This document shows, one piece after another, positions 1-64,000 of a stretch of DNA of 64,000 bases. Each line of letters opens with the position of its first letter. Within the stretch, counting starts at the first letter, position 1. Made by a program: the position numbers and the translations under genes. The notes beneath the pieces are model-generated. The model made no database searches. It was given only the letters and a program-made list of their open reading frames with translations, and was not told the DNA's origin. Origin of the DNA: Limonium bicolor (lineage: Eukaryota > Streptophyta > Magnoliopsida > Caryophyllales > Plumbaginaceae); NCBI GenBank assembly GCA_023374045.1, contig CM041778.1, positions 361,248,831-361,312,830 on the forward strand. The letters are read 5' to 3'.

Positions 1-2890
1 CCAACAAACTTCGGGCTTAATTTGCCCTTCTGCCCAAACCTGAATACACCCTTCATCGGTGAAACTTGCAGAAATACCTGGTCGCCCACTGCGAACTCCA
101 GGTCCCGTCGTCGAACATCAGCATACGACTTCTGCCTATCTTGAGCAGCTTTCATGTTCTCCCTGATTTGCTGAACTTCAGCCTTAACTTGCTCTAAGTA
201 CTCTGGTCCTATAATGACCGTCTCACTCGACTCATCCCAGCAGAGCGGTGTACGACATGGTCTACCGTACAACGCTTGAAAAGGTGCCATCTTGATCGAA
301 GCGTGATAGCTGTTGTTGTATGAAAACTCGATCAGATGCAATTTGTCAATCCAACTGCCCTGGAAGTCTAAGGCACATGCTCTCAGCATGTCCTCGAGTG
401 TCTGAATAGTACGCTCAGTCTGACCATCTGTCTGAGGATGGAACGCGGTACTCAGTTGAGTTCTGTACCCAACGCTTCTCTGGTAGCTCTCCAGTACCTC
501 GAAAGGAATCTGGTATCTCTATCTGACACTATGGTCTTTGGTATATCGTGACGTCTCATGATTTCTTTCTCGAACAACTCAGCTAATTTGGTCACCTTCC
601 AAGTATCCTTCATTGGTATGAATCGGGCTACTTTGGTAAGGCGATCCACCACCACCCATATCATGTTGAGACCTCCCCTAGCAGGTGGGAGTCCAACCAC
701 AAAGTCCATGGATATCATGGAACTTCCACTCCGGAACTGGCATCGACTGTACCATTCCGCGCCTGGTCGTCGGTGCTCGAATTTTACCTTCTGGCAGTGA
801 GACACTCAAGATGAACTCGGTAACATCTGTTCATCCCCGACACCAGAAGTATCTCTTCATGTCTTTATACATTTAGAGGCTCCGGATGGATGGAAACTGA
901 AGAAACAGTGTGATTCTCTAAGTATACGGTCTTTCAGATCGTGTTGCCCGTGGTATGCATAACCGGCCCTTAAGTCTGATCAGATCATATCATGAAGTCT
1001 GAAGTCGTATTTCTGACTCAAAGGTACCATCTGTCAGTACTGTCTGACCTCTCTCATGTACTCATCTGTCCTGAGCCTCTCGCACCTCATCACCAAGCTG
1101 GAGAAAGAAAACTAGCGAATGGAGTGAGTGTGCTCGACGGCTCAGGGCGTCTGCTACAACATGGCCTTCCCCCTTTGTATTGGAGGTCAATGTCATAGTC
1201 TTTCAGAAACTCTAACCATCTCCTCTGTCGAAGATTCAACTCCTTCTGAGTGATATGTATCTCAAACTCTTATGATCGGTGTAGATCGTAACACTAACCC
1301 CGTATAAGTAGGGCGCCATATCTTCAAAGCGAGAAACTAAGCTCCCAGCTCCAAATCATGTGTGGGGTAGTTCTCCTCATGTTTCTTCAACTGGGGTGAG
1401 GCATATGCCACCACCTTGCCATGTTGCTGAGCACGCCACCCAGCCCTCTGCCGGATGCATCACAATAAACCTCAAAGCCCTCTGTACCGTCTGGAATGGT
1501 CAGAACCGGGCAGTGGTCAGTGAGTCCGTCAGGCTCTGAAATGATTTCTCACAGTCAATCGTCCACAAAAACGGGGCATCCTTCTTCATCAGACTGGTCA
1601 TCGGTTTTGCGACCTTGCTGAAATCCCTAACAAACCTCCGGTAGTAACCTGCCAGACCGAGAAAGCTCCGGATGTCGGTAACAGTCTTCGGCCTTGGCCA
1701 AGTACGTACGGCATCAATCTTTGCTGGATCCACTGAGATCCCAGCATCTGAGATGACATGACCTAGGAAAGAGACCTGGTCAAGCCAAAACTCACACTTG
1801 GAGAACTTAGCATATAGCTGGTTCTCCCTCAATATTTCCAATACTCTCCTAGATGTTCCTCATGTTCAATCTTAGATTTCGAGTATATCAAAATGTCATG
1901 AATAAACACCACAACCGACTTGTCCAGCTGCTCCCGGAACAAGCGGTTCATCAGATCCATAAACTTCCGGTGCGTTCGACAAGCCGAACGGCATCACTGT
2001 AAACTCGTAGTGGCCGTATCGTGTCCGGAATGCCGTCTTCTCAATGTCTCCCTCCTTAATGGCTATCTGATGATACCCCGATCTGAGATCAATCTTGGAG
2101 AACACAGATGCTCCCTTCAACTGATCGAACAAATCGTCAATGCGGGGTAGTGGGTACTTATTCTTCACTGTCACTGCATTTATCTCTCTGTAGTCGATGC
2201 AGAGGCGGAGACTACCATCCTTCTTCTTCATGAAGAGGACTAGCGCTCCCCATGGTGACACACTTGGTCTTATAAATCCCTTATCTAACAAATCTTTCGA
2301 TGGTGAACTCTACCTCCCGAGTGGGTGGCATGCTGGCAGTTCCTGTGGAAATAAGTCGGGAACTCCGACACTACCGGTAAGTCGGGGTCGAACTCAGGGT
2401 CTCTCTCTATGTCTTGTACATAGCAGAGGTACACTTCTCCTTTCTCCTCAATTCCTTATACATTGCCATGGCGGTGTGATCTTAGTCGAAGGCTCTCTGG
2501 GCCTCTGGCGGTATGATATTGTTACCCCAGACGGACTCCTGAGCAGCAATCTATGCTCGGCGCGAGGATACGTCCCTTGTGCCGCTCCAACCAATTCATC
2601 CCGAAGAAAACATCAAATCCTCTCACTGACTCAATAAAAACTGACTGGAAAGTCTTCTCCCTTAATTCTGACAGTGGCTCCTCGGTAGTAACGAGTGCAA
2701 CGAACCTTCTCCTTAGACGGGAGCGTAACCGTGTGAAGTCGGGTAGCTCATCAGTGTCTAGCCCCAACATGCTCGTGAATGATGCCGAGGCAAAGGTATG
2801 CGGGCCCCTGAGTCGAAGAGAACTGATGCTTCGATCCCATTAATCGGAAAGGTGCCAGTGAGGATAGTACGCTAGCGTCGGCCTGTGCCT
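1..2890 (-). pseudogene. Gypsy family A, copy A1: decayed pol remnant (protease, RT, RNase H, integrase)
   Basis: Minus-strand pol of a Ty3/gypsy chromovirus, broken into short frames. From right to left it holds protease sequence (about 2520-2890), RT (about 1500-2291, with the [12 protein letters not shown] block and the MPFGLSNAP motif), RNase H traces (about 1230-1490) and integrase core (about 1-900, with VVVDRLTKVARF). It matches copies A2 (4600-7240) and A3 (40850-43890) almost base for base but carries many 1-2 nt indels. About 90 bases of the protease-RT linker are missing near 2293. The integrase C-terminus and 3' LTR lie left of the window. On the right it ends abruptly near 3035, so its gag and AlkB exons are deleted. 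It cannot encode a working polyprotein. Confidence 0.9.
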
Positions 2891-3039
2891 CTGTAAGTAT
2901 ACTTAGGCACCTTCCGCACCGAGTCCATAACCTAATTGTGTTCACAAGCTTCATGAGTATTGATGGTATAACAAGAGTCGTAACGATTTATATGAACAAC
3001 ACTGTTATTTTATTCATAACCATCCTGTTTACGACAGTT

Positions 3040-3964
3040 CTTTACCTTAAGAGAATGGAGAAGCCAATGGAGTCTCCAAACTTGAATTTCCTCCTCTAAT
3101 GGTGGTCTGGCTTGGCACCAAATCAAAGCTCTTGAAGTTTTGAAAAGATAGAAAGAGAGAGCTTGAGCTAACTAGAGAAATATGTAATTTGTTTTGGTTT
3201 TGGAGCCAAGATGAGTAAGTAGTGTGCAAGAGAAGGTGGAGCTAGCATGGGGTTGCTCTTCACGTTAATGGAGAAGGGGAGAGAGCTTGAGAAATCATGG
3301 GAAAAGAGAGAATGAGAGGTGAGGAGAGAGGTCAGTTAAAATGAGATATTTATGTTGTAAAGTAAATAGTACTTTTGCATTAAGTTATTTATTTGCTTAA
3401 TGACTAATAAAGGTGGTGACTCACCTTATGAAAAACCGGCCCCCATTAAGTAACCAGGGTACTTAAGTCTTTGTTGACCAAATATCTCACTTATATTGAC
3501 TTATGTTATAAACTAGCTTAATTAATTTACTATTCACAAAACAAGGCACATTGTTGTGAAATTTTTTATTTCCCATTGATATAGACTTCCAAATGTGATA
3601 CTATATAGTACACATGTTAATTAAAGAGTAATGACGGACATTTACCATTCAAAACTCATTTACAAGACAATTTTTCAAAATGTGCTTAAGACTCTTAAAG
3701 CACATTTTGTTTTAACTTGTTTTCAAGCTTGGTTTCTTTGGTAATGTATTTAAAATGACCATTAGGATATTACTAAGGTCTAAGAACCAATTTGGGTACT
3801 CACCAATTCTCTCCAAGAACTTAGAGCACGTTTTTTGCTTAAACTGCTCTTTTGGTGTTTCTTATGTTTTCTTTGTTAGGAATGTTTCTTATGTCCTAAG
3901 GCATTATTAGCTCCTTATATCTTAGTTATCATTTTAAACACCATATCTAAGTTGGGGTATTTCA
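3040..3964 (-). repeat. Truncated LTR of Gypsy A (3' LTR of A2)
   Basis: Matches the left-hand ends of the intact LTRs (about 39275-40207 and 49825-50997). It ends at 3964 with GGGGTATTTCA, the reverse complement of the LTR start TGAAATACCCC, and is followed directly by the polypurine tract. The other ~3.2 kb of the LTR is missing. The LTR is instead fused to internal pol sequence of A1 near 3035-3045. The fusion is a deletion scar rather than an insertion boundary, because neither side shows an LTR terminus. Confidence 0.88.
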
Positions 3965-4272
3965 ATCTACCCCCCTTAAAAAGAACTTTGTCCTCAAAGT
4001 TCACATATGTGCTAACCATTCACGGTACTCAATCCCTTAATCTTAACACCCCATCTTATATTCACATTCACGCATCTCAAGACTAAAGGTCAATCTCAAA
4101 TACAATACATAAGTATTATACATAACTCAAACTTAACACCAAAGTGTAGCAACATACACCAATTCACATCTTAAAACCAAACAACTGACAATAGGTTTGT
4201 TCCTTAACTCAAAAGCGAGGAAGCTCTACCCCCCTTAAAAGGGGTACGCCCCGTAACCCAATGCAGACGGTT
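3965..4272 (-). other. 3' non-coding region of Gypsy A2 with two polypurine tracts
   Basis: Read on the minus strand, AAGGGGGGTAGAT (3965-3977) abuts the 3' LTR and is the plus-strand primer. A second exact copy of its 12-base core lies upstream at 4225-4236, just below the pol stop. The A3 copy has the same pair (40210-40221 and 40472-40483). No coding potential is seen between them. Confidence 0.75.
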
Positions 4273-7241
4273 CTAGTAAGTAAACAAAGAAGGGTACTTC
4301 GCCCTCATCTTATCCTCTAATTCCCACGTGTCCTCTTCGACATCCTGGTTAGACCAGAGAACCTTCACCAGTTGCACTGACTTGTGGCGAGTGTCCCTAG
4401 TCCTTACTGTCCAAGATTCTCTGAGGAGTCTCCACGGATATCATATTTGGTTCTAAAGTAACCTCTCAGCTTCCAACACATGGAGGGCTGGTGAATGTAT
4501 TTCTTTAGCTGTGAAACATGAGAAAATCATGCACTTTACCCAGTTCAGCAGGTAAATTCAACCTGTAAGCAACCGGGCCCACCCGCTCCGTAATCTCAAG
4601 GGACAACCAACAAACTCGGGCTAATTGCCCTTCTGCCCAAACCTGAATACACCCTTCATCGGTGAAACTTGTAGAAATACCTTGGTCGCCCACTGCGAAC
4701 TCCAGTCCGTCGTCGAACATCAGCATACGATTCTGCCTATCTTGAGCAGCTTTCATGTTCTCCCTCATTTGCTGACTTCAGCCTTAACTGCTCTAAGTAC
4801 TCTGGTCCTTAATGACCGTCTCACTCGATCATCCCAGCAGAGCGGTTTTGTACGACATGGTCTACCGTACAACGATTGAAAAGGTGCCATCTTGATCGAA
4901 GCTTGATAGCTGTTGTTGTATGAAAACTCGATCAGATGTAATTTGTCAATCCAACTGCCCTGGAAGTCTAAGGCACATGCTCCCAGCATGTCCTCGAGTG
5001 TCTGAATAGTACGCTCAGTCTGACCATCAGTCTGAGGATGGAACGCGGTACTTAGTTTGAGTTCTGTACCCAACGCTTCTCTGGTAGCTCTCCAGTACCT
5101 CGAAAGGAATCTGGTATCTCTATCTGACACTATGGTCTTTGGTATCCCGTGATGTCTCATGATTTCTTTCTCGAACAACTCAGCTAATTTGGTCACCTTC
5201 CAAGTATCCTTCATCGGTATGAATCGGGCTACTTTGGTAAGGCGATCCACCACCACCCATATCATGTTGAGACCTCCCCTAGCAGGTGGGAGTCCAACCA
5301 CAAAGTCCATGGAGATATCATGGAACTTCCACTCCGGAACTGGCATCGACTGTACCATTCCGCCCGGTCGTCGGTGCTCGAATTTTACCTTCTGGCATGT
5401 GAGACACCTCAAGACGAACTCGGTAACATCTGTCTTCATCCCCGACCACCAGAAGTATCTCTTCATGTCTTTATACATTTTAGAGGCTCCCGGATGGATG
5501 GAAACTGAAGAACAGTGTGATTCTCTAAGTATACGGTCTTTCAGATCCGTGTTGCCCCGTGGTATGCATAACCGGCCCTTAAGTCTGATCAGATCATCAT
5601 CATGAAGTCTGAAGTCGTATTTCTGACTCTCAAAGGTACCATCTGTCAGCTTCTGTCTGACCTCTCTCATGTACTCATCTGTCCTCTGAGCCTCTCGCAC
5701 CTCATCAACCAAGCTGGAGAAAGAAACTAGCGAATGGAGTGAGTGTGCTCGACGGCTCAGGGCGTCTGCTACAACATTGGCCTTCCCCTCTTTGTATTGG
5801 AGGTCAATGTCATAGTCTTTCAGAAACTCTAACCATCTCCTCTATCGAAGATTCAACTCCTTCTGAGTGAATATGTATCTCAAACTCTTATGATCGGTGT
5901 AGATCGTCACACTAACCCCGTATAAGTAGTGGCGCCATATCTTCAAAGCGAAGACTACAGCTCCCAGCTCCAAATCATGTGTGGGGTAGTTCTCCTCATG
6001 TTTCTTTAACTGGCATGAGGCATATGCCACCACCTTGCCATGTTGCATGAGCACGCCACCCAGCCCTCTGCCGGATGCATCACAATAAACCTCAAAGCCC
6101 TCTGTACCGTCTGGAATGGTCAGAACCGGTGCAGTGGTCAGTGAGTCCTTCAGGCTCTGAAATGATTTCTCACAGTCAATTGTCCACAAAAACGGGGCAT
6201 CCTTCTTCATCAGACTGGTCATCGGTTTTGCGACCTTGCTGAAATCCCTAACAAACCTCCGGTAGTAACCTGCCAGACCGAGAAAGCTCCGGATGTCGGT
6301 AACAGTCTTCGGCCTTGGCCAAGTACGTACGGCATCAATCTTTGCTGGATCAACTGAGATCCCAGCATCTGAGATGACATGACCTAGGAAAGAGACCTGG
6401 TCAAGCCAAAACTCACACTTGGAGAACTTATCATATAGCTGGTTCTCCCTCAATATTTCCAATACTCTCCTCAGATGTTCCTCATGTTCAATCTTAGATT
6501 TCGAGTATATCAAAATGTCATCAATAAACACCACAACCGACTTGTCCAGCTGCTCCCGGATCAAGCGGTTCATCAGATCCATAAACTTCGCCGGTGCGTT
6601 CGACAAGCCGAACGGCATCACTGTAAACTCGTAGTGGCCGTATCGTGTCCGGAATGCCGTCTTCTCAATGTCTCCCTCCTTAATGGCTATCTGATGATAC
6701 CCCGATCTGAGATCAATCTTGGAGAACACAGATGCTCCCTTCAACTGATCGAACAAATCGTCAATGCGGGGTAGTGGGTACTTATTCTTCACTGTCACTG
6801 CATTCATCTCTCTATAGTCGATGCAGAGGCGGAGACTACCATCCTTCTTCTTCATGAAGAGGACTGACGCTCCCCATGGTGACACACTTGGTCTTATAAA
6901 TCCCTTATCTAACAAATCTTTCAATTGTTCCTTTAACTCAGTCATTTCTGCCGGAGCCATACGGTATGGTGCCTTGGCTATCGGTCCGGTACCAGGTAGC
7001 AGCTCGATGGTGAACTCTACCTCCCGAGTGGGTGGCATGCTGGGCAGTTCCCGTGGAAATAAGTCGGGGAACTCCGACACTACCGGTAAGTCGGGGTCGA
7101 ACTCAGGGTCTCTCTCTATGTCTTGTACATAGCAGAGGTACACTTCTTCCTTTCTCCTCAATTCCTTATACATTGCCATGGCGGTGATGATTTTAGTCGA
7201 AGGCTCTCTGGGCCTCTGGCAGTATGATATTGTTACCCCAG
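4273..7241 (-). pseudogene. Gypsy A2 pol, RT-RNase H-integrase-chromodomain part
   Basis: This is the pol part of A2 left of the D insertion. The 5842-7179 frame holds RT ([21 protein letters not shown], and catalytic FIDDIL for the YxDD box) and RNase H (YCDASG, the TDHKSL block). The 4765-5712 frame holds the integrase HHCC zinc finger (CLTCQKV end) and the D,D,E core (MDFVVGLP, DRDTRF, LIEFSYNNS). The 4505-4768 frame continues into the GPVAYRLNLP block, and a degenerate chromodomain tail follows to about 4273. Frameshifts occur near 5840, 4770 and 4500. Its protease and gag parts lie 25.8 kb away at 33003-35797 because of the D insertion. Family placement as Tekay/Del is inferred from domain order, the iMet PBS and the C-terminal chromodomain-like block. 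Confidence 0.9.
7237..7241. repeat. Target-site duplication CCCAG, left copy (element D)
   Basis: CCCAG directly precedes the D terminus TGTGAGCC. It recurs at 32998-33002 after the last D base. The uninterrupted site exists in A3 near 43483-43487 (TTACCCCAGACGG), which confirms a 5-bp duplication. Confidence 0.93.
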
Positions 7242-9033
7242 TGTGAGCCTCGATTTTAAACCCTATCCTATGTGGATTAAGTTGATTAGGATCTAATCGG
7301 GTTTTAGGTCCACTTATAACCTAAGATTAATAACTATGTCATATAACAATAATTATTAAAACCTAAGCTAGCTCACTGGAACCTATTGTGAGTCGCCACC
7401 TAATTTTGACCTAGATTAAATTAGGAAAGGAGAGTTCGGGTTCGGGGGCTTGATATTCGACTTAATTAGGGTTCAATTACTTTCATTACCCTTCCTAGGT
7501 CGTTTTTCCTCTACTTGGTTTATTTACGGCTTATTACGAGTCGTTTTAACCTAAGTGCGCGAGCTTCTGTTTTTTTTGTGTTTTTTAGCATTTTTTGACA
7601 GAAAACTAAAGTGGAAATTAAAATTACCTAAACATGGGTTTCGGAGGCAGAATTAGGTCAAATTTTGTTTCCGTCCATGGCCACGGACCTAATGTCCGAG
7701 ACCACGGACCCTAGTTAACCTATATGAAAATAAAAGTCGAATTAAACAGAAAACAGAAAATTGTAAAGTCCGAGGCCACGGACAGGCCGTCCGTGGGCCC
7801 GGACATTATTAGAAAAACCTAAATTTTTAAAATTTAAAAATCTCGCCGCCGTCCGTGGGCGTCCGGGCTTACGGACAAGGAGTCCGGGACCCCGGACATG
7901 ACGTCCGTGGGTGCGGACCGCCCTCGGACGGCGGCGTTAAGGCTGTTCCCGAAGATTTTTTGACTCAAATTTTATGGGTGTGTAGCCTGAAAGATGTACA
8001 AGACGTTAGTGATTTAAAGTTTTCAATTTGAGTTCGAATTAAGCACGAAACTTAGTAAACAAGTTATTGGACAGAAGCTTAAACAAACAGCGATACAGAA
8101 GCGTACGAAGGTTAGTTTGAGCCCAAAATTTGACAGAGAGTTAATAAGGTCGTGGGGAATTAGAAAAGTAGAGTTGCAACCTGTTTTACCTTCGAATTCA
8201 AGGTGATTCTTCACACCGGGATTCGTCGAGTGCTTCGTTGATGGCAGACCCAAAAGGATTTCGAACCAAGCTTCTGGTTGTTGGTTGTTCTTGCTGTTCT
8301 TCATGTTTTGGTGGTGTTTTTGTGGGGTTTTGATGACTATTGATGCTTTGGGGATTGGAAAACGTGTTTAGATGGTGATTTCGGGGGATTTTCGGTATGA
8401 TTTGGGTGGCCGGGTGTTGGAAAACGTGAGAGAGAGTGAGGAGGCTGTGTTTTCTGACTCTCTAGGGTTCTTGAGCATATGAGGTTCTGATTTTATCCAA
8501 AAACCTATCCCCTTATATAGACTTTCTTAAAGATAAAGAAAATCTAGTAAAAGTAAGATTTTTCGATATTTTAGTTAAGTGACTTCCCAAAGGAATTTTG
8601 CTGTGAAATTTTAACCACGTGTCAAGGATGGAAATTATGAATTTTCTGAAGTGGAATCGGATTTTCTAAATGTTGGAATATTTTAAAATTGAATTTCTCG
8701 TCAGATTCAGTCAGAAATTGCTAGAAAATTATTGGAAATTCGAAAAATCAAAATTCCAACGCCATTATGCTTAAAATGTCATCCTCTATCATGGGTTAAA
8801 ATATCAAAGCGTTTCAAGCTGATTTGGGCATCCTTTGGAGGAGAGAGAAAGCTTGCAAGAGGTCTTAGGAGCCTTTAAAGATTACCAAAACGCCCCTGAA
8901 AGTGACGAAGCTGCTCCCCATGCCATGGAACGTGCCGATCGGGCCGGGATCCCTCACCGCTTGATTAAAATGCCTCTCACAACACCAGTACCTCGTAGAC
9001 CCTAACCAGGGGGTCAAAATTTTGGGTATAACA
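7242..9033 (-). repeat. D LTR 1 (outer 3' LTR)
   Basis: 1792 bp with TGTGAG and ATAACA ends. It includes a GC-rich cluster of palindromic GTCCGTGG/CCACGGAC motifs at 7671-7936 embedded in AT-rich sequence. It is nearly identical to the other three D LTRs, with scattered substitutions and 1-nt indels. The 8023-8304 frame is short, unsupported and probably not a gene. Confidence 0.92.
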
Positions 9034-9047
9034 GATTGCCCCCCGTC
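9034..9047 (-). other. Polypurine tract of D unit 1
   Basis: In element sense GACGGGGGGCAATC sits directly before the 3' LTR start TGTTATACC. The same tract lies at 17042-17055 and 25014-25027. Confidence 0.8.
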
Positions 9048-9164
9048 AACTAGACTTTGTAATGAAAGTGAGAAGGCTAGTTGATGCCTGAGTGATACCC
9101 CAAAATTTCAAATGTTTCCAAGACCCTGCATGTTATCAGAAAACTGATAAGTTGTGTCGAGCTA

Positions 9165-9512
9165 TTCTAAGGCGCTGACTACCTACAATGAATGAGATGA
9201 TGTCAAGCGGTTCTAAGGCGTTGACTACCTATAATGAATGAGATGTTGTCAAGCGGTTCTAAGGCGTTGACTACCTATGACGAATGAGATGATGTCAAGC
9301 GACTCTAAGGCGTTGACTACCTATAATGAATGAGATGTTGTCAAGCGGTTCTAAGGCGTTGACTACCTATGACGAATGAGATGATGTCAAGCGATTCTAA
9401 GGCGTTGACTACCTATAATGAATGAGATGTTGTCAAGCGGTTCTAAGGCGTTGACTACCTATGACGAATGAGATGTTGTCAAGCGGTTCTAAGGCGTTGA
9501 CTACCTATAATG
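9165..9512. repeat. 46-bp minisatellite in D unit 1
   Basis: About 7.5 head-to-tail copies of a 46-bp unit with core CTAAGGCGTTGACTACCTAT, alternating between ATAATGAATGAGATGTTG and GACGAATGAGATGATG variants. Copies are contiguous with no unique spacers. No reading frame is conserved. Confidence 0.92.
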
Positions 9513-9558
9513 ATGATAGCTAGGTGGCATGCAAATGCAAAAATGCTGGAATGGTAAC

Positions 9559-9636
9559 GATGCTAATGATGCTGATGATGTTGATGATGCTGATGATAAT
9601 GCTGATGATAATGTTGATGATAATGCTGATGATGCT
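9559..9636. repeat. GAT/GCT trinucleotide microsatellite in D unit 1
   Basis: Imperfect GATGCT/GATAAT triplet run of about 78 bp. It creates spurious open frames on both strands (poly-Met/Leu, Asp/Ala and Ile/Ser), none of which should be read as a gene. Confidence 0.9.
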
Positions 9637-9956
9637 CGGATGCTTCTGGGGACCGAAACCCGTGCCAATGCTCCTGGCTGGACCCAATGTGGACTTATTG
9701 CCATCGCCCCCCAAGCCGGTGTGCAGGGATAACTCCTGGTAAAAACCTTGGGGACTTATTGCCATCGCCCACCATTCGTTGATCCCGAAAATAAGTTGAC
9801 ATCGCAAAAGGAGGATTTATTGCCATCACCTCGCCAACTTTCCTGTCGCCAGGTCTTGTGACGCGCCTGGATGATGCAACTAGGTCTTATGACGAGCCTA
9901 TTTGAATGTGATGAATGCAATGTGTTTGATGGGAGTGGGTAAGCTAAAGGGTAACG

Positions 9957-10410
9957 CTAGGTCTTACTACGAGCCTAAGGGAATGCAACTAGGTCTTATA
10001 ACGAGCCTAAAGGATGGATCTAGGTCTTATGACGAGCCTAAGGGTTGGAACTAGGTCTTACTACGAGCCTAAGGATGGATCTAGGTCTTATGACGAGCCT
10101 AAGGGTTGGAACTAGGTCTTACTACGAGCCTAAGGATGGATCTAGGTCTTATGACGAGCCTAAGGGTTGGAACCAGGTCTTACTACGAGCCTAAGGATGG
10201 ATCTAGGTCTTATGACGAGCCTAAGGGTTGGAACTAGGTCTTACTACGAGCCTAAGGATGGATCTAGGTCTTATGACGAGCCTAAGGGTTGGAACTAGGT
10301 CTTACTACGAGCCTAAGGATGGATCTAGGTCTTATGACGAGCCTAAGGGTTGGAACTAGGTCTTACTACGAGCCTAAGGATGGATCTAGGTCTTATGACG
10401 AGCCTAAAGG
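9957..10410. repeat. Dimeric 30/31-bp minisatellite in D unit 1
   Basis: About 15 monomers built on CTAGGTCTTATGACGAGCCT and CTAGGTCTTACTACGAGCCT in alternation, giving a 61-bp higher-order dimer. A weaker ~42-bp threefold repeat (GATAGGGCTTAGGACGGGCC core) follows at about 10530-10636. One variant base (GGAACCAGG) falls in the same monomer in all three D units, so the array predates unit duplication. Confidence 0.92.
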
Positions 10411-10639
10411 TTGTTCTAAGTGAAAGTGAGTAAAATGTATGATGGGTCTAAATGGATGTTGAAGGATTAGGGTTTATGTCAAATCTGGAGATGGTGGGGC
10501 TCATGATGGGCCTATGAATGTTTGAGTGTGAAGATAGGGCTTAGGACGGGCCTGAGGAATTTCGATGTGGAGGTAGGGCTTAGGACGGGCCTGAAGGTGT
10601 TTGAATGTGGAGATAGGGCTTAGGTCGGGCCTGAGTGGT

Positions 10640-12470
10640 ATGAGAAGGGTTTGAATCCTTTGGGTTTCTGGCTTTTGGGCCTCAATCGGTGTCATTGTTG
10701 TAATTGTTGGGACCAACAATTGCCCCCAGTATTTTTCCTTAAGGCAATCTGAGTTCTTTGGAATCTTTGGCAATCGATCGTTCCGATCGATTGCCCCCAG
10801 TATTTTCTTTGATTAATTGTGCAAAACAAGTCTCATTCTCATAAGGTCAAGGTTTATCTTGTTGTGGTGCTCTCTATCCTACGCTCGACATGTTTGGTGT
10901 TTGCACTCGTTTCTCACTTACGGTCACAACTTCTCAACCATTGAATTTGACATTTGCTAGATTTACGCGTTCAACCTGTTACTTTCACGTGATTAGATAC
11001 ACAGCTACTAAGTCAGAGTCTTTTGAGCTTATAACGTGGCTATGGGGTGTGATGAATGACAACAGGATAATGGAGGAATGTTTAGGATATGTGGAGCTTT
11101 AAAGATGACCAAAGCTGCAACTTGCACCGTCCCTTGGACTTGTCTTCTTTGCCTTGAAGTCGTTTGGCTATTTCATGATGACTTAGCTTATGAACTTGGG
11201 ACTTGGAACTTTTGGGTTGTTTCTTGCACCTTTCCTCTTTCTTCCAATTTCGGATTTCTTCGAGGCTTTTCAGGTTTGCCTTTCTTTGAATCTCCTTTCC
11301 TTCGGGGTTCTTGTGTTTCCCGGTTTTGAACTTTGAGAGCTGTTTTTGATGTGAGCTCATTTGGATCCTGTGTCACTTCGGGACCATTTGCGGATCGTTT
11401 CGTCATGCTGGTAGCGGTTTTGCTTCCTTGGACTTATGAAGTTGCCGTCCAAAAGTCGGGCTCCTTGCTTCCTTTGGTCACCGGGTCGGTTATCCATCAT
11501 TGGCTAGCTTGTTTGTGGAGCTTGTAATATTGTGAAAGAGGTCATATATGAAAAGCTCAGCGGGGGTGCCTAGGGTTTAATGTCTGGGTTCACAGGCTTT
11601 TGGCTGTGTGGTGCTGTACCTAGGTGCTTCGTCATCCCTGGTAGTTGTGCATCTGTTCTTTGTTACTTTTCATAGGTTTAAGCGTAAATTTACAAATTAT
11701 CTCCTTCAGTCGGAGTCATGCCGTTTACCTTACCTTTGAATGTGACCTCTCTGGAGTCGTGTAAAAATGACACGCTCTTTCGCTCTTGGTTTTACCGCTC
11801 AAGGCACCCTCGCGAAGTGTACACTCGGAGACTTGCTTGCACATTTAAACAAAAGAAATAAACATTATCGCTCTTTAACTCAAATTGCCCCCAGTATTAT
11901 TGTGGGGTTTTCTTGACAAACCTTAGAACGCCCAAGTTATTTATGGAGGGTGATTATATGTGTGGTGGTGAACAGTGGTGGTGAGTGGTGATGGAGTGAT
12001 TGCTGGGTGATTCATTTTTTTTGTTCCTCTGGTGGCGGCAGTTTTTTTTTATGTGCCAGGTGGAATAGCAAAAATGAAGTGATGTGGCGGCTGCCACGGA
12101 GGTGGCAAATGCATGGATGGAAATGTGGTTTTGTACAGGGGGGTTCCGTAAAAGAGCAAAGGCTTTTCTCTTATATGCTTGCAGACATGCCTTATGAGAG
12201 AGTTCTTTTTTATTATTATTTCTTTTCTTTTTCTTTTCCTTCCCTTTTTTAGCGCGTGAACGAATGCATAGACGTTAAAACATGAACAAAGAAGAAACTT
12301 TATTGATAACCAAAAGAAGTAACAACGACATTGAGTACCAACTAAATGAGAAAGACAGCCAAACTAACTACGGAAAGAAAGAGGCTATGTAGAACAGCCA
12401 AAAGACAACAATAATGACTCCTAACGACCCCAAAGCGGAAGTAAATGACTAACTACCCCCAATCTATGAC
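10640..12470. other. Non-coding part of D unit 1 between repeats and gag-pro
   Basis: No supported gene. In an autonomous Ogre element the intron, RT, RNase H and integrase would lie here, but no RT or integrase motif is visible on either strand. Short frames around 11078-11406 are overlapping shadows on both strands. Two perfect inverted repeats (10702-10721 and 10771-10793) each run into TTGCCCCCAGTATT, which occurs a third time near 11885. In element sense this reads as a G-rich tract resembling the polypurine tract. The same arrangement is found in units 2 and 3. Confidence 0.7.
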
Positions 12471-14346
12471 CTATTCTTCAAGGAACATCCAATCAGGCAT
12501 CGCTTTCTCCTCCACTGCTTTTACCGTACCCTGTAAACATGGGGAACATGAGCATATGAATAAAGATGATAGTTCAATTGCTGAAATGAAAGATGGGTCC
12601 ACTAACGCACCAAGTCCCTGACGACCAGGGTTCGCTGCTGGAGAAAGAATGTCTGGGACTCCTTGGAGATCCTTGCCAAGGCCCTTACCCTCCTGATAAC
12701 CATACTTCTCCATGATAGCCTTCCCCGGCCCAACCTTAAGTTTCTGAAGAGAGGTTGGGTCGGACTGCTCTGGAACAACACTGAACCTGCTCAGATGGGA
12801 CGAACCCTCCTCTTCCACCATGCAAATAGGCAACTCCTTCTGATGCGGTTCCCCCCTAACGATGTGAACCTTCCCGTCTCTTTTGAACTTCAAACACTGA
12901 TGAACCGTAGAAGGGACGGCCTTCAAATCTTGGAGGAAATCCCGTCCCAGAATCAGGTTGAAAGAATGGGGGATTTGCAGAACCAAGAACTTCACTGGAT
13001 GAACAATTGTCCCAAACTTGAGTGGAAGATCCAATAGGCCGAATACATGTCTTGGGTTATCATCATACCCTCGTAACACTATTTGGCAAGACTCAAATTT
13101 GTCATAACCCATACCCTCCGCCACTTTCAGAGGGCAGATGCTAACGTCTGCTCCTGTGTCAATGAGGACCTTTGGCACCTTGAAGGCCCCGCACCAAACA
13201 GTAAATACAATGCTTTTCCTGAGTGCTCGGAGATCTCGCTGTCGTGAAAACTGATCTCCTCCTCCTGCTTTTGCCAAAGAGCCGCAACCATCCTCTCCGG
13301 GGCTAAACTTTCCTCTGGCCCGCCCAAATGTTTGGCAATGGCCCGACGGTGTTCTGGCGAGATCGTAAGCAAAGACCAGATGGCCATGGGGATGGTTGTC
13401 GCCTTCAGCTTCTGAAGCAATTCTCGCTCACCCGGAATCTCTTCAACCACTGGGGGAGACGACGTTCGCTCTTCCCTTGCGATGGCTTTTCAGGTGATCC
13501 GTAATGCTTACCTGACCGAGTAACGTGAGCATTTGCCGGGACAAAGCTGACTGCGGATGTGGGCTTCCGTCCTACCCCTCGTGTCGGCTTTTGGTCATCC
13601 CAGAAAACAGTAAAGGCAGCACACTGAACTTCGGATTCTGATGTCTCGAGGTCATCCAAACGCTGATACCCTTGATCGATGAGGTGGATCCGATGTCTCA
13701 GCACTTTGCAATCAGGTATCATGTCCTGCTAGCTGATGGTACCTGCAAAATTGACTGAGTCTACTCCCTTTCCGCGTCTCTCCATGGGAGGAATGAGCGG
13801 CCGTATTAGCCCCTCGTCCTGCAGCTCCTCAAAGGCCTGGCTTAAAGGACAACCAATGGGTGTGAACTCCCTTTCGGCTTTGCGGGAAGCTCCGGTACCG
13901 AGGTTGCGATCTGGATTTTTCCCTCTTGGGCCAACAACAAATTTTAGACCTCAAATTACGACAATTATCTGTGGAGTGGCCCGTGAGTAGGTGTAAAACG
14001 AACGGGATGCGCCCCCAGAGTCCGCGAAACTGTTGGACTAACCCTTGCCCTAGAAGTACTCTCAGAATCTGACTCTGCGGCTGCTGCAGATCTACAACGG
14101 GCACCTGTGCGGCCTGCTCTCGTTGCGGTCCCTGGTTCTCTGGTGACTCGACCCGTCCTCATCGGGGACCAGATCTAAAGGGATGATTTTCCCGAGAGCA
14201 TGAATGAGAGCTCTCGCTTCCCTTGCAGCCGACACAAATCCTGAGCTTAGTTCTTCCAGAGCACTCCTGTGGACAAATTCTAACTCAGCTAGTTTCCCTA
14301 TCAAATCCACGAGCAGAGCACTTCGATCGTTAACTCCAGACGACAT
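12471..14346 (-). pseudogene. D unit 1 Gag-tail/protease/G-patch ORF, frameshifted
   Basis: Minus strand. The likely start is the ATG at 14346 (MSSGVND), although the frame stays open upstream to 14379. Order: short helical N-terminus; two CxxH-type knuckle blocks (CRLHLLTGHSTDNC and CRYHQLAGHDTDDC); a VTRSG linker; a helical block (IWSLLTISPEHRRAI); an aspartic protease with active site LIDTGAD and flap-side LILGRDFL; and a G-patch (KYGYQEGKGLGKDLQG). The protease and G-patch arrangement is that of Tat/Ogre elements. The capsid core of Gag is not visible. In this copy the frame is interrupted near 14100, 13730, 13450 and 13210, and about 20 extra bases lie near 13997-14035. It ends at the stop at 12471. 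Confidence 0.85.
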
Positions 14347-15228
14347 CCTAGTTGTAAAGGGTGCTGCCTGTTTAAGCAAAAAGATAAGTCAGCATTGCGG
14401 GGGTGAAACTGGGACTAAACTTAGGAACTCAGGCCGAAGACTAGTGCGCCGCAATGAATGCCGGGCTCCAAAATTTTGGGAGGGTCCGTTCTGGATCACA
14501 CTTTTGGGTTACAAGATTCGTGGTCTCACGAGTGGGTTTTGCAAGAATCAGGCTTGTAACAAGAATCAGCTTAAAGGATTTTTTGTTTTGGGGTGATCGA
14601 AGTATTTGGACTATGAAAACCCCTTAAATGTTTCATTTGGGCTAGAAGAGATTGATGGATCGTTTCAGATATTGGGCCTGAGACCCAGGAGAAAAGGAAC
14701 ACATACACAGAGGTCCCACACAAGGGGATGATGCAAATGTCCTCACAAAATAACTCAGTCCAATGGGTACAGGTCGATCCGGAGAGGTGCTCGGGGGCGG
14801 GCCCAGGTCACAAAGGAATAGGGCTTGCACGCTATTCTCTTTGGGGCTACCCCACTTTTCCACATCACCTGAAGGTGTGCGTCTACGGTCGGGTCTTTGA
14901 CTGACCAAACAATGGGCTAGGTAAGGGTACTGCCAGGAAAATGCTTGGGGCTAAGGCCCAGGTATTAAGGGGGTGTGGTTAGACGACACCCTCCTCTTTT
15001 CCCCCATTTATTCACATCACCTAAAAGGTGTGAGTCCCAGACAGGGGACCCTCAAACGGGTCCCGGGGTGAAACTGGTTTGCGTGGACCCTCGCTCTCAT
15101 ATGATGCAAGGGTGCAAAAATTAAAGTGCGCACATAAATAAACAAGCAACATAGTAAAAGCCATAAACAAACGTTTTCAAGTTAAACCCTCTTTCTTAAA
15201 ATTAAACAAGTTAAAATTAAGAAGTTAT
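14347..15228 (-). other. 5' leader of D unit 1
   Basis: About 900 nt between PBS and gag-pro in element sense. No ORF with homology is recognisable. Just upstream of the start codon is a CTGAC, T-rich, ACAG/G sequence resembling a branch point and 3' splice site, so an intron in the leader is possible but unproven. Equivalent sequence is at 22330-23213 and 30307-31195. Confidence 0.55.
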
Positions 15229-15245
15229 CCCCAGCAGAGTCGCCA
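15229..15245 (-). other. Primer-binding site of D unit 1 (tRNA-Arg type)
   Basis: In element sense TGGCGACTCTGCTGGGG lies 3 nt after the LTR end. TGGCGACTC matches the acceptor end of plant tRNA-Arg, the primer expected for Ogre/Tat elements. The last bases differ from the tRNA-Arg(ACG) I recall, so the exact isoacceptor is uncertain. Confidence 0.75.
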
Positions 15246-15248
15246 GTC

Positions 15249-17041
15249 TGTGAGCCTCGATTTTAAACCCTATCCTATGTGGATTAAGTTGATTAGGATC
15301 TAATCGGGTTTTAGGTCCACTTATAACCTAAGATTAATAACTATGTCATATAACAATAATTATTAAAACCTAAGCTAGCTCACTGGAACCTATTATGAGT
15401 CGCCACCTAATTTTGACCTAGATTAAATTAGGAAAGGAGAGTTCGGGTTCGGGGGCTTGATATTCGACTTAATTAGGGTTCAATTACTTTCATTACCCTT
15501 CCTAGGTCGTTTTTCCTCTACTTGGTTTATTTACGGCTTATTACGAGTCGTTTTAACCTAAGTGCGCGAGCTTCTGTTTTTTTTTTGTGTTTTTTAGCAT
15601 TTTTTGACAGAAAACTAAAGTGGAAATTAAAATTACCTAAACTTGGGTTTCGGAGGCAGAATTAGGTCAAATTTTGTTTCCGTCCGTGGCCACGGACCTA
15701 ATGTCCGAGACCACGGACCCTAGTTAACCTATATGAAAATAAAAGTCGAATTAAACAGAAAACAGAAAATTGTAAAGTCCGAGGCCACGGACAGGCCGTC
15801 CGTGGGCCCGGACATTATTAGAAAAACCTAAATTTTTAATATTTAAAAATCTTGCCGCCGTCCGTGGGCGTCCGGGCTTACGGACAAGGAGTCCGGGACC
15901 CGGACATGACGTCCGTGGGTGCGGACCGCCCTCGGACGGCGGCGTTAAGGCTGTTCCCGAAGGTTTTTTTGACTCAAATTTTATGGGTGTGTAGCCTGAA
16001 AGATGTACAAGACGTTAGTGATTTAAAGTTTTCAATTTGAGTTCGAATTAAGCACGAAACTTAGTAAACAAGTTATTGGACAAAGCTTAAACAAACAGCG
16101 ATACAGAAGCGTACGAAGGTTAGTTTGAGCCCAAAATTTGACAGAGAGTTAATAAGGTCGTGGGGAATTAGAAAAGTAGAGTTGCAACCTGTTTTACCTT
16201 CGAATTCAAGGTGATTCTTCACACCGGGATTCGTCGAGTGCTTCGTTGATGGCAGACCCAAAAGGATTTCGAACCAAGCTTCTGGTTGTTGGTTGTTCTT
16301 GCTGTTCTTCACGTTTTGGTGGTGTTTTTGTGGGGTTTTGATGACTATTGATGCTTTGGGGATTGGAAAACGTGTTTAGATGGTGATTTCGGGGGATTTT
16401 CGGTATGATTTGGGTGGCCGGGTGTTGGAAAACGTGAGAGAGAGTGAGGAGGCTGTGTTTTCTGACTCTCTAGGGTTCTTGAGCATATGAGGTTCTGATT
16501 TTATCCAAAAACCTATCCCCTTATATAGACTTTCTTAAAGATAAAGAAAATCTAGTAAAAGTAAGATTTTTCGATATTTTAGTTAAGTGACTTCCCAAAG
16601 GAATTTTGCTGTGAAATTTTAACCACGTGTCAAGGATGGAAATTATGAATTTTCTGAAGTGGAATCGGATTTTTTAAATGTTGGAATATTTTAAAATTGA
16701 ATTTCTCGTCAGATTCAGTCAGAAATTGCTAGAAAATTATTGGAAATTCGAAAAATCAAAATTCCAACGCCATTATGCTTAAAATGTCATCCTCTATCAT
16801 GGGTTAAAATATCAAAGCGTTTCAAGCTGATTTGGGCATCCTTTGGAGGAGAGAGAAAGCTTGCAAGAGGTCTTAGGAGCCTTTAAAGATTACCAAAACG
16901 CCCCTGAAAGTGACGAAGCTGCTCCCCATGCCATGGAACGTGCCGATCGGGCCGGGATCCCTCACCGCTTGATTAAAATGCCTCTCACAACACCAGTACC
17001 TCGTAGACCCTAACCAGGGGGTCAAAATTTTGGGTATAACA
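15249..17041 (-). repeat. D LTR 2 (shared inner LTR)
   Basis: 1793 bp with the same ends as the outer LTRs. It follows the PBS of unit 1 and precedes the polypurine tract of unit 2, so it serves as 5' LTR for one and 3' LTR for the other. The palindrome cluster is at about 15681-15943. Confidence 0.92.
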
Positions 17042-17055
17042 GATTGCCCCCCGTC
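17042..17055 (-). other. Polypurine tract of D unit 2
   Basis: Identical to unit 1: GACGGGGGGCAATC in element sense, abutting LTR 2. Confidence 0.8.
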
Positions 17056-17172
17056 AACTAGACTTTGTAATGAAAGTGAGAAGGCTAGTTGATGCCTGAG
17101 TGATACCCCAAAATTTCAAATGTTTCCAAGACCCTGCATGTTATCAGAAAACTGATAAGTTGTGTCGAGCTA

Positions 17173-18418
17173 TTCTAAGGCGCTGACTACCTACAATGAA
17201 TGAGATGATGTCAAGCGGTTCTAAGGCGTTGACTACCTATAATGAATGAGATGTTGTCAAGCGGTTCTAAGGCGTTGACTACCTATAACGAATGAGATGA
17301 TGTCAAGCGACTCTAAGGCGTTGACTACCTATAATGAATGAGATGTTGTCAAGCGGTTCTAAGGCGTTGACTACCTATGACGAATGAGATGATGTCAAGC
17401 GATTCTAAGGCGTTGACTACCTATAATGAATGAGATGTTGTCAAGCGGTTCTAAGGCGTTGACTACCTATGACGAATGAGATGTTGTCAAGCGGTTCTAA
17501 GGCGTTGACTACCTATAATGATGATAGCTAGGTGGCATGCAAATGCAAAAATGCTTGAATGGTAACGATGCTAATGATGCTGATGATGTTGATGATGCTG
17601 ATGATAATGCTGATGATAATGTTGATGATAATGCTGATGATGCTCGGATGCTTCTGGGGACCGAAACCCGTGCCAATGCTCCTGGCTGGACCCAATGTGG
17701 ACTTATTGCCATCGCCCCCCAAGCCGGTGTGCAGGGATAACTCCTGGTAAAAACCTTGGGGACTTATTGCCATCGCCACCATTCGTTGATCCCGAAAATA
17801 AGTTGACATCGCAAAAGGAGGATTTATTGCCATCACCTCGCCAATTTTCCTGTCGCCAGGTCTTGTGACGCGCCTGGATGATGCAACTAGGTCTTATGAC
17901 GAGCCTATTTGAATGTGATGAATGCAATGTGTTTGATGGGAGTGGGTAAGCTAAAGGGTAACGCTAGGTCTTACTACGAGCCTAAGGGAATGCAACTAGG
18001 TCTTATAACGAGCCTAAAGGATGGATCTAGGTCTTATGACGAGCCTAAGGGTTGGAACTAGGTCTTACTACGAGCCTAAGGATGGATCTAGGTCTTATGA
18101 CGAGCCTAAGGGTTGGAACTAGGTCTTACTACGAGCCTAAGGATGGATCTAGGTCTTATGACGAGCCTAAGGGTTGGAACCAGGTCTTACTACGAGCCTA
18201 AGGATGGATCTAGGTCTTATGACGAGCCTAAGGGTTGGAACTAGGTCTTACTACGAGCCTAAGGATGGATCTAGGTCTTATGACGAGCCTAAGGGTTGGA
18301 ACTAGGTCTTACTACGAGCCTAAGGATGGATCTAGGTCTTATGACGAGCCTAAGGGTTGGAACTAGGTCTTACTACGAGCCTAAGGATGGATCTAGGTCT
18401 TATGACGAGCCTAAAGGT
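17173..18418. repeat. Repeat block of D unit 2 (46-bp, GAT and 61-bp arrays)
   Basis: 46-bp minisatellite 17173-17520, triplet microsatellite 17567-17644 and dimeric minisatellite 17964-18418. Array lengths and the order of variant monomers equal those of unit 1. Such arrays normally change length quickly, so this points to very recent unit duplication or to an assembly duplication. Confidence 0.9.
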
Positions 18419-20474
18419 TGTTCTAAGTGAAAGTGAGTAAAATGTATGATGGGTCTAAATGGATGTTGAAGGATTAGGGTTTATGTCAAATCTGGAGATG
18501 GTGGGGCTCATGATGGGCCTATGAATGTTTGAGTGTGAAGATAGGGCTTAGGACGGGCCTGAGGAATTTCGATGTGGAGGTAGGGCTTAGGACGGGCCTG
18601 AAGGTGTTTGAATGTGGAGATAGGGCTTAGGTCGGGCCTGAGTGGTATGAGAAGGGTTTGAATCCTTTGGGTTTCTGGCTTTTGGGCCTCAATCGGTGTC
18701 ATTGTTGTAATTGTTGGGACCAACAATTGCCCCCAGTATTTTTCCTTAAGGCAATCTGAGTTCTTTGGAATCTTTGGCAATCGATCGTTCCGATCGATTG
18801 CCCCCAGTATTTTCTTTGATTAATTGTGCAAAACAAGTCTCATTCTCATAAGGTCAAGGTTTATCTTGTTGTGGTGCTCTCTATCCTACGCTCGACATGT
18901 TTGGTGTTTGCACTCGTTTCTCACTTACGGTCACAACTTCTCAACCATTGAATTTGACATTTGCTAGATTTACGCGTTCAACCTGTTACTTTCACGTGAT
19001 TAGATACACAGCTACTAAGTCAAAGTCTTTTGAGCTTATAACGTGGCTATGGGGTGTGATGAATGACAACAGGATAATGGAGGAATGTTTAGGATATGTG
19101 GAGCTTTAAAGATGACCAAAGCTGCAACTTGCACCGTCCCTTGGACTTGTCTTCTTTGCCTTGAAGTCGTTTGGCTATTTCATGATGACTTAGCTTATGA
19201 ACTTGGGACTTGGAACTTTTGGGTTGTTTCTTGCACCTTTCCTCTTTCTTCCAATTTCGGATTTCTTCGAGGCTTTTCAGGTTTGCCTTTCTTTGAATCT
19301 CCTTTCCTTCGGGGTTCTTGTGTTTCCCGATTTTGAACTTTGAGAGTTGTTTTTGATGTGAGCTCATTTGGATCCTATGTCACTTCGGGACCATTTGCGG
19401 ATCGTTCGTCATGCTGGTAGCGGTTTTGCTTCCTTGGACTTATGAAGTTGCCGTCCAAAAGTCGGGCTCCTTGCTTCCTTTGGTCACCGGGTCGGTTATC
19501 ATCATTGGCTAGCTTGTTTGTGGAGCTTGTAATATTGTGAAAGAGGTCATATATGAAAAGCTCAGCGGGGGTGCCTAGGGTTTAATGTCTGGGTTCACAG
19601 GCTTTTGGCTGTGTGGTGCTGTACCTAGGTGCTTCGTCATCCCTGGTAGTTGTGCATCTGTTCTTTGTTACTTTTCATAGGTTTAAGCGTAAATTTACAA
19701 ATTATCTCCTTCAGTCGGAGTCATGCCGTTTACCTTACCTTTGAATGTGACCTCTCTGGAGTCGTGTAAAAATGACACGCTCTTTCGCTCTTGGTTTTAC
19801 CGCTCTAGGCACTCTCGCGAAGTGTACACTCGGAGACTTGCTTGCACATTTAAACAAAAGAAATAAACATTATCGCTCTTTAACTCAAATTGCCCCCAGT
19901 ATTATTGTGGGGTTTTCTTGACAAACCTTAGAACGCCCAAGTTATTTATGGAGGGTGATTATATGTGTGGTGGTGAACAGTGGTGGTGAGTGGTGATGGA
20001 GTGATTGCTGGGTGATTCATTTTTTTTTTCCTCTGGTGGCGGCAGTTTTGTTTTTATGTGCCAGGTGGAATAGCAAAAATGAAGTGATGTGGCGGCTGCC
20101 ACGGAGGTGGCAAATGCATGGATGGAAATGTGGTTTTGTACAGGGGGGTTCCGTAAAAGAGCAAAGGCTTTTCTCTTATATGCTTGCAGACATGCCTTAT
20201 GAGAGAGTTTTTTTTATTATTATTTCTTTTCTTTTTCTTTTCCTTCCCTTTTTTTAGCGCGTGAACGAATGCATAGACGTTAAAACATGAACAAAGAAGA
20301 AACTTTATTGATAACCAAAAGAAGTAACAACGACATTGAGTACCAACTAAATGAGAAAGACAGCCAAACTAACTACGGAAAGAAAGAGGCTATGTAGAAC
20401 AGCCAAAAGACAACAATAATGACTCCTAATGACCCCAAAGCGGAAGTAAATGACTAACTACCCCAATCTATGAC

Positions 20475-22329
20475 CTATTCTTCAAGGAACATCCAATCAG
20501 GCATCGCTTTCTCCTCCACTGCTTTTACCGTACCCTGTAAACATGGGGAACATGAGCATATGAATAAAGATGATAGTTCAATTGCTGAAATGAAAGATGG
20601 GTCCACTAACGCACCAAGTCCCTGACGACCAGGGTTCGCTGCTGGAGATAGAATGTCTGGGACTCCTTGGAGATCCTTGCCAAGGCCCTTACCCTCCTGA
20701 TAACCATACTTCTCCATGATAGCCTTCCCCGGCCCAACCTTAAGTTTCTGAAGAGAGGTTGGGTCGGACTGCTCTGGAACAACACTGAACCTGCTCAGAT
20801 GGGACGAACCCTCCTCTTCCACCATGCAAACAGGCAACTCCTTCTGATGCGGTTCCCCCTAACGATGTGAACCTTCCCGTCTCTTTTGAACTTCAAACAC
20901 TGATGAACCGTAGAAGGGACGGCCTTCAAATCTTGGAGGAAATCCCGTCCCAGAATCAGGTTGAAAGAATGGGGGATTTGCAGAACCAAGAACTTCACTG
21001 GATGAACAATTGTCCCAAACTTGAGTGGAAGATCCAATAGGCCGAATACATGTCTTGGGTTATCATCATACCCTCGTAACACTATTTGGCAAGACTCAAA
21101 TTTGTCATAACCCATACCCTCCGCCACTTTCAGAGGGCAGATGCTAACGTCTGCTCCTGTGTCAATGAGGACCTTTGGCACCTTGAAGGCCCCGCACCAA
21201 ACAGTAATATACAATGCTTTTCCTGAGTGCTCGGAGATCTCGCTGTCGTGAAAACTGATCTCCTCCTCCTGCTTTTGCCAAAGAGCCGCAACCATCCTCT
21301 CCGGGGCTAAACTTTCCTCTGGCCCGCCCAAATGTTTGGCAATGGCCCGACGGTGTTCTGGCGAGATCGTAAGCAAAGACCAGATGGCCATGGGGATGGT
21401 TGTCGCCTTCAGCTTCTGAAGCAATTCTCGCTCACCCGGAATCTCTTCAACCACTGGGGGAGACGACGTTCGCTCTTCCCCTTGCGATGGCTTTTCAGGT
21501 GATCCGTAATGCTTACCTGACCGAGTAACGTGAGCATTTGCCGGGACAAAGCTGACTGCGGATGTGGGCTTCCGTCCTACCCCTCGTGTCGGCTTTTGGT
21601 CATCCCAGAAAACAGTAAAGGCAGCACACTGAACTTCGGATTCTGATGTCTCGAGGTCATCCAAACGCTGATACCCTTGATCGATGAGGTCCTGGATCCG
21701 ATGTCTCAGCACTTTGCAATCATCGGTATCATGTCCTGCTAGCTGATGGTACCTGCAAAATTGACTGAGTCTACTCCCTTTCCGCGTCTCTCCATGGCGA
21801 GGAATGAGCGGCCGTATTAGCCCCTCGTCCTGCAGCTCCTCAAAGGCCCGGCTTAAAGGACAACCAATGGGTGTGAACTCCCTTTCGGCTTTGCGGGGAA
21901 GCTCCGGTACCGAGGTTGCGATCTGGATTTTTCCCTCTTGGGCCAACAACAAAATTTTAGACCTCAAATTACGACAATTATCTGTGGAGTGGCCCGTGAG
22001 TAGGTGTAAACGACAGAACTGTTCGGGACTAACCCTTGGCCTAGAAGTACTCTCAGAATCTGACTCTGTGGCTGCTGCAGATCTACACGGGCACTGTGCG
22101 GCCTGCTCTCGTTGCGGTCCCTGGTTCTCGGTGACTCGACCCCGTCATCGGGGACCAGATCTAAAGGGATGATTTTCCCGAGAGCATGAATGAGAGCTCT
22201 CGCTTCCCTTGCAGGCGACACAAATCCTAGCTTATTCTTCCAGAGCACTCCTGTGGACAAATTCTAACTCAGCTAGTTTCCTATCAAATCCACGAGCAGA
22301 GCACTTCGATCGTTAACTCCAGACGACAT
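20475..22329 (-). pseudogene. D unit 2 Gag-tail/protease/G-patch ORF, nearly intact
   Basis: The best of the three copies. A single 390-codon frame (20795-21967) covers the second knuckle block, linker, helical block and the whole protease with LIDTGAD and LILGRDFL. A 1-nt deletion in the C run near 20863 shifts it out of frame with the G-patch end (20475-20837). Upstream of 21967 further small indels separate the MSSGVND start (22329) and first knuckle. No RT follows, as in the other units. As retropepsin plus G-patch it would be expected to process a Gag precursor in trans if expressed. Confidence 0.85.
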
Positions 22330-23213
22330 CCTAGTTTAAAGGGTGCTGCCTGTTTTAAGCAAAAAGATAAGTCAGCATTGCGGGGGTGAAACTGGGACTA
22401 AACTTAGGAACTCAGGCCGAAGACTAGTGCGCCGCAATGAATGCCGGGCTCCAAAATTTGGGAGGGTCCGTTCTGGATCACACTTTTGGGTTACAAGATT
22501 CGTTGGTCTCACGAGTGGGTTTTGCAAGAATCAGGCTTGTAACAAGAATCAGCTTAAAGGATTTTTTTTTGTTTTGGGGTGATCGAAGTATTTGGACTAT
22601 GAAAACCCCTTAAATGTTTCATTTGGGCTAGAAGAGATTGATGGATCGTTCAGATATTGGGCCTGAGACCCAAGAGAAAAGGAACACATACACAGAGGTC
22701 CCACACAAGGGGATGATGCAAATGTTCTCACAAAATAACTCAGTCCAATGGGTACAGGTCGATCCGGAGAGGTGCTCGGGGCGCGGGCCCAGGTCACCAC
22801 AAAGGAATAGGGCTTGCACGCTATTCTCTTTGGGCTACCCCACTTTTTCCACATCACCTGAAGGTGTGCGTCTACGGTCGGATCTTTGACTGACCAAACA
22901 ATGGGCTAGGTAAGGGTACTGCCAGGAAAATGCTTGGGGCTAAGGCCCAGGTATTAAGGGGTGTGGTTAGACGACACCTCCTCTTTTCCCCCATTTATAC
23001 ACATCACCTAAAAGGTGTGAGTCCCAGAGAGGGGACCCTTAAACGGGTCCCGGGGTGAAACTGGTTTGCGTGGACCCTCGCTCTCATATGATGCAGGGTG
23101 CAAAAATTAAAGTGCGCACATAAATAAACAAGCAACATAGTAAAAGCCATAAACAAACGTTTTCAAGTTAAACCTCTTTCTTAAAATTAAACAAGTTAAA
23201 ATTAAGAAGTTAT

Positions 23214-23230
23214 CCCCAGCAGAGTCGCCA
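23214..23230 (-). other. Primer-binding site of D unit 2
   Basis: Same 17-base tRNA-Arg-like sequence as unit 1, three bases from LTR 3. Confidence 0.75.
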
Positions 23231-23233
23231 GTC

Positions 23234-25013
23234 TGTGAGCCTCGATTTTAAACCTATCCTATGTGGATTAAGTTGATTAGGATCTAATCGGGTTTTAGGT
23301 CCACTTATAACCTAAGATTAATAACTATGTCATATAACAATAATTATTAAAACCTAAGCTAGCTCACTGGAACCTATTGAGTCGCCACCTAATTTTGACC
23401 TAGATTAAATTAGGAAAGGAGAGTTCGGGTTCGGGGGCTTGATATTCGAGTTAATTAGGGTTCAATTACTTTCATTACCCTTCCTAGGTCGTTTTTCCTC
23501 TACTTGGTTTATTTACGGCTATTACGAGTCGTTTTAACCTAAGTGCGCGAGCTTCTGTTTTTTTGTGTTTTTTAGCATTTTTTGACAGAAAACTAAAGTG
23601 GAAATTAAAATTACCTAAACTTGTGTTTTGGAGGCAGAATTAGGTCAAATTTTGTTTCCGTCCGTGGCCACGGACCTAATGTCCGAGACCACGGACCCTA
23701 GTTAACCTATATGAAAATAAAAGTCGAATTAAACAGAAAACAGAAAATTGTAAAGTCCGAGGCCACGGACAGGCCGTCCGTGGGCCCGGACATTATTAGA
23801 AAAACCTAAATTTTTAAAATTTAAAAATCTTGCCGCCGTCCGTGGCGTCCGGGCTACGGACAAGGAGTCCGGGACCCCGGACATGACGTCCGTGGGTGCG
23901 GACCGCCCTCGTACGGCGGCGTTAAGGCTGTTCCCGAAGGTTTTTTGACTCAAATTTTATGGGTGTGTAGCCTGAAAGATGTACAAGACGTTAGTGATTT
24001 AAAGTTTCAATTTGAGTTCGAATTAAGCACGAAACTTAGTAAACAAGTTATTGGACAGAAGCTTAAACAAACAGCGATACAGAAGCGTACGAAGGTTAGT
24101 TTGAGCCCAAATTTGACAGAGAGTTAATAAGGTCGTGGGGAATTAGAAAAGTAGAGTTGCAACCTGTTTTACCTTCGATTCAAGGTGATTCTTCACACCG
24201 GGATTCGTCGAGTGCTTCGTTGATGGCAGACCCAAAGGATTTCGAACCAAGCTTCTGGTTGTTGGTTGTTCTTGCTGTTCTTCACGTTTTGGTGGTGTTT
24301 TTGTGGGGTTTTGATGACTATTGATGCTTTGGGGATTGGAAAACGTGTTTAGATGGTGATTTCGGGGGATTTTCGGTATGATTTGGGTGGCCGGGTGTTG
24401 GAAAACGTGAGAGAGAGTGAGGAGGCTGTGTTTTCTGACTCTCTAGGGTTCTTGAGCATATGAGGTTCTGATTTTATCCAAAAACCTATCCCCTTATATA
24501 GACTTTCTTAAAGATAAAGAAAATCTAGTAAAAGTAAGATTTTTCGATATTTTAGTTAAGTGACTTCCCAAAGGAATTTTGCTGTGAAATTTTAACCACG
24601 TGTCAAGGATGGAAATTATGAATTTTCTGAAGTGGAATCGGATTTTTAAATGTTGGAATATTTTAAAATTGAATTTCTCGTCAGATTCAGTCAGAAATTG
24701 CTAGAAAATTATTGGAAATTCGAAAAATCAAAATTCCAACGCCATTATGCTTAAAATGTCATCCTCTATCATGGGTTAAAATATCAAAGCGTTTCAAGCT
24801 GATTTGGGCATCCTTTGGAGGAGAGAGAAAGCTTGCAAGAGGTCTTAGGAGCCTTTAAAGATTACCAAAACGCCCCTGAAAGTGACGAAGCTGCTCCCCA
24901 TGCCATGGAACGTGCCGATCGGGCCGGGATCCCTCACCGCTTGATTAAAATGCCTCTCACAACACCAGTACCTCGTAGACCCTAACCAGGGGGTCAAAAT
25001 TTTGGGTATAACA
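23234..25013 (-). repeat. D LTR 3 (shared inner LTR)
   Basis: 1780 bp with TGTGAG/ATAACA ends, shorter than LTRs 1-2 through scattered 1-3 nt deletions. It has no target duplication on either side, consistent with origin by recombination. Palindrome cluster at about 23658-23921. Confidence 0.92.
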
Positions 25014-25027
25014 GATTGCCCCCCGTC
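25014..25027 (-). other. Polypurine tract of D unit 3
   Basis: GACGGGGGGCAATC in element sense, directly before LTR 3. Confidence 0.8.
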
Positions 25028-25144
25028 AACTAGACTTTGTAATGAAAGTGAGAAGGCTAGTTGATGCCTGAGTGATACCCCAAAATTTCAAATGTTTCCA
25101 AGACCCTGCATGTTATCAGAAAACTGATAAGTTGTGTCGAGCTA

Positions 25145-26389
25145 TTCTAAGGCGCTGACTACCTACAATGAATGAGATGATGTCAAGCGGTTCTAAGGCG
25201 TTGACTACCTATAATGAATGAGATGTTGTCAAGCGGTTCTAAGGCGTTGACTACCTATAACGAATGAGATGATGTCAAGCGACTCTAAGGCGTTGACTAC
25301 CTATAATGAATGAGATGTTGTCAAGCGGTTCTAAGGCGTTGACTACCTATGACGAATGAGATGATGTCAAGCGATTCTAAGGCGTTGACTACCTATAATG
25401 AATGAGATGTTGTCAAGCGGTTCTAAGGCGTTGACTACCTATGACGAATGAGATGTTGTCAAGCGGTTCTAAGGCGTTGACTACTATAATGATGATAGCT
25501 AGGTGGCATGCAAATGCAAAAATGCTTGAATGGTAACGATGCTAATGATGCTGATGATGTTGATGATGCTGATGATAATGCTGATGATAATGTTGATGAT
25601 AATGCTGATGATGCTCGGATGCTTCTGGGGACCGAAACCCGTGCCAATGCTCCTGGCTGGACCCAATGTGGACTTATTGCCATCGCCCCCCAAGCCGGTG
25701 TGCAGGGATAACTCCTGGTAAAAACCTTGGGGACTTATTGCCATCGCCCACCATTCGTTGATCCCGAAAATAAGTTGACATCGCAAAAGGAGGATTTATT
25801 GCCATCACCTCGCCAATTTTCCTGTCGCCAGGTCTTGTGACGCGCCTGGATGATGCAACTAGGTCTTATGACGAGCCTATTTGAATGTGATGAATGCAAT
25901 GTGTTTGATGGGAGTGGGTAAGCTAAAGGGTAACGCTAGGTCTTACTACGAGCCTAAGGGAATGCAACTAGGTCTTATAACGAGCCTAAAGGATGGATCT
26001 AGGTCTTATGACGAGCCTAAGGGTTGGAACTAGGTCTTACTACGAGCCTAAGGATGGATCTAGGTCTTATGACGAGCCTAAGGGTTGGAACTAGGTCTTA
26101 CTACGAGCCTAAGGATGGATCTAGGTCTTATGACGAGCCTAAGGGTTGGAACCAGGTCTTACTACGAGCCTAAGGATGGATCTAGGTCTTATGACGAGCC
26201 TAAGGGTTGGAACTAGGTCTTACTACGAGCCTAAGGATGGATCTAGGTCTTATGACGAGCCTAAGGGTTGGAACTAGGTCTTACTACGAGCCTAAGGATG
26301 GATCTAGGTCTTATGACGAGCCTAAGGGTTGGAACTAGGTCTTACTACGAGCCTAAGGATGGATCTAGGTCTTATGACGAGCCTAAAGG
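25145..26389. repeat. Repeat block of D unit 3 (46-bp, GAT and 61-bp arrays)
   Basis: 46-bp minisatellite 25145-25490, triplet run 25538-25615 and dimeric array 25935-26389. Same copy numbers and variant order as units 1 and 2. Confidence 0.9.
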
Positions 26390-28446
26390 TTGTTCTAAGT
26401 GAAAGTGAGTAAAATGTATGATGGGTCTAAATGGATGTTGAAGGATTAGGGTTTATGTCAAATCTGGAGATGGTGGGGCTCATGATGGGCCTATGAATGT
26501 TTGAGTGTGAAGATAGGGCTTAGGACGGGCCTGAGGAATTTCGATGTGGAGGTAGGGCTTAGGACGGGCCTGAAGGTGTTTGAATGTGGAGATAGGGCTT
26601 AGGTCGGGCCTGAGTGGTATGAGAAGGGTTTGAATCCTTTGGGTTTCTGGCTTTTGGGCCTCAATCGGTGTCATTGTTGTAATTGTTGGGACCAACAATT
26701 GCCCCCAGTATTTTTCCTTAAGGCAATCTGAGTTCTTTGGAATCTTTGGCAATCGATCGTTCCGATCGATTGCCCCCAGTATTTTCTTTGATTAATTGTG
26801 CAAAACAAGTCTCATTCTCATAAGGTCAAGGTTTATCTTGTTGTGGTGCTCTCTATCCTACGCTCGACATGTTTGGTGTTTGCACTCGTTTCTCACTTAC
26901 GGTCACAACTTCTCAACCATTGAATTTGACATTTGCTAGATTTACGCGTTCAACCTGTTACTTTCATGTGATTAGATACACAGCTACTAAGTCAGAAGTC
27001 TTTTGAGCTTATAACGTGGCTATGGGGTGTGATGAATGACAACAGGATAATGGAGGAATGTTTAGGATATGTGGAGCTTTAAAGATGACCAAAGCTGCAA
27101 CTTGCACCGTCCCTTGGACTTGTCTTCTTTGCCTTGAAGTCGTTTGGCTATTTCATGATGACTTAGCTTATGAACTTGGGACTTGGAACTTTTGGGTTGT
27201 TTCTTGCACCTTTCCTCTTTCTTCCAATTTCGGATTTCTTCGAGGCTTTTCAGGTTTGCCTTTCTTTGAATCTCCTTTCCTTCGGGGTTCTTGTGTTTCC
27301 CGGTTTTGAACTTTGAGAGCTGTTTTTGATGTGAGCTCATTTGGATCCTGTGTCACTTCGGGACCATTTGCGGATCGTTTCGTCATGCTGGTAGCGGTTT
27401 TGCTTCCTTGGACTTATGAAGTTGCCGTCCAAAAGTCGGGCTCCTTGCTTCCTTTGGTCACCGGGTCGGTTATCCATCATTGGCTAGCTTGTTTGTGGAG
27501 CTTGTAATATTGTGAAAGAGGTCATATATGAAAAGCTCAGCGGGGGTGCCTAGGGTTTAATGTCTGGGTTCACAGGCTTTTGGCTGTGTGGTGCTGTACC
27601 TAGGTGCTTCGATCCCTGGTAGTTGTGCATCTGTTCTTTGTTACTTTTCATAGGTTTAAGCGTAAATTTACAAATTATCTCCTTCAGTCGGAGTCATGCC
27701 GTTTACCTTACCTTTGAATGTGACCTCTCTGGAGTCGTGTAAAAATGACATGCTCTTTCGCTCTTGGTTTTACCGCTCTAGGCACTCTCGCGAAGTGTAC
27801 ACTCGGAGACTTGCTTGCACATTTAAACAAAAGAAATAAACATTATCACTCTTTAACTCAAATTGCCCCCAGTATTATTGTGGGGTTTCTTGACAAACCT
27901 TAGAACGCCCAAGTTATTTATGGAGGGTGATTATATGTGTGGTGGTGAACAGTGGTGGTGAGTGGTGATGGAGTGATTGCTGGGTGATTCATTTTTTTTG
28001 TTCCTCTGGTGGCGGCAGTTTTGTTTTTATGTGCCAGGTGGAATAGCAAAAATGAAGTGATGTGGCGGCTGCCACGGAGGTGGCAAATGCATGGATGGAA
28101 ATGTGGTTTTGTACAGGGGGGTTCCGTAAAAGAGCAATGGCTTTTCTCTTATACGCTTGCAGACATGCCTTATGAGAGAGTTCTTTTTTATTATTATTTC
28201 TTCTTTTCCTTTTCCTTCCCTTTTTTTAGCGCGTGAACGAATGCATAGACGTTAAAACATGAACAAAGAAGAAACTTTATTGATAACCAAAAGAAGTAAC
28301 AACGACATTGAGTACCAACTAAATGAGAAAGACAGCCAAACTAACTACGGAAAGAAAGAGGCTATTAGAACAGCCAAAAGACAACAATAATGACTCCTAA
28401 TGACCCCAAAGCGGAAGTAAATGACTAACTACCCCCAATCTATGAC

Positions 28447-30306
28447 CTATTCTTCAAGGAACATCCAATCAGGCATCGCTTTCTCCTCCACTGCTTTTAC
28501 CGTACCCTGTAAACATGGGGAACATGAGCATATGAATAAAGATGATAGTTCAATTGCTGAAATGAAAGATGGGTCCACTAACGCACCAAGTCCCTGACGA
28601 CCAGGGTTCGCTGCTGGAGATAGAATGTCTGGGACTCCTTGGAGATCCTTGCCAAGGCCCTTACCCTCCTGATAACCATACTTCTCCATGATAGCCTTCC
28701 CCGGCCCAACCTTAAGTTTCTGAAGAGAGGTTGGGTCGGACTGCTCTGGAACAACACTGAACCTGCTCAGATGGGACGAACCCTCCTCTTCCACCATGCA
28801 AACAGGCAACTCCTTCTGATGCGGTTCCCCCCTAACGATGTGAACCTTCCCGTCTCTTTTGAACTTCAAACACTGATGAACCGTAGAAGGGACGGCCTTC
28901 AAATCTTGGAGGAAATCCCGTCCCAGAATCAGGTTGAAAGAATGGGGGATTTGCAGAACCAAGAACTTCACTGGATGAACAATTGTCCCAAACTTGAGTG
29001 GAAGATCCAATAGGCCGAATACATGTCTTGGGTTATCATCATACCCTCGTAACACTATTTGGCAAGACTCAAATTTGTCATAACCCATACCCTCCGCCAC
29101 TTTCAGAGGGCAGATGCTAACGCTGCTCCTGTGTCAATGAGGACCTTTGGCACCTTGAAGGCCCCGCACCAAACAGTAATATACAATGCTTTTCCTGAGT
29201 GCTCGGAGATCTCGCTGTCGTGAAAACTGATCTCCTCCTCCTGCTTTTGCCAAAGAGCCGCAACCATCCTCTCCGGGGCTAAACTTTCCTCTGGCCCGCC
29301 CAAATGTTTGGCAATGGCCCGACGGTGTTCTGGCGAGATCGTAAGCAAAGACCAGATGGCCATGGGGATGGTTGTCGCCTTCAGCTTCTGAAGCAATTCT
29401 CGCTCACCCGGAATCTCTTCACCACTGGGGGAGACGACGTTCGCTCTTCCCCTTGCGATGGCTTTTCAGGTGATCCGTAATGCTTACCTGACCGAGTAAC
29501 GTGAGCATTTGCCGGGACAAAGCTGACTGCGGATGTGGGCTTCCGTCCTACCCCTCGTGTCGGCTTTTGGTCATCCCAGAAAACAGTAAAGGCAGCACAC
29601 TGAACTTCGGATTCTGATGTCTCGAGGTCATCCAAACGCTGATACCCTTGATCGATGAGGTCCTGGATCCGATGTCTCAGCACTTTGCAATCATCGGTAT
29701 CATGTCCTGCTAGCTGATGGTACCTGCAAAATTGACTGAGTCTACTCCCTTTCCGCGTCTCTCCATGGCGAGGAATGAGCGGCCGTATTAGCCCCTCGTC
29801 CTGCAGCTCCTCAAAGGCCCGGCTTAAAGGACAACCAATGGGTGTGAACTCCCTTTCGGCTTTGCGGGGAAGCTCCGGTACCGAGGTTGCGATCTGGATT
29901 TTTCCCTCTTGGGCCAACAACAAAATTTTAGACCTCAAATTACGACAATTATCTGTGGAGTGGCCCGTGAGTAGGTGTAAACGACAGAACTGTTCGGGAC
30001 TAACCCTTGCCCTAGAAGTACTCTCAGAATCTGACTCTGCGGCTGCTGCAGATCTACACGGGCACCTGTGCGGCCTGCTCTCGTTGCGGTCCCTGGTTCT
30101 CTGGTGACTCGACCCCGTCCTCATCGGGGACCAGATCTAAAGGGATGATTTTCCCGAGAGCATGAATGAGAGCTCTCGCTTCCCTTGCAGCGACACAAAT
30201 CCTGAGCTTATTCTTCCAGAGCACTCCTGTGGACAAATTCTAACTCAGCTAGTTTCCCTATCAAATCCACGAGCAGAGCACTTCGATCGTTAACTCCAGA
30301 CGACAT
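28447..30306 (-). pseudogene. D unit 3 Gag-tail/protease/G-patch ORF, frameshifted
   Basis: Three frames make up the same protein as in units 1-2. 29381-30124 has both knuckle blocks (CRLHLLTGHSTDNC, CRYHQLAGHDTDDC). 29103-29396 has the helical block and the start of the protease. 28447-29100 has the rest of the protease (LILGRDFL) and the G-patch. Breaks are a lost base near 29420 and another near 29121, the latter falling in the protease active-site codons (LIDTGA is followed by the wrong frame). The disabling base changes differ from those of units 1 and 2, so the ancestor of the array was probably open through the whole ~620-codon frame. Confidence 0.85.
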
Positions 30307-31195
30307 CCTAGTTGTAAAGGGTGCTGCCTGTTTTAAGCAAAAAGATAAGTCAGCATTGCGGGGGTGAAACTGGGACTAAACTTAGGAACTCAGGCCGAAG
30401 ACTAGTGCGCCGCAATGAATGCCGGGCTCCAAAATTTTGGGAGGGTCCGTTCTGGATCACACTTTTGGGTTACAAGATTCGTTGGTCTCACGAGTGGGTT
30501 TTGCAAGAATCAGGCTTGTAACAAGAATCAGCTTAAAGGATTTTTTTTTGTTTTGGGGTGATCGAAGTATTTGGACTATGAAAACCCCTTAAATGTTTCA
30601 TTTGGGCTAGAAGAGATTGATGGATCGTTTCAGATATTGGGCCTGAGACCCAGGAGAAAAGGAACACATACACAGAGGTCCCACACAAGGGGATGATGCA
30701 AATGTCTCACAAAATAACTCAGTCCAATGGGTACAGGTCGATCCGGAGAGGTGCTCGGGGCGCGGGCCCAGGTCACCACAAAGGAATAGGGCTTGCACGC
30801 TATTCTCTTTGGGCTACCCCACTTTTTCCACATCACCTGAAGGTGTGCGTCTACGGTCGGGTCTTTGACTGACCAAACAATGGGCTAGGTAAGGGTACTG
30901 CCAGGAAAATGCTTGGGGCTAAGGCCCAGGTATTAAGGGGGTGTGGTTAGACGACACCCTCCTCTTTTCCCCCATTTTACACATCACCTAAAAGGTGTGA
31001 GTCCCAGACAGGGGACCCTCAAACGGGTCCCGGGGTGAAACTGGTTTGCGTGGACCCTCGCTCTCATATGATGCAAGGGTGCAAAAATTAAAGTGCGCAC
31101 ATAAATAAACAAGCAACATAGTAAAAGCCATAAACAAACGTTTTCAAGTTAAACCCTCTTTCTTAAAATTAAACAAGTTAAAATTAAGAAGTTAT

Positions 31196-31212
31196 CCCCA
31201 GCAGAGTCGCCA
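31196..31212 (-). other. Primer-binding site of D unit 3
   Basis: Same tRNA-Arg-like PBS, next to LTR 4. In element sense this is the outermost 5' PBS of the array. Confidence 0.75.
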
Positions 31213-31215
31213 GTC

Positions 31216-32997
31216 TGTGAGCCTCGATTTTAAACCCTATCCTATGTGGATTAAGTTGATTAGGATCTATCGGGTTTTAGGTCCACTTATAACCTAAGAT
31301 TAATAACTATGTCATATAACAATAATTATTAAAACCTAAGCTAGCTCACTGGAACCTATTATGAGTCGCCACCTAATTTTGACCTAGATTAAATTAGGAA
31401 AGGAGAGTTCGGGTTCGGGGGCTTGATATTCGACTTAATTAGGGTTCAATTACTTTCATTACCCTTCCTAGGTCGTTTTTCCTCTACTTGGTTTATTTAC
31501 GGCTTATTACGAGTCGTTTTAACCTAAGTGCGCGAGCTTCTGTTTTTTTTTGTGTTTTTTAGCATTTTTTGACAGAAAACTAAAGTGGAAATTAAAATTA
31601 CCTAAACTTGGTTTCGGAGGCAGAATTAGGTCAAATTTTGTTTCCGTCCGTGGCCACGGACCTAATGTCCGAGACCACGGACCCTAGTTAACCTATATGA
31701 AAAAAAAGTCGAATTAAACAGAAAACAGAAAATTGTAAAGTCCGAGGCCACGGACAGGCCGTCCGTGGGCCCGGACATTATTAGAAAAACCTAAATTTTT
31801 AAAATTTAAAAATCTCGCCGCGTCCGTGGGCGTCCGGGCTTACGGACAAGGAGTCCGGGACCCCGGACATGACGTCGTGGGTGCGGACCGCCCTCGGACG
31901 GCGGCGTTAAGGCTGTTCCCGAAGGTGTTTTTGACTCAAATTTTATGGGTGTGTAGCCTGAAAGATGTACAAGACGTTAGTGATTTAAAGTTTCAATTTG
32001 AGTTCGAATTAAGCACGAAACTTAGTAAACAAGTTATTGGACAGAAGCTTAAACAAACAGCGATACAGAAGCGTACGAAGGTTAGTTTGAGCCCAAAATT
32101 TGACAGAGGTTAATAAGTCGGGGAATTAGAAAAGTAGAGTTGCAACCTGTTTTACCTTCGAATTCAAGGTGATTCTTCACACCGGGATTCGTCGAGTGCT
32201 TCGTTGATGGCAGACCCGAAAGGATTTCGAACCAAGCTTCTGGTTGTGGTTGTTCTTGCTGTTCTTCACGTTTTGGTGGTGTTTTTGTGGGGTTTTGATG
32301 ACTATTGATGCTTTGGGGATTGGAAAACGTGTTTAGATGGTGATTTTGGGGGATTTTCGGTATGATTTGGGTGGCCGGGTGTTGGAAAACGTGAGAGAGA
32401 GTGAGGAGGCTGTGTTTTTGACTCTCTAGGGTTCTTGAGCATATGAGGTTCTGATTTTATCCAAAAACCTATCCCCTTATATAGACTTTCTTAAAGATAA
32501 AGAAAATCTAGTAAAAGTAAGATTTTTCGATATTTTAGTTAAGTGACTTCCCAAAGGAATTTTGCTGTGAAATTTTAACCACGTGTCAAGGATGGAAATT
32601 ATGAATTTTCTGAAGTTGAATCGGATTTTTTAAATGTTGGAATATTTTAAAATTGAATTTCTCGTCAGATTCAGTCAGAAATTGCTAGAAAATTATTGGA
32701 AATTCGAAAAATCAAAATTCCAACGCCATTATGCTTAAAATGTCATTCTCTATCATGGGTTAAAATATCAAAGCGTTTCAAGCTGATTTGGGCATCCTTT
32801 GGAGGAGAGAGAAAGCTTAGAAGAGGTCTTAGGAGCCTTTAAAGATTACCAAAACGCCCCTGAAAGTGACGAAGCTGCTCCCCATGCCATGGAACGTGCC
32901 GATCGGGCCGGGATCCCTCACCGCTTGATTAAAATGCCTCTCACAACACCAGTACCTCGTAGACCCTAACCAGGGGGTCAAAAATTTGGGTATAACA
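31216..32997 (-). repeat. D LTR 4 (outer 5' LTR)
   Basis: 1782 bp ending ATAACA at 32997, followed by the right target duplication. It is the transcriptional start end in element sense. Palindrome cluster at about 31644-31906. Confidence 0.92.
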
Positions 32998-33002
32998 CCC
33001 AG
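32998..33002. repeat. Target-site duplication CCCAG, right copy (element D)
   Basis: Follows LTR 4 exactly and rejoins the interrupted Gypsy A2 sequence (ACGGACTCC). Confidence 0.93.
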
Positions 33003-33384
33003 ACGGACTCCTGAGCAGCAATCTATGCTCGGCGCAGAGGATACGTCCCTTGTGCCGCTCCAACCAATTCATCCCGAAGATAACATCAAATCCTAGCTCA
33101 CTGAACTCAATAAAACTGACTGGAAAGTCTTCTCCCTTAATTCCGACAGTGGCTCCTCGGTAGTAACGAGTGCAACGAACCTTCTCCTTAGACGGGAGCG
33201 TAACCGTGAAGTCGGGTAGCTCATCAGTGTCTAGCCCCAACATGCTCGCGAATGATGCCGAGACAAAGGTATGCGAGGCCCCTGAGTCGAAGAGAACTGA
33301 TGCCTCGATCCCATTAATCGGAAAGGTGCCGGTGAGGATAGTACCGCTAGCGTCGGCCTGTGCCTCTGTAAGTATACTGAGCGC
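33003..33384 (-). pseudogene. Gypsy A2 pol, protease part
   Basis: Aspartic protease of A2, cut from its RT by element D. The frame from 33243 down reads MLGLDTDELPDF and continues through FGMNWLERHKGRI. Upstream bases encode the DSGASHTF active-site block. Near 33382 about 37 nt present in A3 are missing between two GAAG direct repeats. The loss removes the AATTAG/G sequence that I propose as the pol splice acceptor. A2 could thus make Gag-AlkB more easily than Gag-Pol, but the D insertion abolishes pol anyway. Confidence 0.85.
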
Positions 33385-33524
33385 ACCTTCATGAGTATTG
33401 ATGGTATAACAAGAGTCGTAACGATTTATATGAACAACACTGTTATTTTATTCATAACCATCCTGTTTACAACATGAGCTTTAATCTTACATCTCATTCC
33501 TCATCTCATTCTAACATTACATGG

Positions 33525-34264
33525 CTAATATTGTCTAAAGGTTAGGTTTAATCTCCCAGGTCTCATATGCGTCGCATTGATTACTGTTGACGGTGCTGTA
33601 TTCAACTTGATTCTCTTAATCCCATGGTATAACATCCTTGATTCTCCTCCCATAATTAATACATCTCCAGATTTAAGTATCAACTTATTCGCACGGTCCG
33701 CACGCTTCTGCTCGCCGTATAAAAACTCTACATCATCCCCAATGGACCAAGACACTACGGGTAGCCCTCTTTCGAGAGACTCCGCTGTCTCGTCCTTATC
33801 CTGGTGTAGTCCAAGTCGCCCGTCCTTCTCGTAGAAGTTCACAATGCAAATGTCTGCTTGTATGTCTGGAATCGGTTCAGCTTCCAACTGCTGAGCGATT
33901 TCCACGACTTGTGTAATAACTGGATGGAACTCTTCGGGTATTCCCGGTGGTGAGACTCCATCTTGCATCCTCGTGGTTTGGTAATTCTTGGCATACGGAT
34001 TCCAATCCTTGCCTAAGCTCATCATTTTTAATCTCATCTTTGCTCCCCCTGGGTACTCCGGTGTGTAAAAACCTCCCGGTCCCATTCCTAGTTGATTGCA
34101 TCTTCTGATGATGGCTATTTGTGCTTCGGGTGTCAGGTATTCCCTTAATAAAATCATTCCTGGGCGGATAACCTGACATTGTTCGGTTGGAAAGTCTATA
34201 GTTTCGATGTCGGTGTGCTCCGGGTTAGGTGTAAATGGTATTGGATAGCAGATGTTGAAGCTTC
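33525..34264 (-). CDS. AlkB-like 2OG-Fe(II) dioxygenase exon of Gypsy A2 gag (exon 4)
   Basis: The exon is 740 nt, open throughout and ends at its own TAG at 33525. The 3' splice site CACTTTAG/G precedes 34264, and the two leading bases complete a codon from exon 3. After a ~35-residue lead (SFNICYPIPF...) comes the AlkB fold: MILLREYLTPEAQ, the GPGGFYTPEY substrate-lid region, the HQDKD iron ligands (HxD), SWSIGDD, LILKSGDVLIMGG, the distal iron His in MLYHGIKRI, and the 2-oxoglutarate clamp RLNLTFR (RxNxTxR). The family oxidatively removes N-alkyl groups from DNA or RNA, and the lid wording resembles plant ALKBH1-type proteins. A role on element RNA or cDNA is inference. The exon is in frame with the zinc knuckles and present in A3 and B, so it is a retroelement domain and not a host gene. 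Confidence 0.88.
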
Positions 34265-34396
34265 CTAAAGTGGTAGTAGGTTACATCTTACTTAAGTTCT
34301 AATCTCATCTTATTCTTACTTAACTCATTTATTCACCAAACATGCATGATAATGCGGTAAGCAGGTAGTTTTATTACTAAATGGTTATAGCGGTAC

Positions 34397-34738
34397 CTAG
34401 CCTCGATGAGGGTTCAGGCTCATCGTCCCGGACCACCATGTGTAGTGTGGGTCCTGACTTCTGGGTCACCCTTGGGTTCTTGTCTGCAGCCTGCTGCACC
34501 TTCCTTTGACCGTCAGATCCAGCTCCCTGATCGGTCTTGCCCTTGCCCCTGGTATCGGGCCTATAGGCTCTGCTAGCAGGGTTCCGGTAACACTCATACG
34601 CTCGGTGTCCGTACACCCCACAGAAGTTGCACTCCACCTTATTCCCCTTGCAATCGAGCCCGGGGTGGTCCTTGTGACACCACCTACAGATGTAGCGTCG
34701 CTGGTAGCCATTACCGGCTCCCTTCTCAGTCTCAGATC
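34397..34738 (-). CDS. Gypsy A2 gag exon 3: nucleocapsid with two CCHC zinc knuckles
   Basis: 342 nt with phase 1 at both ends. The acceptor is GATCAG/G at 34739-34738 and the donor CTAG/GTACCG at 34397-34396. It encodes two CX2CX4HX4C knuckles, CRWCHKDHPGLDC and CNFCGVYGHRAYEC, then a basic tail and an acidic end (RDDEPEPSSR). Knuckles of this kind bind element RNA during packaging. If the donor is not used, translation reads a few codons further and stops. B has an exon of exactly the same length, 342 nt, and the same phases. The intron call rests on consensus sites and frame continuity, not on RNA data. Confidence 0.8.
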
Positions 34739-34817
34739 CTGATCATTTATAATATCAATACTCATTTCTCAAATGGTTACTAATTGTTTCTTAACTCATT
34801 CAATACCAATCCCTTAC

Positions 34818-35069
34818 CCTTTGGCGCCCTAGAGCGCAAAGGTGTAGCTGCATAGGCATACGTCAACTTCAATGGCTCTTCCGGAGCCTTCTCCTTTTCC
34901 TCCTTCCCTTCGGGTTCTGATTTTTCTGGGCCTGAGGCTGGTACTTCTGTTTCTTGTACCCTCCTTGCCCTTGACTCTCCGAGCTCTTACCAGCACTCTT
35001 CCTCTTGGCATTCTCCTCGTCCCTCAGCTGGACGGTTATCTCAACCTTAGCAGCGGCGTGATAGCACTC
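34818..35069 (-). pseudogene. Gypsy A2 gag exon 2 (1-nt deletion)
   Basis: The acceptor GAAGCAG/G precedes 35069 and the donor CCAAAGG/GTAAGG follows 34818. It encodes ECYHAAAKVEITVQLRDEE and a Lys/Gln-rich linker ending LRSRAPKG. A2 is 252 nt where A3 is 253 and B 259 (both 1 mod 3). The missing base is in a CCC-TTT run near 34909 and shifts the frame. The introns either side are about 86 and 79 nt. Confidence 0.78.
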
Positions 35070-35155
35070 CTGCTTCCCACAGTATTAGTCACTCTCATTT
35101 TTCCATAATCCAAATCTTACTCATTACTTACTCAAATCTCAATCATTCTTATTAC

Positions 35156-35797
35156 CTGCAAGGTAGTGTAACTCGTCAGCCCCATGCCGTAGCGGAGTCG
35201 ATGGCTAAGCCCGCCATAGAAGCGGTCCACCAGGATCTGGTCTGAATACCCAAGACCTGACAGAAGACGGAGCAAGGCGGTGAACTCTGAGTAATACTCG
35301 TCCACCGTCATCTTGTCTGTCTGCTTAAGCGCATCCAACTGCAAGCGCTTCTTCGTCTGGACATGGGCGGGGTAGTACTTTGCTCGTAGCAAGGCGGTGT
35401 ACTGCTCCCAGCCGAACTCTGGATTGGCCACGTGCTCGGCCCTCACCAGCTTCCACCAATCGCCTGCCGCCCCCTTCAGGTAGAAAGCAGCTAGACGCAC
35501 CTTGATCCCAGCAGGGACATCAAGGGTCTCGAAGGCGGTCTCCAGCTCGGAGATGTACGCCTCAAGCTTGGCGGGATCGGTCTCCCCCTTGAAGTGTGCG
35601 GGTCGAAGATCTGCAAGACTCTTCACCCAATTTGGTTCCCTGGGTTGTGGCGGTGGAGGTGGTGCACCCACACCAGGCTGATAGCCCATGTGCCCTAATG
35701 CGGCAGCCACGATCTCTACGATCGTCTGCCTCTCAAGTATTCCTGAAGCATCATCACCTTGGCCGCGACCTCGGCTTCCTCTAGGACGTCCTGCCAT
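35156..35797 (-). CDS. Gypsy A2 gag exon 1: capsid (retrotransposon Gag domain)
   Basis: 214 codons from ATG 35797 (MAGRPRGSRGRG) to the donor TTGCAG/GTAATAAG after 35156. I chose this ATG because B begins at the equivalent one (MSGRPRG) with an in-frame stop just upstream. An alternative in-frame ATG is at 35809. The retrotransposon Gag core is clear: AAFYLKGAAGDWW, W..YTALLRAKYYP, KMTVDEYYSEFTALLRLL. An RGR-rich N-terminus and a poly-Pro stretch (about residues 45-52) precede it. It forms the particle shell in the family. The leader ends TTCAG directly before the ATG, which could be a further splice acceptor. Confidence 0.85.
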
Positions 35798-36015
35798 CTG
35801 AACAAGCATAACTCACATTAGATTCGTATCCACCACTGTTTCGGTTAACGAATTTATAACGTCCGTAGACGGTAAAGACGATCCACACTTATTAGTGGTC
35901 ATCTGACTCTACTCACTCTAACCTCTCACACCCTTAACCCATCACTTATTCCTTAACTTATATCCTAACTCGGTGGTTACTCATGTCCGGTATTTCTTGA
36001 TCAGAGCGTAACTAC

Positions 36016-36027
36016 GCTCTGATACCA
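36016..36027 (-). other. Primer-binding site of Gypsy A2 (tRNA-iMet) inside a hairpin
   Basis: TGGTATCAGAGC in element sense, five bases from the LTR, is the 12-base complement of the plant initiator tRNA-Met 3' end. The following bases form an 11-bp perfect stem with it (ATCAGAGCGTA paired with TACGCTCTGAT, 2-nt loop). The 35798-36015 leader otherwise holds no gene. Confidence 0.9.
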
Positions 36028-36376
36028 CTTTTTGTAACACCCCATCCAAAGCCAATCGTGGTTATCGCAAAACTGAACACTTAAACGAATTCGTCGCAGC
36101 GGAAATAACAAACACCTGGACCTTGCCACGGTCTGATCGTTAGAATATACCGGCCTTAACATTTACAACACTTATCCAAAACATATAATCAACCCAAACA
36201 TCACCATCCATAATACCAACCACCAACCGAGTACAAGTAACTAAGTCATAATCACAACCTTACATCAGTTTAAATATAAACAGACGGGTGCACAAGCGCA
36301 ACCCGTACTCAAAATAAACATCCCAACCTAAGTCTAACCGCTCCTACTCTCGTGGTGCGTCCTCATGGGCCTCTTA

Positions 36377-36421
36377 CCTGCAAGTGTAAAAACCCCCAAA
36401 GGGGGTCAGCACGAATGCTGG
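36377..36421 (-). promoter_or_regulatory. Conserved double hairpin plus T-rich/CAGG motif in LTR-A
   Basis: In element sense: CCAGCAT-loop-GCTG, then CCCCC-TTT-GGGGG, then TTTTTACACTTGCAGG. The same order of two hairpins, T run and CAGG occurs in LTR-A copy 2, LTR-B and LTR-C with changed loops. It could be an R-region structure, a 3'-end signal or a splice acceptor; the sequence alone does not decide. Confidence 0.55.
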
Positions 36422-37515
36422 TACACCCTCTCATGGCCCCCAAGCTAACGGGGCTACGACGACTAATTGTCGATAGCATGGAAATTGATTACATACACAA
36501 GCATGATATGAAGTGCAATAGCAATAATCCACAGATGAGCATGCATAGTTCACAAACAATGAACGACTCAAGCGTTCCCTTATCAAGTGGGTTAGTAACC
36601 GCCTCCTTAGTCCTCATTTCCTTAATCTCAGTTCCTTACCTTACCTTAATCTTAATCTCAACTTAATCTCAGTATACAAACCGTTCCTGGAAGGGAATGG
36701 TTGTAGCTTAATTCGAACCTGGGATTTAGGTGATCCCACCGCACCATCTTAATGCCACCTACTCTGGACGGGAGTCCAGCGTAGCTGAGCCGGCAACCGG
36801 CCCTAGGCTACAAGTCCGAAGACAAGTCCTTAAGTGGAGGGCGGATCTGATTCAGATACCGTCCCCCTTTCCTGATCATGCATGACCGGAGTTCGGTCCC
36901 AGGTTTCCTCACTCAAGTTCCAGTTAGTAGAAATCTTAATCACCATGTGCTAGCTAAGCCTTAACAGGCATTAGCCAACAACCACCAAAACTTAACTCTT
37001 ATTCTTAACTCAGTAAGTACTAAACTTGGTTAGTAACAATCTCAAGTCTCGCGGGTCAGTGTAAGGAAAACACATAAACAACGAGACAAATATAACCGGT
37101 TGCATTCTTTATCTTGTTTTAGTCATAGCATTTAAACAGATAGCACACAAGCCGAGGGACACCTCGTTAGCAAGCAGGTCACAAGAAAGATTGTATCGTT
37201 CACCGTCGATCGTCGTTTGTTTTATCTTCTCCAGGGTCCCAATTCACAAACCTAAAACATTGATTCATTTTTAGGCCATTAGTTATTTGCACCTCACTTA
37301 ACTCACTTAATCGCTAAAGATTCCCGATGAATATCCCTTTAAGTCCTTACCACTTACCCTTTTAAACTTAATCTTTTTAAACATTAAAGTTCTTACTTAA
37401 CTTAACTTAATCCCTTAGGTCCTTAGGGTCCTAAACATTACTACCCTACCAATGGCATACCTTATTACCAATTATCCTCTTTAGAATTTAAAATTTCTTT
37501 TTTTTTTATTTTAGG

Positions 37516-37918
37516 CCCGACCGAACTTACGACCGACCTTACCCAAGGTCGGTCCATTCTAGAACATATTACCGCTTGAAAATTCTACCCCGACCGGCCT
37601 TGCAAGTCCGGTCCCCAAGGTCGGTCCATTCCCGACAGTTTTCTCTGAGGGAAATTTAAGCTCGACCGAACTTGCCAAGTCCGGTCCTATGTTCGGTCGA
37701 TTCCAGAGACTTATTACCGTACAAAATTCTAGGCATGACCGACCTTCCAAGTCCGGTCCCAAGGTCGGTCCGTTCCAGAGACTTAATTTCTTCACAAAAT
37801 ACAAGCCCGACCGAACTTGTAAGTCCGGTCCCCAGTTCGGTCGGTTCCAGAAACTTTCTTCGGCAGTGTAAACTGAGCTCGACCGACCTTGTAGGTCCGG
37901 TCCCTAAGGTCGGTCGGC
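37516..37918 (-). repeat. Six-unit ~72-bp hairpin ladder in LTR-A
   Basis: Left arms begin at about 37531, 37592, 37664, 37737, 37809 and 37881. Each unit has GACCGACCTT or GACCGAACTT, a GTCCGG-containing middle and the matching right arm AAGGTCGGTC or AGTTCGGTC. Units 1, 4 and 6 use the ACC/GGT pair and units 3 and 5 use AAC/GTT, so both arms change together. Linkers between units are AT-rich and only loosely repeated. Confidence 0.85.
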
Positions 37919-40207
37919 TCCAGAACCTTGTTTCTAAATTCTCTTTTAACTTCAAACTTCTCCTCATATATCCTAATATGTTATAACCTCATTTGGGCAC
38001 CTCAAATACACCTTAAGCCAACCACTAAACACTTTAATCACTCACCAACATCCACTTTGATCATTATGCATTTCTCCTTGTAATCATGCCAACACTTGTA
38101 ACATTTTCCACTAGGTTTCTAGGTGCCCCACCACTATAACATCATCTCCCAAGCATCTTTCACCATCTAAAACTCTTTTATGCATTTACTTAAAGTTCCT
38201 TCACAAGCTTAAGCTTCCATCCATCAACACCTTATTTCCTTTCTTGTTGTTTACCAACATTTGCCTAAGTCCTAAATACTCAATTACATTCTCTTGATTC
38301 TTAAATCCTTCATAGTAATGCCTAAGTCATTATAACTCATTAAAACACTTTATCTCACCCCCTTTTTCATTAAGACAACCTCTAAAACTTCCTAGTACTT
38401 CCTTAGTCATTAAATCCCCTTAGAACATCTTAAACACTTAAGTTCTCCTTTAAATTTTGCCATGGGTTCTCTAGCATATAGTACATCCTAACACTTAGTT
38501 TTTCTCCATCAATCAACCAATATCACTCAAATTCTCATCACAACACCTTAACACACAATCTACACCAAAACTACACCACATCATCATATAGTGTATAAAC
38601 TTAAATGCTTGGCACTAAGGCCCTTAAATGACAATAATCTTAACCACTGAATTTCCACATATATTTGCCTTCAACCTGCGAATACACACAACAAGGCTCC
38701 CATTGAAATAAAATGCTTCTTGCAATTCACCTTGATATTCTTAAACTATCTCTTTTCTCATTAGCTCCTTAGTCACAAGTTTACAATCATGATCATTGTT
38801 TCTCCTAGGTCATAAATAGCCCTTTTCTAATGTAAACTCTACACTAAACTCATCACATAACTAAATCCCATTCCCTTAAACAATAAAACACCTTAAGGTA
38901 AGTAATTTACCTTGTTCTTTTACAAGCTTTAAAAGCTTTCTTCCTTAGGTTTTTCCTTCCTCAATCTCGGTCACCAAGATATATCTCCTTGCCAATGTTC
39001 TACCCAATATCCAATGACTCCAATGAGTACTAGATAATACATTAACCCTAAGGAACAAACCCTAGGTTAAAAATGTGCTTTAAGGTATTAAGGTGATTGT
39101 TTTACCTTGGTTTCTCAAGACAAGCTTGGATACGAAGCAAGAAGGACCTCCTCAATCCTTTGAAGAGTAGAAAACAAGCTAGAACAAGGCATTAAAATGA
39201 AGCCTCATGAGCATACATTTTCGGTCAAAAAGAAAGGTGATGGAAACCTAGATTTTCTTACACTTTCTTTACCTTAAGAGAATGGAGAAGCCAATGGAGT
39301 CTCCAAACTTGAATTTCCTCCTCTAATGGTGGTTTGGCTTGGCACCAAATCAAAGCTCTTGAAGTTTTGAAAAGATAGAAAGAGAGAGCTTGAGCTAACT
39401 AAGAGGAATATGTAATTTGTTTTGGTTTTGGAGCTAAGATGAGTAAGTAGTGTGCAAGAGTAGGTGGAGCTAGCATGGGGTTTCTCTTCACGTTAATGGA
39501 GAAGGGAGAGAGCTTGAGAAAATCATGGGAACAAGAGAGAATGAAGAGGTGAGGAGAGAGGTGAGTTAAAATGAGATATTTATGTTGTAAAGTAAATAGT
39601 ACTTTTGCTTTATAGTTATTTATTTGCTTAATGACTAATAAAGGTGGTGACTCACCTTATGAAAAACCGGCCCCCATTAAGTAACAAGGGTACTTAAGTC
39701 TTTTTGACCAAATATCTCACTTATATTGACTTATGTTATAAACTAGCTTAATTAATTTACTATTCACAAAACAAGGCACATTGTTGTGAAATTTTTGATT
39801 TCCCATTGATATAGACTTCCAAATGTGATACTATATAGTACACATGTTAATTAAAGAGTAATGACGGACATTTAGCCATTCAAAACTCATTTACAAGACA
39901 ATTTTTCAAAAATGTGCTTTAAGACTCCTTAAAGCACATTTTGTGTTTTAACTTGTTTTCAAGCTTGGTTTTCTTTGGTAATTGATTTAAAATGACCATT
40001 AGGATATTACTAAGGTCTTAGAACAATATTTGGGTACTCACCCAAGTCTCTCCAAGCTTAGAGCACGTTTTTGCTTAAACTGCTCTTTTGGTGTTTCCTT
40101 ATGTTTTCTTTGATTAGGAATGTTTCTTAATGTTCCTAAGGCATTATTTAGCCTCCTTATATCTTAGCTTATCATTTAAACACCATATCTAAGTTTGGGG
40201 TATTTCT

Positions 40208-40518
40208 ATCTACCCCCCTTAAAAGAACTTTGTCCTCAAAGTTCACATATGTGCTTAACCATTCACGGTACTCAATTCCCTTAATCTTAACACCACATCT
40301 TATATTCACATTCACACATCTCAAGACTCAAAGGTCAATCTCAAATACAATACATAAGTATTATACATAACTGAAACTTAACACCAAAGTGTAGCAACTT
40401 ACACAAATTCACAACTTAAACAACCAAACAAACGACAACAGGTTTGTTCCTTAACTCAAAAGCGAGGAAGCTCTACCCCCCTTAAAAAGGGGTATGCCCC
40501 ATGCCCTATACAGACGAT
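40208..40518 (-). other. 3' non-coding region of Gypsy A3 with two polypurine tracts
   Basis: AAGGGGGGTAGAT (40208-40220, element sense) borders the LTR. The exact 12-base core recurs at 40472-40483, just downstream of the pol stop, beside a short AAAAGGGG/CCCCTTTT palindrome. Nothing coding lies between. Confidence 0.75.
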
Positions 40519-43500
40519 CTAGTCAGTAAACAAAGAAGGGTACTTCGCCCTCATCTTATCCTCTAATTCCCACGTGGCCTCTTCGACATCCTGGTTAGAC
40601 CAGAGAACCTGCACCAGTCGCACTAACTTGTGGCGAGTGTCCCTAGTCTTACTGTCCAAGATTGTCTGAGGAGTATCCACGGATCTCATATTTGGTTCTA
40701 AAGTCAACCTCTTAGGTTCCAACACATGGGAGGGGTGGTGCATGTATTTCTTTAGCTGTGGAACATGAGAAACATCATGCACTTTACCAAGTTCAGCAGG
40801 TAAATTCAACCTGTAAGCAACCGGGCCCACCCGCTCCGTAATCTCATAGGGACCAACCAACTTCGGGCTTAATTTGCCCTTCTGCCCAAACCTGAATACA
40901 CCCTTCATCGGTGAAACTCGCAGAAATACCTGGTCACCCACTGTGAACTCCAGGTCCCATCGTCGAACATCAGCATACGACTTCTGCCTATCTTGAGCAG
41001 CTTTCATGTTCTCCCTGATTTGCTGAACTTCAGCCTTAACTTGCTCTAAGTACTCTGGTCCTATAATGACCGTCTCACTCGACTCATCCCAGCAGAGCGG
41101 TGTACGACATGGTCTACCGTACAACGCTTGAAAAGCTGCCATCTTGATCGAAGCGTGATAGCTGTTGTTGTATGAAAACTCGATCAGATGCAATTTGTCA
41201 ATCCAGCTGCCCTGGAAGTCTAAGGCACATGCTCTCAGCATGTCCTCGAGTGTCTGAATAGTACGCTCAGTCTGACCATCTGTCTGAGGATGGAACGCGG
41301 TACTCAGTTTGAGTTCTGTACCCAACGCTTCTCTGGTAGCTCTCCAGTACCTTGAAAGGAATCTGGTATCTCTATCTGACACTATGGTCTTTGGTATCCC
41401 GTGATGTCTCATGATTTCTTTCTCGAACAACTCAGCTAATTTGGTCACCTTCCAAGTATCCTTCATCGGTATGAATCGGGCTACTTTGGTAAGGCGATCC
41501 ACCACCACCCATATCATGTTGAGACCTCCCCTAGTAGGTGGGAGTCCAACCACAAAGTCCATGGAGATATCATGGAACTTCCACTCCGGAACTGGCATCG
41601 ACTGTACCATTCCCCCGGTCGTCGGTGCTCGAATTTACCTTCTGGCATGTGAGACACCTCAAGACGAACTCGGTAACATCTGTCTTCAACCCCGACCACC
41701 AGAAGTATCTCTTCATGTCTTTATACATTTTAGAGGCTCCCGGATGGATGGAAACTGAAGAACAGTGTGATTCTCTAAGTATACGGTCTTTCAGATCCGT
41801 GTTGCCCCGTGGTATGCATAACCGGCCCTTAAGTCTGATCAGATCATCATCATGAAGTCTGAAGTCGTATTTCTGACTCTCAAAGGTACCATCTGTCAGC
41901 TTCTGTCTGACCTCTCTCATGTACTCATCTGTCCTCTGAGCCTCTCGCACCTCATCAACCAAGCTGGAGAAAGAAACTAGCGAATGGAGTGAGTGTGCTT
42001 GACGGCTCAGGGCGTCTGCTACAACATTGGCCTTCCCCCCTTTGTATTGGAGGTCAATGTCATAGTCTTTCAGAAACTCTAACCATCTCCTCTGTCGAAG
42101 ATTCAACTCCTTCTGAGTGAATATGTATCTCAAACTCTTATGATCGGTGTAGATCGTCACACTAACCCCGTATAAGTAGTGGCGCCATATCTTCAAAGCG
42201 AAGACTACAGCTCCCAGCTCCAAATCATGTGTGGGGTAGTTCTCCTCATGTTTCTTCAACTGGCGTGAGGCATATGCCACCACCTTGCCATGTTGCATGA
42301 GCACGCAACCCAGCCCTCTGCCGGATGCATCACAATAAACCTCAAAGCCCTCTGTACCGTCTGGAATGGTCAGAACCGGTGCAGTGGTCAGTGAGTCCTT
42401 CAGGCTCTGAAATGATTTCTCATAGTCAATCGTCCACAAAAACGGTGCATCCTTCTTCATCAGAATGGTCATTGGTTTCGCGACCTTGCTGAAATCCCTA
42501 ACAAACCTCCGGTAGTAACCTGCCAGACCGAGAAAGCTCCGGATGTCGGTAACAGTCTTCGACCTTGGCCAAGTACGTACGGCATCAATCTTTGCTGGAT
42601 CCACTGAGATCCCAGCATCTGAGATGACATGACCTAGGAAAGAGACCTGGTCAAGCCAAAACTCACACTTGGAGAACTTAGCATATAGCTGGTTCTCCCT
42701 CAATATTTCCAATACTCTCCTCAGATGTTCCTCATGTTCAATCTTAGATTTCGAGTATATCAAAATGTCATCAATAAACACCACAACCGACTTGTCCAGC
42801 TGCTCCCGGAACAAGCGGTTCATCAGATCCATAAACTTCGCCGGTGCGTTCGACAAGCCGAACGGCATCACTGTAAACTCGTAGTGGCCGTATCGTGTCC
42901 GGAATGCCGTCTTCTCAATGTCTCCCTCCTTAATGGCTATCTGATGATACCCCGATCTGAGATCAATCTTATAGAACACTGATGCTCCCTTCAACTGATC
43001 GAACAATCGTCAATGCGGGGTAGTGGGTACTTATTCTTCACTGTCACTGCATTCAGCTCTCTGTAGTCGATGCATAGGCGGAGACTACCATCCTTCTTCT
43101 TCACGAAGAGGACTGGCGCTCCCCATGGTGACACACTTGGTCTTATAAATCCCTTATCTAACAAATCTTTCAATTGTTCCTTTAACTCAGTCATTTCTGC
43201 CGGAGCCATACGGTATGGTGCCTTGGCTATCGGTCCGGTACCAGGTAGCAGCTCGATGGTGAACTCTACCTCCGAGTGGGTGGCATGCCGGGCAGTTCCC
43301 GTGGAATAAGTCGGGGAACTCCGACACTACCGGTAAGTCGGGGTCGAACTCAGGGTCTCTCTCTATGTCCTGTACATAGCAGAGGTACACTTCTTCCTTT
43401 CTCCTCAATTCCTTATACATTGCCATGGCGGTGATGATCTTAGTCGAAGGCTCTCTGGGCCTCTGGCGGTATGATATTGTTACCCCAGACGGACTCTGAG

Positions 43501-43890
43501 CAGCAATCTATGCTCGGCGCAGAGGATACGTCCCTTGTGCCGCTCCAACCAGTTCATCCCGAAGATAACATCAAATCCTAGCTCACTGAACTCAATAAAC
43601 TGACTGGAAAGTCTTCTCCCTTAATTCTGACAGTGGCTCCTCGGTAGTAACGAGTGCAACGAACCTTCTCCTTAGACGGGAGCGTAACCGTGAAGTCGGG
43701 TAGCTCATCAGCGTCTAGCCCCAACCTGCTCGCGAATGATGCCGAGACAAAGGTATGCGAGGCCCCTGAGTCGAAGAGAACTGATGCCTCGATCCCATTA
43801 ATCGGAAAGGTGCCGGTGAGGATAGTACCGCTAGAGTCGGCCTGTGCCTCTGTAAGTATACTTAGCGCTCCTTCCGCACGAGTCCATAAC
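40519..43890 (-). pseudogene. Gypsy A3 pol: protease-RT-RNase H-integrase-chromodomain
   Basis: The proposed pol exon begins after AATTAG at 43891 and runs to TAG at 40519. Protease: LFDSGASHTF (43578-43913 frame). [25 protein letters not shown] and catalytic FIDDIL. RNase H: YCDASG and TDHKSL. Integrase: HHCC finger ending CLTCQKV, then D-D-E (MDFVVGLP, DRDTRF, LIEFSYNNS). The C-terminus, VQVLWSNQDVEEATWELED, is a chromodomain-like end typical of Tekay/Del chromoviruses. Frames 41570-43006 and 40519-41610 are long and open. Small deletions near 43600, 43490, 43290, 43005 and 41615 break the polyprotein. It would otherwise copy and integrate the element. Confidence 0.92.
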
Positions 43891-44045
43891 CTAATTGTGT
43901 TCACAAGCTTCATGAGTATTGATGGTATAACAAGAGTCGTAACGATTTATATGAACAACACTGTTATTTTATTCATAACCATCCTGTTTACAACATGAGC
44001 TTTAATCTTACATCTCATTCCTCATCTCATTCTAACATTACATGG

Positions 44046-44779
44046 CTAATATTGTCTAAAGGTTAGGTTTAATCTCCCAGGTCTCATATGCGTCGCATTG
44101 ATTACTGCTGACGGTGCTGTATTCAACTTGATTCTCTTAATCCCATGGTATAACATCCTTGATTCTCCTCCCATAATTAATACATCTCCAGATTTAAGTA
44201 TCAACTTATTCGCACGGTCCGCACTTCTGCTCGCCGTATAAAAACTCTGCATCATCCCCAATGGACCAAGACACTACGGGTATCCCTCTTTCGAGAGACT
44301 CCGCTGTCTCGTCCTTATCTTGGTGTAGTCCAAGTCGCCCATCCTTCTCGTAGAAGTTCACAATGCAAATGTCTGCTTGTATGTCTGGAATCGGTTCAGC
44401 TTCCAACTGCTGAGCGATTTCCACGACTTGTGTAATAACTGGATGGAACTCTTCGGGTATTCCCGGTGGTGAGACTCCATCTTGCATCCTCGTGGTTTGG
44501 TAATTCTTGGCATACGGATTCCAATCCTTGCCTAAGCTCATCATTTTTAATCTCATTTGCTCCCCCTGGGTACTCCGGTGTGTAAAAACCTCCCGGTCCC
44601 ATTCCTAGTTGATTGCATCTTCTGATGATGGCTATTTGTGCTTCGGGTGTCAGGTATCCCCTTAATAAAATCATACCTGGGCGGATAACCTGACATTTTG
44701 GTTGGAAAGTCTATAGTTTCGATGTCGGTGTGCTCCGGGTTAGGTGTAAATGGTATTGGATAGCAGATGTTGAAGCTTC
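44046..44779 (-). pseudogene. Gypsy A3 AlkB exon, three 2-nt deletions
   Basis: Homologous to 33525-34264 but 734 nt instead of 740. Two-base deletions near 44696, 44557 and 44224 split it into three frames (44396-44674, 44206-44556, 44046-44261). HQDKD, MLYHGIKRI and RLNLTFR are all still encoded in pieces, so the loss is recent. The acceptor TTTAG/G at 44780-44779 and the terminal TAG are kept. Confidence 0.88.
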
Positions 44780-44911
44780 CTAAAGTGGTAGTAGGTTACA
44801 TCTTACTTAAGTTCTAATCTCATCTTATTCTTACTTAACTCATTTATTCACCAAACATGCATGATAATGCGGTAAGCAGGTAGTTTTATGACTAAATGGT
44901 TATAGCGGTAC

Positions 44912-45251
44912 CTGGCCTCGATGAGGGTTCAGGCTCATCGTCCCGGTCCACCATGTGTAGTGTGGGTCCCGACTTCTGGGTCACCCTTGGGTTCTTGTCT
45001 GCAGCCTGCTGCACCTTCCTCTGACCGTCAGATCCAGCTCCCTGATCGGTCTTGCCCTTGCCCCTGTTATCGGGCCTATAGGCTCTGCTAGCAGGGTTCC
45101 GGTAACACTCATGCTCGGTGTCCGTACACCCCACAGAAGTTGCACTCCACCTTATTCCCCTTGTAATCGAGCCCGGGGTGGTCCTTGTGACACCACCTAC
45201 AGATGTAGCGTCGCTGGTAGCCGTTACCGGCTCCCTTCTCAGTCTCAGATC
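44912..45251 (-). pseudogene. Gypsy A3 gag exon 3 (zinc knuckles), frameshifted
   Basis: Same exon as 34397-34738 but 340 nt: a 2-nt deletion near 45112 falls between the second knuckle's GHRAYEC residues. The acceptor base pair is CG instead of AG (GATCCG), so splicing here should fail. The donor CCAG/GTACCG is intact. Confidence 0.8.
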
Positions 45252-45330
45252 CGGATCATTTATAATATCAATACTCATTTCTCAAATGGTTACTAATTGT
45301 TTCTTAACTCATTCAATACCAATCCCTTAC

Positions 45331-45583
45331 CCTTTGGCGCCCTAGAGCGCAGGGGTGTAGCTGCATAGGCATACGTCAACTTCAATGGCTCTTCCGGAGC
45401 CTCCTCCTTTTCCTCCTTCCCTTTCGGGTTCTGATTTTTCTGGGCCTGAGGCTGGTACTTCTGTTTCTGGTACCCTCCTTGCCCTTGACTCTCCGAGCTC
45501 TTACCAGCACTCTTCCTCTTGGCATACTCCTCGTCCCTCAGCTGGGCGGTTATCTCAACCTTAGCAGCGGCGTGATAGCACTC
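45331..45583 (-). CDS. Gypsy A3 gag exon 2 (open, 253 nt)
   Basis: Open over all 253 nt, giving the phase change (0 to 1) expected from B (259 nt). It encodes ECYHAAAKVEITAQL-type sequence, a Lys/Glu-rich middle and LKLTYAYAATPLRSRAPKG. The acceptor GAAGCAG/G and donor CAAAGG/GTAAGG are intact. The exon is intact, but the host element is defective on both sides. Confidence 0.75.
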
Positions 45584-45669
45584 CTGCTTCCCACAGTATT
45601 AGTCACTCTCATTTTTCCATAATCCAAATCTTACTCATTACTTACTCAAATCTCAATCATTCTTATTAA

Positions 45670-46311
45670 CTGCAAGGTAGTGTAACTCGTCGGCCCCATG
45701 CCGTAGCGGAGTCGATGGCTAAGCCCGCCATAGAAGCGGTCCACCAGGATCTGGTATGAATACCCAAGACCTGGCAGAAGACGGAGCAAGGCGGTGAACT
45801 CTGAGTAATACTCGTCCACCGTCATCTTGTCTGTCTGCTTAAGCGCATCCAACTGCAAGCGCTTCTTCGTCTGGACATGGGCGGGGTAGTACTTTGCTCG
45901 TAGCAAGGCGGTGTACTGCTCCCAGCCGAACTCTGGATTGGCCACGTGCTCGGCCCTCACCAGCTTCCACCAATCGCCTGCCGCCCCCTTCAGGTAGAAA
46001 GCAGCTAGACGCACCTTGATCCTAGCAGGGACATCAAGGGTCTCGAAGGCGGTCTCCAGCTCGGAGATGTACGCCTCAAGCTTGGTGGGATCGGTCTCCC
46101 CCTTGAAGTGTGTGGGTCGAAGATCTGCAAGACTCTTCACCCAATTTGGTTCCCTGGGTTGTGGCGGTGGAGGTGGTGCACCCACACCAGGCTGATAGCC
46201 CATGTGCCCTAATGCGGCAGCCACGATCTCTACGATCGTCTGCCCCTCAGGTATTCCTGAAGCATCATCACCTTGGCCGCGACCTCGGCTTCCTCTAGGA
46301 CGTCCTGCCAT
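45670..46311 (-). CDS. Gypsy A3 gag exon 1: capsid domain
   Basis: 214 codons from MAGRPRG (ATG 46311; alternative ATG 46323) with the same Gag core as A2 (AAFYLKGAAGDWW, KMTVDEYYSEF). The splice donor after 45670 reads GCAG/TTAATAAG where A2 has GCAG/GTAATAAG, so the invariant GT is lost. Unspliced translation stops ten codons later. About 220 nt of leader separates it from the PBS. Confidence 0.85.
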
Positions 46312-46529
46312 CTGAACAAGCATAACTCACATTAGATTCGTATCCACCACTGTTTCGGTTAACGAATTTATAACGTCCCTAGACGGTAAAGACGATCCAC
46401 ACTTATTAGTGGTCATCTGACTCTACTCACTCTAACCTCTCACACCCTTAACCCATCACTTATTCCTTAACTTATATCCTAACTCGGTGGTTACTCATGT
46501 CCGGTATTTCTTGATCAGAGCGTAACTAC

Positions 46530-46541
46530 GCTCTGATACCA
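46530..46541 (-). other. Primer-binding site of Gypsy A3 (tRNA-iMet)
   Basis: TGGTATCAGAGC in element sense, in the same 11-bp PBS hairpin as A2, five bases from the 5' LTR at 46547. Confidence 0.92.
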
Positions 46542-46891
46542 CTTTTTGTAACACCCCATCCAAAGCCAATCGTGGTTATCGCAAAACTGAACACTTAAAC
46601 GAATTCGTCGCAGCGGAAATAACAAACACCTGGACCTTGCCACGGTCTGATCGTTAGAATATACCGGCCTTAACATTTACAACACTTATCCAAAACATAT
46701 AATCAACCCAAAACATCACCATCCATAATACCAACCACCAACCGAGTACAAGTAACTAAGTCATAATCACAACCTTACATCAGTTTAAATATAAACAGAC
46801 GGGTGCACAAGCGCAACCCGTACTCAAAATAAACATCCCAACCTAAGTCTAACCGCTCCTACTCTCGTGGTGCGTCCTCATGGGCCTCTTA

Positions 46892-46939
46892 CCTGCAAGT
46901 GTAAAAACAGCCCCCAAAGGGGGTCAGCACGAATGCTGG
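46892..46939 (-). promoter_or_regulatory. Conserved double hairpin plus T-rich/CAGG motif, LTR-A copy 2
   Basis: Same motif as 36377-36421. The second stem here is one pair longer because a CAG is present that the other LTR lacks. Confidence 0.55.
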
Positions 46940-48030
46940 TACACCCTCTCACGGCCCCCAAGCTAACGGGGCTATGACGACTAATTGTCGATAGCATGGA
47001 AATTGATTACATACACAAGCATGATATGAAGTGCAATAGCAATAATCCACAGATGAGCATGCATAGTTCACAAACAATGAACGACTCAAGCGTTCCCTTA
47101 TCAAGTGGGTTAGTAACCCCCTCCTTAGTCCTCATTTCCTTAATCTCAGTTCCTTACCTTACCTTAATCTTAATCTCAACTTAATCTCATTATACAAACC
47201 GTTCCTGGAAGGGAATGGTTGTAGCTTAATTCGAACCTGGGATTTAGGTGATCCCACCGCACCATCTTAATGGCACCTACACTGGACGGGAGTCCAGCGT
47301 AGCTGAGCCGGGAACCGGCCCTAGGCTACAAGTCCGAAGACAAGTCCTTAAGTGGAGGGCGTATCTGATTCAGATACCGTCCCCCTTTCCTGAGCATGCA
47401 TGACCGGAGTTCGGTCCTGGGTTTCCTCACTCAAGTTCCAGTTAGTAGAAATCTTAATCACCATGTGCTAGCTAAGCCTTAACAGGCATTAACCAACAAC
47501 CACCAAAACTTAACTCTTATTCTTAACTCAGTAAGTACTAAACTTGGTTAGTAACAATCTCAAGTCTCGCGGGTCAGTGTAAGGAAAACACATAAACAAC
47601 GAGACAAATATAACCGGTTGCATGCTTTATCTTGTTTTAGTCATAATATTTAAATAGATAGCACACAAGCCGAGGGACACCTCGTTAGCAAGCAGGTCAC
47701 AAGAAAGATTGTATCGTTCACCGTCGATCGTCATTTGTTTTATCTTCTCCATGGTCCCAATTCACAAACCTAAAACATTGATTCATTTTTAGGCCATTAG
47801 TTATTTGCACCTCACTTAACTCACTTAATCACTAAAGATTCCCGATGAATATCCCTTTAAGTCCTTACCACTTACCCTTTTAAACTTAATCTTTTTAAAC
47901 ATTAAGGTTTTACTTAACTTAAGTTAATCCCTTAGGTCCTTAGGGTCCTAATCATTACTCCCTACCAATGGCATACCTATTACCAATTATCCTCCTTAGA
48001 ATTTAAAATTTCTTTTTTTTTATTTTAGGC

Positions 48031-48430
48031 CCGACCGAACTTACGACCGACCTTACCCAAGGTCGGTCTATTCCAGAACATATTACCGCTTGAAAATTCT
48101 ACCCCGACCGACCTTGCAAGTCCGGTCCCCAAGGTCGGTCCATTCCCGAATTTTCCCCGAGGGAAATTTAAGCTCGACCGAACTTGCCAAGTCCGGTCCC
48201 ATGTTCGGTCGATTCCAGAGACTTATTACCGTACAAAATTCTAGGCATGACCGACCATGCAAGTTCGGTCCCAAGGTCGGTCCGTTCCAGAGACTTAATT
48301 TCTTCACAAAATACACGCCCGACCGAACTTGTAAGTCCGGTCCCCAGTTCGGTCGGTTCCAGAAACTTTCTCCGGCAGTGTAAACTGAGCTCGACCGACC
48401 TTGTAGGTCCGGTCCCTAAGGTCGGTCGGC
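48031..48430 (-). repeat. Six-unit ~72-bp hairpin ladder, LTR-A copy 2
   Basis: Same six units as 37516-37918. Unit 2 has fully paired arms here (GACCGACCTT with AAGGTCGGTC), whereas the other LTR has one G substitution. Unit 4 has an A in the left arm. Confidence 0.85.
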
Positions 48431-50290
48431 ACCAGAACCTTGTTTCTAAATTCTCTTTTAACTCCAAACTTCTCCTCATATATCCTAATATGTTATAACC
48501 TCATTTGGGTACCTCAAATACACCTTAAGCCAACCACTAAACACTTTAAGTCACTGACCAACATCCACTTTGATCATTATGCATTTCTCCTTGTAATCAT
48601 GCCAACACTTGTAACATTTTCCACTAGGTTTCTAGGTGGTGGTTCATACCTAATGTAACCACTATGCCAAATGTTTCCCCACCACTATAACATCATCTCC
48701 TAAGCATCTTTCACCATCTAAAACTCTTTTATGCATTTACTTAAAGTTCCTTCACAAGCTTAAGCTTCCATCCATCAACACCTTATTTCCTTCCTTGTTG
48801 TTTACCAACATTTGCCTAAGTCCTAAATACTCAATTACATTCTCTTGATTCCTAAATCCTTCATAGTAATGCCTAAGTCATTATAACTCATTAAAACACT
48901 TTATCTCACCCCCTTTTTCGTCAAGACAACCTCTAAAACTTCCTAGTACTTCCTTAGTCATTAAATCCCCTTAGAACATCTTAAACACTTAAGTTCTCCT
49001 TTAAATTTTGCCATGGGTTCTCTAGCATATAGTACATCCTAACACTTAGTTTTTCTCCATCAATCAACCAATATCACTCAAATTCTCACCACAACACCTT
49101 AACACACAATCTACACCAAAACTACACCACATCATCATATATTGTATAAACTTAAATGCTTGGCACTTAGGCCCTTAAATGACAATAATCTTAACCACTG
49201 AATTTCCACATATATTTGCCTTCAATCTGCGAATACACACAACAAGGCTCCCATTGAAATAAAATGCTTCTTGCAATTCACCTTGATATTCTTAAACTAT
49301 CTCTTTTCTCATTAGCTCCTTAGTCACAAGTTCACAATCATGATCATTGTTTCCCCTAGGTCATAAATAGCCCTTTTCTAATGTAAACTCTACACTAAAC
49401 TCATCACATAACTAAATCCCATTCCCTTAAACAATAAAACACCTTAAGGTAAGTAATTTACCTTGTTCTTTTACAAGCTTTAAAAGCTTTCTTCCTTAGG
49501 GTTTTCCTTCCTCAATCTCGGTCACCAATATATATCTCCTTGACAATGTTCTAACCAATATCCAATGACTCCAATGAGTACTAGATAATACATTAACCCT
49601 AAGGAACAAACCCTAGGTTAAAAATGTGCTTTAAGGTATTAAGGTGATTGTTTTACCTTGGTTTCTCAAGACAAGCTTGGATATGAAGCAAGAAGGACCT
49701 CCTCAATCCTTTGAAGAGTAGAAAACAAGCTAGAACAAGGCATTAAAATGAAGCCTCATGAGCATACATTTTCGGTCAAGAAGAAAGGTGATGGAAACCT
49801 AGATTTTCTTACACTTTCTTTACCTTAAGAGAATGGAGAAGCCAATGGAGTCTCCAAACTTGAATTTCCTCCTCTAATGGTGGTTTGGCTTGGCACCAAA
49901 TCAAAGCTCTTGAAGTTTTGAAAAGATAGAAAGAGCGAGCTTGAGCTAACTAAGAGGAATATGTAATTTATTTTGGTTTTGGAGCCAAGATGAGTAAGTA
50001 GTGTGCAAGAGAAGGTGGAGCTAGCATGGGGTTGCTCCTCACGTTAATGGAGAAGGGAGAGAGCTTGAGAAAATCATGGGAACAAGAGAGAATGAAGAGG
50101 TGAGGAGAGAGGTGAGTTAAAATGAGATATTTATGTTGTAAAGTAAATAGTACTTTTGCTTTATAGTTATTTATTTGCTTAATGACTAATAAAGGTGGTG
50201 ACTCACCTTATGAAAAACCGGCCCCCATTAAGTAACAAGGGTACTTAAGTCTTTGTTGACCAAATATCTCACTTATATTGACTTATGTTA

Positions 50291-50528
50291 CTCCCTCCGT
50301 CCCACCTTGACCGTCCAGTTTACTATTTGGATGTGTCGTTTGACTTCAATATTTAACATGTAAGATAATATATTTTTATAAATCTATGTTTTACAATAGA
50401 ATCTTTATGTGAAAAACTATATATTATACAATTTAATTTTTAAAAATTATTTTATCTTATATGTTTAATATTGAGATGGAAAAACGTGCCAAAAAGCAAA
50501 CAGGACACTTATGACGGGACGGAGGTAG
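50291..50528. mobile_element. Stowaway-type MITE
   Basis: 238 bp with terminal inverted repeats CTCCCTCCGTCCCA and its degenerate partner GACGGGACGGAGGTAG, flanked by TA duplications at 50289-50290 and 50529-50530. The empty site is present in the other LTR near 39739 (ATGTTATAAAC). AT-rich core, no ORF. It would need an autonomous Tc1/mariner element to move. Confidence 0.93.
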
Positions 50529-50997
50529 TATAAACTAGCTTAATTAATTTACTATTCACAAAACAAGGCACATTGTTGTGAAATTTTTGATTTCCCATTG
50601 ATATAGACTTCCAAATGTGATACTATATAGTACACATGTTAATTAAAGAGTAATGACGGACATTTAGCCATTCAAAACTCATTTACAAGACAATTTTTCA
50701 AAAATGTGCTTTAAGACTCCTTAAAGCACATTTTGTGTTTTAACTTGTTTTCAAGCTTGGTTTTCTTTGGTAATTGATTTAAAATGACCATTAGGATATT
50801 ACTAAGGTCTTAGAACAATATTTGGGTACTCACCCAAGTCTCTCCAAGCTTAGAGCACGTTTTTGCTTAAACTGCTCTTTTGGTGTTTCCTTATGTTTTC
50901 TTTGATTAAGAATGTTTCTTAATGTTCCTAAGGCATTATTTAGCCTCCTTATATCTTTTTATCATTTAAACACCATATCTATGTTTGGGGTATTTCA

Positions 50998-52900
50998 GTG
51001 TGCTCGGCGACTCAATGCGTCAGCTACCACATTTGCTTTACCCTCTTTGTACTGTAAATTGATGTTGTAGTCGTTTAAGAACTCGACCCACCTTCTTTGT
51101 CTCATGTTCAACTCCTTCTGAGTGAACAAGTATTTTAAACTTTTGTGATCAGAATAAATTGTCACGCTTACCCCATACAAATAATGTCGTCATATCTTCA
51201 ATGCGAAGACAATGGCACCCAGTTCTAAATCTTGGGTAGGGTAGTTCTCTTCGTGCTTCTTCAGCTGTCGGGAGGCGTATACTACGACCTTCCCGTGTTG
51301 CAACAACACACAACCCATACCTCTGCCTGATGCGTCGCAATAGACCTCAAAACCATCTGGACCGTCTGGTATAGTCAGGACTGGTGCAGATGTCAGAGCA
51401 TCCTTGAGCCTCTAAAAAGAACTCTCGTAGTCATCTGTCCACTCGAATGGAGCATCCTTCTTCATCAAGGAAGTCATCGGCTTCGAGACACTGGAGAAGT
51501 CCTTCACAAACCTCCTATAATATCCTATCAGACCGAGGAAGCTTCGGATGTCGGTAACTGTCTTCGGCCTAGGCCAGGTGTGCACTACATCAATCTTTGC
51601 CGGATCAACATCGATCCCAGCCTCGGAAATCACATGACCAAGAAAGGATACTTGGTTCAACCAAAACTCACACTATGAAAATTTAGCATACAACTGATTC
51701 TTTCTTAATGTTTGTAACACATTTCTCAGGTGGCTTTCATGCTCACCTCTCAATTTCGAGTACACAAGAATATCGTCGATGAAGACTACCACTGACTTGT
51801 CCAACTGATCTTGGAACAAGTGGTTCATTAAGTCCATAAACTTCGCTGGTGCATTGGATAAACCAAACGGCATAACCGTAAACTCAAAATGTCCATATCT
51901 GGTTCGGAATGCGGTTTTCTCAATATCACTCTCACGGATGGCAATCTGATGGTATCCAGATCGTAAATCTATCTTGGAGAACACTGATTCTCCTCTCAAC
52001 TGATCAAATAAGTCGTCGATGCGTGGTAAAGGATAACAGTTCTTCACCGTGACAGCATTCAGCCCTCGATAGTCATTACACAGGCGGAGACTACCGTCCT
52101 TCTTCTTTACGAAGAGGACCGGCGCTCCCCATGGTGAAACACTCGGGTGGATAAATCCCTTGTCGAATAGGTCTCTCAGCTGCTCCTTGAGCTCTGTCAT
52201 CTTTGCTGGAGCCATACGATAGGGCGCCTTCACAATTGGTCCGGTGCCCGGAACCAAATCAATCTCAAACTCAACTTCCCGTGCTGGCGGTATGCCGGCA
52301 GTTCCTTAGGAAATACATCAGGAAACTCCGACACTAGCGGCACATCTGGGCTAAACTCTGGGTCTCTCTCTATGTCCTGGACATAGTAGAGGTATACATC
52401 ATTCCCTCATTGTAGTTCACGATACATAGCCATGGCGGTGATGATCTGAGTCGAAGGCTCCCTGGGCCTCTGGCGGTAAGATATAGTAACCCCAGACGGA
52501 CTCCGAAGAAGCAGACGATGCTCGGCACACAGGATTCTGCCCTTGTACCGCTCCAACCAGTTTATCCCGACAATCACATCAAAACCAAGTCCGTCGAACT
52601 CTATCAAGTCGATCGGAAACTCTTCATCTCGAATTTGTACAACAGCATCTCGGTGGTAGCGGGTACACCTGATCCGCTCTTTCGACGGGAGAGTGACTAG
52701 AAAGTCTGGCATCTCTTCACCGGCTAACCCCAGCCATCTCACAAAAGATTGCGAGATAAATGTATGTGAGGCTCCGGAGTCGAACAAGATCGATGCATCC
52801 ACGCCATTCACTGGAAAGGTACCGGTGAGGATTGTGCCGCTCTTGCCGGCTTCTGCCTCACTACAGACACTCAGTATACCTCCCATTCCGACTGCACAGC
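50998..52900 (-). pseudogene. Gypsy family B pol: protease, RT and partial RNase H
   Basis: Related to family A but clearly diverged. The proposed pol exon starts at 52900 after GAATTAG. The protease frame 52407-52886 has LFDSGASHTF. RT frame 51673-52257 has [21 protein letters not shown] and catalytic FIDDIL. 51412-51660 continues RT, and 50998-51180 holds the RNase H end (SDHKSL, ADALSR). Stops and frameshifts lie near 52300-52400, 51665 and 51410. It is cut at 50997/50998 by the Gypsy A LTR, so integrase and 3' LTR are absent from the window and should lie left of array A. Unlike A, no ATG precedes the protease near the acceptor. Confidence 0.9.
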
Positions 52901-53083
52901 CTAATTCATTGGGAAACTAATAAGTATTTGGAAATAACACGGTTGACATACTTCAAACAACTCCACATTATTCATTAACACACTCTTTACAACGTACGTT
53001 GGTTCACATTGCTGACATAACTAACACTTACATAACATCCTTAACATACACTGGCTTAACAGACTACATGATCACACAAGGCT

Positions 53084-53814
53084 TTAAAACTGCCTGAAGG
53101 TCAAATTCAAACGTCCGGGTTTCATGTGTGTGGCATTGATCACTGCCGATGGTGCGGTATTCAGTTCGATCTTCTTGATGCCATGATATAGCATCCTTGA
53201 CTGCCCACCCATGATTAACACATCTCCTGATTTCAACACTAGCTTCTTTGCGAGGTCAGCATGCTTCTGGGCGGCGTACACAAACATTGCGGTATCACCA
53301 ATGGACCAAGACACCACGGGTACTCCTTTACTTAGGGACTAATCCTTTTCTTGGAGTAACCCTAATCGTCCACCTTTCTGGCAGAAGTTCACAATAAATA
53401 AATCTGCTTTCACACTTGGTGTTGAATCTGATTCAATTTGCTGAGCAATTCCAACAGCGTGGTTAACGACCGCAAGGAACTCCTCAGGTATAATCGGTAC
53501 AGTTGCTCCATCTTCAGCTCGCACATCTTGATATGTCTTGGTGTAAGCATTCCAGTCCTTACCCATGCACATCATCTTCAATTTCATCTTCGATCCGCTC
53601 GGGTATACGGGTGTGTAGAAACCTCCGGGTGCCGCTCCCAGTTCGTCGCATCGTCGGATAATGTGGATTTGTGCTTCCGGTGTCAGGTATCCATTTAAGA
53701 GTATCATACCTGGTTAGATGACCTGCCATTGCTCCATTGGAAAGTCGGTGATGCTGATGGTGGTTTCTTCAGGGTTTGGTGTGGGTGGGATTGGATAGCA
53801 AATATTGAAGGTTC
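53084..53814 (-). pseudogene. Gypsy B AlkB exon, catalytic HxD lost
   Basis: Starts after ACTTAG/G at 53814 and ends at TAA 53084, where the last residues are RLNLTFRQF. It is 731 nt, so it differs from A2 by an in-frame 9-nt deletion and keeps frame across the exon, but has two internal stops: one just before the PGMILL block and one just after the HxD region. The iron motif reads LLQEKD where A2 reads LHQDKD, so both the His and the Asp ligands are replaced. The distal His (MLYHGIKKI) and the Arg clamp remain. The exon is recognisable, but this copy cannot encode an active enzyme. Confidence 0.88.
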
Positions 53815-53957
53815 CTAAGTTTTCAAATTACCTAATTAGGTGTTCTCACATTATACTTTAACTGTTTACTTACATGGTTGTTTACTTAGACTCACTAACA
53901 CACATGCATGAAATGCGGTATGCAATCACTTATTTCATTCAACGGTTTAGGCGGTAC

Positions 53958-54299
53958 CTGGTCTAGAAGAGGGCCCTGGCGCCTCAGACCGGTCCACCAC
54001 ATTCAGGGTGGCCTTGCCGGATCCCGACCCCTTCCCCTTCTTGGAATCGGTCTACCTCTGATCCGGGAATGGCTGATTAGCCGTCTTCGGGCCATCGGTG
54101 GTCACGGTGGTCTTACCCTTCCACTGCCCCTTAGGCCTGTAGTTTCTGTCATTCGGGTTCTAGAAGCATTCATAGTCACGATGCCCCATTTTTTTGCAGA
54201 ATCGGCACTGCACATCGTCTCCCTTGCAGTCCTTGCCGGGGTGGTCTCCCTTGCACCACTTGCAGTAGTAGTGGCGATCGGATCTAGAGCCCGTGCTAG
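53958..54299 (-). pseudogene. Gypsy B gag exon 3 (zinc-knuckle region)
   Basis: 342 nt, the same length as A2. Acceptor GTTAGCAG/C and donor CCAG/GTACCG keep phase 1 at both ends. It encodes CKWCKGDHPGKDC, and a second knuckle follows with a tail of Lys/Asp-rich sequence. At least two in-frame stops occur in the remainder (near 54162 and 54053), so it is decayed. Confidence 0.72.
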
Positions 54300-54382
54300 C
54301 TGCTAACACATCACACACTCAGTACATACTTCACAAAATAACAACACACACTAGAATTCGGTATTCAAATTTTATTAGTTAC

Positions 54383-54641
54383 CCTTGGGCGGGTAAGAGC
54401 GTAAGGGCTTGGCCGCATATGCATAGGTGAGCTGCAGAGGCTCCTCAGCAGTGGTGGACTAGGCTTGGCCTTTGCCACCCTGTTGCTGTCCTTTTTGGGA
54501 CTGGGGGTATGGCTTTTTCTTCTTTCCTCCCCCGTGCCCTTGCGTGCCTAGACCCTCGCTCGTGGCCTTGCGCTTAAGCGCATTCTCCTCGTCCCTTAGA
54601 CGGACGGTGATCTCAACAATAGCAGCGGCATGATAGCACTC
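54383..54641 (-). pseudogene. Gypsy B gag exon 2
   Basis: 259 nt (phase 0 to 1) after ATATAG/G, with donor AAGG/GTAACT. It encodes ECYHAAAIVEITVRLRDEE, a Lys/Gln/Gly-rich linker and LQLTYAYAAKPLRS, aligning with A exon 2 end to end. One in-frame TAG lies near 54461. Conserved boundaries and phases between diverged families support the intron model. Confidence 0.75.
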
Positions 54642-54736
54642 CTATATTTAGGGTGTTAGTTATGCCCCGCAAAACAAACTCACAATTACATTAACACACT
54701 GCACACACTTATTCACATCACACTGTAGTTCATTAC

Positions 54737-55421
54737 CTGCAAAGTAGTATATCCGCTTGGCCCCACACCGTAGCGTAGGCGGTAGCTCAATCCGTTGTAG
54801 AAACGGTTCACTAGAATCCGGTCTGATTAACCCAGATCCGGCAGCAGGTGGATAAGTTCGATGAAAGCGGAGTAGTACTCATCAACCGTCATCTTATCCC
54901 CTTGCCTCAAATTGTCGAGCTCTAGGCTTGGCCTCTTGCACATGAATCGGGTAGTACTTGGCTCGCAGCAGGGCCGTGTACTCCCTCCACTGGAAGGTAG
55001 GATCAGCAACTCTACCCTCCCTTACCAGTTTCCACCAACCCTGAGCCGATCCCTTCAAGTAGTATGCGGCAAGACGGACCTTGACCTCCTCGGGCACATT
55101 CAAGGTCTCGTAGGTGGTCTCCATCTCAGACATGTACGCCTCCAACTTACCAGGGTCGGTCTCCCCACTGAATGACGGGGGTCTCAAATCCGCCAACGCC
55201 TTGACCCAGTTAGTCTCGCACGGCTGTGGTTGCTGTTGTGGCCCTTGTTGACCCGCACCGCCTTGCTGCTGCTGCTGCATCGCAGCTACCAACTGTGGGA
55301 CCATCTGGGCTACGGCGGCCGCAACAGCGTCGGCCATGACTTACGCCGTAGGGTTCTCTCCCTGGTTCCCGGTATCACCAATGCCGCGCCTGCGGCCTCG
55401 ACCTCGTGGTCTACCTGACAT
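54737..55421 (-). pseudogene. Gypsy B gag exon 1: capsid domain
   Basis: Starts at ATG 55421 (MSGRPRG) with an in-frame TGA just upstream. The Gag core is visible (AAYYLKGSAQGWW, W.EYTALLRAKYYP, KMTVDEYYSAFIELIHLLPDLG), preceded by a Gln-rich run (CAG repeats near 55263-55280). A TAA near 55334 and a frameshift near 54930 disable it. The donor TTTGCAG/GTAATGAAC after 54737 is intact and equals that of A2. Confidence 0.85.
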
Positions 55422-55622
55422 CTGAATTCACACGAACATTCATTAGCATTGTGCTTGCACACTTGTCGGTCCAACGGTTGTAACATCTTCCCGACAACAA
55501 GGTATCCCCACACCTAGTTAGTGGTTAACCTTTTCATAATTGTTCACTTAGGTAACTATGGTTAGGTTTCCTAACTCGGTATATTCCTAAGCTCAGTATT
55601 CTAGCCATCAGAGCTATACTTC

Positions 55623-55634
55623 GCTCTGATACCA
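55623..55634 (-). other. Primer-binding site of Gypsy B (tRNA-iMet) in a hairpin
   Basis: TGGTATCAGAGC in element sense, five bases from the LTR. ATCAGAGC pairs with GCTCTGAT downstream across an ~8-nt loop, so the PBS hairpin is kept although loop and upper stem differ from A. Confidence 0.9.
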
Positions 55635-56038
55635 CTTTTTGTAACACCCCTACTACGCACTTAACAATAATTGAAATTGCAGCAGAGATAAACAACTAAA
55701 TATTAACTAAACGATTCGGTGCTACACCGCCGTTAACCACCCACGTGGTTAACAAGGCAGAATAAATACAAGCATACCGGTCTGATGATCAGACTCCCGA
55801 GCATTAGGTACTAACATCTATATATACAAAACTAACATACCGAGTATTTAGCAACATCCATGACTGTAAACTGTACACATAAACTCCACTGTCAACTGTC
55901 AACGACCGTCACTGTAATACAAACGGTACCAAAATACATCGCCACGGGAGCACAGGCGCATCCCGGGCTCAACATCCAAAAATAACCAAGGTACTCATAA
56001 CCTAAGATCTAAAGCCATTCTGCTTCCTCAATCCGCAT

Positions 56039-56088
56039 CCTGCAATAAAAATATGGAGCCCCCGAGGGGGTCAGCAACCCTTGGCTGG
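56039..56088 (-). promoter_or_regulatory. Conserved double hairpin plus T-rich/CAGG motif in LTR-B
   Basis: In element sense: CCAGC-loop-GCTG, CCCCC-TC-GGGGG, then ATATTTTTATTGCAGG. Same architecture as LTR-A with different loops and spacers. Confidence 0.55.
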
Positions 56089-57067
56089 TATGGTTAACGC
56101 GCAGCCCATCGGCTACCGGGATACGCGCAACTAATTTTCATGATGACATGGCATTCATTTTAAACATACCACATATATATCATAACAAGAGTATTGCATA
56201 ACAACATCACACATAACATACAAGAACGAATCCTTTTTGGAAGCGAACCAACACAATTAGATCCCATGGAGAGCCTAGAGAATGTTGCCAAACTCATGCT
56301 AAGCTCGTTACATAACTCGTTACCGTCCTGTTAAATTGAACGAATAACTTAACACAAAGGTGCGTCAGATATAGTGACCCAAGCACAACGAACAAAACAT
56401 AGTATGCCCGTGAGGCCCGACTGAGTCAGTAAAATAGCCTTGGATAAGCTAAAGGGAAGGATGAAAACCAAAATGGAAAACAACCATAACATACAAAGAG
56501 AATCGAACCGGTTATGACATCGACTCCCATACTCATACGCGTGGCGGGAACTACCGGACTCCTCACTTTCCCCGTTAGCACTTGTTAGTAGTCACACATT
56601 GAATTAAATAAGTTAATTCACAAGCAAGTGTTTAGGTCTAGTTAGACACACAAGGGAAATGAGTCACAACTTAACAACACAATAATATTTAACAACTGTA
56701 AACTCATTTCATGACTTAAGTCTTACAAGGTCATAAACAAACAGAAAAACAACCAACACACAAGCCAGGGTAAACCGGTAGGCAACAGACTGCAAGAAAA
56801 CCATACCTTGGTCCTTGCTTCGACTAGTTTCCACCGTTGGAGAATCCTATACACATTTAGTAACGTCAGTTAATTAACGCACTAGTTTGTTATTAACTTA
56901 CTACTTCACTTATCTAGTTATTTTATTTCGACATCTTGTTATAACTTCTCACTTTTTAAATTGTCATTATAACACACCTAACACGTCTTAGACAACTTCA
57001 TTACATCCTTACTAACTAATCCCCATCATTAGACATCATTATTTAACCTTAAAGTAAGTTTTTAAGT

Positions 57068-57323
57068 GGTCCGGGACTTGATCCTCATCTTAAGTCCCGG
57101 ACCTAGTCTCTGTAAAACTCTCGGGTTGTTTTTATGGGGTGGTCCGGGACTTCATACTGGTCCTAGGCCCCGGACCAATGTAGGCAAATTCTCTCGGGGG
57201 TAAAATAGGGGGTGGTCCGGAACTTCTTACAAAACTTAAGTCCCGGACCAAGGCTGTGTAAGAACTCTTGGCCCCTTTTTGATGCATGGTCCGGGACATT
57301 ACCCAAAACCTATGTCCCGGACC
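57068..57323 (-). repeat. Four-unit ~73-bp hairpin ladder in LTR-B
   Basis: Units start at 57068, 57141, 57214 and 57288, a spacing of 73-74 bp. Each is GGTCCGGGAC(T/A)T, a 10-14 nt loop, then the mirror A(A/T)GTCCCGGACC. In unit 4 both arms carry the altered base (GACAT with ATGTC), a paired change. Confidence 0.85.
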
Positions 57324-59133
57324 ACTGCTACTGATTTGCATTTTTAACATTTCCTAAGTCTTGTTGCAATAGTTCTCCTTACCCATTATATGTATAGACT
57401 TCCAAAATGATCTTAGGTATATTTTAATGCCAAAATATCATCTTAAACACACGTAGTTCCTTGTCTAACTTGTTACTCAATTTTCTCATAAAATTCACCA
57501 ACACTTATAACATTTCTTACAAGGTTTCTAAATGGTGTTTCTCACCTATGATAACCACTATCCCAAAAAGTTTTCTCCTCACCATAACATCATCTCCCAA
57601 GAATCTTTTCTTACCAACCTAAACTCCTAGTTAATGTCTAAGTCCTTTTTGTTTCCTAGAACACCTAAGACATTATTTCTTCTCTAGTAAAACACCTAGA
57701 CTTTTCTAACACTTCCTAGTCCACCAAATCTTATTTAAACACTTAGAACTTCTTGTACATTACCTAAATTTTGACATGGACTCTCCTAGAACATTACTAT
57801 GCCAAAACACATTGTTTTCACCATTAAACATTCAATAACACTAAAATCCATCAAGAACATTCTTGTACACAAAACTTCACTCATTTAACACTACATCACA
57901 ATATAGTGCATAATTTAAATTGCTTGGCACTTAGGCCCTTAAATATCATGGCTCTTAGGCCCTTAAGATGCATAAACCATAAACACTGAATTTCCCACAT
58001 TATATTTGCCTTTGACCTGCAAATACACCCAACAATACATATGCCTTTTAATAAACCCTTGAGACTATTTTTTTCTAAGTCATTTACCATTAGCTCCTTA
58101 AGTAGTTTTAATAAGCAATATAGGCTTATTTCTCCTAAGACATTAAACTACATTAGGTTAGCACATTTACCTCTTTTCCTCACAAACTTCTTTCTTGTTT
58201 CCTTGAATAAAAATCGGCAAGGCTTTTGGTTGCTTGTCAACTTCTAATCAATATACAAATAATGAAATGAGTATACAAGCTTTATGCTACATCTCATTGT
58301 GAACCCTAGATACATATATTGTCTTAGAACATTTAGATGATTGTTTTACCTTGGATATGAATGAGAGTTTGGATATGTAGCAAGGGAGGACTCCACCAAG
58401 CCCTTGGAAGATTCAAATGAAGCTAGAACAAGCAAGGTAAATACACCATTAATGGTGTTTTTCAGACAACATACAAACATGAAGGAAATAGAGTTTTTCT
58501 TTGAGTTTCCTTACCTAGAATCTAAGGAGAACAATAATATGTGAAAAGATGAGCTCAAGCTCCTCCCATGGAGATTCCTCTTGGCGCCGAAATGGAGCTC
58601 TTGGAATTTTGAGATGATAGGATTGAAGAGCTTGATGAGACTAGAAGAATGGTGGTCTTTGTTTTTGATTTGGTAAAGAGAGCTAGGAGATATAAGAGGT
58701 CAAAGGTGGAGAATGGTGTGAGAGCTGTTGCAAACCGACGGAGAGAGGAAGAAGATGGAGTGGAGTGGAGACGGTGGGAATGCATGAGAAATGAGAGAAT
58801 GAGTTTGAAGTTTGCTTTTGGAAGATATTAAGTAGTAAAGCAAATAGTAACTTGCTTTATCATTTGTTATTTACTTGTTAACTTGCAAGGTGGTGACTCA
58901 CCTCATAAAAACCGGCCCCCATTAGTTATCTAGGGGTGATTTAGTCTTTGTTGACCATTTAACTTACTTATAATGACATATGTTATAAACTAGCTTATTT
59001 AGTTACTATTCACAAAAACAAGGCACATAGTTGTGAAATTTTTGATTTCCCATTGAATTAGGCTTCCTAATGTGATACTAAGTAGTACATGTTATATGAA
59101 GTTGCATTGGCTAACTTTTTATAGTACATGTGA

Positions 59134-60032
59134 TATAATAGAGGTCTGCTTGAGAGATGTGCTGAGAAGGACATGACCTCCATTACTGCGGTATGCCCGG
59201 AGAGTTTATCGTACGACTTAGTCACTAGGGACCCGGGGAGGTTTTGTAAATACATGATTCATTGCTTCAATGTTGCTGATCGACAGAATAAATTATTCAT
59301 TCTTATGCCGTATCACCAAACATGAGTTCTGATATAAAATTACATACTAATTAGCTAACTTTTTTATCTTCATTTCTCATTTCATTTTGTATTTGACATT
59401 GTAGCCACCACTGGGCTTTTTTTATATTTTGCGATGCCACCGCTACTCTGGTCGTTGTAGATCCACTAGGGCAGTGGACAAAATTTAACACTGAAGACTT
59501 AATCAAAGAGTAAGTTTTTATTACTATTTAATTGTTTGTAAATTTTTTGAACCAAAATTAATGTACTTGTTCATTTTGCTAAACGCTTTTGTTAATATAT
59601 GTAACAGTTGTTACAAAAAAACCCCTCAGGGAGAGTTTGGTGATTTGACCGTCGATTACATCAAGGTTTGGTAATTCATGTATTCATTTGTGCTGCTATT
59701 ATCTTTGTACAATTATTTTACATTTGTGAATTTTGGTGATTTAGTGCCCTACCCAAAAGGATTCTAGCAGTTGCGGGTACTACGTGATGCGGTATATGTA
59801 CGAGTTCTGCGGGTACTTCCCAGGATTTAAGAATGATAAAGACAAGGTAATACGAACGTTGTCTAGAATTTAATTCTTTTGGCAGATTTTTTGTGTCTTT
59901 ATCTTAAACTCATTATGTGTTCCATTCCTTTTCTTGTTGCAGATTAAAGAGCATTTTGCCAAATTCTTGACTTACAGTCCAAACGACTTGTTGCATGTCA
60001 GGCATGTTTATGAGAATGGAGTGGTAGACTAG
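59134..60032 (+). pseudogene. CACTA-associated Ulp1/C48-like cysteine protease gene, 5' truncated, five exons
   Basis: Predicted exons are ~59134-59309, 59405-59509, 59608-59665, 59745-59846 and 59943-60032, all with GT/AG borders and continuous frame. Exon 1 ends LFILMP. Exon 2 opens HHWAFFIFCD, with the catalytic His before Trp, and has VVVDPLG for the Asp. Exon 4 has QKDSSSCGYYVMRYM, the oxyanion Gln and catalytic Cys. Exon 5 ends at TAG 60032. The family cleaves ubiquitin-like (SUMO) conjugates, and plant CACTA and MULE elements often carry such a domain. All three catalytic residues are present, but the 5' part is missing, so I call it a fragment. Confidence 0.78.
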
Positions 60033-60502
60033 CTAGCTCTGATGCTGCTATGATGGATTTTGTTTTTCACAGTTTTCTGCACCGTTTTTGTACTGTTTTA
60101 CGCTTCTGTTTTATGCTATTTCTTGCTGGGAGTCATCCTAGTGTATTTACCATGTATAGGTTACACTGCTACCTTTGTAGCCATCTGATTCTGCTAGTTG
60201 CTGCTGCTGTAACAGATTCTAGCTGTTGTATTGAATATTTTTTGTAATGAATTGCTAGCTGTTGTAACAGATTCTGCTGTTATGAATATTTTTGTTACTG
60301 TAACAGATTTTCGATCTGGTGTATATTAGATGTTATCTCTGTTGCAATTGTGCGCAGAGAATGAATTTGTGTTGTTGGTATTTGATTCAGGTGTTTCAAT
60401 TGTGCAGTTTCTGCACATTTGTTGGTCTGATGCCCTCTTTTGCTTATCTGTTATAATTCTGGCTCTGTTGCAATTGTGTAGCTTTGTAAAAAAAAAATTA
60501 CG

Positions 60503-60802
60503 CTTTAGATGACGGTTTTAACAATACCCGTAATCTAAAGTCCTCTGGGCGCGCGCACCAAAAGATTTTACATTACGGTTATTGTTAAAACCGTCATCTA
60601 AAGTGTATACTTTACATTACGGTTTTACCAATAACCGTAATGTAAAGTCAATGACACGCGGGACGGAAAAGGGCCTTTAATTACGGTTTTAAACCGTAAT
60701 TAAAGACGTCGCCATCTTTATTGATGCCCGCATAGATTACGGTCCAGAACCGTAATTATACACGGTTTTGGACCGTAATTAAAGGCTCGCGTTCCACCAG
60801 TG
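60503..60802. repeat. CACTA subterminal inverted repeats and terminal repeat
   Basis: A perfect 24-bp inverted repeat joins 60503-60526 and 60580-60603. Further ACGG-containing inverted motifs lie at 60608-60650, 60680-60706 and 60737-60780. Such arrays are the transposase-binding subterminal regions of CACTA elements. The 60033-60502 stretch before it looks like 3' UTR and has no gene. Confidence 0.8.
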
Positions 60803-62408
60803 TTATAAACTAAGGTTAGTATGAAATGAACCTTTGGAAATTATAAAGACATGTCACGAAATGTAGCAAATATTAAGATAAAGTTCTTAATATAAATTGC
60901 ATAATATAATGCAACAAATGAAAATAATCATCTTACATAAGATGATAACAATGTGACATATAATATAAGAGCTTCAAAGAAGCTCCAATGGCTTCTCCAC
61001 TTTACCTCCATGCTCTACCTCCATGAGAGCTCCAAATGTAGAAATAATTACATATTCTTACTCCCCTCATCATTCTCTACACTTCCCTCTTTTTAAAATT
61101 TCAAAATGAGGAAGTTCATCTCCATGGTTTTTCCCCATTCAAAGAGAAAATAGCATCAATGGGTAGCTTGGAGTCTCCTCTCTTCATTAAGGTAAAAATC
61201 TACATGAAAAATTCATGTTTTCTTCATCTTCCTTTGTAACAGATTTTTACCCCTCTTGTAATGCTCTATTTTTCTCTCTCTTTTGAGCATCAATTCAACC
61301 TTCCAATGGTTGGTGGAATCACCTTCTTGAACCAAGGGCTAAAACCCCTCTTAAAAGCTCCACACGGTAAACCCTAGAATTAGTGCTCTAAACATTTCTG
61401 TGAATTGGCATTAAACTAAGGGTTAGTATGTTAATTATATCCTTTTTGTGTTCATTGGGTGATGGGAATGAAGTTTGGCAACTCCATTCCCCATGTGACC
61501 GATTTTGTGCAAGAGAGAGAGAAGGAGGAGAATTAGAAAAGAAAAAAAGAATTAAGAGCTTAAGGTAGGAGCTCTTTCTAATGCTAAGTTTAACGCATTA
61601 GAGTAATGGGAATGGGTAAACCAATTTAAAGAACCCCAAAATATGGTATTAGTATTGTAGTTTGGAAGTTTGAGTATTGTGAACTAGTATTTGGATTGTA
61701 GGCCTTAGAGCCAAATAATTGTGTATTTGAATTGGCATTGTTGTTTGATGGAAGTATTGGTGTATTGGTATTGCCTTTAGTGCTGGTAGGACCCTTGCAC
61801 GGGTGTGGCTAGATTAGGAATGATTTGATAAAAAAGTATGTATGGGGAGAAGTTAGAATTGTAAGTGAACTATAGCAAAAGTTTGGTAGGAATTGTGCAT
61901 TTATGGATGACTTGGTGAATGGGAGAACCAAGGAGTGTATTGGGTTTAGTTGAGATGTTTAGAAACCATGGAGTAGTAGTTGTGGTTAGAGAATGAAATG
62001 ATATAAAATCTATAGCAAGGAGTGTTGGAATGTATTGGAGAGACCAGGAGAACTTGTGTGCAAGACCTAGTGAAATGAGTGTTGAACTTGAAGAGGTAAG
62101 GTAATGCACTGTAGGCCTTGGAAATGGCATTAGGAGATGAAACTTTGTATGGAGGAAGTAAGAACCAAAATCTGAAGCAAACAAAACAAGGGAGAATTTA
62201 TAAGTGTTGGAATGAAAATGTAGAAGGTAAGTGTGTGAATTAGTATGAAAAGAAGTGGGAAGTTAGTAATGGATTTAAGCATGTTGAGGAGCTTAATTAG
62301 ATGCTTAGACATGTGGGATTAAGTGTAGGAACATTGGGGATTTGAATGACCAAAGAAAGGAATTGAACAGAGGAAGAAAAATGCAAAAATCTGTAACAGA
62401 CTTGTTGT

Positions 62409-62663
62409 GGTCCGGGAGTTAGGTCTAGGACCAAGACCCGGACCACCCCTTGAAAACACACTGAGAGTAGCAGATTGTGCCTGGTCCGGGACTTGAGATA
62501 GGGACAAGGTCCCGGACCATAGTGAAAATCAAGCTGAGCGTGTAGGCAACGTTTGGTCCTGGACTTAAGAGAGGGATAATGTCCCGGACCATAATAGAAA
62601 AACAACCCGAGACTTAGGACCAGTGTTGGTCCAGGACTAAGGACTCGGACAAGGTCCCGGACC
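62409..62663 (+). repeat. Four-unit ~73-bp hairpin ladder in LTR-C
   Basis: Units start at about 62409, 62483, 62555 and 62628 (spacing 72-74 bp). Left arms GGTCC(G/T/A)GGA and right arms (G/A)CCCGGACC pair with few mismatches. The ladder is on the plus strand here, matching the element's orientation. Confidence 0.82.
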
Positions 62664-63913
62664 AACACCAAAATTGAATTCTAAGCTTATTAAATGGGTT
62701 TTAAGGAACGGTAATGAATGGTAATGTTAGTATAAGATAATTAGTAATTAATTAATGATGTTAAGGGTCATCAAAGGTACAAACAAGTTGGAGGAGTAAG
62801 TATGAAAGTAGAGAGTTTAAGAACATTAACTTAAACCGAAATAACGGGATAACGGGGTAAGTACAGGAGTAGTTATTATGTATGTATTGTAATGCTTAGT
62901 ATTAATTGAACCATTTGGCATGTAGTCATTGGTTCGAGAATAAGACTCCAGGAACAAGAGTGAACCAAAGGAACGTGATGACACCCGGTAAAGTAAATCC
63001 CGGTGAAAGGTATGATTTCTTCATGCTCTGTCTCCTAACCTGGTTACCCTGATTTGTGTGCTTATTTGATCACCTAAATAAGATAAACACCCGAATCGGA
63101 CTATATTGCACTTACTTGTGCTTGCCTTAGGTTGTTCTTGTTATATATTGTCCTGAACACTAGTTTGTAGAATTCATGAAATATATGGATGAAGATGAAG
63201 TGAATTTGTACCTTGTAGTGTACTAGTGTATTGTATTGTATCTTGTATGGATGTGTATATGAGCAATGTATTTGTGTGTGGCTTGGTTGTGTGACTTCTA
63301 CTAATTCCTAACTACCTAACTCTTAACGTAAGTATTGAGTAAATTGGAATGAGTAGAAGTCTGATATAGTTTCGGCCACGCGTGAGGATGAGGAGACACA
63401 AGAGGTTGGATCCGATTCCTGGTTCCTAAACTTTTCCACGGCCCAAACCCCTTAAATGAGTAGCATCCTTGATTAGTGAACCAAGTAAATCCCGGTGGTG
63501 GGACGGTGTAGTCCCCGGGCCAGAGGTCCCAACGACTTCACTTGAGTAAGTAGAAAGTAAAGTAAAGTATTGTATGAGTAATGGTCTTAGCTGGTGTAAG
63601 TCATTGACCCTGAGTAAAAGAGTAATCTCCACCCTATTAACACGGGTGGACCAATGGAGCTAACAAGTATTGTGTATTGAGCATGATTGTGTATGTAGTG
63701 TGTATCTGTATTTCGGAAGAAGGTAAGTAAGTTTTGGTTGACTTGTACTGTCTTCCTTGTACATATTGAAGTGTATGTCTGTATTCCTTGTGTAGCATTG
63801 TAGCATTACGAATGAAGCATGTATGTATGTATGTATTGTAAAATGAATTGCATGTATTCGTCCAAGTGGTCGGCGTACCCTCGCTAGTACGCGGGGTATG
63901 CGGAAGTCATATG

Positions 63914-63957
63914 CAGCGTAAGCTGAGCCCCTAGGGGCAATGTTTTTATTTTACAGG
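63914..63957 (+). promoter_or_regulatory. Conserved double hairpin plus T-rich/CAGG motif in LTR-C
   Basis: CAGC-GTAA-GCTG, then GCCCC-TA-GGGGC, then TTTTTATTTTACAGG. It is the third family to show the same arrangement, with different stem and loop bases. Confidence 0.55.
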
Positions 63958-64000
63958 TACTGAAGCAGTTATGACCATGGTAAGAGACCGGCATCTTGCT

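Follow-up and report, generated by a model that had tools for sequence, protein, structure and literature searches.

We consider it likely that a Ty3/gypsy retrotransposon family of Limonium bicolor carries a functional module captured from ALKBH1, and that this AlkB domain is used as an alternative last exon of gag, with splicing choosing between a Gag-AlkB protein and Gag-Pol. The analysis covers a stretch of 64,000 nucleotides (hereafter the window), which holds three copies of the element (A, A3 and B), and a search of the 2.92 Gb genome.

The AlkB exon and the elements that carry it

The AlkB exon of copy A occupies 33525..34264 on the minus strand, after the Gag zinc knuckles and before the protease. 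The first 2 of its 740 nt complete a split codon; 245 codons and a terminal TAG follow. The exon is predicted to encode an ALKBH1-type 2OG-Fe(II) dioxygenase. A preliminary description, made from the letters of the window alone, had placed the exon correctly to the base. For A, A3 and B alike, its coordinates run from the base after the AG acceptor to the last base of the stop codon. The plus-strand reading of the stretch in copy A is stop-ridden, and the reading frame lies on the minus strand. The translation, P0001, passes the profile test as AlkB, matching PF13532 over its whole length (profile 1-194 of 194; 3.6e-46; 158.3 bits against a cut-off of 31.2). The motifs reported earlier for this open exon are all present, namely HxD (H157, D159), the distal His (H217) and RxNxTxR (R241, N243, T245, R247; P0001 numbering). 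Nine metal- and 2OG-site residues were checked in 22 single-frame copies, a sample ranked by AlkB score that leaves out A3, whose AlkB is in pieces. All nine are kept in 20 copies, the exceptions being B, which lacks three, and L009, with N changed to S.

An AlphaFold model of the element AlkB, built on a 42-row alignment, reached a pLDDT of 91.7, and Foldseek with this model returned rice OsALKBH1 first and E. coli AlkB next. The OsALKBH1 structures (PDB 5xeg and 5xoi) share 51-52% identity with the element AlkB (Foldseek 2.8e-29 for 5xoi). Among sequence matches to P0001, rice OsALKBH1 scored 255 bits, E. coli AlkB at most 90 and animal ALKBH1 entries 49-51; ALKBH5 was absent from the 21 matches at E<=1. 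Judged by match scores, the element AlkB is nearer to ALKBH1 than to other AlkB homologues.

The gag gene of copy A, as read from its sequence, appears to have four exons (capsid, a short second exon, zinc knuckles and AlkB), all on the minus strand, as are the other parts of the three copies given here. Exon 1 (35156..35809) encodes the capsid (Retrotrans_gag, Ty3_capsid) and is followed by intron 1 (35070..35155, 86 nt). Exon 2 (34818..35069) is one base shorter than its counterpart in A3, a frameshift, and precedes intron 2 (34739..34817, 79 nt). Exon 3 (34397..34738) holds two CCHC zinc knuckles, identified by eye, and ends in phase 1. Intron 3 (34265..34396, 132 nt) runs from GT to AG with an in-frame stop soon after the donor. 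AlkB had been described as in frame with the zinc knuckles, which holds after removal of this 132-nt intron (34396-34265); the intron itself contains stops. The protease part of copy A (32998..33367) is cut by a nested insertion and lacks the protease acceptor of the A3 and B type, and pol with part of the 3' LTR (3038..7241) lies beyond the insertion. A single LTR of about 4.2 kb (36031..40206, extent inferred, left end approximate) appears to be shared, as 5' LTR of A and 3' LTR of A3. Internal LTR repeats of about 72 nt occur at 37510-37938 (A) and 48024-48450 (A3).

The other two copies carry AlkB homologues at the same place, as had been noted, and both are broken, leaving copy A as the only one of the three with an open AlkB frame. 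In A3, the AlkB exon (44046..44779) is frameshifted; gag exons 1 and 2 with intron 1 span 45331..46323, with a TT instead of a GT donor. Protease, RT, RNase H and integrase of A3 extend over 40519..43890, starting from the protease acceptor (43891|43890), with the protease frameshifted. The end of the A3 integrase gives a weak chromodomain match (PF00385, 19.0 bits, E 0.0013), below the cut-off of 25.1. The Tekay label of the preliminary description, which would place the element among the chromoviruses, is tentative. In B, two internal stops interrupt the AlkB exon (53084..53814), and substitutions have removed two metal ligands (H157L, D159E) as well as the 2OG tyrosine (Y148C). Gag exons 1 to 3 of B with introns 1 and 2 span 53958..55421, and its protease and part of RT (50997..52900) run from the B protease acceptor to a cut at 50997, where A3 starts.

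Copy A is itself interrupted by a nested element at 7242-32997, Tat/Athila-like by eye. The nested element is internally tandem (7242-25013 versus 15249-32997, 98.8%), and has a G-patch domain joined to an aspartic protease at 12471-13277. It also contains minisatellite-like arrays at 9155-9516 and 9957-10413, with steps of about 46 and 61 nt, copies of which lie near 17163, 17964, 25135 and 25936, so that each tandem unit has them.

The element family is very abundant, with thousands of copies. A degenerate pattern for the active-site stretch GLHQDKDE had 16,571 exact genomic matches, and the reversed control had none. In the PF13532 search of the genome, 38,325 sequences were candidates at first look, and the best 150 of them were scored. 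All 150 exceeded the cut-off and 149 were stop-free, in a list that its ranking by AlkB score biases towards intact copies. From this list, 20 regions were picked at intervals (L009-L028); all have zinc knuckles, AlkB and protease in constant order, with a displaced capsid match in L017 and no integrase found in L024. Because this list was ranked by AlkB score, a second sample was drawn by protease similarity, blind to AlkB: 20 stretches from 150 scored protease matches (51,638 first-look candidates). This sample is B-like, since the query was the B protease. AlkB lies directly upstream of the protease in all 20, which, with the pattern matches, rules out restriction of the domain to a single locus. 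Some AlkB elements are arranged head to tail, repeating every 10.0-10.6 kb (C1:497439466-497470353, C1:1430339-1461739 and window 32998-50996); these look like LTR-inside-LTR-inside arrays formed by recombination or concatemer integration.

Possible substrates of the enzyme

The primer binding site of copy A, TGGTATCAGAGC (36016..36027, minus strand), recurs at 46530-46541 and 55623-55634, one per element and three in the window against 0.01 expected. We take this site to be of the initiator tRNA-Met type. Human ALKBH1 demethylates m1A58 of initiator tRNA, and with a primer site of that presumed type, the primer itself becomes a third substrate candidate beside the RNA and the cDNA of the element. 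The reported target of rice ALKBH1 is 6mA in R-loops and in DNA that is single-stranded or unpaired (PMC10469495, available extract). Reverse transcription has a single-stranded DNA stage, which makes cDNA no less plausible than RNA as a substrate. In Arabidopsis, m6A is reported to keep ONSEN RNA in stress granules, from which ALKBH9B frees it (PMC12786077, available extract).

Through Gag, the enzyme would be brought to nucleic acid of the element itself (genomic RNA, primer or cDNA), inside virus-like particles or close to them. There it might remove m6A, m1A, m3C or 6mA, marks that could otherwise block translation or reverse transcription or send the RNA to sequestration. Tentatively, and as one possibility among several, the predicted Gag-AlkB protein may coat the genomic RNA, the initiator-tRNA primer or the first cDNA strand, be packaged along with it, and act as a repair enzyme that removes blocking methyl groups (for example m1A, m3C, m6A or 6mA) during reverse transcription, with the competing 3' splice sites coupling repair capacity to polymerase dose. 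The splice choice itself would set the ratio of Gag-AlkB to Gag-Pol. The enzyme might instead be aimed at host nucleic acids, acting like host ALKBH1 on 6mA or RNA marks at host genes rather than on the element genome. The habits of rice ALKBH1, which strips 6mA at R-loop regions and favours single-stranded or unpaired DNA, give this some footing (PMC10469495, available extract). We regard a host target as unlikely, though worth serious consideration, as fusion to a zinc-knuckle Gag would point to the element's own RNA or cDNA.

Splicing and constraint

Splice sites were surveyed in 23 copies (A, A3, B and L009-L028). A GT donor follows the zinc knuckles in all 17 copies whose end is readable, and AG|G precedes AlkB in exact register in 20 of the 23, the other three being one base off by extrapolation. 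The AlkB terminal stop is in place in 22 copies, with TAT in L015. A second acceptor, TAG|GYT, stands before the protease in 22 copies and is missing in A. By eye, the donor and both acceptors are in phase 1 in A-family, B-like and subfamily D copies, with the exception of the A3 protease acceptor, where the frame is one base off. Subfamily D has different splice-site bases in the same phase (G|GTAAGC; AATAG|GTTG; CCCCAG|GCCTC), and in subfamily C both acceptors are present and the zinc-knuckle exon is followed by GT, but indels disturb the frame. In the AlkB-blind sample, the AlkB acceptor is kept in 20 of 20 copies and the protease acceptor in 19, and the AlkB stop is in place in 14, changed in two and unreadable in four. 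Pol has no in-frame ATG before its DSG site in 18 of the 23 surveyed copies.

These sites suggest a primary RNA in which one donor, behind the zinc-knuckle exon, can be joined to either of two acceptors that compete for it and agree in phase. Use of the first acceptor would give Gag-AlkB, ending after the AlkB domain, and use of the second would skip AlkB and give Gag-Pol. Retention of intron 3 would yield plain Gag, which would stop a few codons past the donor. AlkB had been described as built into Gag, and one splice does join it to the zinc-knuckle exon. Rather than a fixed part of Gag, however, it is a terminal exon, closed by a stop codon of its own, that only one of the two splices includes; the other yields Gag-Pol without it.

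Other routes to expression were tried and rejected. Unspliced read-through of intron 3 meets in-frame stops after the donor in A, A3, B and D (by eye). Readthrough of the AlkB stop, or a direct fusion of AlkB to the protease, was set aside because the relative frames vary among copies and the intervening stretch is near shuffled identity (A versus L020 and L022). In P0237, an RT match, zinc knuckle and protease stand 23 residues apart in a single ORF. This contrast rests on Pfam matches, as by blastp none of the 120 listed RT matches hit the element capsid, zinc knuckle or AlkB.

AlkB might alternatively be made as a separate protein, from an internal Met or from a transcript of its own, with the fusion to Gag incidental. 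A 210-codon frame begins at the Met of PGMILL and retains the match to profile positions 2-194, and in the orchid element AlkB is published as an ORF of its own (PMC9289625, available extract). We judge this improbable for the Limonium bicolor element, however, as constraint (0.15-0.28) extends to the 30-31 codons that precede this Met, the AlkB acceptor is kept throughout the AlkB-blind sample, and the exact junction of zinc-knuckle exon to AlkB exists at genomic places described below, in frame wherever it was fetched.

If the RNA of an alternatively spliced element is reverse transcribed, some integrated copies are expected to be exactly intron-free, and such copies exist. All junction searches were controlled with the reversed pattern, which gave no match in any of the three. 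The exact junction of exons 1 and 2 has 284 genomic matches. Five of these copies were fetched, and all five have AlkB (in pieces in L054) and protease. Intron 2 is still present in L052, L053 and L056, as is the donor of intron 3. In the A-family copies L054 and L055, capsid and zinc knuckle lie 256 nt apart, compared with 420 in A, consistent with intron 2 being lost as well, and the distance from zinc knuckle to AlkB still includes an intron 3.

The exact junction of the zinc-knuckle exon with AlkB has 10 matches, and the five copies fetched all read PSSRPG|TFNICYP, in frame at the join. After the join, AlkB continues as a single piece in L061 and as three pieces in L058, while L059 has a degraded AlkB and L060 its start only; a tblastn search for AlkB in L057 found none. 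L057, L059, L060 and L061 are without intron 2 (with three extra bases at the join in L061), and L061 is without intron 1 also. The exact junction of the zinc-knuckle exon with the protease has six matches. All six copies read PSSRPG|CALG in frame into protease and then RT, and no AlkB match was found in any of the six. L062 has lost introns 1 and 2, L063, L064 and L067 retain both, and the exact intron test gave no clear state for L065 and L066. Because both zinc-knuckle patterns fit B-like copies only, all junction counts are lower bounds; 10 and six are few against thousands of copies, and they do not give a ratio of acceptor use. Both splice products exist, seen as integrated DNA only.

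The copies that join zinc knuckle to protease could descend from elements that always lacked AlkB, and skipping of AlkB by splicing would then not be demonstrated. There are just six such places. Against this ancestry, the six are joined exactly at the donor and the acceptor, and all four subfamilies (A, B-like, C and D) already carry AlkB. Further, their pieces are 82-95% identical to the B protease (53% in one gapped piece), most of them above the 71% of an A-family protease (L055), and the copies differ mutually by 2-17% (identity 83-98%). We consider such an ancestry very unlikely.

The alternative-exon reading presupposes that AlkB does something for the element, and the pattern of substitutions bears on this. 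Between subfamilies, AlkB dN/dS is 0.089-0.132, at dS near saturation, and neutral evolution is not seen. By one method, A-family against B-like copies gave dN/dS of 0.131 for capsid, 0.301 for the zinc-knuckle exon, 0.125 for AlkB, 0.145 for protease, 0.033 for RT and 0.032 for integrase, on 2-20 pairs per domain and at dS values of 1.5-2.9. The constraint on AlkB is thus like that on capsid and protease, and RT and integrase are more strongly constrained. Within the B-like group, AlkB dN/dS is 0.149-0.163 in the AlkB-ranked sample and 0.141 among the five intact AlkB-blind copies. Across all 20 AlkB-blind copies, differences at codon positions 1, 2 and 3 number 2612:1562:4687.

The AlkB exon of A is 72.6% identical to that of L022 and 71.9% to that of L020, over 740 aligned nt with zero indels. 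The stretch after AlkB is 42.0% identical between A and L022 (shuffled 46.7) and 51.3% between A and L020 (shuffled 49.3). Between A and B, it is somewhat higher (54.8 versus 46.9 shuffled), and intron 3 reaches 59-61% (shuffled 46-50), so the non-coding parts are not free of conservation. On these comparisons of sequence, the AlkB exon is retained under selection.

That the exon is an old host-gene fragment hitch-hiking in gag without function is extremely improbable and largely refuted by this constraint: although 15 of the 20 AlkB-blind copies did not pass as intact (L047 only because its ends did not align) and AlkB is dead in A3 and B, the between-subfamily dN/dS is like that of capsid and protease, A and two B-like copies align without indels, third-position differences are in excess in the AlkB-blind sample, and the nine active-site residues are intact in nearly all single-frame copies of the AlkB-ranked sample.

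Origin and relation to known systems

In a tree rooted, by choice, on host rows, 15 element AlkBs are separated from 48 host ALKBH1s by a single branch with support of 100/100. The element rows are window A, five B-like copies including B, two of subfamily C, three of subfamily D, and P0002-P0005, which come from ENA and Logan contigs and are likely to be of other species; an earlier version had 12 rows. Host rows were picked from listed matches. The deepest element branches are those of subfamily D, P0003 and P0005, in that order, with moderate support (94/83, 95/72), and this order suggests that the capture predates the four subfamilies (A, B-like, C and D). The proposal that AlkB was acquired before A and B split is thereby borne out, and C and D carry it too. 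As the element rows form one clade, the simplest reading is a single capture from the plant ALKBH1 lineage.

The AlkB of subfamily D (L049-L051) is nearer to host ALKBH1, with 56-57% identity to that of Aquilegia. A search of the same genome with Aquilegia ALKBH1 for the host donor gene gave three fetched matches that are all subfamily D, so neither the donor nor its exon borders were found in this search. In Artemisia annua, the host gene model P0122, which is ALKBH1-like, has part of its AlkB domain duplicated, and no Gag part was seen in it. A viral origin was rejected: RNA-virus and giant-virus AlkBs have the superfamily fold in common with the element domain, but among 50 listed viral fold matches identity is 11-19%, against 51-52% for rice ALKBH1, so that viruses are not a likely source. 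A search for close relatives in viral contigs returned none. The preliminary description had pointed to AlkB domains of plant RNA viruses; the nearest lineage is plant ALKBH1. Plant ALKBH1 proteins (OsALKBH1 and ALKBH1C/D-like host genes) have the same fold with the HxD...H and RxNxTxR motifs. They differ in carrying a host N-terminus before AlkB, where the element has its Gag exons, and the element AlkBs form a clade of their own.

AlkB is not without precedent in a plant Gypsy element. According to the available extract of PMC9289625, the 2-ODD Gypsy element of Phalaenopsis, Gypsy_Pa_2799, has a captured AlkB that is an m6A RNA demethylase in vitro. As described there, it belongs to Tat, sister to Ogre, and is 25.5 kb long, with Gag-Pol in one ORF; its AlkB is of the ALKBH5/9/10 branch and lies in a separate ORF2 of 565 aa. 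The same extract reports a survey of 121 genomes in which the AlkB Gypsy domain occurred in two Phalaenopsis species only. By these published features, the orchid and Limonium bicolor elements are alike in being abundant Ty3/gypsy elements with a captured AlkB whose cofactor residues are kept. The Limonium bicolor element differs in that its AlkB is of the ALKBH1 type, forms an exon between zinc knuckles and protease, and is joined to Gag by alternative splicing; it also has a weak chromodomain match and a primer binding site of presumed initiator-Met type. The differences in AlkB branch, kind of element and expression suggest a second, independent capture of AlkB by plant Gypsy elements.

In our literature searches, and within their limits, we recognised no AlkB in Tekay or another chromovirus and no splicing of Gag to AlkB. 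As far as those searches show, the capture of an ALKBH1-type domain by another kind of element, and its use as an alternative gag exon, are new. Such a second capture would argue that removal of methyl marks has been repeatedly useful to LTR elements, and would make the idea testable. Splicing is already known to set Gag against Pol output, through partial splicing in Ogre and shGAG splicing in EVADE and BARE (PMC6317226 and PMC12786077, available extracts). In those systems, as far as these extracts describe them, no enzyme is gained, whereas the alternative exon of the Limonium bicolor element carries a predicted dioxygenase. In a family of thousands of copies, integrated cDNA thus preserves a record of both products of a splice that would choose between a Gag-enzyme fusion and Gag-Pol.
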